Of a DNA stretch of 64,000 nt, positions 1-64,000 are shown piece after piece. Under the pieces are notes generated by a model, which ran no database searches, was not told the DNA's origin, and saw nothing but the letters and a program-made list of their open reading frames with translations. How positions within the stretch are numbered: position 1 is the first letter of the stretch; the number at the start of each line of letters is the position of its first letter. The position numbers and the translations under genes were made by a program. The DNA comes from Agelas oroides (lineage: Eukaryota > Porifera > Demospongiae > Agelasida > Agelasidae). The DNA lies in NCBI GenBank assembly GCA_949130485.1, contig OX422192.1, forward strand, positions 6,239,085 to 6,303,084. Reading direction: 5' to 3'.

Positions 1-18
1 CATTGCATTGCAGTGTAG

Positions 19-24
19 TTTATT
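19..24 (-). promoter_or_regulatory. Candidate poly(A) signal AATAAA for gene A
   Basis: The minus strand reads AATAAA here, 217 bases past the stop codon at 241-243. It is the only canonical hexamer I noticed between the stop and the window edge. Placement fits a 3' end, but the cleavage site is not visible, so this is an inference. Confidence 0.45.
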
Positions 25-240
25 TGTCCACCCCATGCCTTCATATCTGGATCTGGATCAGAGACATACTTAGAATTGAAACAGTGATTTTGTATGTAAC
101 ATTCTGCATGCAATTTTTGAACAGTTTGGTGGTACTAATACTAAATATTTCATTCATTAGCCACTTTCTGTGTCTCACTGCAATTGGTCTGTTTGCCATA
201 ACCTGTCACACCAATGAAATTGTGGTTCAACAAGGTTTCT

Positions 241-434
241 TCACAGCTGATAAGCACATAACCAGTTGAATGCATAGTTTAAGCCAACAGCAAGATTGTG
301 CTCGCACTTCTGAACAAGAATATTCTGAACAGCACTTGGACCTCCTTGTGCAAGTTGTGCCAGTAAGTCATTGAGTATTACTCCAAACTTACAGCCATGA
401 TTATATACCTGTTCCCAGGTCTGCTTTTCTTTTC
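241..434 (-). CDS. Gene A terminal coding exon
   Basis: Read on the minus strand this exon starts after a pyrimidine-leaning acceptor ending GAG at 437-435. It supplies two bases of a split codon, then 63 codons and a TGA stop at 243-241. The peptide begins KEKQTWEQVYNHG and ends NYAFNWLCAYQL, with an amphipathic middle (ILNDLLAQLAQGG, then SAVQNILVQK). Its phase-1 start matches the phase-1 end of exon 6448-6637, the main reason for joining them. I do not recognise the domain. The intron between these exons holds the LINE and several MITEs. An open frame on the opposite strand is taken as a shadow. Confidence 0.7.
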
Positions 435-3400
435 CTCAACACATTAACAGGATGCAAAGAGGAAGAACCAACAAAAATTGGCCAGAGTTAGCCTTGTTCC
501 CAGGCCTCCCCTGTTTTTACCTTCCATTTGCGTTCATAATAATACATGGAATCGGAAGATCGGCGAAAAATTAAAATGGGTAAGGCCAGTGAGCATTCAT
601 AATGTGTGTGGACGCGAGGTGGACGCAGGACGGGAGGGGCTGATATTCAAAAATATACGTACTAAACTTGAAAGCGAGTTTCTTAATTTCCATCGCGCTA
701 AGGTCTGGAGTCCAAAAACGCAGTAAAGTGCTCAAACAGATGATCCTGTGCATAGTTTTGGCAGTTGGGCCCCTCCCCCCCACGTCCACATCGCATCCAC
801 CTGATGTCATTCACGTGATGAATGCTCCCAGCCTTTTCGCCGGTCTTCCGCTCCTGTGAACGGAAGGTAAAAATTGGGGAGTCCTGGGAACGAGGCTAGC
901 CCAGAGTGGCGTAGTGTACAAAGCTGACACAATAACAGAAGCCTGAGATTTTGATAAGTTAATGATGAATGTACTACCATTCATCATTAGCTGTGAGCTA
1001 CTGATGTGATGCTTCTGATCAGAAGATATTCCTGGAAAGGCATTACACGGCTATTTACGAAACTACTATAGCTACATGTATAGGTAATGATTTATATAAT
1101 CCGACCGTAGGCACTGGTTAAGTGCAGCTCTTTATCAAGTGCATAATATTTAGTAAGCGCAAAATTTATTGAGGGTTTTACCCATCAAAGTTCAAGGTTC
1201 AAGGTTCAAGGTTCAAGGTTCATCGATAAAGGGCACGACAGTGTACATATAAAAAACTCAGAATGGTAGGAAAAGCTTCCTACACTTATACAAAAACTGG
1301 ATATTACAGTCGGCTATCTTTATCAATAGCTGGTCCACTGAGTCTAAAGGGGTCCTGTCCAAGCCAATTTCATGCTGATGCACTCTCAAAAGGTGTCCGA
1401 TGTGGTTGGGAGCAGGGTTGTTCTCGTCACAAAGAGGACACGGCTTTGATCCATGACCATGATGTGCCAGCATCCCTGATAGGGCCATGAGCCCATCTTT
1501 ATGCCGTGTACCCAGATGTAGTGCAGAAAGTCTGGCCCAGCTCCCTCCTTTGTCCACAACCCCAACTATGAGAGGGGCCCTCTCTCTGCATTTCTCCAAT
1601 TTGCTCACCCTGTCCGCTTGCTTTACCACTCTCTTCACATCCTGCATACTTACTTCATCACCTCCTTTCAGAATAGCATCAGTATAGTTTGTTCCAAAGT
1701 GTTTCTCTAGCTCTCTACATTCACCAACTAGACAAAGAGGGTTAAGATTGTCCAGGAGTGACCTCATCGCCATGGCTGCAACACCCACGGCACCCACAGG
1801 CAGCTGCCTCTTCAACAACGCAAGCTGCCGCACCACTATTTTAGATGTTACAGATTCTAGATCCAGGACAGTCATAGCCGCTGTGTTTGAAAAGTGTCTG
1901 GGCCATTTCAGAGCTCTCTTTGCAAGCTCCCCAAGAAAGCTCTCAAGCTGCTCAAGAATGTCTCCAGAGACAATCCAGTTCTCACTGTCGACGAAAAGAA
2001 TAGGCATGACATATGTCTCAGTGATGGATCTTGTTGATAGGGGGACACAGACTTCCATAGTGGAAAAAAGACTTGTGTGCCCTCCTGATATTCGACCGTG
2101 AGGCCATCATGTCTCCTCTCCACCAGTACCCTAAACACTTGGCTGCATTCCTGACTGGGATTTCAGAACCATCAACCTCACACTGAGTGATCACGCCAAC
2201 ACCACGACCATGACAGTTTCACACTTCTGAACATTTAGCTTGAGGACGTTGTGGGCAGCAAAAACCTTTACATATCATCACCTGCCCCTCAACTGAGCCT
2301 GTACCTGTGGCAAGGATCCTGATATCGTCGGCATGTAGGAAGCCCCCCGTGTAGAAGCTGTTCACAGAGAGACCGAGCCCAGACTGTTCAAGCACCCTCA
2401 GCAAGGGATCCATGACAAGCAAGAAAAGAGCAGGAGGAAGAAATGATCCCTGCTTGACACCTCCCTGTATTGTGTACGGCTCAGACAACATCCATTCATC
2501 CACCTTCACCTGAAAAATGCTCATACCAACTCTTCATGAGCCGCCAACACCTCCCATTCACACCCACCTCATATAACCTCTGTAACAACACCGGGTACTC
2601 AACCAAGTCAAACGTTTTTTGCAAATCGTATAGGCACATGAAGACCTGGCTACCACCCCACAAATACCTGCCAATTACCTCCTGGTGGCAAAGATTGAAT
2701 CACCACAGGACACCCTCTTTCTATACGTTGACTGATTGGGGTTGGGAATGGATGCTTCCAGTAATACCACCTGAGGTCTCTCAAGAACCAAGAATTCCAG
2801 CACCTTGGTCACCACTGAGGACAAGGTCACACCTCTGTAACTTTCCACCAGCTGAGGGTCTTTTCCACTCCCTTTGTAGACCGGAACGACCACTCCCCGC
2901 TTCAGGCTATCTTGCACCGACTCAAGATCAATAACTACATTCAAGATAGCAGTCAGCCATGTGGTAACAACATCACCCCCTTCAATCAGATGCTCAGCCA
3001 TCAGATTATCAGGCCCAGGGGCCTTCCCTCTCTTCAGTTTCCTGACGGAAAAAAAACACTTTCTTCAGCTGTGAAAGAAGCATCCAGAAGATGATCCTCC
3101 ATATCCGGTGACTGCATAGCCAAGGCATCCACTGTCTGTTGTAACTCCTGCAGCCCAGGAAATTCACCCACCTTCAACTTGGCCAGGTTACTGAAGTGGC
3201 GAGCCCATACTTCCATCAGGGACTGTGGACTGCTGATGACTTCCCCATCAACTATTAACTTTGAGCATCTGTTGTTCTTTCTGCCAGGCAGTCTGAAATG
3301 ACTCCTTGCCCCAGCTGTGAACATCTTATCTCTCCTCTGAATTCTCATCCTTTCAGCCTTAGCTGCACAGAATCTGACCCTCCTCCTTACAGCCCTACGT

Positions 3401-6400
3401 AATCTGCCTTTCTCCTCAAAAAGAGATCTTTTGAATGGACAGCCTGCATCATTCTATGCTCTATGAGCTGATCTGCTCTGTGCACATAAGGCAGTCAGAG
3501 TATCATCCTTCCATCTCCGTGGCTTTCTGGGTTGAACAAGAGGAAGAGTTCTCTCAGCAGCATCACACAGCACCCTTGCTGCATATTCCAGCTCCTGATC
3601 AATGTCCTGTACACTGTCATGACTGGTGTTGAGGAGTGGGACTACGTGACTGTTAACTGTATTCGAATAATCAACCATCTCTCCAGATCACCTAGCTTGG
3701 TCCAAGTCAATACTCTGAGACACTGCACCCTCCATATGATCCTCCTGACAGGATGCATACACCATATTCACAAACAGAGGAAGATGATCAGAGGTATTGA
3801 GGTCATCCATAGAGAGAATACGACAACCTGACATCAGAGAGGTAGCCTCAACATCAGCAAGGATATAGTCAACTGTTGTTCGCACATCACCGCTCATGTA
3901 GGTAAAGCTGGGGTCAGAGGACAAACTGGCAACAGACACAGCACTCAAGTTACATTGCTCCATCACCTCACTCACCAGAACACCTTGCACATTAGGGTCA
4001 TCCTGTCCCTTCTTTCCCCCTAATGAACCAAGGTGTGCGTTGAAATCCCCCAGAATGATAACAGGACCAAGTAAGGAAGATTCACTGATAACTCTCTCAA
4101 GTTCTATCAGGTGATCCCTATAGCACTCCAAGCCCTGATCTGAGCATGGCATGTATACACCAATAACTGAGACCAATGAACTGTCGCCATCATCCACTGA
4201 GAACCTCACAGCACAGACGCGGTCCGAGGAGATCCCAGAAACTAGAGTACCCCCAATTCGGGGTTGCTGGTGGCCTATTGGTTAAAGCACTGGACTGCGG
4301 ATTGAAAGGTCCAGGGTTCCAGTCCCACTAGCAGCAGAGATTTATTTCTCTTCTGGGTGCACTCAACCCTACCTCCAAAATTGAGTAGACGGTTTTCCTT
4401 CACGTCCTTCGGAGGGGACGTTAAGCCGTCGGTCCCGGGGAACCCCTTAAAATTAGCCTAAGTGCTACTGGAGATTTCCTCGGTAACTGGGTCATCCCAT
4501 AATAAAAGATACAAATAAATAAAAATACTCTTATGCCACAACAGTCCGATTCCGCCACAACCCTTTCCACCATCAGATTCACACGTCAGCCTGCTATCTG
4601 CCTTTCCAGTTGCAGCATGTCCTTCACAGATATTACCCAACTTGTCAATCTCATACGGCCATAGCCAGTGCTCAGACCGAACATAAGGTGCACTTCCATG
4701 ACAATTCCAACAACCAATAGTCAAACCAGCCCCCGACTTGCTCCATGAGTGTAGCTTGACACTTCCTCCCCTCAACCCCTTGGCTCTGCTGATCTGGATG
4801 GTTCATATTGTGCCAGACTGCAACAAAACAGTCATTTTCCCTACCTGACTGAAGAGCAGTATGCAGGCTCATCTCTGAAATCTTGACCTTAAATGCAGGA
4901 TCAAGAGCCTCTTTGACACGCCAGTAACGTAGGACCTTGCAAGACAGTAGAGACTCCAGTCGAGTTGTTCCTAGTTCCTAGTGGTGTAGGATCAGACAAC
5001 ACATGCACATACATGAAACAGGGCTTAGACTTAACCTGACTTGGACTGGCCTCAGCTGTTCGAAGCAGATGTAGATCAATCTTGATCTCAGCCGTGCTAC
5101 TCTTGAGGGAGTTGATAACACTCAGCACCGCAGATTTAAAAGCAGAGTCAGTAGCAGACACCTGGCTGTCAAGCCTTTCTAAGGTTTCAGCCCTTGTGTG
5201 ACTCCACGACCCCCTAACAGTGATATCAACATGGCCATCAGTATTGTCTGCCACATCATTACCAGCATACGCATTCCCCTGGTCTCTGCAAACAGCTTCT
5301 TCAAACAAGGCAACCCTCAGCTCAGACACCTCATCACTGCCAGCAATATTCATCCGCCTCATAAACTCCTCCTTTGATAGTTCTCCACTGACACAGAAGC
5401 GTGGGAGTAAATTCATGTTCTCACAAACGTCACACCAGAGTTATGACAAGACTAGACTACAAAGTTGTGGTAATAAACAGAGACCTCGAACAGAGGCACG
5501 GCCACCTCAAAATTCCAATTACAGGCCATCATGTGTTAGGCACATGCACTTAATAAGCAAACTTTGAATGTGTCGAGCAAAACGTAGATTCATACTACGA
5601 AGAACAAAGAGAATGGGTATCTGTAGTCCTTTACCACGCTTTCTTCGACCGGTAAATTCACAAGTGATGATCCCTCCATGTGCTAAAACACCCGCGAAAA
5701 CTCTCCAGGAACATGGCCAACGACAGCAGCATCCTTGAGGAGACTGACAGTGGATTTGTCATGGCTTTTGCCATCCTCCCGTTCCAAAGTTAGGCCCTTC
5801 CAACTGGTATTCCTGTTTCTGGTCCTCCGCCCGCATCAATAGTTTCGCCTTACGCAATTTCAGCAACTCGACTTCTGCGCATGCCCAGTATGGTGGATTT
5901 GCGGTGAGTTGTAAAATCGGTTGTATCTATCGCCATCAGCCTAGCAAACTAAGGAAGGTGTCTGTCATGTTTTTAGGCTTCAGTATGTTTTATTCATTCT
6001 TTTTGTACCTTTTTGTAGGTATATCTCACTTGGCTGTTGTGTATGGTGTTAGTGAACTGTAGTGTTTGTGTCGAAGTACTTGGTTTCTAGGTTGCTAAGT
6101 ACCTGCCCGCCTGCGTCAATGCCACAGAAAACCCCGGACCAGAAACAGGAACACCAGTTGGAAGGGCCTTAATATCTCTCTGACAAACGGCCGCCAGATC
6201 TGCTTGTAAATGTGATGGCCACGAATGACACTCTGCCATGTTGAACGAGCGATATAACAGAAGCAGCAAAAGCTCCACCCACTATTTTCACACCCATTTA
6301 TTAGGCGACTATTTCTTGTTAAGTGCACGTCCGCTATTAAGCGCATACTTCCTTGCTGTCAGCTGTTATAAGCGCATGCGCTTAACAACCAGCACCTACA

Positions 6401-9400
6401 GTATGTCATGTAAAACTATGGTACTCTTGACTAACTGTATTTCTTACCTCCTCCCTTCTGAATAAGTGTCTCCACTGCAGGTTGGAATCCAGTATACGCT
6501 GCATAGGCCAAACTACCATCTAGTAGTTCTTTCATCCTTTTGTCATCCTGGAGAAGTTCAAGCCCAATAAGGTTGCGGTGGAATGAGACTTCATCCTTTT
6601 CCTTAATGGCTTTCCTGAGTTTCTTCAGTAATTCCTCCTACACATGGGGCACCCAATTGGAGTGTAATAACGTACAGTAGCACTACTATAGATTGAAATG
6701 CAACTCAGAGTGAGACACATCTGTGGGCATGAGCTAATATAAAGTGAATGCAATGGTATGTTACATCACTACAAAAACTTTCTCAATTTGATAGGGGCTG
6801 GCAGTAATAAACATGACACACTGTCAGTGGGAGCAACCATTCACAAAACATGAACCATTCTAGTACTAGTACTGTGTATTACGACATCATGGTTTGCTTA
6901 TGTACTAGCCTTGTATATTAGTCAATGTAGCTAGGGTGGTGTTTGTAACACTCAATGCTTCCAAGTGTTCACATCTACGATATGAGGGTATTTTATGGTG
7001 GCATCCAATAAAGAAGTTAGGGGGATTTGTAGTATACATCAACCCATCTACAGAGGCCAAGTGATGTACGCTACTTAGATTGCAATAGGTTCTAACAAGC
7101 AATCATCACCTCTAGGCTTACTGGTAGGACCCCGGAATATGCTGATGGAACTAACATGCAAGTTTAGGCTGAATTTAGGGCTGAACTAACACTCAAATCG
7201 GTCCGAGATGGCTTCATTTTGCTGGAAACTAACACACCAATCTGTACGTCAAGTAAAAAAACTAACTCAAAATCTGCACAAGTTAGTAGCAATTGTAAGT
7301 AACTAAAACTTGTACCCATACAAGATACAGTGCCCATGCGTGCGGCACGCTATATAATTGAAATTGAAATTTTGAAACATAGTAGTCAGACCATGTGCGT
7401 TGCAGTTTGCTGTGCTACACCATGCCAGGGGGTGTCTCTAGATGTCTTCTAACCAGGAAAAGTATTGAATTTTCTTCTAACATTACCAGGTTACGAATGG
7501 AAGAAGTGGGTTAGCTTCCTGTAGTTTTGCAGCCATCCGACCTCTTTTCAAGTACGGTACACTCTCTGAGCTACCGCGCTTCGCCCCTACGGCTGTTAAG
7601 CAGCCACCGTGCTACAACTGTGGCCCCCCCACATTCAAAGTGTTTCCGGTACCTATGAGAAGGCGATTGTGAAGATGTCTTGGTGCATTCAAGTAACACT
7701 AAATTCCATACGAGATAAGGACTATACAAAACAACTAATTCTCTAAATCGTACGAGATTGTTACAAAATGAATGTATGAGGTAGGCCTATTTCGGGAGAT
7801 TTTTGCACGTTCCATCAGCATATTCCGGGGTCCTTTACCGGTGTAAAGTTGTGATAGAAAGTTAATACAACAGAGTCTCCCTTCAGCAGCTGGGAGATAC
7901 ATGGAAAAACCACAGCATCTCTTACAACTCCAGTGACTATCCAAGGATAGTTCAAAGTATAGCCAATTCAGGTCTGCTTTCAGTACATTACTAGATAGTA
8001 CTGACAATGAGTATCTAACACTTTGCTGACAATGTTTCCATGTTGTATACACTGCTTCAGAAGGCTTACAATATTCAAACTGTTTGTTCATGATCATGAT
8101 GTGGTTGCTTCTAGCCTATTCCATGATAACCAGACACTGGAGGGGCTGGTTAATGAACGCTGTCATGAATCTACATTAAGCAGTGAACTGGACTACTTTG
8201 CTGAAGGAAATCGCCTCATCTCCATGTTTCCATAGCAAAGGGAGGAAAGGTTTTGTAAATTTAATACATGGTAATGTCATGAATCTGTAGTATGGACAGC
8301 AATGAATGAACTTAGCTATCAGGCTTTGTAGCAGCTTTTACACAACCGCTATCCATGCAGTCATGTAGTTGGCACAATAACAAGTGAATAACCTGTGAGA
8401 GTCATCAAATAAATAATGTTGTATAACTGTGGTGGTCCTAGTAATCAGTTTAGTAGTGGTTTAGACTAAGTCCAAGCATGTAATAAATTCATACCTTATC
8501 AGTGTAGTAGTGGTTTAGAGTTAGTCTTGTAAGTCATGCAGTGGTAGTAATCAGCAAAAAAGCTATGGAACTTACATATTTTAGCTAGTCTAACTGATTT
8601 AGGTAGAATAAGTGTACAAGCTTTAGATACCAGGCCTAGCACAATCACGCACTTATACACTGGAGATGTAATGCATCAAGACGTAGAATTTTATATTAAA
8701 AGGTGACATCTTATTAATTGTGCAATCAATCGTAACCAAAATTGGTCTCTGAAACTGCAGCATGTTATATACTAATTATTTAGCATCATATTCTCCTACT
8801 GTAGAGAGCAGTGGTTAACTTTACATTCCACAGTATGATAGCCACATGCTCCAATCTTTCTGTAGATGAAGTTCATCACATGATGGAAGTTCACACCACA
8901 ACTGAATGAGTATGCAGTGGAATCCCTCTAGAGTGGACACCATTGGGAACCAGCATTGTGTCCCTTATAATGAGGTGTTGCTAACTCAGGGCCTTATGAT
9001 ATATTTCCGGGAGGTGTGGTACTGTGTAATCATAATTTTCAGATGTTTCCCTTGCTGTACGCTGGCGGGGAAGGCCAAGCACAGGCTAGTATTATGAGTA
9101 ACAGTGCTAGTCTAACGTCAAGTTGTTAACTCCAATAGCGATTGTGGATAATCTTGTTGACCTTTTCAACAAGATTATCCACAATCGCTATTGGAGCACT
9201 GTTTGCATACAATTGGGACTGTGAAAACTGTCTGTTATACGAAGTATTGTCCGCAGTTCATGGGTTGCTTAAGATTTGAAGTGAATGGAAGGACAGTCGG
9301 GACTTTCGGAATTGTCCATTATATTATGGGTATCCACTGTTGAGGGGTGTATACTTTCAATAGTCAGGGCTCTGCTACCAGCGAACACTCCTCATGACTG

Positions 9401-12400
9401 AAAACTGCCTACAGTAGCAGAAATGGTGCCCTTACAAGGGGAGAGGAGCGGTTGCTACACCCTTTAGTGCCAATAAGGGGAGAAATGGTCCAGTCAGTGC
9501 CAACCAAGACAATTCTACAGCCAACCAAGGCAGTCACAATGTGACAGCATGTCATGATTATGCCTGCCCACCTCCCCCTATCCCAACCTTTTGCTACTGC
9601 AAAACCTATTTCTCAAAACAGATTGTGACAGCCAATAATGTGGCCAAAGTCAGATAATGCATCTATCAAGCATGTTTGAGTTGAATTGTATAACACTCCT
9701 CTGTAGCACTTTTCATACCAGCATACAGAAGATAAGACAGTGACCCTATAACTTAAAATCATCAAGCGCTAAGTGAAGGTTTCAACAGCATGTCTTGTGC
9801 TGTCATGTGAATGATGACAGCTATACCCCACCCATACTTCATGGCTTCTACTCTTGCACAGTCTGTTAAACTGAACGCCAGTGAACAGTGGACAGCAGAC
9901 CCTCTTTTGTGTGACTCAGAACAAGACCAATTAAAATGTTAAAATCAACAGTACTATTTTATGGTCAGTATTGTAGTCACATTCACTTACCCCATTATCA
10001 TCTTTGATTTTGATATCAGCTCCTTTGTCAACAAGGTATCTTACTGTGTCCACATGACATGCTCTCACTGCCAGGTTTAGGGGAGTGTACTGATGGTGAA
10101 AATTAAAAAAAAAAAAAATTGAACATGATAGCCAAGTATCCTAGTATGTAGTTGGCTGTGTGTAATTAGCCAAATTGAACTGGCTTAACAAACTGTGTTT
10201 CTAATATAGTGCACACAAAGATACTCACAGAAGCTAGAGTTTAGTAGAGCATTTTATCACTTCAGTGATGTCAGACATAAATTTGCTTAGCACCTACTGT
10301 ATAGTGGGTTTCTTTTGTGGGAGAAGTTTTGCTAATTGCTTGACAACAGATATTCGCTGAAAAACTTTGTGAAATGCATCAGCCAAGTTCACCATGGGCA
10401 TGTTACTTGGTGAGAAAAAAGTGAAAAAGAGATAAGTGCATACGATAAACATGAGTCGGTTATGAGCGATTTGCAGAGCTTTGGTTTTTGAAGCGCAGAA
10501 TCAGCTTGCTTGAAGTAATTCAACAAGGCCATGACTGCCACTAGCTCTCGATATCGATTACTGCTCAGAGAGCTCCAGATGAGTGATTTTCACACAATGG
10601 AGACAGGAGAAATGACATGTGTTGACACATGGCCACGTAAAAAATTCCCAATCTCCCCACATGTAGGCATCAGAGACCAATTCTGGCCAGTATGTGTTGG
10701 AATATTCGTGGGAAAATCTTTCAAAAATAGCCAAAGAATCGTGAAATCTATTGACTATCACCAGTATTCAAGATGCCATTTTGCTACCATACGGTTGCAT
10801 GATGTCACAGAAGCAGACAAAAGTCTTTCTCAAGCTGCTGTGAGGGGGGAGGCTGGTGTAGCTGGTGAAAGAGGGCTTGTTTGTGGATGAAAGTTTTACT
10901 CCTGGTGTAAGTGCACCATCGATATGTACTCAAATTGGATGTCAATTGGCTTCTAGACTAGCAATTACATATATTACAGTGATGTATATATGGGGGGGAA
11001 ATAAAAGCAAGCTAAATAGCTAAGACATACCTTTTCACAGACTATAGAATGGCAGAATAACACTTGCCATGCATCGCATGCAGTATTTGTAATTACTATA
11101 AGTTTTGCTTGTTTGACTTAGGGGGATAACCAAAGCACATCCAAGCTGAAGTACAAAACTGACTGTGAAAGCTAAAATCTGAGGGATACTGCTATCTGAG
11201 CTCATTCACACACTCTTTCACAAGTTCAGTATATCTAATTAATCTACATTATTGAGAACTTACAAATTGTATAAAGTACCCCCACAAAGTACAGCACAGA
11301 TCGAAATATATAATTTATGCACACATTGTAGTTGAGCTTACAGGTAATTTACGGAGGCATAAAACTCCATGTTTTATACCTTTGTAACAGCAGTCAGAAA
11401 ATGTAACCGCTAGGCTGTAACTTAAGGGTGTGAAGTCAAGATTTCAACAGCCAAGTCTTGTACTGCAATGTAGGTGGTAACACCTATCCACCCTGCTTCC
11501 ATGCCTTCTACTTTTGCAAAACATAACACTAGGAGACTGCTGCATGTGAATACAGTCATAGTCTGTGCAAATGAAGCACTCTAAAAGTATCACATAGCCT
11601 GCTGGACTCAAGTTGAGTTTGTACATACCTTAATATGGCTGCCGTTGCCTACACAAGTCCCATGTGGAGTACTTACTCAATGAAATGGTTATGAGTTAAG
11701 AAACAGTGGACACCACACATTTTGTTGAGCAATTGGGAAAAAGCCAAACTCAAACTCTATGATCAGTAGTACTAATTTACAATCAGCGGTCATTCATGTA
11801 TCCCATTCTGATCTTTTAATGTTGATCTCAGCTTGATCCAACACGGTCAGGGTGCCAATTGTAGTGGAGCTCACAGAGAATGATATACCTGGTGCTGCCC
11901 TTGCTGAACCTTTGGATTTTCACACAGTTCCTTCACTGAAGTGGTGGCTTTTGTGCTGCAGCATAAAAGGACTGTCTTGGTAGAAGAAACAGTGGGAAGT
12001 AAGCAGGTCCTTGTCAAGAGAAGGTTGTATTGTTTACTGACTAGCAATGACTATGATTTGTAGAATTCATAAGGCCAATCTGTTGGGGGACAAAGTGGCT
12101 GATGTGGATGGCTCATATCTGTGGTGAAAGCATCAGACAGTCAGCAAGAGTGGCATTAGTGTGGTTCCTCTTGGTTTTCCAAGCCTACCACTAACTTTTG
12201 TACTCTTCAGTTTGCGTTCATAATAACACACAAAGGCTGCCAAAAAGACGCAGTGTAATCTCATTTTCTTACCCCTTTCTCATCTTTGACATTGATGTCA
12301 GCTCCTTTATCAACCAAGCACCTTACTGTATCCACATGGTTGTTTGCAGCTGCCACGCATAGGGGAGTGTACTGTTTGGGAGAAATAAAGAAAGAACTTG

Positions 12401-15400
12401 ATCATGATGACCATGTATCCTAGTACTGTATAAATTGTATTGATTAAATGAATTTCATTTCAGCTGTAAGAATTGATTAGAGTATGTAAATTTCAAGAAA
12501 TGAGTTGTAGAAATAGAATAGGTATTTTTCAAAGCAAACAGATGTGCACACAAGCTTTTGACGCTAATGAAGCAGTCAACTTTCTACAGGTCGACATACT
12601 TATGGAACCTCAGCTGCAATTACGCAAAACAGCCACTAAAATGTAACTTTAGCTCCATGTGTCTGGTGAACCACTTTCTGTGGCTCACAAGTTACACTTC
12701 ACATGAAGATGCATGTCAGTTGAAATAAGACTTCATACCAACATTAAAGAGCGTATTATGAACTTCAACACAGATACTGGAATGGTAGATTCACACTAGA
12801 TGTGAATCTTACAAATTTCCATTAATTTCATGTACTGTAATGCCAGCACATTCAACCTGAAGTACAAGCTACAACTTAAAATATAATCATACTGCTATCA
12901 GAGTGCATTTGCACATACTGTAGATAGTCCAATATAACTAACTTAATTATTTGAGGCCTACACTCACAAACTATAGTGTTGATTTTAACTGGAGATTTAT
13001 CGTGTGTGGTTTACAGAAATATTCATGATGGAATTGCACCCTTTTTAGTAACTTGTCTACCACCATAAAGAAGATACAATACAGAGGCTATCAAGTGCAG
13101 TGTAGGTTTCACCAGCTAGGTTAGGTCTTATCATGTGGATAGCGACACCTATCCCCTTCCCTGATTCCATGCCTTTAGCTTTTGCAAAATCTATCACCAG
13201 GAGACTGATGCATTTGAATACAGTCAGAGTTTGTTTAGCTAAAGCCCACTAACATTAGCAGATAGTGGGTTAGAATCACCCTACATGTGTATTGCCTTGT
13301 TCCCAGGCCTCCTCCTTTGTATTCTTCAGTTTGTGTTCATAATAATACACAAAAGTGGAAGACTGCCAAAAAGCAGTGTAATCTAATTCTCTTACCCCTT
13401 TCTGATCTTTGACATTGATGTCAGCTCCTTTATCAACCAGACACCTTACTGTGTCCACATGATTGTTAACAGCTGCCCCATATAGGGGAGTGTACTAAGG
13501 GGGAGAAAAAAATAACTTGAGCATGATGACCATGCATCCTAGTACTGTATGAATTTCATTTCAGCTGTACCAATTGATAGAGTACAGTCATACATTTGAA
13601 GAAACATGAGTTGTAGAAATAAATAGAGATGTACAAAGTAAAGAGATGCATGTAAGTTTTTGACAGCAAGGAAACTGGTCGACAACTATGTACAGTATTT
13701 CAGCTGAAAACAGCAAGTAACAAGCAAGTCAATTTACACCTTCACCTAGCTGTGTTATCTTAACACAACAATCTCCCACCCATATTATCATACCTTGACA
13801 CTATGAACTAATGTAAGATAAGATGAGCAAAATGGCTATGCATTCATCAACAATGAACACAATAACTTCATCACGTAACTGGGAACAAGACTAACAAACT
13901 CGCAGTAGTGATTCACACTCAGCCGAGTAGTGTCATTCACTTACACCATTCTCATCATCTTTGATGTGGATGTCAGCTCCTTTGTCAAGAAGGCATTGTA
14001 CTGCATTCACATGACCTTTAGAGGCTGCCCAGTGGAGGGGAGTCAACTGATGAGGAGAATTAAAGAGCAAAACTGACATGACGGCTAAGGATTTTACATA
14101 TTAAACCTCATTCAGTTCAACGAGCGCTCGAGACAGTTGCCTTCTTGATGCTCACAGCACTGGTTGTCGCTCACTATAACAGCAAGGAAAGGTCACTATG
14201 GACAACTGTGAGTAAAAAAAATCAAGTTCCCAGGCTTAGGCACAGAACTAACCGTGCAACAAACAGGCTGGGGCTGAGCTTTGTATAACTAGAGGTTACA
14301 GTTTGAGCTTGTTTTCAAAACTTACAGTTACTCATAGCAGCCTTCAAATGACTCCTTGCTGTCATAGTGAGCAGCAACCAGTGCTCTGAGCCTCAACAAG
14401 GCGACCGTCTCGAGCGCACGTTGAAGTGAACCAGAAGTCTAGGTGGAAACTACACACTTATTGTAGCCTACAAGCTAGCCAACAAATGATGTAACAGTCT
14501 TTTAGTGCCAATCCGTAGGTCCCAGCAACATTCAGAAGTTCAACAACAATGATGGTCAAGTATTTCAATGCTGGGCAAATTTTGAGATATAATAGATTGA
14601 AATAATTTGATTATCAAAGCCACGCACAAAACCACGCATGCAATGTCATGTGGCATGTGATCAAATCTTTCAGGTTCTCTCCTAGTTTTTCTGGGGAATA
14701 GCCTGGGTACGAGGCTACCGACTTCAACAACTATATGGACAACGAAAACCACATTTCTTACAGTAGAAACACACTAAAATATCAATAGTGGATGTATAAC
14801 CGTATACAAGATTGTATCCAAAAACAAAAATATATAAACATTACAATTTGACTACAAAGAATGTTTGAAAATTTGCAAAAACATGGCAATGGTGCCAAAC
14901 TATTGTGTGTCATTCCTACCTGGTTTGCTTGCTTTTTGGGAGTTCCACCCCTATATGTGCGTTCCTTTGAAAATGTTATTTGAACTTATGATGAAATGGC
15001 ACCATTGTTCATCAAGTGCAGAGTAGGTTACAACAGCTACGTCATGTCTTCTCTGCGGATAGTGACATCTACCCTCTCCCTTGATTCCATGCCTCCTGCA
15101 CTTGCAAAATCTATCACTATGAGACTGTTGCATTCGGACTTTCTGAAGCTGAGGTCCGCTAAACATTAGCAGATAGTGTGGTAGAATTATCCTAAATGTG
15201 CATAGCCTCGTTCCCAGGCTTCCTCCTTAATTGTTTTAGTCTTCAGTTTGTGTTCATAATATGGAAGACTGGCAAAAAAAAAAGCAGTATAATGCAATTC
15301 TATTACCCCATTTTTATCTTTGACATTGATGTCAGCTCCTTTATAAACTAGGCGTCCTATTGTGTCCACATGATTGTTCAAAGCTGCTAGACATAGGGGA

Positions 15401-18400
15401 GCACGCTGATGAGGAAAAACATCAGGATGATCACCTTGTATCCAAATTTAGCTCTGTGTATTGATTAGATTATGTACATTTCAAGAAATTGAGGTTGTAG
15501 AAATAACTAGGGGTTGTACAAAGGAAACAGATGCATGTAAGATTTAGATGCTAATGAAATCGACAACTTTCTACTGGTAAACATACTTATCAAACCTCCA
15601 CTTATGTCAAACATCCACTAACAAGTGACTTTAGCTACTACCAGCACTGTGTCTGGTGAGCATCTTTCTGAGGCTCACAACTTACACTTTGCATGACGAT
15701 CTCAGTCGAAGTAAGACCTCATGCCAGCATCAAAGAACGTGTTATAAACTTCAACACCGATACTGGAATGGTAGATTTCTACCATTTAATTGGTAAATCT
15801 TGGTTGTTTGACTTAGGGGGGGGCAATGCCAACACATTCAACCTGAAGTACAAGCTACAACTGTCAATCCCTAAGCTTTAAATATATACTGCTATCAGAG
15901 TGAATTTGCACATACTGTAAATAGTCCAGTATCACTAACTTATGTATTTGAATGTTTACCCTCACAAACTATAGCTTTGATTGTAACAGATTTATCACAT
16001 GCGGTTGAGTTTATAGAAATATACATAATGGAATAGCACCCTTTTAGTAACTTTTATACCAGGATAAAACAAGATATAATACAGAGGTCATTAAGTGCAG
16101 TGTAGGTTTCAACATGCAGCTAGGTCATGTCTTATTATGTGGATAGTGACAACTACTCCCCTCTCCAGATTCCATGCCTTTTGCTTTTGCAAAATCCCCC
16201 ATGCATTTGAATACTGTTTCTCAAGCTAAAGCCCACTAACATTAGCAGATAGTGTGCTAGAATTACCCTAAATGTGTATAGCCTCATTTCCAATCCTTTC
16301 TCCTTTTGTACTCTTCAGTTTGTGTTCATAATAATACACAAAAGTGGAAGACTGGCAAAAAAAAGATATGCAATCTCATTCTCTTACCCCTTTCTCATCT
16401 TTGACATTGATGTCAGCTCCTTTATCAACCAGACACCTTACTGTGTCCACATGATTGAGTAAAGCTGCCACACACAAGGGAGTGCGCTGATGAGAATTAC
16501 AAATAGAACTTGAACATGATGACCATGTATTTTAGTACTGTATACTATATATAATTGATAAAATAAATTTCATTTCAGCTGTAAAATTTCAAGAAACGGC
16601 AGTTGTAGAAACAAACAGGTGTTGCACAAAGCAAACAGATGTGTGTAATGCTAATGAAACTGACAACTTTGTATCGCTTATTGAACCTCAGCTGCCCTTA
16701 TGTAAAAACAGCCATTAACAACTCTAGCTCCTACCAACATGCATGTTTGGTGAGCAACGTTCTGAGGCTCGCATGAAGATGTCAGTCGACCTTGTGCCAA
16801 CATCAAAGAGCGTGTTATGAATTTCAAAACAGATACTGGAATGGTAGATTCAAGCTGGTTGTGCATCTTACAAACGGATGCAATAACATTATTTACTGTT
16901 TAGTTGGTTTCTTTGACTAAAGAGGCAATGGCACCACATTCAATCTGTAGTACAAGTTACAACCGTCAATCCCTAAACTTAAAATATACAGTGCTAACAG
17001 TGTGCATTTGCACATACTGTAAATAGTGCAGTATAACTAAACACTCACAAACTATAAAGATATAATACAGGGGTTGTCAAGTGCAGTGTAGATTTCACCA
17101 GCTAGGTCATGTCTTATCATGTGGATAGTGACACCTATTCCCCTTTCCTGATTCCATGCCTTTAACTAGCTTTTGCAAAATCTATCAGAGACTGCTGCAA
17201 TTGAGTACACTCTGAGTTTCTTAAGCTGAAGCCCTCTAACATTAGCAGATAGTTGGTTAGAATTACCCTACATGTGTATGACCTCATTCTCAGGCCTCCT
17301 CCTTTTTTCACTCTCAGTTTGTGCTCATAATAATACACAAGAGTGGAAAAACAGCAAAAGCAGTGTTATCTCATTCCCTTTACCCCATTTTCATCTTTGA
17401 CATTGATGTCAGCTCCTTCATCAACCAGGCACCTCACTGTGTCCACATGATTGTGTAAAGCTCCTGCAAACAGGGGAGTGTGCTGATGGGGAGAATTAAA
17501 GGAAAAGAACTTCAGCACAATGACCACATATCCTAGTACTTAATTAATTTCTATAAAGTAAAGTTCATTTCAACTGTATGAATTCACTACAGTAAATAAA
17601 AGTCAAGAAACTGCAGTTGTAGAAACAAATAGATGTTGCACAAAGCAAACTGATGAATGTATGTTTCCGATACTAATGAAACTGACAACTTTGTACTGGT
17701 AGACATACTTATTGTACCTCAGCTGCCATTATGTAAAATAGCCACTAACAAATACAGTGCTCCAAAGCAAGAGAGCAAAACTTTTGAACTTTTTCAAATT
17801 GTATAGTAAAGCCCTCCATCATCTTATTTACACATATAAATGGTACAAATCATCGTTATTTGCACGTACACTGCCTTTGGTGCGAGTTTTAGCTTCTCTA
17901 TATACTTGCCATATTAAGAAGAGCCGTTGTGACATCACGTCCAATTTGTGATGTCACAGATGTGCACTATGATGCCAACAAACCATCAGCCAGCTAGAAT
18001 TTCTCGCATTCGAACCAAGTATTAGCTAGAACTTTGATTAACTAAGCTTCGTGGAAAACGTACCAAGTCAACTACAACTGGTTCTTCTCAGAGCCAACTC
18101 ACAACTTCCTTGATCACCCTAGAAACCAGGAGGTGAGTCCTCAGAGTAAAACACTGCGCAATGTCAGTAACATGCGCTCTACCACAAGAAACTGTAAGAT
18201 TTCATACTCTGCCCTTACAGCCAGTGAACGCAGATCAATGAAGACAGCAGCCATACTGTTCACCCAGCCATGCGTTGTGGTTAATCACATCATGAAAGGA
18301 ACGCCCACCCATGACACGTCACTAAAATGGCCGAAAGTTACTGTTTTCATGCAAAAACGCTATCATACCATCCAGTAGCTTCTTATTCCAAGAAATGTAC

Positions 18401-21400
18401 TTGAAACAAAACTTTAACCTATCTCAAATCGATCTTTCCAGTAAATCCTGTTAACTCGGAGTTTTGTGGCTATGCTATGAAAACACTTTTGCCTCAATGC
18501 TAAACGTTTTTCTGAATGGGCTGACGGTTGGCTGCCATATTGCTAAGGAAACATCACGTGACACTTAATTAATTTAGGGGAAGCATAACAAGTGTTGAGT
18601 CATTCCTTTTATGTACTTTGTAAACACATTTGAAGTGTGTGTCAAGCTCTGCAGCTAAATGTTTCCAAAATTGAAAGTTTTGCTCTTTTGCTTTGGAGCA
18701 CTGTAGCTCTAGCTCCTACCAACATGCATACCGTATAGCACCCAAATTTCGAGGTGCATAATATTCATGGTTTTCGCGGATTCATCTTGTACCACGAAAA
18801 CTAAGCTCCTTGAAAGTTTTTGGCTTAATTGCTCGGCAATCTGTGGTATGATCTGGAAGCTATTCCACTTTTCAGAGCCGGAGCCAGCTATTTTAGACTG
18901 GTACGGGCATTGCGTGTGCTTGAGTGTGAATAAGCTAGGGGGATCTGGGGGCATGCTCCCCCATGAAAATTATTTTAAAATTAGGCACTCTGAAATCGCT
19001 TCTGAGGCCATGTTTGGGCCAAAATGCTACTAGAATCTCCCCACCTGTAGTTTCTGTAGCTAGAGAAGCGATTGAACTGAGCTGCCAAAAATGACCGCTA
19101 CGCACGATGCCCATGTTAGCCCTCCCAAATTTGCATGCTCGTCTCGCACTCAAGTATCGCCATAGAAAATTGAGAAGCCTCAATTCTCTTGTCGATACTT
19201 TGGATACTTGATGACCTGAAAAAGTCCGAAGAAGACCTCTTAGATGTCCCAAGCTATGGCAAACCGCTCGGAGAGGCCATTCTATAATGCATGCATAAGT
19301 TAGAATCCAAGCAACACCATTTTTCTCCCTCAAAAACCGGTACGGCCATGGCTGTACCAGCCGTACCATTGCCGCCGGCCCTGCTTTTGCACTATTGCGT
19401 GGACGTCAAGAGCAACATGACTCTTAACTTTTATTTTAAAGCAAATGCCTCCAGATTCCTGGAGGGCCGCTTTTGAAAGTTCCTTCGACGTCTATTGCGT
19501 TTGTCAATGGGGAGGTGTCTCCAGCCTGAGATGTATAGTTGATGAACTCCAACGAACGAAATCAAGAAGGCCCTAGATGAGGTTTGCCCCAGATAAAATG
19601 CTTGGATTTGGAAGCGAGCAGCTGAGCATGGCGTTGTTGCAACTAAGAACACAAATGGCCACCAAAAATGCACATGGCTAACGGAATCCTCGATCACCGA
19701 AAATTTTGTCCCTCAAAAATTTGGCGCTAAAACTGGTGAGCAACATTCTGAGGCTCTCAACGAGAACAAGGAGTCGAACTAAGATCTCATGCAAACATCA
19801 AAGCTACAACTTACACTTAAAATATATACTGCTATCAGAGTGGAATTGCACATACAGTAAATAGTGCAGTATAACTAACTTACTTATTTGAGGGCTTATC
19901 CTCACAAATTATAGCTTTGATTGTAACAGAGATCTATCATGTGCGGTTGAGTTTACCGGACTATTTTAGATGAAATAGGACCAATTTTAGTGACTTTACT
20001 ACCAGCATACACTACAGGGGTTATCAAGTCCAGTGTAGGTTTCAACAACTAGGTCATGTCTTAGCATGTGGATAGTAGCACCTATTCCCCTCTCCTGATT
20101 CCATGCCTTCTGCTCATATTTGGATACTTTTCACATTGTACTAATTGTGTTAATTGTTGAAAATTCCATTAACCCCAAGCTCACATCAAACAGACCTGTG
20201 GGTTAAACAATTTACCCTTTCCCAGCCTCCATATAGCTACATACTGTAGAAGGCTTACAACTCTAGCTCAATTTGACAGTTCTGAACTTCTGTTAAACAT
20301 CATCTAGAGAGCTTGAAGTTCTGCCTCTTGGGTTGAAAAATTTGATAGTAGTAATTGCATTTTCTAAATGACATTCATTTTCACTCCAAACTATATGAAT
20401 CAGTCATGGTCAAAATGATGGTTGTTCAAGCAATAGTTTTAATGTTGATATCAGAATAGAGGTATTCATGAGTAGCTAGAATGTGGTTTTGACTTGGATT
20501 TTTTTGATTGAGAGTTTAGAAGATACTCCAGAAAATTGACAAATTTCTTTGAAGTTGTATAATTGCGATCACATCTATGAACAGGGTTAATTAAAGCAAA
20601 TGTCCTCAAATGTCTTCATTTGTTTTGTAAAGTCTATCACTAGGAGACTATTGTATTTAACTATAGTCGGAGTCTGTTAAGCTGAAGCCCTCTAACATTA
20701 GCCGATAGTTAGAATTATCCCACATTTGTATAGCCTCGTTCCCATGCCTTCTCTATTTTGTACTCTTCCGTTTGTGCTAATAATAATACACAGAAGTGAA
20801 AGACTGCCAAAAGTATTCTAATCTCATTCTCCCACCCCCTTTCTCATCCTTGACATTGATGTGAGCTCCTTTATCAACCAGGCACCTTACTGTGTCCACA
20901 TGATTGTTTAAAGCTGCCACACATAGGGGAGTGCACTGATTAGAATTAAAGAAAAAAGAACTTGAACATGATGACCATGTATTTTAGTACTGTATATTTT
21001 CTATCGATTAAATATATATCACTTCACCTGCATGAATTCATTAGAGTACATAAATTTCAAGAAGTAGAATTAAATAGGAGTTGTCCAAAGCAAACAGATG
21101 TGTGCAAGTTCTCGATGCTAATGATACTTTTTGATAACTTTGTAGAGGTAGATGTACTTATCAAACCTCAGCTATAAAACATTAAAAAGTAATGCCAGTT
21201 TCTACCAACATGCATGTGTGGTGAGCAACTTTTGGAGGCTTGCAACTTACACTTTGCATAAAGATATCAGTCGAACTAAGACCTCATGTAAACATCAAAG
21301 AGCATGTCATGAACTTCAACACATACTGGAATGGTTCAGCTAAAGCCCGCTAACATTAGCAGATAGTGGGTTAGAATCACCCTACATGTGTATTGCCTTG

Positions 21401-24400
21401 TTCCCAGGCCTCCTCCTTTTTGTACTCTTCAGTTTATGCTCATAATGATACAAAAAATTGAAAAATTATCAAAAAAGTAGTGTAATCTCATTCTCTTACC
21501 CCTTTCTCATCTTTGACATTCATGTCAGCTCCTTTATCAACCAGACACCTTACTGTGTCCACATGATTGTTTACAGCTGCCCCATATAGGGGAGTGTACT
21601 AATGGTGAGAATTAAAGAAAAACATAACTTGAGCATGATGACCATGCATCCTAGTACTGTATGAATTTCATTTCAGCTGTACCAATTGATAGAGTACAGT
21701 CATACATTTGAAGAAACATGAGTTGTAGAAATAAATAGAGATGTACAAAGTAAAGAGATGCATGCAAGTTTTTGACAGCAAGGAAAATGGTCGACAACTA
21801 TGTACAGTACTTCAGCTGAAAACAACAAGTAGCGTACGGTCCCCTATTATGGCCATGATTTTGCTATTTTCTGTCATTGTGGCATTCTTGTCTTTTAGCT
21901 TGGTCTGATCGAACAAAGCTGGGTCATTCAATACCCACGTTTCACGAGGCCATAATAGGTAGACCATCGCTTATTATGGCCACCGCATGCTGAGGAATCA
22001 AAGAGTTAAATTTACAAGCAATTTAACCCTCAATAGACTTTGGCTACTGGATACGTCGTGCAAATTTATTGGTTCAGTATGATTTTCTGAGCCAGCAAGG
22101 AGCCCCTTTTGTCTAACGAAATTCATAAAATATTTATATACTTTTAGTATATACAATGAACAGAATTGTTTACAATTCGATGCTCTATCCTTTCTCAGCT
22201 TCGTTGCAGTGACAACAGAGCATGCAAAAGCACTCTACAAACTGAGATTAGTACCTGTAAATGCAAAAGGAAGCAATATTACATCTCTAGAGTTACCAGG
22301 ATGCTGTAGCGCGAATATCGTCAGTGACATGTTTGCCGCCAACAGCTTTAAGTGATATTTCTCCGAGACCAGAAAATGCAGACGTCCCGTTTTTTCATGC
22401 ACTACGTTGCCTTAGCATTACTACACATATGCAGGAAAAGTGGAATTACTGAGTATTCAGAAAGTGCTAAATACAGTAAGTGGCCATAATAGGGGCCTGG
22501 CCATAATAGGGGACCGTACGCTAACAAACAACTCAATTTACACCTACACTTAGCATTGTTATCTTAACACAACAATCTCCCACCCATATTATCATACCTT
22601 GACACTATGAACTAATGTAAGATAAGATGAGCAAAATGGCTATGCATTCATCAACAATGAACACAAGACTAACACAAACTCGCGGTAGTGATTGACACTC
22701 AGCCATGTAGTGTCATTCACTTACACCATTCTCATCATCTTTGATGTGGATGTCAGCTCCTTTGTCAAGAAGGCATTGTACTGCATTCACATGACCTTTA
22801 GAGGCTGCCCAGTAGAGGGGAGTCAACTGATGAGGAGAATTAAAGAGCAAAATTGAACATGACAACTAGTTAGCCTGGTATAATTATAGGTGCTGTTGTA
22901 TTTACTAATAATGAAACTGACTCAGCAAAATGTAATTTACTGATAAGACTAAAAGCAATGTAAACAGCTAGCACACATCCCCACACAGATTCTGGAATGG
23001 TAGTTTACACTACAGTAAAACCTCCGAACAAAGGACACTTTGGGGACGGGCCATTTGTCCCTTGTAGAGAGGTTGTCCTCTTCTCGGAGGTTTTCTTTTT
23101 AACCTATTGGAAAGTCCTAAAAGACAAATAACTAACACTTAAGTCTGTATTATTATAATTTATTATATACCTAGTATACGCGCCAATAGTATTTCCCATA
23201 GAGCAACATGACAAATATTTTCCCATATTCGATAGTCCGTATTTCATAGCCCTCAGGGCATATGCTGCGTAGCAACCGCGGCGTGTGCTTTAATTGGAAT
23301 GCACTCGTAGCCGCTGCTGAAACAACGAATAAACTTGGGATCGTCTAAGTTCACATAGCTCCATGAGGTTACGTCATAAAACCTCATGTGGGAGTTCCCC
23401 GTGCCCACCGCATAATCGCGATAACCCTCTTTCTACATAATTTAACTTACTAAAAATTGTTCTGAACTAGCATGCATTCAGAGAGTATGCAGCATATCAA
23501 GGTAAAAGCATAATATCAGTAAGCTCAAGTAGTCAGGATGAAGGTGTATATACGTGGCAGTCGTTGAGGGGGGAAATCGACTGTACAGGACAGCTAGAGC
23601 TAGCCTCCATAAAACATGCATATATAAGACTGAGTACAGCATACTTGGTAAAGATGATCATGTGCAGTCCATGAGGCCTAAATTTGGGCACAAGAAAGCA
23701 TGTACATGGTAGAGTGCTTGTGTGCATAGTTTGTATAGTACCATGGCAAACCTACTGTGTACAGTTAGCTGTGTGCATTGTGAACTTGCACTCAAAACTA
23801 TCCATGAAATTTCTACCTTCTCCACTGACTACTTCTGTTGCTTACTTGATTCTTTCACATGCACTTGATATGCTAAATTCTCAATGATACTGTCTGTGTC
23901 ACTGCATACACAGCCAGCCTCATACTACAAGCCCAAGACAGTTTCACAATCATTACTATAGCATACTTGTAAGTTTGAAATCAGCCTTGCTCCCAAGTTC
24001 CCACCCAGCTTTCTGTCAGCACTGTAAGTGATGGAAAGCTAATTAGTAAGGAAGGCCTGGAAAGAGGCTTTGCTTAACTTGTGTATGCACTCCCCTAGCT
24101 CTCTTCACCAACAAAACGACTACACAAATGCAGACAAGTTCTAATACCACTATCTGAGATCACCAAGAAATAGACTAGGAGAAGCTTCTCTCCCGCCCCT
24201 GAGCCCTGGAGGAGTACTAGGAAATGGCGTTTGTTACAGACCACCTAAAAATTAAAAGCACAGTTATAAGTGTGATTTTACCTCTCAGATTGCATCACAA
24301 GCAATCTCAGCACATCTAAATCCCAAATTTTTGTTGAGGAGCATGCTCACACAGCCCCTAGACAACGCTTCAAACAGCTTCCCCCCAAAACTCAAAATCC

Positions 24401-27400
24401 GACAGACTTCACACAACAGACTTTCCTCTAGCAACCTTCTTGGAGAAAAAGGAGACATCCTATATATCAGGGTTTTAAAAATGGGGGGGCTGAAGACCGT
24501 GCGTGCGAAATTTTTGAACTACCACACCCACTTTTGCATGACCACACCCCCATTTTATAATGTTTGCCTGGGGCGACTTTAGCCCCCCTAGCCCCCCCTT
24601 ATCTACACCTACACCCTTGATATTTGAAGACAGGCATCTTGGGTGTATCTTCCATCAGGCATCCTATGACCCATTTGCTGCCCTGTGATGTTCTACCTGG
24701 ATGGGGCTTAGCAGATACTTCTATCACTTATTCACTTGATGAAATTGTCTGAGTCTGTATTTATGAACTCTGTCTGCTGAGAAAAGTTGTGGTAGAGATT
24801 GCATTGGAAATCAAAAGTCTGGCTGAACTCTTCATTGCATCTTGCATCCACATGCAAATTTATTCAGTGATCAGTCCCTCATGGTGTCCATGGACCCTAG
24901 CTTTCCTTAGCCTTGTACCCAGGCTCTCTCAACACAAGGCTACGTTCACCTATTTGAAACAGTCTCAAACTTCACAATGCCAAACCATCCCCTACCATTT
25001 CTCTCACAGCATCAACCATCCTTCTCCTAATTTACATTCTAGTTGTAATAATGACTTATTGTGTATGCTACAGCGATATAATGGTCGTCATGGGAGCAGC
25101 ATTTTTTTTGCTGTTTCAGACAGGTGGTTGCTTTATACAGGTCATTTTGCACAAGATTAGTACAACTGGGACCAGGAGTAGTGGCCGTAACAAACAAGAG
25201 GTGGCTGTCTTTAACATCCAATGACCACTATAGACAAGTTTGACTCTAGTGACAATAGAATGCAGCATATCAACTCATAAGCAGTAGAATATGTCGAAGG
25301 AGAAGGTATACATTCTACAAAGAGTTTGAGCTTAGCAAAGTTAGCTTGCAGTACATGCCCATATTAAATTCACACTGTCACTGCTCACTTTGGCCTGGGC
25401 TTGCTATGAACAATGCACATAGAAATGATCAAAAGGTAATTCGTGTGGAATAGTAAACCTTTTACAAGCCTTTGCTGCCCAATACAGCACAAATTTAGGG
25501 CTCAAAAACAGACTGTACCTGCAAATGGTCATCTCAGTTAATCCAACATGCCTCTCATGAGCTGTACAATCCATTTCTCCCTCCACAGCTGCCACGAATC
25601 ACCTTCACCCTGACTACTTTAGCTTACTGATATTATCCTTACTTGTTATCTTTTACCTTGATATAATGCTGCATACTCTCTGAATGCATGCTAGTTCAGA
25701 ACAATTTTTACCAAGTTAAATTACGTAGAAAGAGGGTTATCGCGATTATGCGGTGGGTGCGCACGGGGAACTCCCACATGAGGTTTTATGACGTAACCTC
25801 ATAGAGCTGTGTGAACTTAGACGATCCCGAATAAACTTTCATTACGGATGAAAACGGAATTATTTACTGACTTACGGTACTTTCTTCCACTGGTAGAGGG
25901 ATCGGTTCGCGTGCTGGTGGCGTCCAAAGCTAGAAACAGGCCAGCAGCCTGAAGCTCATTAAATATGCACGCAGCAGCGACCTTTATACTGCGCATGCGC
26001 AGTAGCTGTCTATCTTCTAGGTGCTGTTAAATCACAGTAGTATATAATAAATCTATTATTTGATGTGTGAGAGGGCAATATGGCTGGCTCGTGAAAATAC
26101 TACCGCACACTCGTGCAATATCCAGCCATATTGCCCTCTCACCCATCAAATAATATATATGTATTCTGTCCATATATTTTAATTTTGATGGTTTTTTCAA
26201 TTGCAAGATGGCAAGAGCAATACTACTTGCATAAAAAGTAGAATGATTGCAATTACGACAACAGTAACAGGATAAACACTCGATTGTGCGTAACCGCTCA
26301 TTCGCGCGAGTACAGTTAAAGGATGACCGCTGCGTATCCGGAATATTGGGAGGTATCCGGTGGGCATTCGATATACTTCCGGTAGGCATGGTAATGTGTG
26401 CTCTGCTGTTTAACACGATGAGGTCGCCATTTTCGGACCTCTCCGTTGCTGTACCATGGCCAGAAAGGCTAGCACGATTCTAATATAATGCTCAGTCTTT
26501 GAATCGAAGCAGTCGATCACTGTCCGTTTTCGGAGGTAATTTTGTATTGGCTAAGGTACGTCTGGGGCTCATCAATGTCCGTTGTTCGGAGTGGAGAGGT
26601 GTCCGCTTCTCGGAGGTTCGAAATGTATTAGTTCTGTGGTAAAATCAATCGGGGGCAAATGGTCTGTCCTCTGTACAGAGGTTGTCCGCTTTTCGGAGGG
26701 TCCGTTATTAGTAGCCTCGTACCCAGGCCACGTGGGAGGAGGGAAAAGTGGCCTGGTATCCACTGTTTGCGCATGCGCGAAAAACCCCATGATTTCATGG
26801 GGTATCGTATACCATCGTTTACGAACCGTTAATCTTTACCGTATAGCTTCGAAGCACGTCCGTCTCGAGCTTACCCCGCGAACATGGCAGGTAAAAGCGA
26901 GGACTTTGATAAAGCGCTCAAGCTCGCTCTTTGTTGTATTGGAAAGGGAGATTTCACGTTGAAAGCAGAGCAGCTGGATGCGATCAAATGTATCTGCGAT
27001 GGTAAAGACGTATCCCCGTGGCTACCCACGGGATTTGGTAAGTCCATCTGCTACGAGACTCAGCCGTTTGTTTTCAACTGCAAGCACAGTGACGGTCGAC
27101 GGTGGAACCGGTGTCACAGCGGATCCGATCCCCCCGAAAATCCGATCCGGGCCGGATCAGATATGCTAGCGGTTTCGATCCTACCTCAGCGGATTCGATC
27201 TGGGGTATCAACGGGTGCCATAGGGTTCCTACTGTTGACTTCTCATAGTAAACTATAGTGTATTCTGGCATGCGGACCTGACATAGATACTATATAGGTT
27301 ACGAGTCTACTTTGTCAGAGTATTCCTTGACTCAGAGTCTGACTTGACTAACCCTTGACTAGGGTATAACGAATATCCATGTCAAATGGTTTGGTCTGAA

Positions 27401-30400
27401 ACAAATACAACAGTTATTATGACTGTATAGAGCTCTTGTTTGATGGTGGTCTTTTAAGTCCTACACACTCCATGTGGTACAAGTCCCAACACTTGTCGAT
27501 CCCTATAAGAGGGAAGTAACTCTGGTGATGCGGGGCTGTCCGGGTCAGTGGGAATGGCTGCCTTTCCTTCTTCTGAAAGCAACTCTGTAAGTTATATGCA
27601 TCCATTCCTTGGCTATGTAGTGTAAAACGCCAGTGGAGATAGTCATAGATCGTCTGGTAGTCGATTTCCATGAGTCCCAAAGCTCTGAATCATGTAAAAT
27701 GTTCTAGAAGTGTTGAGAAATCGTACATCATCCTGACAGCTAGTGATTTTCTTGACAGAACACTTGCACAAAAGACGGATCGTTTTCGCGGCGAAGGATC
27801 GAATCCGCTAATAAAATTGATCCGGGGGCGGATCGGATCCGCTAGCGAATCCGATCCGACGGATTGATTCCGCTAGCGGATCCGATCCGCCCGGATCGGT
27901 ATAGGCCCGGATCGGATTTCCTGTGACACCGGCGGTGGTTGTAGCGTAGTCCTTGTCGTGTCACCCCTTGTGTCTCTGATAATGGAAGCCATCGCCGCGT
28001 AAACACAGCTGCCACACTGCAAGCCGTATATCTAGTTTGGTTATTTCTCCGCATAACAACCACGTGTAACTTGTCCATAATCGGACTCGTTCGCGGAAGA
28101 TTTCCGGAATCGTTCGCGCATGCGCAAACAGTGGATACCAGGCCACTTTTCCCTCCTCCCATGTGGCCTGGGTACGAGGCTACGTTATTAGAGGTTTTAC
28201 TGTAGTTGTGCACTGTATGAAAGCATGTGCCAATTTGATTTACAGTTTTATTAGTTGACTTAGGGGGCAATGCCAACACATCCAACATGAAGTACAAGCT
28301 AGCTACAACTGGCTACCCTTAAACTTGAAAAAGTACTGCTATTAGAGTACATTTGCACATTCTGTAACAAGTCCAGTAAACCCAACCTTATCAAGTGTGG
28401 CTTAATTCATGGAACTATCATTGAGTGAACATGTTTTCTGAATGGGGTGACTGTTGGCAGCCATATTGATGAGGAGATGGCCCAAATGGTTCAAATGTAG
28501 GGATGGCCCAGTTTTTAAATGGCAGCTACATTAAAAGTGCAGAAATGATACGCTCAAAAAGTTGGCTATAGATACAAAGCAAAAGAGCAAAACTTTCAAT
28601 TTAGGAAACTTGTAGCTGTTGAGCTTGACACACACATCGAAAGTGCTTACAAAGTATATATATATATACATAAAAGGAATGCATCAGCACTTGTTATGCT
28701 TCCCCTAAATTAAATGTCATGTGGCATCTCCTCATCAATATGGCTGCCAACAGTCACCCCATTCAGAAAACATGTTTAGCACAGTTTAGCTTTGCTTCTT
28801 GAAGTTAAGTGTCCAGATGCGGTGCGAAAGTAGTCTTTACTTGGAAGTTTATTATGAGGGTATTGAACAGGCTTCACTCCCAAGGATTGTCAGGAAGATG
28901 CATAAAAGCTGGTTTTGAGGGGCAAAAGAGTTTAGCCTAGTATAACCACAAAATTCTGAAAAGATGGCTTTGAGATAGGTTAAAGTTTTGTTTCAAGCCC
29001 CAGATATGCCAGGTGGGGCATACACCAATAATAGGCACATAAGCCATTCATTGTGGTTAATGACATCACGAAAGGAATGCCCACCCGGCCATGTCACATC
29101 ACTAAAATGGCTGAAAGTTAATGTTTACACACAAAGCACACTCATACCTTCCAGGAAGGCTCTTATTCCAAGAAAAGTACAGATTTTGGAGAAAGGAGGG
29201 GGATTTGCCATCGGAATCTTCCCCGAGGGGTTGAGGACTTGGTACTTAGTCGGAATTGCTCCAATCCACTCAAATTGCATACACATTCTCTTTCGTTGTG
29301 TTAAATATCTCTTCCCACAGATGCCCAATCTCCCTATCACACACTGTGCACAATAGGGAGATATGGGGTATTTGTAATGGATATGTAGGGGGATAGTAAA
29401 ACACCTTGTGTTGAACGCAGAGGTCGAAATCAGCGAACAAAAATTTTCAGCAAGCAATTTCTGGTGTACCCAGCGAGCAGGAGTTGAACTAGCGATGTCT
29501 CTTGATCCTGTCTCAGAGAAAAAGACCCCGAATGCGCCACTCATGCGAGAAGACCTCCCTGAACTCGTGAAAAGCAGTGACAGAGGCACTGAGGGAACAG
29601 TCGACTTCTTCGCAGGGTAGGGGGATAGTAAAACACCTTGTGTTGAACGCAGAGGTCGAAATCAGCGAACAAAAATTTTCAGCAAGCAATTTCTGGTGTA
29701 CCCAGCGAGCAGGAGTTGAACTAGCGATGTCTCTTGATCCTGTCTCAGAGAAAAAGACCCCGAATGCGCCACTCATGCGAGAAGACCTCCCTGAACTCGT
29801 GAAAAGCAGTGACAGAGGCACTGAGGGAACAGTCGACTTCTTCGCAGGGCACGACACAAGTGATAGTCCTCCGAGCAAAACAGGAACTTCGGCAAAAATC
29901 GGCAAGCCAGCAAAGTACCATATTGGGCACGCTATTGAATGTAATAAGGGAGCACACCAAGCAACCACTAGCCCAGCGCGTGCTGCACAGTGCCTACTGC
30001 TGTTGTATGGTGTTTTATCTAGCCTGCATAATGTCGTAGCCTGCCTGCTTCATGTCATATCCAGCATTGCATTGTCGAACTTTGTAAATGTGCGCATCCA
30101 CTATGTCCCTACACCACTCTCCCACAGCGCTCTGGACCACATCGCAATCATAGGCACCAAGAAGCAGAATGACCACGATGAGAGTAACACACCCCCCAAT
30201 GATGTCAATTGGCATGGGCTTGTCACCTATCCCACGCAAGCTGGTCAACCGAATCCAATTAGGGGAATTTATAGATGTGGCAGAGCTGCTGCCAGACAGC
30301 CTGGGAGTAAGCACCAACCCCCAAAACACAGGAGAGAAGGACAAGCTACCATGGGAGACCAAGAAGCGCCAAGTGACATCTATACTTGAGTGGGTTCAAT

Positions 30401-33400
30401 GCTTTGGAATATACATCGCCGTTATAGCTGCCAAGCACCCAGAAAAGATTAAGGATCTGCTTGGTTATCAAGCCCTGATCATAGAAGCCCATATGGAGTA
30501 TGATAGCGATACGTGGTTGGGGTACGATCGGCGCTTCCGCCAAACAGCAGCTGCATCACCATGTATGGTATGGGCTCGGATCGACCCCACGCTGTGGAAT
30601 ATGGCATTCACAGGCCAAGCAAAGGCAAAACGACGCAAGTATTGCTTTAGTTTGTCCCACCTCCCTGAAGATTGTGATTGGGCCCCAGTACCCCCTTCCA
30701 TCCCGGCCCAACCCAACCCCAGCATGACCAACCTGTGGCAAAAAGGGAATTGCTCACGCACCTCCCAAATCTGCTATGCATGGAACCACAGCCCGGAGCC
30801 CAACTGTGTATACCCAGGGTGTAGGTACCAGCACATTTGCCTACAATGTGCCCGAGACCCCCAAGTCGCCAATAAGGATCACAAAGCGATGTATTGTGGT
30901 TGCTGTCACAACCACCAACCAAAACCACTGGCTGGAATCCAGCAGCAGCCCGGCCCATCTAGCTACTGCTACCACCCTTATTGAACATCCTAAAACTGAT
31001 GCCTACTGGCCATGTTGTGTTCTTGTGTTATTTGTGTATAGGTATTTCTGTATAACCATGTTGCATAGGAACCAGCCTGTATTGTGCATTAATCCAGGGC
31101 CTGGTCAGCACTGGATGGCCCATTCTTCTGCTTTCTTGTACAAACGGACAGTGCATGGCGGCTGTTGCAGCTGGCTATAGAAAGGGCCTGGTCAGCACTG
31201 GATGGCCCATTCTTCTGCTTTCTTGTACAAACGAGCGTAGAAAACGGTGCTTTCACCTTGTACGGACTCCATTTCTAGCTTTTTAGGCAGCTTTCAGTCT
31301 GGAGGAGCGCTGTCTGGTCGGAGGGCCCTGACTGTTGAGCGCTCGGTAATGAGTGGGTGTGGTCAGGGTCATGAACCTACAAAGAACTTCTGAAAGAAGC
31401 TGTGGATCAAGCTTCTTGAGCTAACTCCTGGCAGAAGTGGAAATACAGGTGAAAGAAGGTTGGACTAGTCTGCACAAGACCATTAGGGAAATTAATTTAG
31501 TATTTAAAGGGCTAACAATGCTCGCGCAGCTCTATAGTTAAAAAAGGTGAACTTAAGGTAGGACAACCTTGAATCACAAATCTCCGAGTCATGTGGACGG
31601 ATGGATGGGTAATGTCTAAGTGTACTCAAGATTCACAAGAAGTTTGTACCAAACTGCTTTCTCTACCTGATAATACCAAAAAACTCAATTTTTAGTCCCT
31701 CAGCTAAAATAGAAATTTGCACCCTCTCCAAGGCTCCACCCCAAGTGTGAGCACATCATCAACACACACACAAAACAAGTAAAAACTTTACGTATGGATT
31801 TGTCCTGGGACCACTTCAATCCCAATCTACAGGCCAAAACACACATTTGACCTCAAAAACAGTAATTTTGGCTGTGCTGGCTTTCAAGAAAAATTCGACA
31901 CACCTCCACTCAAACCAACCAAAACTGAGCCCAGTTAGCTACAGAAAGCCCAACTCACCCCCTACAAAACTATGTATGCTTTTTCCCACTCACCTCCAGG
32001 CCAGGGAGTAATGCCCACAAACCTACTCCCTGTCATTGCACCTAGAATGGAGCCAAGTTACACACATTCCCGCTAGCATAAAATCGGGCGGGCCTACAAG
32101 CCCGAAAAGTCAGCTTTCTACAGTACCTTTGCCAGACAGCTGTGTGATGATGCCCGTCTTCCAGGATGGCTCTCTGCCTTTCCACCACACTCACAAACAT
32201 CCAAGCCCACTCAGGCAAGCTTTGCACACACAAATAGCCAACCATCACGTTCAACGAGCTTTTTTTGTTTGTTTTTTAAGTGTTGGGGGATTTTTTCAAA
32301 GTTCCGCCCAGCCACATGAAAGTGCCGCCAGCCCACTACAAAAGGCCGCAGGCCACATCAAAGGGACACGCTCCCCTTGTTGATTCCGGTTCCCGCCATG
32401 GGAAAGTGTAAACAAGCCAATGAATTTCAATCGCGCCATTATGGTCACCCGATTCATTAATTATTCATGAGTGGAATCGCCCGATTCGCGGTTCAAGGTT
32501 GTCCTACCATTAAAAGGAAGTCAATTCCCCCACAGTCAGAAACCTGTGACTCCCAAAGCATTAATTATCCACTAATTGACCACTAATTGAGTGTAAGCAA
32601 TCACACCCGCCCGGTCTGTGTAGCATTCCACAGTGCGTGTAAATATCTCCCCATGCAGATCACCCTCCACAAGGAGAAGTGCCAAACACTCCACATACTA
32701 TCATAGATGAACTGGAAATCATCGAAAAGCAAGTGCCAACTATTTCAGAAGCTAGCTGGCTGCAGCAGTGGACCCACACCATATAGCCCTCCAGTCCCTG
32801 GGGAAGCCTGTGCCAATATTACACCCCTGGCACTCTCAGCATGGCGACATCTACTTATCAGTCACCCTCACTGAGGGTTGGTACATTTCTTCCTAGAGGG
32901 AATTGCATCAGGATTCTGGACAGGATACAGCCTATCAGCTCACAACCTTAAGTAAGCAAGGTGCAAATCACACTCCAAGGCCGTAGACAAGTGGGTGCTT
33001 GGGGGTGCTGAAGCACCCCCAAATTTTTGCCATTTGTATTTGAAGGATATACCGTAGATCGGGAGATTTTCACGTTAAAAATGATTCGCGTAAAAAGTTT
33101 TCATGGTGTTAAACTTTCATGGTTCGTTCGATCCGCGAATTTTTTTTTAACGGTTGACGGTTACAATATGGACGAGCGCCTGGTGCGTTTCTTAGCGTTG
33201 AGTCTACTACCAGGTATCGGGAGAGGCAGATATCGCTGGCTGTAACGCTGTGGCTGTCAAGAGTAGTCGTCGATTGGACGTTTACCTCGGTAGGTGTGCA
33301 CGCTTATTCGTTGATCGTCGCTGCGTAAATGTTTATATTCGCACGTGTTAAATTTGCGCGGTTGGTCTCAACCGCGAAATTATTTTAACAGCGAAATTTT

Positions 33401-36400
33401 CCCGATCTACGGTAGCACATAGCCACAGCACACAACTGCTTATAATGTGTAGTGAACGTTAGCACCCCCAAACTAAAAAACTTGTCTACGGCCCTGCACT
33501 CAGCACTGCTCCACCCAGAAGTCATTGACCAATATCTCGACAGAAGTTCATGAAAAACGGGTATCAGGCCCCTTCCCAAATAAATGCCTTCCCCATGCCC
33601 ACAATAGCCGCTTTGGGGTCATTCCAAAGGCACACCAACCAACAGCTGGGGGGTCATTGTAGATTTATCTCACACAAGAGGAAAAAGTGGATACCAAAGG
33701 ACCTTTGCTCCATGTTGTACATCTCAGTAGATGACGCCATAAGACAGATTGTTATGCTGGGACCAGGGACCATGTTGGCAAAGATTGACATATCCAGAGT
33801 GCTTTCAGACTTATCCCAGTACACCCAGCAGACCGCCACCTCCTGGCTATGGAGTGGAAAGGCTCCATATACATCGAAACCTGCCTCCTGTTCGGTTTGC
33901 GCTCAACTCCCAAGCTATTTAACATTTTGGCCGACCTGTTGGAATGGATCTTGGTAAATCAGGGTGCTACGCATCTTTTGCATTATGATGACTTCCTAAC
34001 TCTGGGCCCACCAGGTTCACCCGAATGTCATCAGAACCTTGAGCTGCTCATCCAGGTGTGCCACATGTTGGGAATCCCTTTAGCTACAAAGAAAGTTGAG
34101 AGTCCAACCACCTGTCTAGACTTCTTAGGTATTCAGCTAGGCACCACATCCATGGAAGCACGCCTGCCCGAAGAGAATTTGATTAGGACTCGTACCACTA
34201 TTCAAGAATGGCTCAATCGTAAAAGTGCTACAAAGAGGGAGATCCTTTCTCTGGTAGGCCTACTGCAGCATGCCGCCAAAGTGGTTTGCCCTGGTTGCAC
34301 ATTTGTCAGCCATATGTACACTGTGGCTGCAAAAGGTCAAGAACTCGGCTACTACACCAGGCTGAACAAGGTTTCCGCTCAGATTTGCACTGGTGGCACA
34401 CCTTCTTGTGTGAGTGGAATGGAGTCAGCCTGCTGTACCCCGTTTGTACCCCAGATATGGTGGTCCAGACTGACGCCTCCAGTTCATGGGGCTGTGCAGT
34501 CTTCCTTTGCGGGAAATGGTTTCAATGACAATGGTGCACCCACCCACCTCCCCCTGTCCCACCCTTTCTGCTAGCGCAGAACCTATCTTCAAAACGGATT
34601 GCGCCAACTGATAACATGCGGCCAAAATATGACGACGCCATATGGCGTCATCGGTTGTTAAAGAGTTAAGCAGGCAGGTGTGGATGATATTCAGTATAAT
34701 ATGCACAGCTTTTGAATCGGAGCAGCACCTACTGCTAAAGATGCAGGAATCTCAGACATACATATTAAAATGCTTGGACATTGGAAAAGTAATGCTTATC
34801 AACTTATGTCCATACTCCACCAAAGCAACTGGCTAGCCTGTCAGCGCAACTGGTATCTATAGATGTATAAACCATGCTGCTTGTAAATCGACATTATTAT
34901 TGTGACTATTATTATGTACACAGATCTCTTGTGCTTGGAGGGAAAGGCTCAAGCCTTCACCTTTCTCTGGCACCTCATTTTGAGGAGCCCAGTAAGGGCC
35001 TCAAAATATCCCCTCCAAGCAAGTCCCAAGTGTACGGCCAAGTAGGATATTAATGTGTTAAGAAAAGGGGTTACTCGCTATCTTATGGCTATCTTATCAA
35101 CCCCCCTTTGTACCAAGGGCTAATGGAGTCTGAAATAGTTGGCACTTGCTTTTTGATGTATTCCAGTTCATCTATGATAATATGTGGAGTGTTTGGCACT
35201 TCTCCTTGTGGAGGGTGATCTGCATGGGGAGATATTTACACGCACTGTGGAATGCTACACACCTAAGCCAACACCCCCACCTGTGAACTGGCCAACCGGA
35301 GGACCGTCGCTTGCATCGTGCAACGTACCCTGCGAAGAAGTCGACTGCTTTCACGAGTTCGGGGAGGTCTACTTGCGTGAGTGGCTTGATGGGGGTCTTT
35401 TTCTCTGAGGGGGGATCGAGAGACATCGCTAGTTCAACTCCTGCTCGCTGGGTACACCAGAAATTGCTTGCTGAACACTTTTGTTCGCTGACTTTGACCT
35501 CTGCGTTCAACAGACTCCAAAGAGTCACTTCCTGGTTGCTGGTGTGATCAAGGAAGTTGTGAGTTGGCTCTAAAGAGAACCAGTTGTAGATGACTTGCTA
35601 TGCTGTCCACGAAGCCTAGTTAATCAAACTTCTAGCTAATATTAAATTGGTTCAAATATGAGAAATTCTAGCTGGCTGATGGCTTGTTGGCATCGTAGTA
35701 CACATCTGTGACATCGCAAATTATCTGTGACATCACAACGGCTCTTCTTAAGTATATAGAGAAGCTAAAATGTGCAGTGCACAAGCCCTGTAGGTACAAA
35801 TAAGATTTCTACTGTTTATGTGTAAATACAATGATAGGAAGGCTTTACTATATAACTTGCAGTGTTTCTAAAGTTTTGCTGTCTTGCCTTGCAGCACTGT
35901 AGCAACTCCAAATGATAATCATAACAGTACAAAGGTTGCCACCATTTATGGAGTGGAAGTGCCATAATGAACGGGACACTGTGGTAAGTGTCATGGAAAA
36001 ACTCATCATCACTGTTGAAATTTCGGCCAATAGCCTTACAATGCATATCAAATTGAAGCGCTTTGTTCTTTTCAGTTCTGTTGGTAAGAACATATATTTG
36101 TGAAAAATTTTACCTGTACATTTGTGCTTTAGTCACTTTTTACAAGTTTCACTGAACTTCCAAGGTACCGAGCCCTTACCATGGGAAATACGTTCCTTGG
36201 GGTGCAAATTTCATCTATATGTATTTATGTGTTGTATTTATCATGAAAACAATCACACTATTGTGGCAACCAGCTCAGGACATCTCAAGAGGTAGTCACT
36301 CCAATAGTCATTTATTGCTGGAACTTACATTATTTCAATTATGATTACCAAAGAACCTCAGTTGATTTCAGGAAAAAAACACATTCCACTCCAAAAACTC

Positions 36401-39400
36401 AGGTGGCAGAGATTGTATACTGACATAGAAATGTACATGCTTGTGTTTGTAGCAGTGGGTTCAAGAGCCAAGGCAAAGTGGCACAATGCAAAACATAAAG
36501 AATAGATATATGCATGCATCCAGGAGGACAAGCTATGTATTTTGGTATTCCTATGGCAGCTGTAAATGAACTGTATGTGAGGATTTCATGCACAACTAGC
36601 TTTGTGCATCCGGCAGCTTGAGGACCGGAGATTTATTGATGCAAAATAAATTACGTACCTCCCTTTAAAAAACAACAGGACAAAAGTAAAAATGTTTTCA
36701 AATCAAATCAGGTGCATGTAGGGATGGAACACCCAGAAAGCAACCTCAAGGTGTAACTTAATGATTTTGTGTGTTGTGGAGAAGAAGTGTATTATTGATC
36801 TATTGAAACTAGTGATGGAAGATAGCTAAGTTAAATGACAGTTTCTTAGCCTCATACCAGGCTCCTCCCCATGCAGAAAAATGGGGAGAAAGCCTGGAAG
36901 ATTTGATCGTGTGCACCATGATGTAGTGTGTGTGGTTTTGATAATCTGCGAATTATTGCCTGCACAGTCTGACTCAAATATTGGCCAGCATTAAACTACT
37001 TCACCATCATTGTTGTTGAAGTTCTGGACATTGCTGAGACCTACAAACCGGTGGTGTTTCACCATTTGTTAGCTAGCTTGTAGGCTACAACAAGTTTAGC
37101 TTCTACTGAGGCTTTTACATGTTATATGTCGTTCAGTTCAACGAGTGCTCGAAACAGTCGCCTTCTTGATGCTCACAGCACTGGTTGTCGCTCACTATAA
37201 CAGCAAGGAAGGTTGTTATGGACAACTGTGGGCTCCAGAAACAAGTTCCCTTGCAGGCTTGGTCACAGAACTAACTGTGCAAAAACAGGGTGGGGATGAG
37301 CTTTGTAGAAGCTACATAACTAGAGATAACAGTTTAAACTTGTTTTCAAAACTTACAGTTATTCATAGCAGCCTTCAAATGACTCCTTGCTGTCATAGTG
37401 AACGGCAACCAGAGCTCTGAGCCTCAACAAGGCGACCATCTCAAGCACACTTGAACTGAACCAGAAGTCTAGGTAGAAGCTACACTTATTGTAGACTATA
37501 AGCTAGCCAACAAATGATGAAACAGTCTTTTAGTGCTGATCCGTAGGTTCCAGCAAGATCCAGAAGTTCAACAACAATGATGGTCAAGTATTTCAATGCT
37601 GGGAAAAATTTTGAGCCAGACTGTGTGGGCAATAATTCAATGATCAAAGCCATGCACAAAACCAATCTTTCAGGCTCTCTCCCAGGAAATATTCTGGGTA
37701 CAAGGTTACTGACTTCAACAACTATATGGACAAGGAAAACCACATTTCTTAAACTGTAAAAACACACTAAAATATCAATAGTGCATGTATCAACTGCACA
37801 CAATGTTGTATCCAAAAGCAAAAAATATAATCTACATGTTTGAAAATTTGCAAAAACATAGCAATGGTGCTAAACTATTGTGTGTCATGTGGAAGGTTCT
37901 ATGTGACCAGGTAATATTTATGCTGACAAGCTATGTTACACTGGCCAACTTGAGTGACTATACACTCACTGCAAACTCTCAAGACATAATCATTATTTAA
38001 GTCTAGGGTAACCAAACCCAGCCTAGCTTGGTTTGTCTGAATAGAGGTATTTTTGGGGTAGGAGAAAAAAGTGTACTTCTGTGGGGACTTGAACTTGTGA
38101 CCTTCAGCTTAGTACACTGATGCTCTACCTTCTGAGCCAAGAAGCCCATCTGGCAAGCACGGCCACAAGTTCAGCCCTAAGAACACCCTCCCTCCACCCA
38201 AATGCTGCTTACCCTGGTGGGTTGTGGATGGTTCTATCTGACTGGGTGATATTTATGCTGTCAAGCCATGTTACACTGTGTGTCATTCTTACTTTGTTTC
38301 CTTTTTGGGAGTTCCATCCCTAAATGTGTGTCTGTTCTTTGAAATCGTGTTTTGAACTTGTTATGATGAATTCAGTTTTGTACCAGCAATATTGAAAAAT
38401 ATAATAGAGAGTTCATCAAGTGCAGTGTAGGTTTCAACAGCTAGGTCATGTCTTCTCATGCGGATAGTGACATCTACCCTTTCCCTTGATTCCATGCCTT
38501 CTGCACTTACAAAATCTGTCACTATGAGACTGTTGCATTAGGATTTTCTGAAGCTGAGGCCCGCTAACATTCATTAGCAGATAGTGTGCTAGAATTACCC
38601 TAAATGTGCATAGCCTCATTCCCAGCTTAATTGCTTTACTCTTCAGTTTGTGTTCACTGGCAAAAAAGTAGTGTAATGTAATTCTCTTACCCCATTTTTA
38701 TCTTTGACATTGATGTCAGCTCCTTTATCAACTAGGCATCCTATTGTGTCCACATGATTGTTCAAAGCTGCTACACATAGGGGAGCACGCTGATGAGAAT
38801 TAAAGAAAAACAACAGTGTAGGTTTCAACAACTATGTGGATGGTGGCATCTACCCTCTCCTAATTCCATGCCATCTACTCTTGCAAAATCTATTACTAGG
38901 ACACTGCTGCATTTGGATACAATTGCAGTTTCTTAAACCAAAGTCCTATAACATTGGCAAATAGTGTGTAAGAATTACCCTACATGCGTATAGCCTTGTT
39001 CCCAGGCCTCCTCCTTTTTGTGCTCTTCAGTTTATGCTCATAATAATACACAAAATTGAAAGATTGGCAAAAAAGTAGTGTAATCTCATTCTCTTACCCC
39101 TTTCTCATCTTTGAAATTGATGTCAGCTCCTTTATCAACCAGGCACCTTACTGTATCCACATGATTTTTTAAAGCTGCCACACATAGGGGAGTGCACTGA
39201 TGGGGAGAATTAAAAAAAGAACTTCAACATGATGACCATGCATTTTAGTACTGCATGTACACTTTCTATATGATAAACAAATAGGTGTTGCATGCGTGTA
39301 ATGATAATGAAATTGACAATTTATACCGCTTATTGAAACTCAGCTGCCCTTATGTAAAACAGCCATTAACAAGTAACTCTAGCTCTTACCTCATGCATGT

Positions 39401-42400
39401 TTGGTGAGCAACGTTCTGAGGCTTGCAACTTACACTTTGCATGAAGATGTCAGTCGACCTTGTGTGCATCTTACAAACGGATGCAATAACTTTATTTACT
39501 GTTTAGTTGGTTTCTTTGACTAAAGAGGCAATGGCACCACATTCAATCTGTAGTACATGTTACAACCGTCAATCCTTAAACTTAAAATATACAGTGCTAT
39601 CAGTGTGCATTTGCATATACTGTAAATAGTGCAGTATAACTAAACCCTCATAACTTTGTAACAGAGGTTTATCATGTGTGGTTGAGTTTACAGGACTATT
39701 CATGATGAGATAGCATCCTTTTTAGTAACTTTCTACCAGCATAACGAAGATACAATACAGGGGTTATCAAGCGCAGTGTAGGTTTCACCAGCTAGGTCAT
39801 GTCTTATCATGTGGATAGTGACACCTATTCCCCTTTCCTGATTCCATGCCATTAACTAGCTTTTGCAAAATCTATCAGAGACTGCTGCAATTGAGTACAC
39901 TCTGAGTTTCTTAAGCTGAAGCCCTCTAACATTAGCAGATAGTTGGTTAGAATTACCCTACATGTGTATGACCTCGTTCTCAGGTCTCGTCCATTTTTTA
40001 TACTTCAGTTTGTGCTCATAATAGTACACAAAAGTGGAAAACCAGCAAAAGCAGTGTTATCTCATTCGCTTACCCCATTTTCATCTTTGACATTGATGTC
40101 AGCTCCTTTATCAACCAGGCACCTTACCGTGTCCACATGATTGTTTAAAGCTGCTGCAAACAGGGGAGTGTGCTGATGGGGAGAATTAAAGGAAAAGAAC
40201 TTCAGCACAATGACCACATATCCTAGCACTTGATTAATTTCTATTAAGTAAATTTCATTTCAACTGTATGAATTCATTACAGTAAATAAAAGTCAAGAAA
40301 CAGCAGTTGTAGAAACAAATAGGTGTTGCACAAAGCAAACAGATGAATGTATGTTTCCGATACTAATGAAACTGACAACTTTGCACTGGTAGACATACTT
40401 ATCAAACCTCAGCTGCCATTATGTCAAACAGCCACTAACAAGTGACTTTAGTTCCTACCAGCATGCGTCTGGTGGGCATCTTTCTGAGGCTCACGACTTA
40501 CACTTCACATGAAGATGACAGTCGAACTAAGACCTCATGCTAACATCAAAGAAAGTGTTATGAACTTCAACACCCATACTGGAATGGTAGATTTCTACCG
40601 TTTAATTGGTAAATCTTGGCTGTTTGACTTATATAGGGGGGCAATGCCAACACATTCAACCTGAAGTACAAGCTACAACTGTCAATCCCTAAAGTTCAAA
40701 TATATACTTCTATCAGACTGCATTTGCACATACTGTAAATAGTCCAGTATCACTAACTTACTTATTCGAACGTTTACCCTCACAAACTATAGCTTTGATT
40801 GTAACAGAGATTTATCTGAGTTTACAGAAATATACATGACTCAATATCAACCTTTCAGTACCTTTTATACCAGCATAAAAAAGAGAGGTAAATAAGTGCA
40901 GTATAGGTTTCAACATGCAGCTAGGTCATGTCTTATTATGTGGATAGTGACAACTATTCCCCTCTCTTGATTCTATGCTTTCTGCTTTTGCAAAATCCCC
41001 CACTAGGAGACTGATGCATTTGAACACTGTTTCTTAAGTTGAAGCCTGCTAACATTAGCAGATAGTGTACTAGAATTACCCTAAATGATATAGCCTCATT
41101 TCCAATCCTTTCTCTTTTTGTACTCTTCAGTTTGCGATCATAATAAAAGTGGAAGACTGCCAAACGTATTCTAATCCCATTCTCTTACCCCTTTCTCATC
41201 TTTGACATTGATGTCAGCTCCTTTATCAACCAAGCACCTTACTGTGTCCACATGATTGTTTAAAGCTGCTGCAAACAGGGGAGTGCGCTGATGGGGAGAA
41301 TTAAAGGAAAAGAACTTCAGCATAATGACCACATATCCTAGCACTTGATTAATTTCTATTAAGTAAATTTCATTTCAACTGTATGAATTCATTACAGCAA
41401 ATAAAAGTCAAGAAACAGCAGTTGTAGAAACAAATAGGTGTTGCACAAAGCAAACAGATGAATGTATGTTTCTGATGCTAATGAAACTGACAACTTTGTA
41501 CTGGTAGACATACTTACTGAACCTCAGCTGCCATTATGTAAAATAGCCACTAACAAGTAGCTTTAGCTCCTACCAACATGCATACCATATAGTGCCAAAT
41601 TTTCGAGGTGCATAATATTCACAGTTTTTGCAGATTTGTCTCGTACTGTGAAAATTAAGCTCCTTGAAAGTTTTCAGATAAATTGCTCAGGAGTCCGTGG
41701 TATGGTCTGGAAATGATAGCTATTCCACTTTTGTACTATTGCATGGTCGTCAAGAGCAACATGGCTCTCGACTGTTATTTTAAAGTGAATGCTTCCTGAT
41801 TCGTGGAGGGCCACTTTTGGAAGTTCCTTCAATGTCCATTGCGCTTGTCGATGGGGAGGTGTCTCCGGCCTGAGATGCATAGTTGATGAACTCCAACGAA
41901 CGAAATCAAGGAGGCCCTATACGAAGTTTGCCCCTGCGAGAATGCTTGGATTTGGAAGGGAGCAGCCGAGCATGGCGTTGTTGCAACTAAGAACAAAAAT
42001 TGTGCATTCAGCCGCCAAAAGTGAGCATGGCTAACGAAATCATCAATCAGCGAAATTTTGTCCCTCAAAAATTTGGCGCTATGTGGTATGACTGGTGAGC
42101 AACTTTCTGAGGTTCTCAAGTTACACTTCGTATGATGTGAGTCGAACTAAGACCTCATGCCAACATCAAAGCTACAACTTACACTTAAAATGTATACTGC
42201 TATCAGAGTGCAATCACACATAGATTAACCATTTAACAACTGATGATGTTTTTTTGCATCATCAGTTTTTGGCTGCATGTTATCAGTTGGCACAATCTGT
42301 TTTGAAGATAGGTTCTGCGCTAGCAGAAAGGGTGGGATAGGGTGACAGTGCATGGCGGCTGTTGTATCTGCCTGTAGAAAAGCCCTTGTCAGTGCCAGGT

Positions 42401-45400
42401 GGGCCATTTGTCTGCCTTCTTGCACAAAACGTCATAGAAAATGCTCCTTTCACCATGTAGGGACTCCAAACCACTCTAGGCTATTTACTGCATGGAAGAC
42501 TTTATTAGGCTATAGATACCTTCCTTGGTCCGTATTTCCACTTCTGCTTGGAGATAGGCACTGGAAACTTGAGTCAAAGCTTTATTGACACATTTTCTGT
42601 GGGTTCGTGATTTTGGTCACACACACTCATTAGCAAGCATTCAATAGTCTGGACCCTCCGACCAGAGAACGCTCCTCCGGACTTAAAGCTGCCTAAAATG
42701 CCAGAAAATGGAGTCCCTACAAGGTGAAGGGAGTGTTTTCTATGCCCGTTTGTGCAAGAAGGCAGACAAATGGCCCACCCGGCGCTGACCAGGGCTTTTC
42801 TACAGGCAGCTGCAACAGCCGCCATGCACTGTCACCCAGAGGGGTGCACCCACCCACCTCCCTCTGTCCCACCCTTTCCGCTAGCGCAGAACCTATCTTC
42901 AAAATGGATTGCGCCAACTGATAACATGCCAAACGGAGTCATCGGTTGTTAATAGTGCAGTATAACTAACTTACTTATTTGAGGCTTATCCTCACAAATT
43001 ATAGCTTTGATTGTAACAGAGATCTATCGTGTGTGGTTGAGTTTACAGGACTATTTTTGATTTAATATTTTAGTGACTTTTCTACCAGCATAAACAAGAT
43101 ACAGTACAGGGGTTATCAAGTGCAGTGTAGGTTTCAACAACCAGGTCATGTATTAGCATGAGGATAATAACATCTATTCCCCTCTCCTGATTCCATGCCT
43201 TCTGCTCCTATTTGGATAGTTTTCACACTGTACTAATAATTGTTGAAACTTCCATTAACCCCAAGCTCACATCAAACAGACCTGTGGGTTAAACAATTTA
43301 CCACTGCCCAGCCTCCATATAGCTACATAGTGTAGAAGGCCTACAACTCTAGCTAAATTTGACAGTTCTGAACTTCTGTTAAACATCATCTAGAGAGCTT
43401 CAAGTTCTGCCTCTTGGGTTGAAAAATTTGATAGTACTAATTGCATTTTCTAAATGACATTCATTTTCACTCCACACTATATGAATCAGTCGTGGTCAAA
43501 ATGACAGTTGTTCAAGCAATAGTTTTAATGTTGATATCAGAAGAGAGGTATTCATGAGTAGCTAGAATGTGGTTTTGACTTGGATTTTTTTGACTGAGAG
43601 TTTAGAAGATACTCCAGAAATTTGACAAATTTCTTTGAAGTTGTATAAGTGTGATCACATCTATGAACATGGTTAATTAAAGCAAATGTCCTCAAATGTC
43701 TTCATTTGTTTTGTAAAGTCTATCACTAGGAGACTTGTATTTAACTACAGTCGGAGTCCATTAAGCTGAAGCCCTCTAACATTAGCCGATAGTTAGAATT
43801 ATCCCACATTTGTATAGCCTCGTTCCCATGCCTCCTCTATTTTGTACTCTTCAGTTTGTGCTCATAATAATACACAGAAGTGAAAGACTGCCAAAAGTAT
43901 TCTAATCTCATTCTCTTACCCCTTTCTCATCTTTGAAATTGATGTCAGCTCCTTTATCAACCAAGCACCTTACTGTGTCCACATGATTGTTTAAAGCTGC
44001 CACACATAGGGGAGTGCACTGATGGGGAGAATTAAAAAAAGAACTTCAACATGATGACCATGCATTTTAGTACTGCATGTACACTTTCAATAGGTGTTGC
44101 ATGCATGTAATGATAATGAAGTTGACAATTTGTACCGCTTATTGAAACTCAGCTGCCCTTATGTAAAACAGCCATTAACAAGTAACTCTAGCTCCTACCT
44201 CATGCATGTTTGGTGAGCAACGTTCTGAGGCTTGCAACTTACACTTTGCATGAAGATGTCAGTCGACCTTGTGCCAACATCAAAGAGCGTGTTATGAACT
44301 TCAAAACAGATACTGGAATGGTAGATTCAAGCTGGTTGTGCATCTTACAAACGGATGCAATAACTTTATTTACTGTTTAGTTGGTTTCTTTGATTAAAGA
44401 GGCAATGGCACCACATTCAATCTGTAGTACATGTTACAACCGTCAATCCTTAAACTTAAAATATACAGTGCTATCAGTGTGCATTTGCACATACTGTAAA
44501 TAGTGCAGTATAACTAAGCCCTCATAACTTTGTAACAGAGGTTTATCATGTGTGGTTGAGTTTACAGGACTATTCATGATGAAATAGCATCCTTTTTAGT
44601 AACTTTCTACCAGCATAACGAAGATACAATACAGGGGTTATCAAGTGCAGTGTAGGTTTCACCAGCTAGGTCATGTCTTATCATGTGGATAGTGACACCT
44701 ATTCCCCTTTCCTGATTCCATGCCTTTAACTAGCTTTTGCAAAATCTATCAGAGACTGCTGCAATTGAGTACACTCTGAGTTTCTTAAGCTGAAGCCCTC
44801 TAACATTAGCAGATAGTTGGTTAGAATTACCCTACATGTGTATGACCTCGTTCTCAGGTCTCGTCCATTTCTTATACTTCACTTTGTGCTCATAACAGTA
44901 CACAAAAGTGGAAAACCAGCAAAAGCAGTGTTATCTCATTCGCTTACCTCATTTTCATCTTTGACATTGATGTCAGCTCCTTTATCAACCAGGCACCTTA
45001 CCGTGTCCACATGATTGTTTAAAGCTGCTGCAAACAGGGGAGTGTGCTGATGGGGAGAATTAAAGGAAAAGAACTTCAGCATAATGACCACATATCCTAG
45101 CACTTGATTAATTTCTATTAAGTAAATTTCATTTCAACTGTATGAATTCATTACAGTAAATAAAAGTCAAGAAACAGCAGTTGTAGAAACAAATAGGTGT
45201 TGCACAAAGCAAACAGATGAATGTATGTTTCCGATACTAATGAAACTGACAACTTTGTACTGGTAGACATACTTACTGAACCTCAGCTGCCATTATGTAA
45301 AATAGCCACTAACAAGTAGCTTTAGCTCCTACCAACATGCATACCATATAGTACCAAATTTTCAAGGTGCATAGTTTTCGTCTCGTGCTGTGAAAATTAA

Positions 45401-48400
45401 GCTCCTCGAACGTTTTCAGCTAAATTGCTCGGGAGTCTGTGGTATGGTCTGGAAATAATGATAGCTATTCCACTTTTGTACTATTGCATGGATGTCAAGA
45501 GCAACATGGCTCTCGACTGTTATTTCAAAGTGAATGCCTCCAGATTCCTGGAAGGCCACTTTTGGAAGTTCCTTCAATGTCCATTGCGCTTGTCAATGGG
45601 GAGGTGTCTCTGGCCTGAGACGCGTAATTGATGAAGTCCAACGAACGAAATCAAGAAGGCCCTATACGAGTCGAACTAAGACCTCATGCCAACATCAAAG
45701 CTACAACTTACACTCCTTAAACTTAAAATGTATACTGCTATCAGGGTGCAATTACACATAGATTAACCATTTAACAACCGATGATGCCGTTTGGCATCAT
45801 CAGTTTTTGTCCGCATGTTATCAGTTGGCGCAATCTGTTTTGAAGATAGGTTCTGCGCTAGCAGAAAGGGTGGGATAGGGTGACAGTGCATAGCGGCTGT
45901 TGTAGCTGCCTGTAGAAAAGCCCTGGTCAGTGCAAGGTGGGCCATTTGTCTGCCTTCTTGCCCAAATGGCATAGAAAATGCTCCTTGCTGGGCAGTGTCT
46001 GCACATCTTGTAGCTCTCCCTTCAGTCCAGATCCAGCAGTATCGGTCATAATCTGCTTTCAGGACACAAAAGGAATTATCTTAGCGCTTTCTTGTATGCC
46101 CAGAACTTCGGTGAGCACCTTGGAAACTCCAATTGTGGCAGGTCTCGGCAGGACCTCCACTGTAAACTGGTGACTGGCCAAACTTATTATCAGAGAGTCA
46201 TCACGTTAGACATAGTGATTAACATAATATTACATAATGTCTGAATTAATAAGAGTTTAGAGTTCAGCAATTAACAGTTCAGCATAGCCATGTTACACCT
46301 CAGCTATAAAAAAGCAATTAAAATGTAACGCCAGTTCCTACCAACATGCATATAACTTTCTGAGGCTTGCAACCTACACTTTGCATAAAGATGTTAGACA
46401 AATTATAACCTCATGCAAACATCAAAGAGCATGTTATGAACTTCAACACATACTGGAATGGTAGATTCACCCTATTTGTGCATCTTACTAATGGATGCAA
46501 TAATTTTATGTACTGTTTACTTGGATAATCTTGGTTCTTTGACTTACAGAGGCAAGGCCAATACATTTAACCTGAAGTACAGCTACAACTGTCAATCCTT
46601 AAACTTAAACTATACGAGTGCATTTGCATATACAGTAAATAGTGCAGTATAACTAACTTAGTTATCTGAGGGCTTATGCTCACAAACTATATAGCTTTGA
46701 TTGTAACAGAGATTTAATGTATGTAGTTGAGTTTACAGGAGTATTAATGATGGAATAGCATCCAGATTAGTAACATTTCTACCAGCATAAGGATATACAG
46801 AGGTTATCAAGTGAGGTGTAGGTTTCAACAACTGTGCCACGTCATTTCATGCGGATAGTGACACCTACCCTCTCCACTAATTTCATGCCATCTGCTCCTG
46901 CAAAATCTATCACTAGGGGACTGCTGCATTTAAATATAATCAGACTTTCCTAAGCTGAAGCCCTCTAACATTAGCAGATAGTGTTTTAGAATTATCCTGA
47001 ATGTGTATAGCCTCATTCTGGGCCTCCTCCATTTTGTACCCTTCAGTTTGTGCTCATAGTGATACACAGAAGTGGCAGACTTGCAATAAAAGTAGCAAAA
47101 TCTTATTTCTAATTTACCCCCTTTTCACTTTTGACATTGATGTCAGCTCCTTTATCAACCAGGCACCTAACTATATCCACATGATTGTGTAAAGCTGCCA
47201 CACATAGGGGAGTGTACTGATGGGGAGAATTAAAGAAAAAAGAAAACTTAAGCATGATAACATGTATCCTAGTACTTTATAATTCTAAATAAATCATTTC
47301 ACCTGTATGAATTGATTAGAGTAGTACTTCAAGAAGCGGGGGTTGTTGTAACAAATAGGTGTTGTGTTGTACAAAGAAACAGATTTGTGTAAGTTTTTGA
47401 CGCAAATACTGGTAATCATAGTTATCAAACCTCAGCAGCCCTTATGTAGAGCAATTAAAAATTAACTCCAGCTCCTACAAACATGTACAACTTACACTTT
47501 GCATAAAAATATCAGTCAACATCAAAGAGTGTGTTATCAATTTGGTATAGGTACTTCTTTAACCTCAGCTGCACATTATGTAAAACAGCAAGTAACAAGC
47601 AAGGCAATTCACACTTACACCTAACACAGTTACCTTAACACAACAATCTCTCACACAAATTATCATACCTTGACTGTAATGAACACTATGTGCTAATGTT
47701 CTAGTTATTAGGAACTGTAAGGATTAACGTGTCCTTATGTGACAGTCACAACAGCTGAATACTGCATTTAACTACCATATGCTGTGGGGGTTGATTTGCT
47801 TGCATGACTTTCATGCAGACTATTTAAAAAAGATAAGCAAATTATCTGGAAATAGTTATGTATTCATCAATGGACACAAAATTTTGTTAGATTACTGAGA
47901 ACAAAACTAACACAAAATCGCATTAGTGATTCACAGTCAAAGTGTAGTCTCATTAACTTACACCACTCTCATAATCTTTGATGTGGATGTCAGCTCCTTT
48001 GTCAAGAAGGCATTGTACTGCATTCACATGACCTTTAGATGCTGCCCAGTGGAGGGGAGTCAACTGATGAGGAGAATTAAAGCAACATTGAAAATAATGA
48101 TCTGGTAGTCTAGTATACAGCTGCTATTGTAACATGCAATAATGAAAGTAAACAGCTAACACGCATCCTCATACTGATTCAGGAATGGTAGTCAGTATAC
48201 AGTAGTTGTGCGCTGTATAAATGCACATACTAATTTTACATAAATTTTAGTTGACTTTAGGGGGCAATGCCAACAAATCCAACATGAAGTACAAGCTACA
48301 GCTGCCTACCCTTAAACTTGAAAAATACTGCTATCAGAGTGCATTTGCACATTCTGTAACAATTCCAGTATACCTATGTATGTACACGAGGGCTTACACT

Positions 48401-48723
48401 TGCTACTCTCACAAACTACAGCTTTGATTGTAATGGAGATTTATCAAGTGTGGCTGAGTCCAAAGAACTATCATTGAGTAGGGTAGTACATCAGAGAGTC
48501 GGTAGACTCTCTATGTAGGGATGGCGCCGACGCGCAATATATGCAATACTTAAGCAAAAGCCGTATAACTTCACCACAAACACGCTAAAAGCTTATTTAA
48601 AGCGCCCAGGCCTCCTCTTTAAGTGCCTTTGTGATCAGCAAGACTCATATAAGTGGCCAAAAGCCACGCGGAAGACAGCTAAACGAAAAAGGCTGCGGTC
48701 AAGAAAGTGCCATTTTTCGTATC

Positions 48724-48762
<39 letters not shown>

Positions 48763-49830
48763 GTTAAGACCACTATGTTCAACAACGATATCTCGCAAAC
48801 GGTTTAAGTACTCACCGTCATTTTAGCACGAAACTGATGCTTATCACAGCGCGGAGCTCTACGACCACTCAGCGTCTTCATAGCTTCAAATTCACCCTGG
48901 TCAACAAAAGCCATTCACAACTGCCTGAGGCGCTGTCCGTTGCTTAGGACGCCATTTTCTAATTTTGTACGCATGCGCACACGAAGTCTCGTTCCCAGAC
49001 CAAAGACCACGGTCATTGGTCTGGAAGCGAGACTAGTACACAAGCAAAAGGGCCAGCGGGCAGTACGCGTGGCTGACACTGTCTTTCCCCCCCGCGGCAT
49101 TGGGCAAGGCTTATGAACACCACGTAGGTAAGGCGCTACCTACTTGTAGCTACACTAAAAATAGTCTACTCACAGCATTAGTGAACTGTAAAGCTAGGAT
49201 GGTCAGTTGTCAGTATGATAGTTTTCTGTGCTGCAGCTGGTCAGTCGCCAAGACAACTGAATCATGAAATTTGTTTCACAAAGTTCGGTAGGGAGAGTGG
49301 TTGGCCCTTCATCAGGTTCTAGCTGGCTATATTACACATAATTATTACATTCCTGGAACCACTACTAAACTGTCAACGCCGTTTCAAAAGTTCTGGTGTT
49401 GCAGTTACACTTGAAATATCAGAGAGTCGGTAGACTCTCTATGTAGGGATGGCGCCGATGCGCAATATATGCAATACTTAAGCAAAAGCCGTATAACTTC
49501 ACCACAAATACACTAAAAGCTTATTTAAGCGCCCAGGCTTCCTTTTTGAGTGGCTTTGTGATCAGCAAGACTCATATAATTGCCCAAAAGCCACGCGGAT
49601 GACAGCTAAACGCAAAAGTGTGCGGTAGCAAAAGTGCCATTTTTCGTATTCTTTCTTCTTTCTTCTTTCTTCTTTCTTTGTTCAGACCACTTGTCAAACA
49701 ACGATAACTCGAAAACGGCTTAGGTACTCACCTTGATTTTAGCACGAAATTGATGCTCGTCAAAGCGCGCAGCTTCACAACCCCTCAGCGTCTTCATAGC
49801 TTCAAATTTACCCTGGTCAACAAAAGCCAT
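241..49830 (-). CDS. Gene A: one-repeat-per-exon ankyrin gene (gene-level entry)
   Basis: Gene model on the minus strand: first exon 49830-49732 or 48914-48816, then eighteen ANK exons between 48063 and 9991, then C-terminal exons 6637-6448 and 434-241. With one first exon and all others the coding length is 2274 bp including stop, about 757 aa. Every ANK exon is 99 or 102 bp and phase 0 at both ends, and the two C-terminal exons share a phase-1 junction, so the model stays in frame throughout. ANK repeats are protein-binding solenoids; no signal peptide, membrane segment or catalytic domain is seen. The ligand and role are unknown. Introns range from about 0.3 kb to 15.9 kb and are full of transposons. 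Which exons reach mRNA cannot be told from sequence. Confidence 0.75.
489..898. mobile_element. MULE-like MITE (TAGCCT.. ends, 9-bp TSD)
   Basis: Terminal inverted repeats: the left end reads TAGCCTTGTTCCCAGGCCTC and the right end, reversed, reads TAGCCTCGTTCCCAGGACTC. The repeat continues inward with the CCTTCC and TTCATAATAATAC motifs seen in many introns here. Flanks are GGCCAGAGT (480-488) and GCCCAGAGT (899-907), a 9-bp target duplication with one mismatch. A 9-bp duplication is typical of Mutator-like elements. No transposase is encoded. It lies in the last intron of gene A. Confidence 0.7.
1191..1222 (-). repeat. (TTCAAGG)n tail at LINE 3' end
   Basis: About four to five copies of the heptamer TTCAAGG lie just outside the 3' end of the LINE, which is on the minus strand. 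CR1/L2-type LINEs often end in short tandem repeats rather than poly(A), so this probably marks the element's 3' terminus. Confidence 0.65.
1258..2058 (-). pseudogene. LINE C-terminal domain (post-RT)
   Basis: A 266-residue open frame follows the RT region. Near its N terminus is the pattern VDSENWIVSG, and ELAKRALKWPRHFSNTA follows, a pattern I associate with invertebrate LINE polyproteins after the RT. Near the C terminus CPLCDE..HIGHLLRVH looks like a CCHH zinc finger, probably for RNA or DNA binding during target-primed reverse transcription. The frame is intact over this stretch but is no longer in frame with the RT. Confidence 0.7.
2219..3001 (-). pseudogene. LINE reverse transcriptase (frameshifted)
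   Basis: Three frames cover the RT. 3001-2675 carries VVVPVYKGSGKDP and ESYRGVTL (fingers motifs 1-2). About 2660-2530 carries CLYDLQKTFDLVEYP (motif A, one catalytic Asp). 2524-2219 carries GGVKQGSFLPPALF (motif B) and HADDIRIL (motif C, the ADD catalytic pair). The order is right for a LINE RT, but at least two frameshifts separate the pieces, so no full enzyme can be made. Confidence 0.85.
3034..3678 (-). pseudogene. LINE linker between endonuclease and RT
   Basis: Two minus-strand frames (3678-3454 and 3348-3034) fill the space between endonuclease and RT. They contain the pattern WARHFSNLAK, which in LINEs usually precedes the RT palm. No catalytic motif is expected here. The frame change between the two pieces is another sign of decay. 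Confidence 0.6.
3688..4775 (-). pseudogene. LINE APE-type endonuclease, interrupted by a SINE
   Basis: The N-terminal piece (4775-4527) has LTIGCWNCHG, the start of an exonuclease-endonuclease-phosphatase fold. The C-terminal piece (about 4260-3688) has VIGVYMPC, IILGDFNAH and TSDHLPLF, the metal-binding and catalytic GDFN and SDH motifs. The two are separated by the SINE at 4261-4526. This domain nicks target DNA in LINE retrotransposition. The copy is inactive because of the insertion. Confidence 0.85.
4261..4526 (+). mobile_element. tRNA-derived SINE with Nin-DC-like core
   Basis: The head resembles a tRNA. The A box is TGGCCTATTGGTTAAAGC (4271-4288), and the B box GGTTCCAGTCCC ends near 4327. 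The centre around 4402-4440 contains GTCCTTCGGAGGGGACGTTA and GCCGTCGGTCCCG, which resembles from memory the conserved Nin-DC core of eumetazoan SINEs. The 3' end is A-rich (AAATAAATAAAAATA). It lies in the LINE endonuclease on the opposite strand. A clear target duplication was not found. Confidence 0.7.
4901..5416 (-). pseudogene. LINE N-terminal / ORF1-like segment
   Basis: A 171-residue open frame starts MNLLPRFCVSGELSKEEF and is followed by a region rich in charged residues with possible coiled coil (SVINSLKSSTAEIKIDLHLL). It precedes the endonuclease in element order, so it is probably an ORF1-type or N-terminal domain. I do not recognise a motif that fixes its function. In-frame stops lie just upstream of the Met. 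Confidence 0.5.
5417..6447. other. Gene A last intron: upstream part
   Basis: No exon is seen. Apart from the inverted-repeat element at 5790-6172 and possible LINE 5' sequence near 5417-5570, the stretch has only short open frames on both strands with no recognisable motif. Confidence 0.6.
5790..6172. mobile_element. Short inverted-repeat element (MITE)
   Basis: AGGCCCTTCCAACTGGT and TTCCTGTTTCTGGTCC near 5791-5826 recur inverted at about 6136-6171, giving an arm of about 35 bp with few mismatches and some 310 bases between. No coding capacity and no clear target duplication. Family unknown. Confidence 0.6.
6448..6637 (-). CDS. Gene A penultimate coding exon
   Basis: A 190-bp exon: acceptor TGTAG before 6637, donor GTAAGAA after 6448. 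It opens in phase 0 with EELLKKLRKAIKEKDEVSF, a charged helix, then KRMKELLDGSLAYAAYTG and ends VETLIQKGG plus one base. That single base fits the two-base start of exon 241-434. The stretch SLAYAAYTGFQPAVETLIQK resembles a degenerate ANK helix pair, so this may be a capping repeat leading into the C-terminal domain. It follows the last typical ANK exon (9991-10089), whose phase-0 end matches. I assign no function. Confidence 0.7.
7121..7841. mobile_element. MITE with ACCCCGGAATATGCTGATGG termini
   Basis: Left arm 7121-7151 and right arm 7809-7841 are inverted copies sharing GGACCCCGGAATATGCTG. The internal 650 bp has no transposase. Near 7545-7600 the minus strand has a tRNA-like box (GGTAGCTCAGAGAGTG), so part of the element may derive from a SINE or tRNA. 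Confidence 0.6.
8915..9353. mobile_element. Degenerate Tc1/pogo-like element
   Basis: The left end reads CAGTGGAATCCCTCTAGAG, a common Tc1/mariner/pogo-type terminus. The right end reversed reads ACACCCCTCAACAGTGGATA, which matches in the CCCTC..AGTGGA core only. The centre is a perfect hairpin (9130-9196). No transposase seen; the boundary call is tentative. Confidence 0.4.
9130..9196. repeat. Perfect 31-bp inverted repeat, 5-base loop
   Basis: Arms 9130-9160 and 9166-9196 are exact inverted copies beginning CTCCAATAGCGATTGTGG, with loop CCTTT. A perfect palindrome this long in otherwise decayed DNA implies recent formation or conversion. Confidence 0.95.
9991..10089 (-). CDS. Gene A ANK exon 18 (last typical repeat)
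   Basis: A 99-bp, 33-codon exon with acceptor CATCAG and donor GTAAGTG. It reads YTPLNLAVRA, then HVDTVRYLVDKGAD and ends IKIKDDNG. TPLN replaces the usual TPLH/TPLC, and Tyr replaces the Cys of VRCL. It is the most diverged of the 33-residue repeats, as expected for a terminal repeat. A plus-strand A-run (10104-10120) lies just upstream in the intron. Confidence 0.85.
10090..12272. other. Gene A intron
   Basis: No exon seen. Contains unit-type intron sequence near 11390-11640. Open frames at 10531-10890 (plus) and 10558-10761 (minus) overlap each other and have no motif. Confidence 0.6.
12273..12371 (-). CDS. Gene A ANK exon 17
   Basis: 99 bp, phase 0-0, donor GTAAGAA, acceptor AAACAG. One ANK repeat: YTPLCVAAANNHVDT, VRCLVDKGAD, INVKDEKG. 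It matches the array consensus except for an extra Ala before NNH. The acceptor sequence differs from the CATCAG of most copies but keeps AG. Confidence 0.9.
13396..13494 (-). CDS. Gene A ANK exon 16
   Basis: 99 bp, phase 0-0, donor GTAAGAG, acceptor CCTTAG. Repeat: YTPLYGAAVNNHVDT, VRCLVDKGAD, INVKDQKG. Its block (about 13.24-14.08 kb, with the next exon) is nearly the same as 21.35-22.86 kb, so exon pairs 16/15 and 10/9 come from one segmental duplication. Confidence 0.9.
13945..14046 (-). CDS. Gene A ANK exon 15 (34-residue type)
   Basis: 102 bp, 34 codons, phase 0-0, donor GTAAGTG. Repeat: LTPLHWAASKGHVNAVQ, CLLDKGADIHIKDDENG. The TPLHWAA start is the canonical ANK signature. The extra residue is the second Asp of the IKDDENG tail. 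The same repeat type recurs in exons 9 and 1 of this gene. Confidence 0.9.
14108..14437. mobile_element. Foldback MITE, copy 1
   Basis: The left arm reads TTCAACGAGCGCTCGAGACA and the right arm reversed reads TTCAACGTGCGCTCGAGACG. Both continue through GCCTT.TTGA, AGCACTGGTTG and GCTCACTAT, giving an arm of about 70-85 bp. A second copy lies at 37133-37457. No coding capacity. Confidence 0.7.
15307..15405 (-). CDS. Gene A ANK exon 14 (variant)
   Basis: 99 bp, phase 0-0, donor GTAATAG (a weaker +5 than the usual GTAAG). Repeat: RAPLCLAALNNHVDT, IGRLVYKGAD, INVKDKNG. Two departures are Ala for Thr in TPL and Tyr for Asp in LVDKGAD. The frame is open and splice sites have GT and AG, but weak conservation suggests relaxed constraint. 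Exon 8 (38691) is the closest relative. Confidence 0.8.
16388..16486 (-). CDS. Gene A ANK exon 13
   Basis: 99 bp, phase 0-0, donor GTAAGAG, acceptor TCTCATCAG. Repeat: RTPLCVAALLNHVDT, VRCLVDKGAD, INVKDEKG. Close to the array consensus, with Leu for Asn before NHV. Confidence 0.9.
17384..17482 (-). CDS. Gene A ANK exon 12
   Basis: 99 bp, phase 0-0, donor GTAAAGG, acceptor CATCAG. Repeat: HTPLFAGALHNHVDT, VRCLVDEGAD, INVKDENG. Gly replaces the second Ala of the first helix and Glu replaces Lys in VDKG. Relatives are exons 6 and 3 (40074, 44948). Confidence 0.88.
17755..18703. mobile_element. TA-flanked MITE (CAGTGCTCCAAAGC termini)
   Basis: Left end CAGTGCTCCAAAGCAAGAG, right end reversed CAGTGCTCCAAAGCAAAAG, then GCAAAACTTT in both. 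Flanking TA at 17753-17754 and 18704-18705; the paralogous intron at 41551-41570 shows the empty site with a single TA. A Tc1/mariner-type insertion of 949 bp without a recognisable transposase. Rearranged relatives lie near 28560-29170 and 35540-35905. Confidence 0.8.
18731..19729. mobile_element. MITE (CCRTATAG..GCGCTA family), copy with insertion
   Basis: Left end CCGTATAGCACCCAAATTTC after TA. The right end carries the complement of CGCCAAATTTTTGAGGGAC near 19706-19726. Relatives are 41585-42086 and 45344-45668. This copy is split by the hAT-like element 18873-19383. Right boundary approximate. No transposase seen. Confidence 0.65.
18873..19383. mobile_element. hAT-like MITE with 5-bp TSD, nested
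   Basis: Left end CAGAGCCGGAGCCAG, right end reversed CAGGGCCGGCGGCAA. The flanks repeat CTTTT (18868-18872 and 19384-19388). The paralogue at 41727-41745 lacks the insert and has CTTTT once. CAGRGCCGG ends with a 5-bp duplication suggest the hAT superfamily. 511 bp, non-coding. Confidence 0.75.
19745..20836. other. Gene A intron, duplicated at 43.0-43.9 kb
   Basis: No exon seen. From about 20000 to 20836 it is nearly the same as 43080-43919, including TCACATCAAACAGACCTGTG. This is one of the clearest segmental duplications in the array. Confidence 0.75.
20837..20935 (-). pseudogene. Gene A ANK exon 11, damaged donor
   Basis: A 99-bp ANK repeat (CTPLCVAALNNHVDT, VRCLVDKGAH, INVKDEKG) followed on the minus strand by GGTGGGAG instead of GTAAGAG. 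One extra G precedes the GT, so use of that GT would shift the frame, and the +3 to +5 positions do not fit a donor. His replaces the Asp of GAD. It is probably skipped, which keeps the frame because the exon is 99 bp. Confidence 0.7.
21500..21598 (-). CDS. Gene A ANK exon 10
   Basis: 99 bp, phase 0-0, donor GTAAGAG, acceptor CATTAG. Repeat: YTPLYGAAVNNHVDT, VRCLVDKGAD, MNVKDEKG. It differs from its duplicate (exon 16, 13396) by Met for Ile and Glu for Gln. Confidence 0.9.
21832..22521. mobile_element. TA-flanked MITE (GCGTACGGTCCCC termini)
   Basis: Left end GCGTACGGTCCCCTATTATG. The right end reversed is the same, followed by a second copy of CCCCTATTATGGCCA. TA at 21830-21831 and 22522-22523. 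The duplicate block at 13.7 kb has the uninterrupted AAGTAACAAGC, so this 690-bp element inserted after the segmental duplication. Non-coding, Tc1/mariner-like. Confidence 0.88.
22725..22826 (-). CDS. Gene A ANK exon 9 (34-residue type)
   Basis: 102 bp, phase 0-0, donor GTAAGTG, acceptor CATCAG. Repeat: LTPLYWAASKGHVNAVQ, CLLDKGADIHIKDDENG. Differs from exon 15 by Tyr for His in TPLHW. The intron before it in the transcript is the largest (15.9 kb) and carries the big transposon nest and the DIRS-like element. Confidence 0.9.
23333..25835. repeat. Long inverted repeat (about 200-230 bp arms)
   Basis: 23333-23540 recurs inverted at about 25605-25835. Shared words include GGGATCGTCTAAGTTCACA, CGCATAATCGCGATAACCCT and AGCATGCATTCAGAGAGTAT. 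About 2.05 kb lies between, with only unrecognised short frames. It may be a separate foldback element inside the 23013-28202 transposon. Confidence 0.75.
26057..26152. repeat. Near-perfect 31-bp inverted repeat
   Basis: Arms 26057-26087 and 26122-26152 (TATTTGATG.GTGAGAGGGC) are inverted with one mismatch, with a 34-base loop. Possibly a tiny MITE or structure-forming palindrome. Confidence 0.8.
26884..28002 (+). pseudogene. RecQ-like DNA helicase fragment, split by an insertion
   Basis: From ATG 26884 the frame reads MAGKSEDFDKALK, FTLKAEQLDAIKCICDGKDV and WLPTGFGKSICYE, the RecQ-type motif 0 region and Walker A motif I. It runs on to PFVFNCKHSD near 27092. After the inserted element (about 27108-27935) another frame at 27946-28002 reads VVLVVSPLVSLIMEA, the motif Ia region that normally follows, and ends in a stop. 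RecQ helicases unwind DNA 3' to 5', but only the first part of lobe 1 is here, so no activity is expected. Confidence 0.85.
27108..27935. mobile_element. Inverted-repeat element inside the RecQ fragment
   Basis: GGTGTCACAGCGGATCCGAT at the left and the complement of GGTGTCACAGGAAATCCGAT at the right. Subterminal copies of GGATCCGATCC and CCGCTAGCG occur near both ends. It separates helicase motif I from motif Ia. No transposase seen and no clear target duplication. Confidence 0.65.
28430..28774. repeat. Perfect 50-bp inverted repeat (foldback)
   Basis: Arms 28430-28479 and 28725-28774 match base for base when inverted (CATGTTTTCTGAATGGGG...), with 245 bp between. The spacer carries GTATATATATATATAC and sequence of the 17755-18703 family. 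An identical pair implies recent formation. Confidence 0.9.
28560..29180. mobile_element. Rearranged relative of the 17755-18703 MITE
   Basis: GCAAAAGAGCAAAACTTTCA, GGAATGCCCACCC and ACTAAAATGGCTGAAAGTTA match parts of the 17755-18703 element, but in altered order and orientation. Boundaries are not clear. Confidence 0.5.
29386..29849 (+). repeat. Exact 232-bp tandem duplication
   Basis: 29386-29617 and 29618-29849 appear identical by eye, each starting TAGGGGGATAGTAAAACACC and ending CTTCTTCGCAGGG. A diverged inverted copy lies at about 35310-35530. The unit is open in one frame (ELAMSLDP, DLPELVK, VDFFAG) and precedes the gag-like frame, so it may be an end repeat of the DIRS-like element. 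An assembly artefact is possible. Confidence 0.85.
30169..30984 (+). pseudogene. DIRS-like gag protein (ORF1)
   Basis: A 271-codon open frame. It has KRQVTSILEWVQCFGIYIAV, LLGYQALIIEAHMEY, ARIDPTLWNMAFTGQAKAK, and a C-terminal cysteine/histidine cluster beginning ICYAWN and continuing C..PGCRYQHICLQC, a zinc-knuckle-like pattern typical of DIRS gag proteins. The true start is unclear, since the overlapping frame 29577-30389 also runs in. It may be near intact, but its partner genes are dead. Confidence 0.65.
31131..31400 (+). mobile_element. Internal fragment of the TTAACAAC-ended family
   Basis: CAGTGCATGGCGGCTGTTG, ATGGCCCATTCTTCTGC and TTTCACCTTGTACGGACTCC match the left half of 42233-42952. 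The part GGGCCTGGTCAGCACTGGAT is present twice, at about 31097-31146 and 31187-31235. The TIR end is missing. Confidence 0.65.
31557..32508. mobile_element. Inverted-repeat element of unknown family
   Basis: GGTAGGACAACCTTGAA at 31557-31573 and its exact complement at 32492-32508 bracket 952 bp without a recognisable product. TTAA precedes the left end, and TTAA follows the right end after one extra base, so a TTAA target site is possible but not proven. Confidence 0.6.
32976..33496. mobile_element. hAT-like MITE with 5-bp TSD inside the RT
   Basis: Left end CAAGGCCGTAGACAAG, right end reversed CAGGGCCGTAGACAAG, followed in both by GGGGGTGC. Flanks CACTC at 32971-32975 and 33497-33501. Without the insert the RT frame runs on across the site, which supports these exact ends. 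Contains the nested element 33052-33412. Confidence 0.8.
33052..33412. mobile_element. TA-flanked MITE nested in the hAT-like MITE
   Basis: Ends CCGTAGATCGGGA and TCCCGATCTACGG with TA on both sides (33050-33051, 33413-33414). 361 bp. Subterminal ATTTTCACGTTAAAA resembles common Tc1/mariner MITEs. Non-coding. Confidence 0.85.
34532..34661 (-). mobile_element. Right-end fragment of the TTAACAAC-ended family
   Basis: GGTGCACCCACCCACCTCCC through ATCGGTTGTTAA matches the right arm of 42233-42952. Only about 130 bp is present, inserted between RNase H and recombinase remains of the DIRS-like element. Confidence 0.75.
34675..34858 (+). pseudogene. Tyrosine recombinase C terminus, catalytic Arg lost
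   Basis: The frame reads NMHSF, a stop, IGAAPTAKDAGISDIHIKML, then GHWKSNAYQ. Tyrosine recombinases have HxxR followed by a nucleophilic Tyr. Here His is at 34704-34706, and the Arg position holds TGA (34713-34715), one C-to-T step from CGA. The Tyr of NAYQ remains. The rest of the enzyme is missing. Confidence 0.75.
34860..35100. other. DIRS-like 3' region
   Basis: No coding signal. Contains GGAGGGAAAGGCTC and the inverted-type pair TGAGGAGCCC / GGGCCTCA. Probably non-coding 3' part of the element. Confidence 0.4.
35310..35530 (-). repeat. Inverted, diverged copy of the 232-bp repeat
   Basis: On the minus strand it reads GTTGAACGCAGAGGTC and TCTGGTGTACCCAGCGAGC, ending TCGACTTCTTCGCAGGG, matching 29386-29849 with roughly one change in eight to ten bases. 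Taken as the inverted right end of the DIRS-like element. Confidence 0.65.
35900..36110 (-). mobile_element. Repeat carrying a 'CKAIGRNFN' peptide frame, copy 1
   Basis: The minus strand reads MHCKAIGRNFNSDDEFFHDT and later YDYHLELLQ. Related frames occur at 51898-52137 and about 60590-60790. In the last two copies the unit follows TGTAGGGATGGCCCAGTTTT. Possibly an eroded transposon exon; the family is not recognised. Confidence 0.5.
36120..37130. other. Intron/repeat spacer, nothing assigned
   Basis: No exon, RNA or clear repeat end was found. A short stretch near 36850-36900 (TTAGCCTCATACCAGGCTCC with a partial complement) may be a small decayed TAGCCTC-type MITE. Confidence 0.5.
37133..37457. 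mobile_element. Foldback MITE, copy 2
   Basis: Same family as 14108-14437: left arm GTTCAGTTCAACGAGTGCTC, right arm reversed GTTCAGTTCAAGTGTGCTTG. Sequence after the element (CAGAAGTCTAGGT, TGATGGTCAAGTATTTCAA) also matches 14430-14780, so the element was carried in a larger duplicated block. Confidence 0.7.
38085..38160 (-). other. tRNA-like sequence (SINE head or tRNA pseudogene)
   Basis: The minus strand has an A-box-like TGGCTCAGAAGGTAGAGC, a D stem GCTC/GAGC, an anticodon arm TCAGT-GTACTAA-GCTGA (anticodon ACT) and a B-box-like GTTCAAGTCCC. The T stem and acceptor stem do not pair, so it is not a working tRNA. Flanking 60-bp segments at 37884-37942 and 38215-38280 are direct repeats. 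Confidence 0.5.
38691..38789 (-). CDS. Gene A ANK exon 8
   Basis: 99 bp, phase 0-0, donor GTAAGAG, acceptor CTCATCAG. Repeat: RAPLCVAALNNHVDT, IGCLVDKGAD, INVKDKNG. Shares RAPL and DTIG with exon 14. It is the first ANK exon upstream of the 15.9-kb transposon-filled intron. Confidence 0.88.
39098..39196 (-). CDS. Gene A ANK exon 7
   Basis: 99 bp, phase 0-0, donor GTAAGAG. Repeat: CTPLCVAALKNHVDT, VRCLVDKGAD, INFKDEKG. The INFK variant (Phe for Val) is shared only with exon 4 (43920), evidence that those two blocks are a recent duplication. The intron to exon 8 is only about 0.3 kb, the smallest here. Confidence 0.9.
40074..40172 (-). CDS. Gene A ANK exon 6
   Basis: 99 bp, phase 0-0, donor GTAAGCG, acceptor CATCAG. 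Repeat: HTPLFAAALNNHVDT, VRCLVDKGAD, INVKDENG. Nearly the same as exon 3 (44948), which however ends in Glu. Confidence 0.9.
41189..41287 (-). CDS. Gene A ANK exon 5
   Basis: 99 bp, phase 0-0, donor GTAAGAG, acceptor CATCAG. Repeat: RTPLFAAALNNHVDT, VRCLVDKGAD, INVKDEKG. It combines the TPLFAA start of exons 3 and 6 with the DEKG end of others, which suggests recombination or conversion between units. Confidence 0.9.
41585..42086. mobile_element. MITE (CCATATAG..GCGCTA family), uninterrupted copy
   Basis: Left end CCATATAGTGCCAAATTTTC, right end reversed CCACATAGCGCCAAATTTTT; TA on both sides (41583-41584 and 42087-42088). Units without it read CAACATGCATGTTTGG at this point. 502 bp. Internal frames on both strands have no recognised motif. 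Confidence 0.75.
42233..42952. mobile_element. Long-TIR element (TTAACAAC ends), full copy
   Basis: Left end TTAACAACTGATGATG, right end reversed TTAACAACCGATGACTCC. The arms of about 240 bp each continue inward through AGTTGGC.CAATC, GAAGATAGGTTCTGCGCTAG and GGCGGCTGTTG. The central 150-200 bp is unique. 720 bp, no transposase. Fragments lie at 31131, 34532, 45771 and, diverged, about 9360-9660. Confidence 0.8.
43920..44018 (-). CDS. Gene A ANK exon 4
   Basis: 99 bp, phase 0-0, donor GTAAGAG. Repeat: CTPLCVAALNNHVDT, VRCLVDKGAD, INFKDEKG. Flanking DNA combines the 20.0-20.95 kb block on the left with the 39.1-39.3 kb block on the right, as if a crossover fell at the exon. Confidence 0.9.
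44948..45046 (-). CDS. Gene A ANK exon 3, Gly-to-Glu at the donor
   Basis: 99 bp, phase 0-0, donor GTAAGCG. Repeat: HTPLFAAALNNHVDT, VRCLVDKGAD, INVKDENE. The last codon is GAG (Glu) where other repeats have Gly, a structural residue in the ANK beta-hairpin loop. The same change puts A at -2 and keeps G at -1, so splicing should remain possible. Confidence 0.87.
45344..45668. mobile_element. MITE (CCATATAG family), 3'-truncated copy
   Basis: Starts CCATATAGTACCAAATTTTC after TA and follows 41585-42086 until about 45668, where CCTATACGAG joins unit intron sequence (TCGAACTAAGACC). The right end is deleted. Confidence 0.65.
45771..45985. mobile_element. Left-end fragment of the TTAACAAC-ended family
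   Basis: Matches the left arm of 42233-42952 (TTAACAACCGATGATGCCG, GAAGATAGGTTCTGCGCTAG, CATAGAAAATGCTCCTT), then stops. Confidence 0.75.
45986..46200. other. Unassigned unique stretch
   Basis: Not seen elsewhere in the window. The minus strand is open over about 35 codons (QFTVEVLPRPATIG, VLTEVLGIQES) with no splice support. It may be a captured exon piece or element core. Confidence 0.3.
47118..47216 (-). CDS. Gene A ANK exon 2
   Basis: 99 bp, phase 0-0, donor GTAAATT (weaker than GTAAG). Repeat: YTPLCVAALHNHVDI, VRCLVDKGAD, INVKSEKG. Ser replaces the usual Asp of VKDE through a small rearrangement of the codons, but the frame is kept. Confidence 0.85.
47962..48063 (-). CDS. Gene A ANK exon 1 (34-residue type)
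   Basis: 102 bp, phase 0-0, donor GTAAGTT, acceptor CATCAG. Repeat: LTPLHWAASKGHVNAVQ, CLLDKGADIHIKDYESG. It is the first ANK exon after the two candidate first exons, and its phase-0 start matches their phase-0 ends. Confidence 0.88.
48722..48762 (+). repeat. (TTTC)n microsatellite
   Basis: About ten copies of TTTC lie in the first intron of gene A. The paralogous position in the second copy (49651-49680) has an irregular TTC/TTTC run. Confidence 0.95.
48816..48914 (-). CDS. Gene A first coding exon, proximal copy
   Basis: The ATG at 48914-48912 opens 33 codons, MAFVDQGEFEAMKTL to HQFRAKMT, and ends in phase 0 at donor GTGAGTA. No ANK motif and no signal peptide are seen. The second copy at 49732-49830 agrees at 24 of 33 residues, with the differences clustered in the middle. 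Upstream (48968-48983) is GCATGCGC, an NRF1-like element common in metazoan CpG promoters. Matching phase with ANK exon 1 supports it as the gene start. Confidence 0.7.
48915..49130 (-). promoter_or_regulatory. Putative promoter, proximal copy
   Basis: Upstream of ATG 48914 the DNA is richer in CpG than its surroundings and holds ACGCATGCGCAC (NRF1-like) and GTCTCGTTCCCAGACC with its inverted partner. No TATA box was seen. The call is inferred from position. Confidence 0.4.
49732..49830 (-). CDS. Gene A first coding exon, distal copy
   Basis: The ATG at 49830-49828 opens 33 codons, MAFVDQGKFEAMKTL to HQFRAKIK, ending in phase 0 at a good donor, AAG|GTGAGT. Conservation of start, length, phase and donor with the proximal copy suggests that both are usable alternative first exons. 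It lies about 0.92 kb upstream of the other and is followed by its own intron microsatellite. Confidence 0.65.
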
Positions 49831-50439
49831 TCACAACACTCTGAGGCTGTTGTCTGTTGCTTAGGACGCCATTTTCTAATTTTGTACGCATGTGCACACG
49901 AAGTCTCGTTCCCAGACCCAAGATCACGTTTTTATACTGGAAACATTCAAAAACTGGAGGCGGGAACGGCCTGGGAACAAGGCTCTACGCATGGCTGGCA
50001 CGGTCTTTCCCCCACGGCATTGGGCAAGGCTTATGAACACCACGTAGGTAAGGGGCTGCATTCAGCTGCCTACTTGTAGCTACACTAAAAGTAGCCTACT
50101 CACAACTTTAGTGAACTGTCAAGCTAGGATGGTCAGTTATCTACTTTTCTGTGCTGCAGCTGGTCAGTCGTCATGTGCCTTTGACAACTGAATCATGAAA
50201 CTGGTTTCACAAAGTTCGGTAGGGAGAGTGGTTGGCCCTTCATCAGGTACTAGCTGGCTATATTACACATAATTATTAAATGCCTGGAACCACTACTAAA
50301 CTGTCAACGCCGTTTCAAGTTCTGGTGTTGTGGTTACACTTGAAATATTCTTCTTAGGCTTAGGTCTAACTGTAACTGAGATTAACATCAAAAAAGTACA
50401 GAAACAAGACTTTAAAAACATTAAAAATGTAAAAATAAT

Positions 50440-50528
50440 GTAGGGATGGCATGCCAAAAAGTATGCAAACAAGGTAGGGATAATGCATGAAAGCAAATGT
50501 CAACATATTGGCAAAGCCCCATCCCTAC
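50440..50528 (+). mobile_element. 89-bp MITE (GTAGGGATGG ends), copy 1
   Basis: Starts GTAGGGATGGCATGCC and ends GGCAAAGCCCCATCCCTAC, so the TIR is GTAGGGATGG. The left flank is AAAAATGTAAAAATAAT and the right flank CTTTTTCACACTGCAG. Confidence 0.85.
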
Positions 50529-51134
50529 ATCTTTTTCACACTGCAGTTAGACAGCGTGCTTGAGTTGAGAGCTGAATCTGCAGCCATCCATGCAGCTATT
50601 AATGCTGTGCATGAGTACTTGAGTTTTACACACTGATTATAATGATCAGTCTGCAGGCCACTCAAGCTCAGTGTCTAGGTTATGCCAGAGACATATAACA
50701 ATGGTGCCACTGTCACGGCAAAAAAAAATACTAACCTTGGTAGCTACCTACAAGGCACACATATCTATACAGCTGATGCTAGATCATGTCATGGCCACGT
50801 GGGAGGAGGAAAGTGGCCTCAGGATGAGGCTAAAACCATGCCATGCGCCATGAACTTTTACTATGATAACTCCGCAGTCTACTCCAAGTCACTGCTTAAG
50901 TTGTTTTAAGAGGTTTCGTATAACACAATGCTACCAAGTGTACCACTATAAACTACCTGGTACCTACCAACGAGGCGTGGATCATACCAGCCTCATTCCC
51001 AGGCCATGTGGGAGGAGCTAGGAAGTGGCCTGAGAACGAGGCTACAACCATGAACTGCCAGTAACGGTTGGAGTGAACTTGTGGTACGTTTTAGGAAGCC
51101 CCCATGCACTGTCTAACTGCAGTGTGAAAGTGAT

Positions 51135-51223
51135 GTAGGGATGGGGCTTTGTCAATATGTTGACCTTTGCTTTCATGCATTATCCCTACCTTGTTTGCAT
51201 ACTTTTTGGCATGCCATTCCTAC
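51135..51223 (-). mobile_element. 89-bp MITE, copy 2 (inverted)
   Basis: Same length and ends as copy 1, in opposite orientation. Flanks are also shared and inverted (CTGCAGTGTGAAAGTGAT), so a larger block was duplicated. Confidence 0.85.
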
Positions 51224-51279
51224 ATCTTTATACATTTTTAATGTTTTTAAAGTCTTTTCTTCTTAGGCTTAGGTCTAAC

Positions 51280-51368
51280 TAGCCTCGTTCCCAGGCCCCG
51301 CCCAGCTTTCCGTCGCTTGCAGTTCGATTTTTCGATCCGCGCGCGGGGAGAGCCTGGGAACGAGGCTA
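51280..51368. mobile_element. Minimal MULE-like MITE with exact 9-bp TSD
   Basis: TAGCCTCGTTCCCAGGC at the left and its exact complement at the right enclose about 55 bp. Target duplication AGGTCTAAC at 51271-51279 and 51369-51377. The paralogous site near 50360 has AGGTCTAAC once, an empty site. Confidence 0.92.
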
Positions 51369-51447
51369 AGGTCTAACTGTAACTGAGATTAACACCAAAA
51401 AAGTACAGAAACAAGACTTAAAAAAAACATTAAAAATGTAAAAAGAT

Positions 51448-51536
51448 GTAGGGATGGCATGCCAAAAAGTATGCAAACAAGGTAGGGATAATGCATGAAA
51501 GTAAAGGTCAACATATTGGCAAAGCCCCATCCCTAC
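51448..51536 (+). mobile_element. 89-bp MITE, copy 3
   Basis: Same as copy 1 with few changes; flanks AAAAATGTAAAAAGAT and CTTTTTCACACT match copy 1. Confidence 0.85.
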
Positions 51537-51736
51537 ATCTTTTTCACACTACTGCAATGCTGCTAGATCATATTAGCCTCGTTCCTGAGCCAACATGTGG
51601 GAGAAGGAATGTGGCCTGGGGACGAGGTTAAAACCATGCCATGTACTTTAACGACACTATCATAAGTAATAAAGGTTGTGAACTTGTGGTATGTTTTAGG
51701 AAGACCCCCATGCACTAACTGTAGTGTGAAAAATAT

Positions 51737-51825
51737 GTAGGGATGGGGCTTTGCCAATATGTTGACCTATGCTTTCATGCATTATCCCTACCTTGTTTGC
51801 ATACTTTTTGGCATGCCATCCCTAC
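51737..51825 (-). mobile_element. 89-bp MITE, copy 4 (inverted)
   Basis: Opposite orientation to copy 3, again 89 bp. After it, at 51863, another element with TGTAGGGATGGCCC begins, so the shared end sequence recurs next to it. Confidence 0.85.
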
Positions 51826-51862
51826 ATCTTTTTACATTTGAATGTTTTTTAAGTCTTTCATA

Positions 51863-52200
51863 TGTAGGGATGGCCCAGTTTTTAAATGGCCGCTACATTA
51901 AAAGTGCACAAATGACATGCTCAAAAAGTCGGCTATAGATAGCAAGTCTAAATGATATTCATAACAGTAAAATGTGTACCACTGTTTTTGGAGGGGTAGT
52001 GCATTATTGAATGTGGTACTGTAGTATGTGTTATGCAAGAACCCATCCTCACAGTTGAAATTTCGGCCAATAGCCTTACAACGCATATCAAATTGAAGTG
52101 CGTTGGTTCTTCTCTTCAGTTCAGCTGGTAAGAACATACATTTGTAAAAAATCTTACCTGTATGTTTGTGTTTTAGCCACCTTTCACAAGTTTCACTGAA
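51863..52200 (-). mobile_element. GTAGGGATGGCCC repeat with CKAIGRNFN frame, copy 2
   Basis: Begins TGTAGGGATGGCCCAGTTTT. The minus strand then reads MRCKAIGRNFNCEDGFLHNT and CYEYHLDLLSI. Relatives at 35900-36110, 56857-57060, 58377-58590 and 60485-60830. No known domain. Confidence 0.55.
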
Positions 52201-53860
52201 CTTTCAAGATATATGCAGCCCTTACCATGGGAAAGACGTTTCTTGGAGTGCAAACTTCATTAATGTGTTGTTAAAATAGTCACACTACAGTGGACATTCC
52301 AAGAGGTCGTCACTCCAATACAGTCATTTGTTTCTTGTACCAAGCTAATCTCAGAAACAAACAATCCACTCCGGGCTGTATACTGACATAGAAATGTACA
52401 TGCTTTTGTTTGTGGCAGTGGGTTCATTTATATTTGCAATAAAGTAGAAAATGTGAAACCCACAATTGGAGCTGCTGGAATAAATGTTTAGGCCCACAGA
52501 ATGGTCGAAGAAAAGAAGGGAGTGTTCATAGTTACTAAGAAGATGGAATATCAACAGATTTGTGGACACAAATGAACGATAAGTGACTAGGCTGAATTAC
52601 GGGAATACCGATAGTTGGACCAGCTGTCTATATTTAGTATTGCTAGGCTTTTTTAAAACTTTGCTTCAATTTCTGGCCATGGGAGTTGACTATTATTATT
52701 ATTAGTATTATTATTAAAAATGTAATTCACACCACAAAACAAGGTGTACAGATGAAGAATTAGAGTGCAATACCACTAAGTAATATACATAAATTAGGAT
52801 TGCTATTTGCATGAAGCAGCACATACAATCATATTAAGCATGTTCTGATCAAAGCCATAAATAAAAAGACTATTGTCTCTAATCTCCCTGATTAGATTAA
52901 CAACCGAAAGATTTCCACAACTGTAGTTATGAACAAAATCGGAGCCATGCTTAAGGTGGCGGCGGAAGTCACTCGGCGGAGGTTAACGAAAACATAAACC
53001 TGGGTTACAGTATTGACATTCTGTTGAAACATTGGCAGCTTGGCTTGGGGTTGAAAGGAATGGGTAAATGGTGATGAATATTTATGAGTATGCCCTAACC
53101 CTTTCATGGACTCAAACCCAACAGAATAGGGATATGAATCTCATTAACCCTCCTTGGATACTTGTGAATGTTGTTAATGTCCCAATTGAGAACAATGAAT
53201 CCCATTAAAGGCATGTATAATTCCGGCTGGAAGGCGGGCAATCTCTCCCCTCATGCATACTAATACTTGAATTTTGCTAGCTCTGTGTGGCACCCCTAGG
53301 CAACATTCCGTTCATTGGTCCTCACGAATATGATTAGTGGTGTCATGTTTCTTCTGTGGTAGCACTGGATTGGGTTGACTTGACAAAGTAGCATGTGAAA
53401 TATTCATAGCTTCAGTTATGTGTGGCATCTTAAGGTGGCAGAGAACCCTGTTACTTTCAAGGTCGACAAACCTGGAATCCAAGCTGATAGACTTCTTCAT
53501 ATGGATCCAGCGCTACTCACCTCATGTAACAAGTCAACCCCACCTCTCTCCTACCACCATCTAACGATTGACACATGCAAGCAGAAACAACAACACGGAC
53601 TACCAGCGTGCCAGAAGCCACACCCACCAGCCCTCGCAGATCGAGAACCGCTCAACTCGCTGCAACAGAAGTCCACACTGGCTACATTGCACGCGAAGAG
53701 GACTGTTTGGAGAGTGGCTACTGGAGAGAGCTGCCAAGTCCTGCCGCCATCAAGCCTGCTGCCAAAATGTATTCGTGTAGCGTCTGTATTGCGTAGGACG
53801 CTTGACATCACACGCCAAGTTGTATTAGCGTGTATATATTTCCTGCATGTATGCATTTTG

Positions 53861-53922
53861 TACACTGCATGCACCTGATGAGGCCCACTTAGGCCGAAAC
53901 CGTGGTCGTGCATTTGTGTGTA
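53861..53922 (+). ncRNA. Type I hammerhead ribozyme
   Basis: All core elements are present: CTGATGA (53875-53881), stem II GGCC/GGCC with loop CACTTA (53882-53895), GAAA (53896-53899), then a short stem III, ACC-GT-GGT (53899-53906), and the cleavage base C53907. Stem I pairs TGCAC (53870-53874) with GTGCA (53908-53912), and beyond a small internal loop TACAC pairs with GTGTG/A. Short stem III and an open stem I are typical of hammerheads in Penelope-like elements and retrozymes. Self-cleavage is predicted between 53907 and 53908. Confidence 0.85.
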
Positions 53923-54574
53923 TTAAAAATCAATTTTTGAAACACCTGGAAGTGTGGGAAGATTTCGAAGACCTCGCGGTTCACTCCTCTGTCTACTGTT
54001 CCCAAAATCTATGTTTGTATTTTAGACCTATGTATTTAGACATGGCTTAAGAAAGTGTTTGACAACTGTGGTTGTCTCGTTCTGTAACTTTTCTTACAGT
54101 TTCCGTGTGAGCCAAAGTTAAGATTGAATAATTTGATAGTAGCTTGACATTTACATGCTATGCAAGCAGACTGCATTACAGCAAGGACAGGTGTAGGGCA
54201 ATGAAATTTCAACCTTGATTTCATTGCCTTGAACTTGTTGGTTCAAAGATGCAGAGGAGTAAACATAATAGTATTCAGGTGGTAGCCTTATAATTGGGAT
54301 GAGTCTGAGGAAGCCTAGTTATCCTTTTGAGATTAACTAAATGTGTCACAACTACATACATGTGAGTCTGCTCAACTTCAAAAATGCATTAGTGCACTGT
54401 GCAGAAGTGCACAGCACCCTCCTCGCTAACTATAAAACCAATTGTTTACTGTAAATTAACATTCTCTGAAGGACTGGAGCAGCCAAAAACTTTTATAAGA
54501 TGACTGGAAACAAGACAAACACAACACTCACAGTAGTGATTCCCATTCAGCAGTGTAGTGTGTCATTCACTTAC

Positions 54575-54676
54575 CCCTTTCTTATCATCTTTGATGTTGA
54601 TGTCAGCTCCTTTGTCAACAAGGCATTGCAATGTGTCCACATGACCTTTAAGTGCTGCCCAGTGTAGGGCAGTCAT
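54575..54676 (-). CDS. Cluster B ANK exon (34-residue type), most 3'
   Basis: 102 bp, phase 0-0, donor GTAAGTG, acceptor CATCAG. Repeat: MTALHWAALKGHVDTLQ, CLVDKGADINIKDDKKG. TALH replaces TPLH, a feature of all 34-residue repeats in cluster B. No exon of this cluster is seen downstream of it. Confidence 0.87.
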
Positions 54677-55257
54677 CTGATGAGGAGAAGGAAACAAACT
54701 TGAACATAGTTTACTAAAATTGCTATTTAGTCTATGTATCTAGAGCTACGAAGAAGCCCCACACACAAGAAAAGACTCACTCAGTAAGCTGTGATTGGTT
54801 GGTAAAGAAATTTAAAGAGCTAACACAGACTGGGATAACACTCCTTCGAACAGGCATACAGAAGACGTGACAGTGATCCTATAACTTTGAGGTCATCAAG
54901 TGCTAAGTGAAAACTTCAACAGCCATGAAGGCATAGCACTGTCATGTGGATGTGACACTACTCCCTCACTTCTGTCCCTACTCCCTCCCTCACTCCCTCC
55001 CTCTTACTAGGTGACTGCTGAATGTAAATACAGCCATACTCTGTTAAACTTGAGCCCACTCCACATTAGCAGACAGTGACAACAGCTGAGTATGTGGGTT
55101 AATTTCCAAGTACACTATTTATTTCAAGATAAACTATTTAGCAATGGTAATGCATTTATCAACAATGGATACAAAAACGTTTGGTGAGTATCTGGGAACA
55201 AGACTAACAAACTTGCAGTAGTGATTCACAGTCAGCAGTGCAGTCTCATTCACTTAC

Positions 55258-55356
55258 CCCCTCATTATCGTTGATGTGGATGTCAGCTCCTTTGTCAAGA
55301 AGGTATCGTATTGTATCCACATGACCTTTTACAGCTGCCTTGAATAGGGGAGTCCT
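55258..55356 (-). CDS. Cluster B ANK exon
   Basis: 99 bp, phase 0-0, donor GTAAGTG. Repeat: RTPLFKAAVKGHVDT, IRYLLDKGAD, IHINDNEG. Asn for Lys in the IHIND tail is unusual, but the frame and splice sites are sound. Confidence 0.87.
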
Positions 55357-55426
55357 CTGATGAGAATCAAAATTGAACAAGATGGCCAGGTAGCTTAGTA
55401 TACAGTTCTTTTCGTAGTTGGTAATA

Positions 55427-55823
55427 CCGTAATCTCTCAAAAATATGCCCATGGGCGATGAACTTAAGTGGCTCCCAAAAGATGGGATTTCGAGAGTTGT
55501 GATATTTATCTCGAAAATACACCCACCTCACACGCAGTTAGTCTAGCCCTTGTTACGTATTTCTGCATGCAGTGATTCTGCAATGCCTCTTTTGTCATGC
55601 GCTTGCTTACACAGTAACAGCAAATGGTGTCTGCCTTCATTTGTTAGTCCCTCCTCTTGCACAGTGCTGCTTCTTCGGTGCTTTTTGCTTAACATAATAG
55701 TGTGTACTGCGGCATAAATGAGTGGGTGTACTTTCGAGAGAATAGAACCCCTTGCAACAACTTCATTCAAAAAAGTGGGGTGGGCGTATTTTCGAGGGTG
55801 GGCTTATTTTCGGGAGATTACGG
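55427..55823. mobile_element. TA-flanked MITE (CCGTAATCTC ends)
   Basis: Left end CCGTAATCTCTCAAAAATA, right end reversed CCGTAATCTCCCGAAAATA; TA at 55425-55426 and 55824-55825. 397 bp. Similar in style to 33052-33412. Confidence 0.82.
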
Positions 55824-57402
55824 TAATTAAACTAATTCAGCAAAACGTGATGTGCTGATAATACTCTCAGCATTCACAATAAAAGCAATGTGAACAGCCA
55901 GCAAGCATCCCCACACAGATTCTGGAATGGTAGTTTTACACTAGTTGTGCACGGTATAAATGCATGCACTACTTTTATTCACTGTTGTATTGGTAAATTT
56001 TAGGGGGGCAATGCCAACACATCCAACATGAAGTACAAAACTATCCTTAAACTTGAAAACTATATACTGCAATCAGAGTGCATTTGCACATTCTGCATCA
56101 AGTCCAGTATAGCTACCTACATATGTGCATGAGGGCTTACACTTGGTACCCTCACATGTTACAGCTTTGATTGTGACATAGAGTTATAACATGTGGTTGT
56201 GTTTCAGGCCCGTAGGCAGGGGTGGTTCGAGGGGGTTTCCTCGAACCTCCCTTTTGACCTCCAAAAGATTTTATATACACTGCTTAACTGTATATTGTAA
56301 GTGCCCTACTGGTAAAGGTTTGAAAGTGGTCCACTAGTCTCACTGCTACTGAGAATCACCGCTGTCAAAAGGAGTTTGGTTGCAGCTATGCGAGTTTGCT
56401 CATGAAGGGTTAGCGCGGAACATGAGCGTAAGTTGTTTGTGCCGATGCAATGAAAGGACGTGCGTAAATACGTGCATAAATAAATCGCTAGTTCAGGCTC
56501 TCGAGAGGTTCCTTCTAGTGATGTCACCCCACCTGTTTTTCTGCCAACCTTAGTACCTTCTCTCATGGATATTCGAAGTAAGCTGGCTTTAATAGCAAAT
56601 GCATACATGGACAGCCAAAAATTGGATGCAATACTCTGCAAGCATGTAGCTATTATGACTCTGCTCCTGTCCCAAAATGGCCTCAGAAGCAATCTCAGAG
56701 GATCTAACTTCTAAAAATTTCCTGGGAAAACATGCCCCCAGACCACCTAGTCTTGCATACTTATGCATGCATACATACAAATCAGACATCCATGTAAACC
56801 CCCTTCTAAAAATTCTGCCTATGGGCCTGTGTTTAAAGAACTATCAGCAGTACACTATATGTAGGGATGGCCTGGTATTTAAATGGCCTCTACATTAAAA
56901 AGTGCTCAAATGACGCTCAAAACGTCAGCTATACATAGCAAGTCCAGATGATATTCATAACAGAAAAAAGTGCACTAAGTTTTTGGACCAGAAGTGACGT
57001 GTTGAACGTGGCACCGTTGTATGTGACATGCAATAAACATCCTCACAGTTGAAATTTGTTAAGTGAAAGTTTCAACAGCCAGGCCTTGTGCTGCCATATG
57101 GATGGTGACACTAATCCATCCCTTGTTTTATGCCTTCTCCTCTTGCGAAACCTATCACTAGGAGACTGCTGATTAAGCATACAGCCATACTCTGTTAAAC
57201 AGGAGCCAGTTCCATATTTGTAGGTAGTGTGTAAAAATGGGTTGATTTGCTTGCCAAACTTCCATGCAGACTAGTAAATTATCTCGAAATGGTTATGCAT
57301 TCATCAACAATGGATACATAAACTTTTGTTGCGTGAGTAGGAACAAGACTAACAAACTCACAGCAGTGATTCACAGTCAGCAATGTAGTCTCAGTCACCT
57401 AC
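55824..57402. other. Cluster B intron
   Basis: No exon. 56200-56860 is a unique insert bounded by GGCCCGTAGGCAGGGGTGG and ATTCTGCCTATGGGCC, which are inverted-like ends (CATAGGCAGAAT versus CGTAGGCAGGGG), suggesting a decayed hAT-like element. A GTAGGGATGGCC repeat follows at 56857. Confidence 0.5.
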
Positions 57403-57504
57403 CCCGTTCTTATCATCTTTGATGTTGATGTCAGCTCCTTTGTCAACAAGGCATCGCACTATGTCAACATGACCTTCAAATGCTGCCCGGTGTAGGGCAG
57501 TCAC
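57403..57504 (-). CDS. Cluster B ANK exon (34-residue type)
   Basis: 102 bp, phase 0-0, donor GTAGGTG. Repeat: VTALHRAAFEGHVDIVR, CLVDKGADINIKDDKNG. Close relative of 58932-59033. Confidence 0.87.
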
Positions 57505-58040
57505 CTGATGAGGAGAAACAAATAAAGTATCAAGTATACCAAGAATGGCCATTTAGTCTATGTATCTAGTAATGTTATGAAATAAAAATACATACAGGGA
57601 TAACACTCCTTTGTACAGGCATAAAGATGTGACAGTGATTCTATAACTTTGAAATTGAAGGTGTTGTACTCAGCTGTTGTCACTGTCACTATCTGATATG
57701 AAACTGGCTCCAGTTTAACAGAGTATGGCTGTATTCATGCAATCTCCTAGTTATAGGCTTCACAAGAGCAGAAGGCATAGAACAATGGAGGGAGTAGTGT
57801 CGCCATCCACATGACAGCATAAGACCTGGCTGTTGAAAGCTTCACTTAACACTTGATAACCTACAGTACATGGGTTGATTTGCTTGCCTGATTTCCATGT
57901 AGACCATTTATTTCAAGACAAGCAAGTTATGCATTCATCAATAATACGAATACAAAAACCTTTGTTGGGTGCCTGGGAACAATACTAACACAAAATCGCA
58001 GTAGTGATTCACAGTTAGCAGTGTAATCACATTCACTTAC

Positions 58041-58139
58041 CCCTTCATCAGTTTTGATGTTGATGTCAGCTCCTTTGTCAAGAAGGCATCGTACTACGTC
58101 CATATGGGCTTTCACAGCTGCTATGAACAGGGGAGTCAT
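58041..58139 (-). CDS. Cluster B ANK exon
   Basis: 99 bp, phase 0-0, donor GTAAGTG. Repeat: MTPLFIAAVKAHMDV, VRCLLDKGAD, INIKTDEG. Pairs with 57403-57504 as a two-exon unit that recurs at 60158 plus 58932. Confidence 0.88.
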
Positions 58140-58376
58140 CTGATGAAGAGAATTAAAGAAGCAACATTGAACATGATGGCCTGGTAGCCTAGTATTATCA
58201 GCAAATTATATTTGCTGATAATACTTTAAGCATTCGGAATAAAAGTCCAGTATACCTATGTATGTGCATGAGGGCTTACACTTGCTACCCTTACAAACTA
58301 CAGCTTTGATTGTAATGGAGATTTATCAAGTGTGGCTGAGTCCAAAGAACTATCATTGAGTAGGGTAGTACATCAT

Positions 58377-58590
58377 ATGTAGGGATGGCCCAGTTTTTAA
58401 ATGGCCGCTACATTAAAAGTGCACAAATGACATGCTCGAAAAATCAGCTATAGATAGCAAGTCCAAAATTAATGATATCCATAACTGTAAGAAGTGCATT
58501 ACAATTTTTGGACCAGAAGTGACATATTGAATGTGGCACCTTTGTATGGGCCATGCAAAAACTGTCCTCACAGTTGAAATTTGTTAGGTG
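58377..58590 (-). mobile_element. GTAGGGATGGCCC repeat, truncated copy
   Basis: Begins TGTAGGGATGGCCCAGTTTT and follows 51863-52200 for about 210 bp, then continues as unit intron. The CKAIGRNFN frame is lost. Confidence 0.55.
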
Positions 58591-58931
58591 AAGGTTTTGA
58601 CAGCCAGGCCTTGTGCTGCCATATGGATGGTGACACTACTCCATCCCTTGTTTTATGCCTTCTGCTCTTGCAAAACCTATCACTAGGAGACTGCTGACTG
58701 AGCATACAGCCATACTCTGTTTAACCTGAGCCAGTTCAATATTTGTAGGTAGTGTGTAATCATGGGTTGATTTGCTTGCCCAACTTCCATGCAGACTATT
58801 TCAATTTGATAAGTAAATTATCTCGAAATGGTTATGCATTCATCAACAATGGATACAGAGACTCTTGTTGGGTGAGCAGTAACAAGAGACAGCAGTGATT
58901 CAAAGTCAGTAATGAAGTCTCATTCACTTAC

Positions 58932-59033
58932 CCCGTTCTTATCATCCTTGATGTTGATGTCAGCTCCTTTGTCAACAAGGCATCGCACTGTGTCAACCTG
59001 ACCTTCAAATGCTGCCCGGTGTAGGGCAGTCAT
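58932..59033 (-). CDS. Cluster B ANK exon (34-residue type)
   Basis: 102 bp, phase 0-0, donor GTAAGTG. Repeat: MTALHRAAFEGQVDTVR, CLVDKGADINIKDDKNG. Gln replaces the near-invariant His of GHVD. Confidence 0.87.
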
Positions 59034-59390
59034 CTGATGAGGAGAAACAAATAAAGTATCAAGTATACCAAGAATGGCCATTTAGTCTATGTATCTAGTG
59101 ATGTTATGAAATAAAAATACATGCAGAGATAACACTCCTTTGTACAGGCATAAAGAGGACGTGACAGTGATTCTATAACTTTGAGGTTATCAAGTGTTAA
59201 GTGAAGCTTTCAACAGCCAGGTCTTATGTTGTCATGTGGATGGCGACACTACTCCTTCCATTGTTCTATGCCTTCTGCTCTTGTGAAGCCTATATCACTA
59301 GGAGACTGCATGAATACAGCCATACTCTATTAAACTGGAGCCAGTTTCATATCAACACTAGCAGATAGTGACAGAGACAACAGCTGAGTA

Positions 59391-59969
59391 CAGTGCATCC
59401 TCGGTTATCCGAACCTCGATTATCTGACACCTCGATTATCCGAACGCAAAAAATTCACAAGCCACACCCACATTACAAAAGCCACGTGGGTTGTGGCGAT
59501 TGCAAAATCTTGCAAAATGGTGTTTTCCAATCGTTGAAGCAACGCTGTGCCGAAAATGTATTGATTATCGAAGAGAAGCTGGATATATGCAAGCTCATGG
59601 CTACAGATAGATCCTATACAGAGCACTACAGAAGTAGACAATCGACTACAGTCGTAAAAATTCACTAAGAAAATGGCCGACATGCGTTTGAAGATCGGTG
59701 TGCAATCAAAGCTAGATTAGTACTTTTTGGGGGGTTTGGGCCGGCAACAGAGTGAGAAAGCCATGCTTGTTACCAGGCCAATGTTGGGGTAGGATTCTGC
59801 TCTATCCTGACTGTGGAGAAATTTTTTTTAAAGCTAGCATCATCATAATATAATGTGATGTTTACTATTAATGTTTGCATGAATCTCACTTATCCGAACA
59901 AATTTACTTATCTGAACACTTCTCAAGTTTACCAAAAACAAAGGTGTTCGGATAACCGAGGATGCACTG
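59391..59969 (+). mobile_element. pogo/Tigger-like element with HTH remnant
   Basis: Perfect 24-bp TIRs starting CAGTGCATCCTCGGTTATCC; TA at 59389-59390 and 59970-59971. Internal copies of TTATCCGAAC occur near both ends. The plus frame 59393-59668 contains IIEEKLDICKLMATDRSYTE then RSRQSTTVVKIH, which fits the CENP-B-type N-terminal helix-turn-helix of pogo transposases. The catalytic domain is absent, so this is a 579-bp deletion derivative. Confidence 0.85.
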
Positions 59970-60157
59970 TACAACACTTTCAATTACAGTACATGGGTTG
60001 ATTTGTTTGCCTGACTTCCATGTAGACCATTTATTTCAAGTCAAGGTTAGGCATTCATCAATATGGATACAAAAACCTTTGTTGGGTGCCTGGGAACAAT
60101 ACCAACACAAAATCGCAGTAGTGATTCACAGTTAGCAGTGTAATCACATTCACCGAC

Positions 60158-60256
60158 CCCTTCATCAGTTTTGATGTTGATGTCAGCTCCTTTGTCAAGA
60201 AGGCATCGTACTACGTCCACATGGCCTTTCACAGCTGCCTTGTATAGGGGAGTCAT
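60158..60256 (-). CDS. Cluster B ANK exon, weak donor
   Basis: 99 bp, phase 0-0. Repeat: MTPLYKAAVKGHVDV, VRCLLDKGAD, INIKTDEG. The donor is GTCGGTG where siblings have GTAAGTG, a two-base change that weakens U1 pairing. It may be skipped without frame loss. Confidence 0.78.
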
Positions 60257-60484
60257 CTGATCAAGAGAATTAAGGATGCAACATTGAACATGATGGCCTG
60301 GTAGCCTAGTATTATCAGCAAATTGTATTTGCTGATAATACTTTCAGCATTCATAATAAAAGTCCAGTATATCTATGAATGTGCATGAGGGCTTACACTT
60401 GCAAACCACAGCTTTGATTGTAACAGAGATTTATCAAGTGCGGCTGAGTTTAAAAGAACATTCATTGAATAGGGCAGTACATCA

Positions 60485-60830
60485 TATGTAGAGATGGCCC
60501 AGTTTTTAAATGGCTGCTACATTAAAAGTGAACGAATGACATGCTCAACAATTTGGTTATGGATAGTAAGTCCAAATGATATTCATAACAGTGAAAGTGT
60601 GTTACCATTTTAACAGTAAAAAAGTGTGCCACTTTTTTTGAGCGGTAGTGCCATATTCAATGTGGCGCAGTTGTATTGTCATGTAAAAATCAATCCTCAC
60701 AGTTGAAATTTTGGCCAAAAGCCTTACAATGCATATCAAATTTAAGCACTTTGGTTCTTCTTTTCAGTTTTGTTGGTAAGAACATATTTTAGTGAAAAAT
60801 CTTACATGCATCTTCTTGTTTTAGCCACTT
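60485..60830 (-). mobile_element. GTAGAGATGGCCC repeat with CKA.G.NFN frame, copy 3
   Basis: TGTAGAGATGGCCCAGTTTT at the left; the minus strand later reads MHCKAFGQNFNCEDWFLHDN, then a stop. The same family as 51863-52200. Confidence 0.5.
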
Positions 60831-62337
60831 TCACTCATTCCAGGCCTTCACCACCATCATGTTTTTGGTCACTTAAAGTATGAAAAAGCAGAGCGGGAAG
60901 GCCTAGGAGATTTTGTCACATGCACAGTAATGTGACTTAATGATAGGTACAAGCCTTGGGGAGCAGTGCTCGATGAAGAATCTCAAGGCCTTTCTTGCAA
61001 TATATTGTGCAAGAAGTTGAGATTAGTATTGGGATGTTTGAAAGAAAGTGTCACTACAGCTCGTTGTTCGGTAGACTTGAGGCTGACCAAAGGTAAAGTT
61101 TGTGAGTTACAATGATTGGGCACCACCCCCTGTGTGTTTTTCTTTTGTCTACTTGACATTGTTGCACGTGATGAAATCTCTCATTCCCTCACTGTTTTTG
61201 CATACTGATAGTGATTAAAACTAGAACCAGGAAGGCTTGGGAATGGGGGTAGGTCTGGCTTGTGAGACTAGTAGGTCTGGGTATGAGATCAGTTCTGACA
61301 GATGTTGAATTATTGAATCCTTCAGTCATGTCTTAACACAGACTTGTGACTCTTTCAGCGAAAATCACCCTGGCTTTCCTCACTGTACTAATACACTGTT
61401 AGGAAAGTGCTGTAAAAGCAACACATGATTTCCTTTTCGATCCAAAGTTAGTATCTGTCCAGTGTGAAAAAGTACCAATCTGATAATTGGTCTTGTCCAC
61501 TATACCTGCACATACGATCCACCCACCATAGGCAGATTTCATGCACAATGACATACTGTTGGTGCCACTGATCAGATTATAGACATAGTATCATGTGATT
61601 GGTACTAAATCAAGAACAGACTGTTAAATGACATGTTAACACAGACAGTTGAGTTTTCAAGTGTCCAGCATTCACTTATGTGTTCTTAACCTCATTCCGA
61701 GTTCCACCCACCCTTCAAACTTCAGACAAAAAACTGGATGAGCATAGGCGTAGGGAAGCAAATTTGAAGTGTTTAGAGATTATGCTGTAATGCGTGAAGC
61801 GTGGCAGAAATATACATGCGGTGGTGAATTTTTTCAAAATGTGCACCTTTAGAATGCAAAATAAAGCCTTTTTCAAGGATATAAGCTTCAGAACTTCCCA
61901 ACCGTCAAGTAAAATATTTGGAAAACAGTGAGATTATATGTACTGACTTTGTCGTCATTCCCATGTTTCCAGGAGACAGTCCAGCCTTCGTCACTTGTAT
62001 TAGTAACTTGTAGCAGGTTTTGAATATAAATTTCTAGCCTTAAAGGTGTAGCGGCAAAAGCCGCTATGGCTGCTATGGTTCCTACACCACAGATGTTCAG
62101 CAATTCAATGCTGCCTTTGGCAGCAGTGGTTACTTCAATCTCCTCCACTACAAACCCCCAAAGACAACTGAGTGTCCAGCATGCACCTCATTCCTAGTGT
62201 CATCCACCCTTGAAGCCTCAGACTAAAAACTGGATAGGGGTGTGTACTCTGGTGAGTGCTGTCCATCCCAGTTGAAAAATATACATGGTGGTGTGCACCT
62301 GCATTTCGTTAAATAGTGGTATTCCCCATTAACTTAC
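60831..62337. other. Cluster B intron, one open minus frame
   Basis: No ANK exon. Minus-strand 62148-61888 is open for 86 codons (SIELLNICGVGTIAAIAAFA, LQVTNTSDEGWTVSWKHG), with TTTGTAG just upstream as a possible acceptor and GTCAGT as a possible donor. Support is too weak for a gene call. Two direct copies of CCACCCTT..ACTGGAT (about 61700 and 62205) flank it. Confidence 0.4.
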
Positions 62338-62436
62338 CCCCTTCCCATCTTTGATGTTTACATCAGCTCCTTTGTCAACAAGGCATCTTACTGAGTCCTC
62401 TTGACCATGATAAGCTGCTTTGTGCAGGGGCGTCTC
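62338..62436 (-). CDS. Cluster B ANK exon, divergent
   Basis: 99 bp, phase 0-0, donor GTAAGTT, acceptor CATCAG. Repeat: ETPLHKAAYHGQEDS, VRCLVDKGAD, VNIKDGKG. It is the only 33-residue repeat here with canonical TPLH, and it has GQED for GHVD. It is the least homogenised member of cluster B. Confidence 0.87.
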
Positions 62437-62956
62437 CTGATGGGAAGAACAAACTTCAATGTAATGTAGTCTATAGCTGGCAGAAACTGTGATTCGTCTC
62501 ATTACTTTAAGCATTTGGAATGTAAATAGCTAACACACACTTTCAAACAGATTCTGGAATGGTAGATTTACACAATCTGTGCATTATATAAATGCATGCA
62601 CTATTTGTATTTGCTGTCAGGTGGGTTGAACTTGATTGTTTGACTTAAGGAAACTAAGTCAACACATCCGAGCCGAAACCCAAGCTACACTTGTGAAATG
62701 TAAAAGCAAATATGTGAATACAGCAATTGTCTGATAAATTGGATCCTCTCATATTAGTGCTATATCTTAATGAATCTTGTATGTCTTACAGAAAATCTTG
62801 CTATGTAGTTGGATAATTCAAGTCAAAATTTGCAATTTTGATTCAAATGAACTCAATGTTTTAGGCTAGCAGCGAAGTTATTCAACAGTGGCCCAACAGC
62901 TATACAGGCTATGCAGAGGGAAAGATTATTTTACTACAGGCCAAGAGTTTCTCTAT

Positions 62957-63107
62957 TACCCTCATTCCCAGGCCTCCCCCGCTTTTACCTTCCGTTCACG
63001 TTCACAATAATACATATGAGCAGAAGACCCGTTTTTCTCTGATCTTCCGCTCCAGTGTATTATTGTGAACACAAACGGAAAGTAAAAACAGAGGTGGAAT
63101 GAGGCTA
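62957..63107. mobile_element. MULE-like MITE, short
   Basis: CCTCATTCCCAGGCCTCCCC at the left and TAGCCTCATTCCACCTC reversed at the right; both arms continue through CCTTCCGTT and TTCACAATAATAC. Flanks TTCTCTAT and TTCCCTAT match at 7 of 8. The same family as 489-898. Confidence 0.7.
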
Positions 63108-63420
63108 TTCCCTATGGCAATGTGTAAACACAAAATTTAAATTAAATTAAACAGCAGCTCCAGTCTTTCAGAGAATGTTGATTTACTGTAAACAATTTGT
63201 GTTATAGTTAGCGTGGAGGTGTTATGTGTACAACTTTTATATTACCATACACTGTGGGTTGATTTGCGTGCCTGACTTGCATAATAAGATAAGCAAATTA
63301 TCAGGAAATGGTTATGCATTCATCAACAATGGACACACAAACTTTTGTATGATGACAAGACAAACAAACACACACAAACAGTAGTGATTCACAGTCAGCA
63401 ATGTAGTCTCATTCACTTAC

Positions 63421-63522
63421 CCCTTTCTTATCATCTTTGATGTTGATGTCAGCTCCTTTGTCAACAAGGCATTGCAATGTGTCCACATGACCTTCAAATG
63501 CTGCCCAGTGTAGGGCAGTCAT
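63421..63522 (-). CDS. Cluster B ANK exon (34-residue type)
   Basis: 102 bp, phase 0-0, donor GTAAGTG. Repeat: MTALHWAAFEGHVDTLQ, CLVDKGADINIKDDKKG. Nearly the same as the 3'-most exon, 54575-54676, although nine kilobases apart. Confidence 0.88.
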
Positions 63523-63962
63523 CTGATGAGGAGAAGGAAACAAACTATGCCAAGAATGGCCATTTAGTCTATGTATCAAGTGATGCTATTAAATGAACAT
63601 ACATGCAGGGATAACACTCCTTTGTACAGGCATAAAGAAGACATGGCAATGATTCTGTGCCTTCTGCTTGTGAAACCTGTCACTAGGAGACTGCATGAAT
63701 GTGAATACAGCCATACTCTGTTAAACTGGAGCCAGTTTCATATCCATACTAGCAGATAGTGACAGTGATAACAGCTGAGTACAATGTGGGTTGATTTGCT
63801 TGCCTGACTTCCATGTAGACCATTTATTTCAAGACAAGCAAGTAATGGTTATGCATTCATCAATAATATGGATACAAAAACCTTTGTTGGGTGCCTGGGA
63901 ACAATACCAACACAAAATCGCAGTAGTGATTCACAGTCAGCAGTGTAATCACATTCTCTCAC

Positions 63963-64000
63963 CCCTTCATCTGTTTTGATGTTGATGTCAGCTCCTTTGT
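63963..64000 (-). CDS. Cluster B ANK exon, cut by window end
   Basis: The C-terminal end of a repeat, KGADINIKTDEG, with donor GTGAGAG. It matches the 33-residue type seen at 58041 and 60158. The rest lies beyond the window, so cluster B continues. Confidence 0.8.

Follow-up and report, generated by a model that had tools for sequence, protein, structure and literature searches.

Genomic surroundings

The window, that is, the whole stretch of 64,000 bases analysed here, looks like part of an intron-rich animal genome, to judge from its minus-strand ankyrin exons and retrotransposon fragments. Minus-strand matches to an ankyrin-repeat regular expression recur from 10086 to 63995, except in a gap from 22.8 to 38.7 kb, and a lone plus-strand match lies at 61803; each exon seems to hold roughly one repeat, and the intron sequence around the exons is repetitive. 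Between two of these exons, on the plus strand, lies a hammerhead ribozyme motif, in the following setting:

47947-54700, minus strand: interval between ankyrin-repeat exons at about 47947-48087 and about 54560-54700, with the ribozyme on the opposite strand
52427-54417, no strand assigned: stretch that occurs once in the window; blastn against the window otherwise gave only chance-length matches

Because the ribozyme is on the plus strand between minus-strand ankyrin exons, it probably lies antisense within an intron of an ankyrin gene, if both exons belong to one gene, as we infer. One frame of this kind was submitted to Pfam, which confirmed ankyrin in the next exon (55246-55527, minus strand). 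Short sequences beside ankyrin exons (e.g., at 48064, 54677, and 63523) that read CTGATGAG resemble half of a hammerhead core; by eye they were read as reverse-complemented splice acceptors of the minus strand and set aside.

The roughly 2-kb stretch that holds the ribozyme is bounded on its left by a repeat in common with 35900-36463, which stops at 52426, and on its right by repeated intron sequence that begins at 54418. The surrounding region is rich in other repeats, and GC content is 41% in 52001-56000.

Traces of mobile DNA occur elsewhere in the window. A LINE-type retrotransposon endonuclease domain (Pfam Exo_endo_phos_2) is encoded at 3688-4281 on the minus strand, and the frame at 2675-3064 resembles a reverse transcriptase (RT) by eye, with no Pfam match. 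The plus-strand frame at 33789-34574, which may belong to a DIRS-like element, is RT-like and scores 29.5 bits against Pfam RVT_1, just below the cutoff of 29.6. Four inverted-repeat pairs at 50412-51850 (119-143 bp, 88-95% complementary, with ends like TGTAGGGATGGC) look like small inverted-repeat transposons. A perfect tandem duplication at 29385-29849 (232-bp unit, 2.0 copies, 100% matches) overlaps the open frame 29571-30389.

A complete-looking type I hammerhead

When the whole window was scanned with cmscan against 4227 Rfam families at gathering thresholds, the sole match was to Hammerhead_1 (RF00163), at 53869-53913 on the plus strand, with 40.9 bits against a gathering score of 34, an E-value of 5.6e-7 for the whole window, and coverage of model positions 1-45 of 45. 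All 14 consensus pairs of the model are standard in the motif: nine are identical to the consensus, five are changed on both sides, and none is broken. The parts of the motif, all on the plus strand, are as follows:

53859-53865: outer stem I, 5' strand TGTACAC, seven pairs with 53916-53922, two of them G-U; also in the HH9 alignment
53866-53868: stem I internal loop, 5' side TGC
53869-53874: inner stem I, 5' strand ATGCAC, six pairs with 53908-53913
53875-53881: conserved core CTGATGA
53882-53895: stem II GGCC/GGCC, four pairs (53882-53885 with 53892-53895), with the 6-nt loop CACTTA
53896-53899: conserved core GAAA, with A15.1 at 53899
53899-53906: ACCGTGGT, the stem III octet, which is self-complementary and includes two G-U pairs
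53907: C17
53907/53908: predicted cleavage site, 3' of C17, placed by the Hammerhead_1 alignment
53908-53913: inner stem I, 3' strand GTGCAT
53914-53915: stem I internal loop, 3' side TT
53916-53922: outer stem I, 3' strand GTGTGTA

Two of the defining features of type I are present in the sequence, namely a core of the form CUGANGA...GAAA...UH with predicted cleavage after H17 and three helices with an open-ended stem I (the 14 model pairs together with outer stem I). Comparison with the model confirms that 53859-53922 encodes a complete-looking type I hammerhead, for which self-cleavage is predicted. An initial annotation had described a complete type I hammerhead and proposed a covariance-model search as a check; the description is borne out by the score above gathering, the full model length, and the pairing, and the predicted cleavage position agrees with the one it gave, 53907/53908. 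Its start at 53861 was two bases short, as outer stem I begins at 53859. It had also called stem III minimal, which holds only in part; in length and in its four model pairs, the octet is as in the Rfam type I consensus, although its closing pair is a G-U.

Under looser thresholds, applied to 40000-64000 (E up to 1) and to 53820-53960, Hammerhead_1 is outranked by HH9 (RF02275), a model that we take to represent the amniote intronic hammerhead family. HH9 aligns end to end at 53857-53930 (model positions 1-77 of 77) and reaches 44.5 bits, where its gathering score is 52. The two alignments place the core and stems I and II alike and in the same register; the stem III loop of HH9 is longer, and three of its positions are deleted in the motif. 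A mir-393 match in 40000-64000 was discarded as sub-threshold (28.4 bits against 60), and one overlapping clan match was omitted.

The exact conserved core occurs once in the window. With up to two mismatches there are two matches, one of them the exact one, and shuffled windows contain 1.33 on average (two or more in 36 of 100 shuffles), so the core alone is weak evidence. The significance of the motif is carried by its pairing and its full model score rather than by the core.

Folding and pairing between copies

Energy folding by itself lends weak support to the hammerhead. Relative to shuffled sequences, z is -2.29 for the 62-nt motif, -2.05 for 76 nt, and -0.77 for the 45-nt core, and in the minimum-energy folds part of the core is paired otherwise than in the active form. 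Of the predicted 72-nt ensemble, structures with full stem I and stem II account for 0.02%, and those with inner stem I and stem II for 1.2%. The method itself explains the low share of the active form at least in part, because Rfam consensus strings are likewise predicted to pair inside their own cores and because, in an identical ensemble calculation, the Hammerhead_1 consensus reaches 51% and the 45-nt core 47%.

In the monomer, the stem III octet would form about two pairs and a tetraloop; weak activity as a monomer and better activity as a dimer are therefore a reasonable expectation. Two copies of the octet ACCGUGGU are predicted to pair as an 8-bp duplex at -7.4 kcal/mol, against -13.3 for the consensus octet. 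The predicted two-copy fold, at -45.4 kcal/mol, is not the active form, in a program that cannot represent the crossing pairs of an active dimer.

Search for an element around the ribozyme

Retrozyme repeat structure, in which tandem units of 150-450 bp each carry a hammerhead, was not found in the window. There is no second hammerhead at gathering score in the 64 kb and none at E ≤ 1 in 40000-64000. A degenerate core scan of 50900-57000 gave a second core-like site at 52888, which has one core mismatch and three of four stem II pairs and is not credible. No array covering the motif was reported by Tandem Repeats Finder. When 53800-54000 was aligned locally to its flanks of about 900 bp each, in both orientations, no diverged repeat emerged beside the motif: the left and right scores were equalled in 25 and 66 of 100 shuffles for direct repeats and in 99 and 34 of 100 for inverted ones. 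Throughout 52300-54600, direct and inverted pairs are short and weak only.

Target-site duplications of retrozymes, when present, are larger than 4 bp. The candidates here are exact direct repeats of 11 and 9 bp that bracket the ribozyme, and these are at chance level, with repeats of at least 11 bp in 12.7% of 300 shuffles and two or more pairs in 52%. The stretches that they bound have unremarkable self-pairing (z of -1.12 and -1.26). For comparison, 20 random 300-mers had a mean z of -0.64, a standard deviation of 0.98, and a lowest value of -2.55; among 12 sliding 300-nt windows, 53300-53599 (-2.76) and 54000-54299 (-2.56) fall slightly below that lowest value, and 53600-53899 stands at -2.03.

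Protein-level searches covered 248 open reading frames of at least 60 aa. None contains a GIY-YIG-like motif by regular expression, nor a match to an RT expression, the latter a weak pattern that also missed the near-threshold RT frame at 33789-34574. Pfam covered ten frames, comprising 8 of the 32 of at least 120 aa plus two shorter ones. A 159-aa open frame (53399-53878) runs into the ribozyme; neither it nor a neighboring 74-aa frame has a Pfam match.

Interpretation and alternatives

The motif is most likely a solitary, canonical animal type I hammerhead that a non-LTR retrozyme-type element left behind, either as a relic or by inserting one unit, a reading to which we assign a probability of roughly 0.6. 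Several observations point this way: the full-length Hammerhead_1 match, with 5 of 14 pairs changed on both sides; the 6-nt loop II and stem I internal loop, which match canonical animal motifs; a self-complementary octet that could join two copies through an 8-bp duplex; GC content in line with GC-poor animal elements; and the position of the motif in a stretch not repeated elsewhere in the window, within a repeat-rich region. Such elements also hold most classical type I motifs of animal genomes, according to excerpts of PMC7229834. Counting against it are the window's lack of a second hammerhead, tandem array, diverged repeat, or above-chance target-site duplication, the small share of active stems in the 72-nt ensemble, and candidate inserts that are not unusually self-paired. 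The repeat structure could exist elsewhere in the genome, or the motif may be a single-unit insertion with decayed ends. The initial annotation offered an orphan or a retrozyme-like copy, and this is also the best reading here, though the repeats expected of a retrozyme were not found in the window.

Any transcript of the plus strand would be expected to fold so that loop contacts bring stems I and II together, and to cleave itself 3' of C53907; the ends produced would be a 2',3'-cyclic phosphate and a 5'-hydroxyl. On the model outlined in PMC7229834 and PMC7761336, an intact element would be cut twice, one repeat apart, to release a monomer, which would be ligated to a circle, reverse-transcribed by the enzyme of another element, and reinserted. 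A retained function is possible; nothing here requires it.

It is unlikely that the ribozyme comes instead from a truncated Penelope-like element and lies in its pseudo-LTR. Excerpts of PMC7761336 do describe type I hammerheads conserved in Penelope-like elements and most of the minimal type I motifs as dispersed over non-coding parts of animal genomes. Hammerheads of Penelope and Terminon elements are, however, given there as minimal variants without helix III or loop-loop contacts, whereas this motif has an 8-nt stem III and loops I and II, so that the Penelope link is weaker than initially stated. The 248 frames yielded no GIY-YIG-like motif by regular expression, the two frames adjoining the ribozyme have no Pfam match, and the RT expression, weak as it is, came back empty.

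An orphan or domesticated ribozyme, once mobile and now regulatory in an antisense or independent transcript, is improbable on the whole. The motif is alone in the window, keeps all 14 model pairs intact, and is probably intronic; HH9 aligns with it end to end, and hammerheads are found in introns of amniotes (PMC6155905, in the sections seen). Lying on the strand opposite the ankyrin exons, however, it would be absent from that pre-mRNA, and the HH9 score is below gathering. A more particular version is a long shot: a single intact hammerhead under selection in a transcript antisense to an invertebrate ankyrin gene, which would parallel, independently, the domestication of intronic hammerheads in amniotes.

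Quite improbable, too, is that 52427-54417 contains some unrecognised element or gene to which the motif belongs; it might, for example, lie in the untranslated end of a transcript from the plus strand that includes the frame 53399-53878. That frame does enter the ribozyme, and two of the 300-nt windows fold slightly better than the lowest random one, but Pfam recognised neither adjoining frame and the direct and inverted pairs of 52300-54600 are only short and weak. Chance resemblance is negligible: shuffled windows hold on average about 1.3 cores with up to two mismatches, but the E-value of 5.6e-7 holds against the whole Rfam library and every model pair is standard.

Animal type I hammerheads are well described, and one more is modest news. 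The segment may have value as a seed: if the host genome has tandem copies, it marks a retrozyme family there; should it prove both conserved and without any other copy, it would exemplify domestication beyond the amniotes.

Comparison with known hammerheads

Pattern scans of viral contigs gave a single match, in contig L001, where a hammerhead-like core (CTGATGAG, a 4-bp stem II, and CGAAAC) lies at 14212-14237. It was rejected as a relative, with no gathering-level Rfam match and frames that are tailed-phage-like by eye. The pattern scan of genome contigs gave no match. Silence of viral and prokaryotic collections says little on animal relatives. Full-text literature searches for this ribozyme with sponge terms returned nothing beyond one review of RECK.

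Compared with the Rfam type I model, the motif has the same core and three stems, with a loop II and a stem III as long as those of the model; it differs in 5 of 14 pairs and in the middle of loop II, which reads CACUUA here and CAAAUA in the consensus. With HH9 it shares alignment from the first to the last model position, outer stem I included; it differs in scoring below that family's gathering threshold and in lying on the opposite strand of the surrounding exons.

Excerpts of four papers (PMC7761336, PMC7229834, PMC6155905, and PMC4918200) set canonical type I motifs, with loop-loop contacts and housed in small animal tandem repeats, against the minimal motifs of Penelope-like elements. 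With the latter this motif has type I topology in common; it differs in its 8-nt stem III, and a limited search found no Penelope protein here. Relative to the metazoan non-LTR retrozymes, as excerpted from PMC7229834, the window differs in having neither tandem repeats nor a target-site duplication above chance, and the likenesses are a type I ribozyme in which stems I and II both carry loops, a weak self-complementary stem III, and GC-poor surroundings. As far as its sequence can tell, the motif fits the canonical animal form in its consensus-length stem III, 6-nt loop II, and stem I internal loop. It is a well-formed type I hammerhead, one more of a well-described animal kind, and resembles those of the non-LTR retrozymes more than it does the minimal hammerheads of Penelope-like elements.
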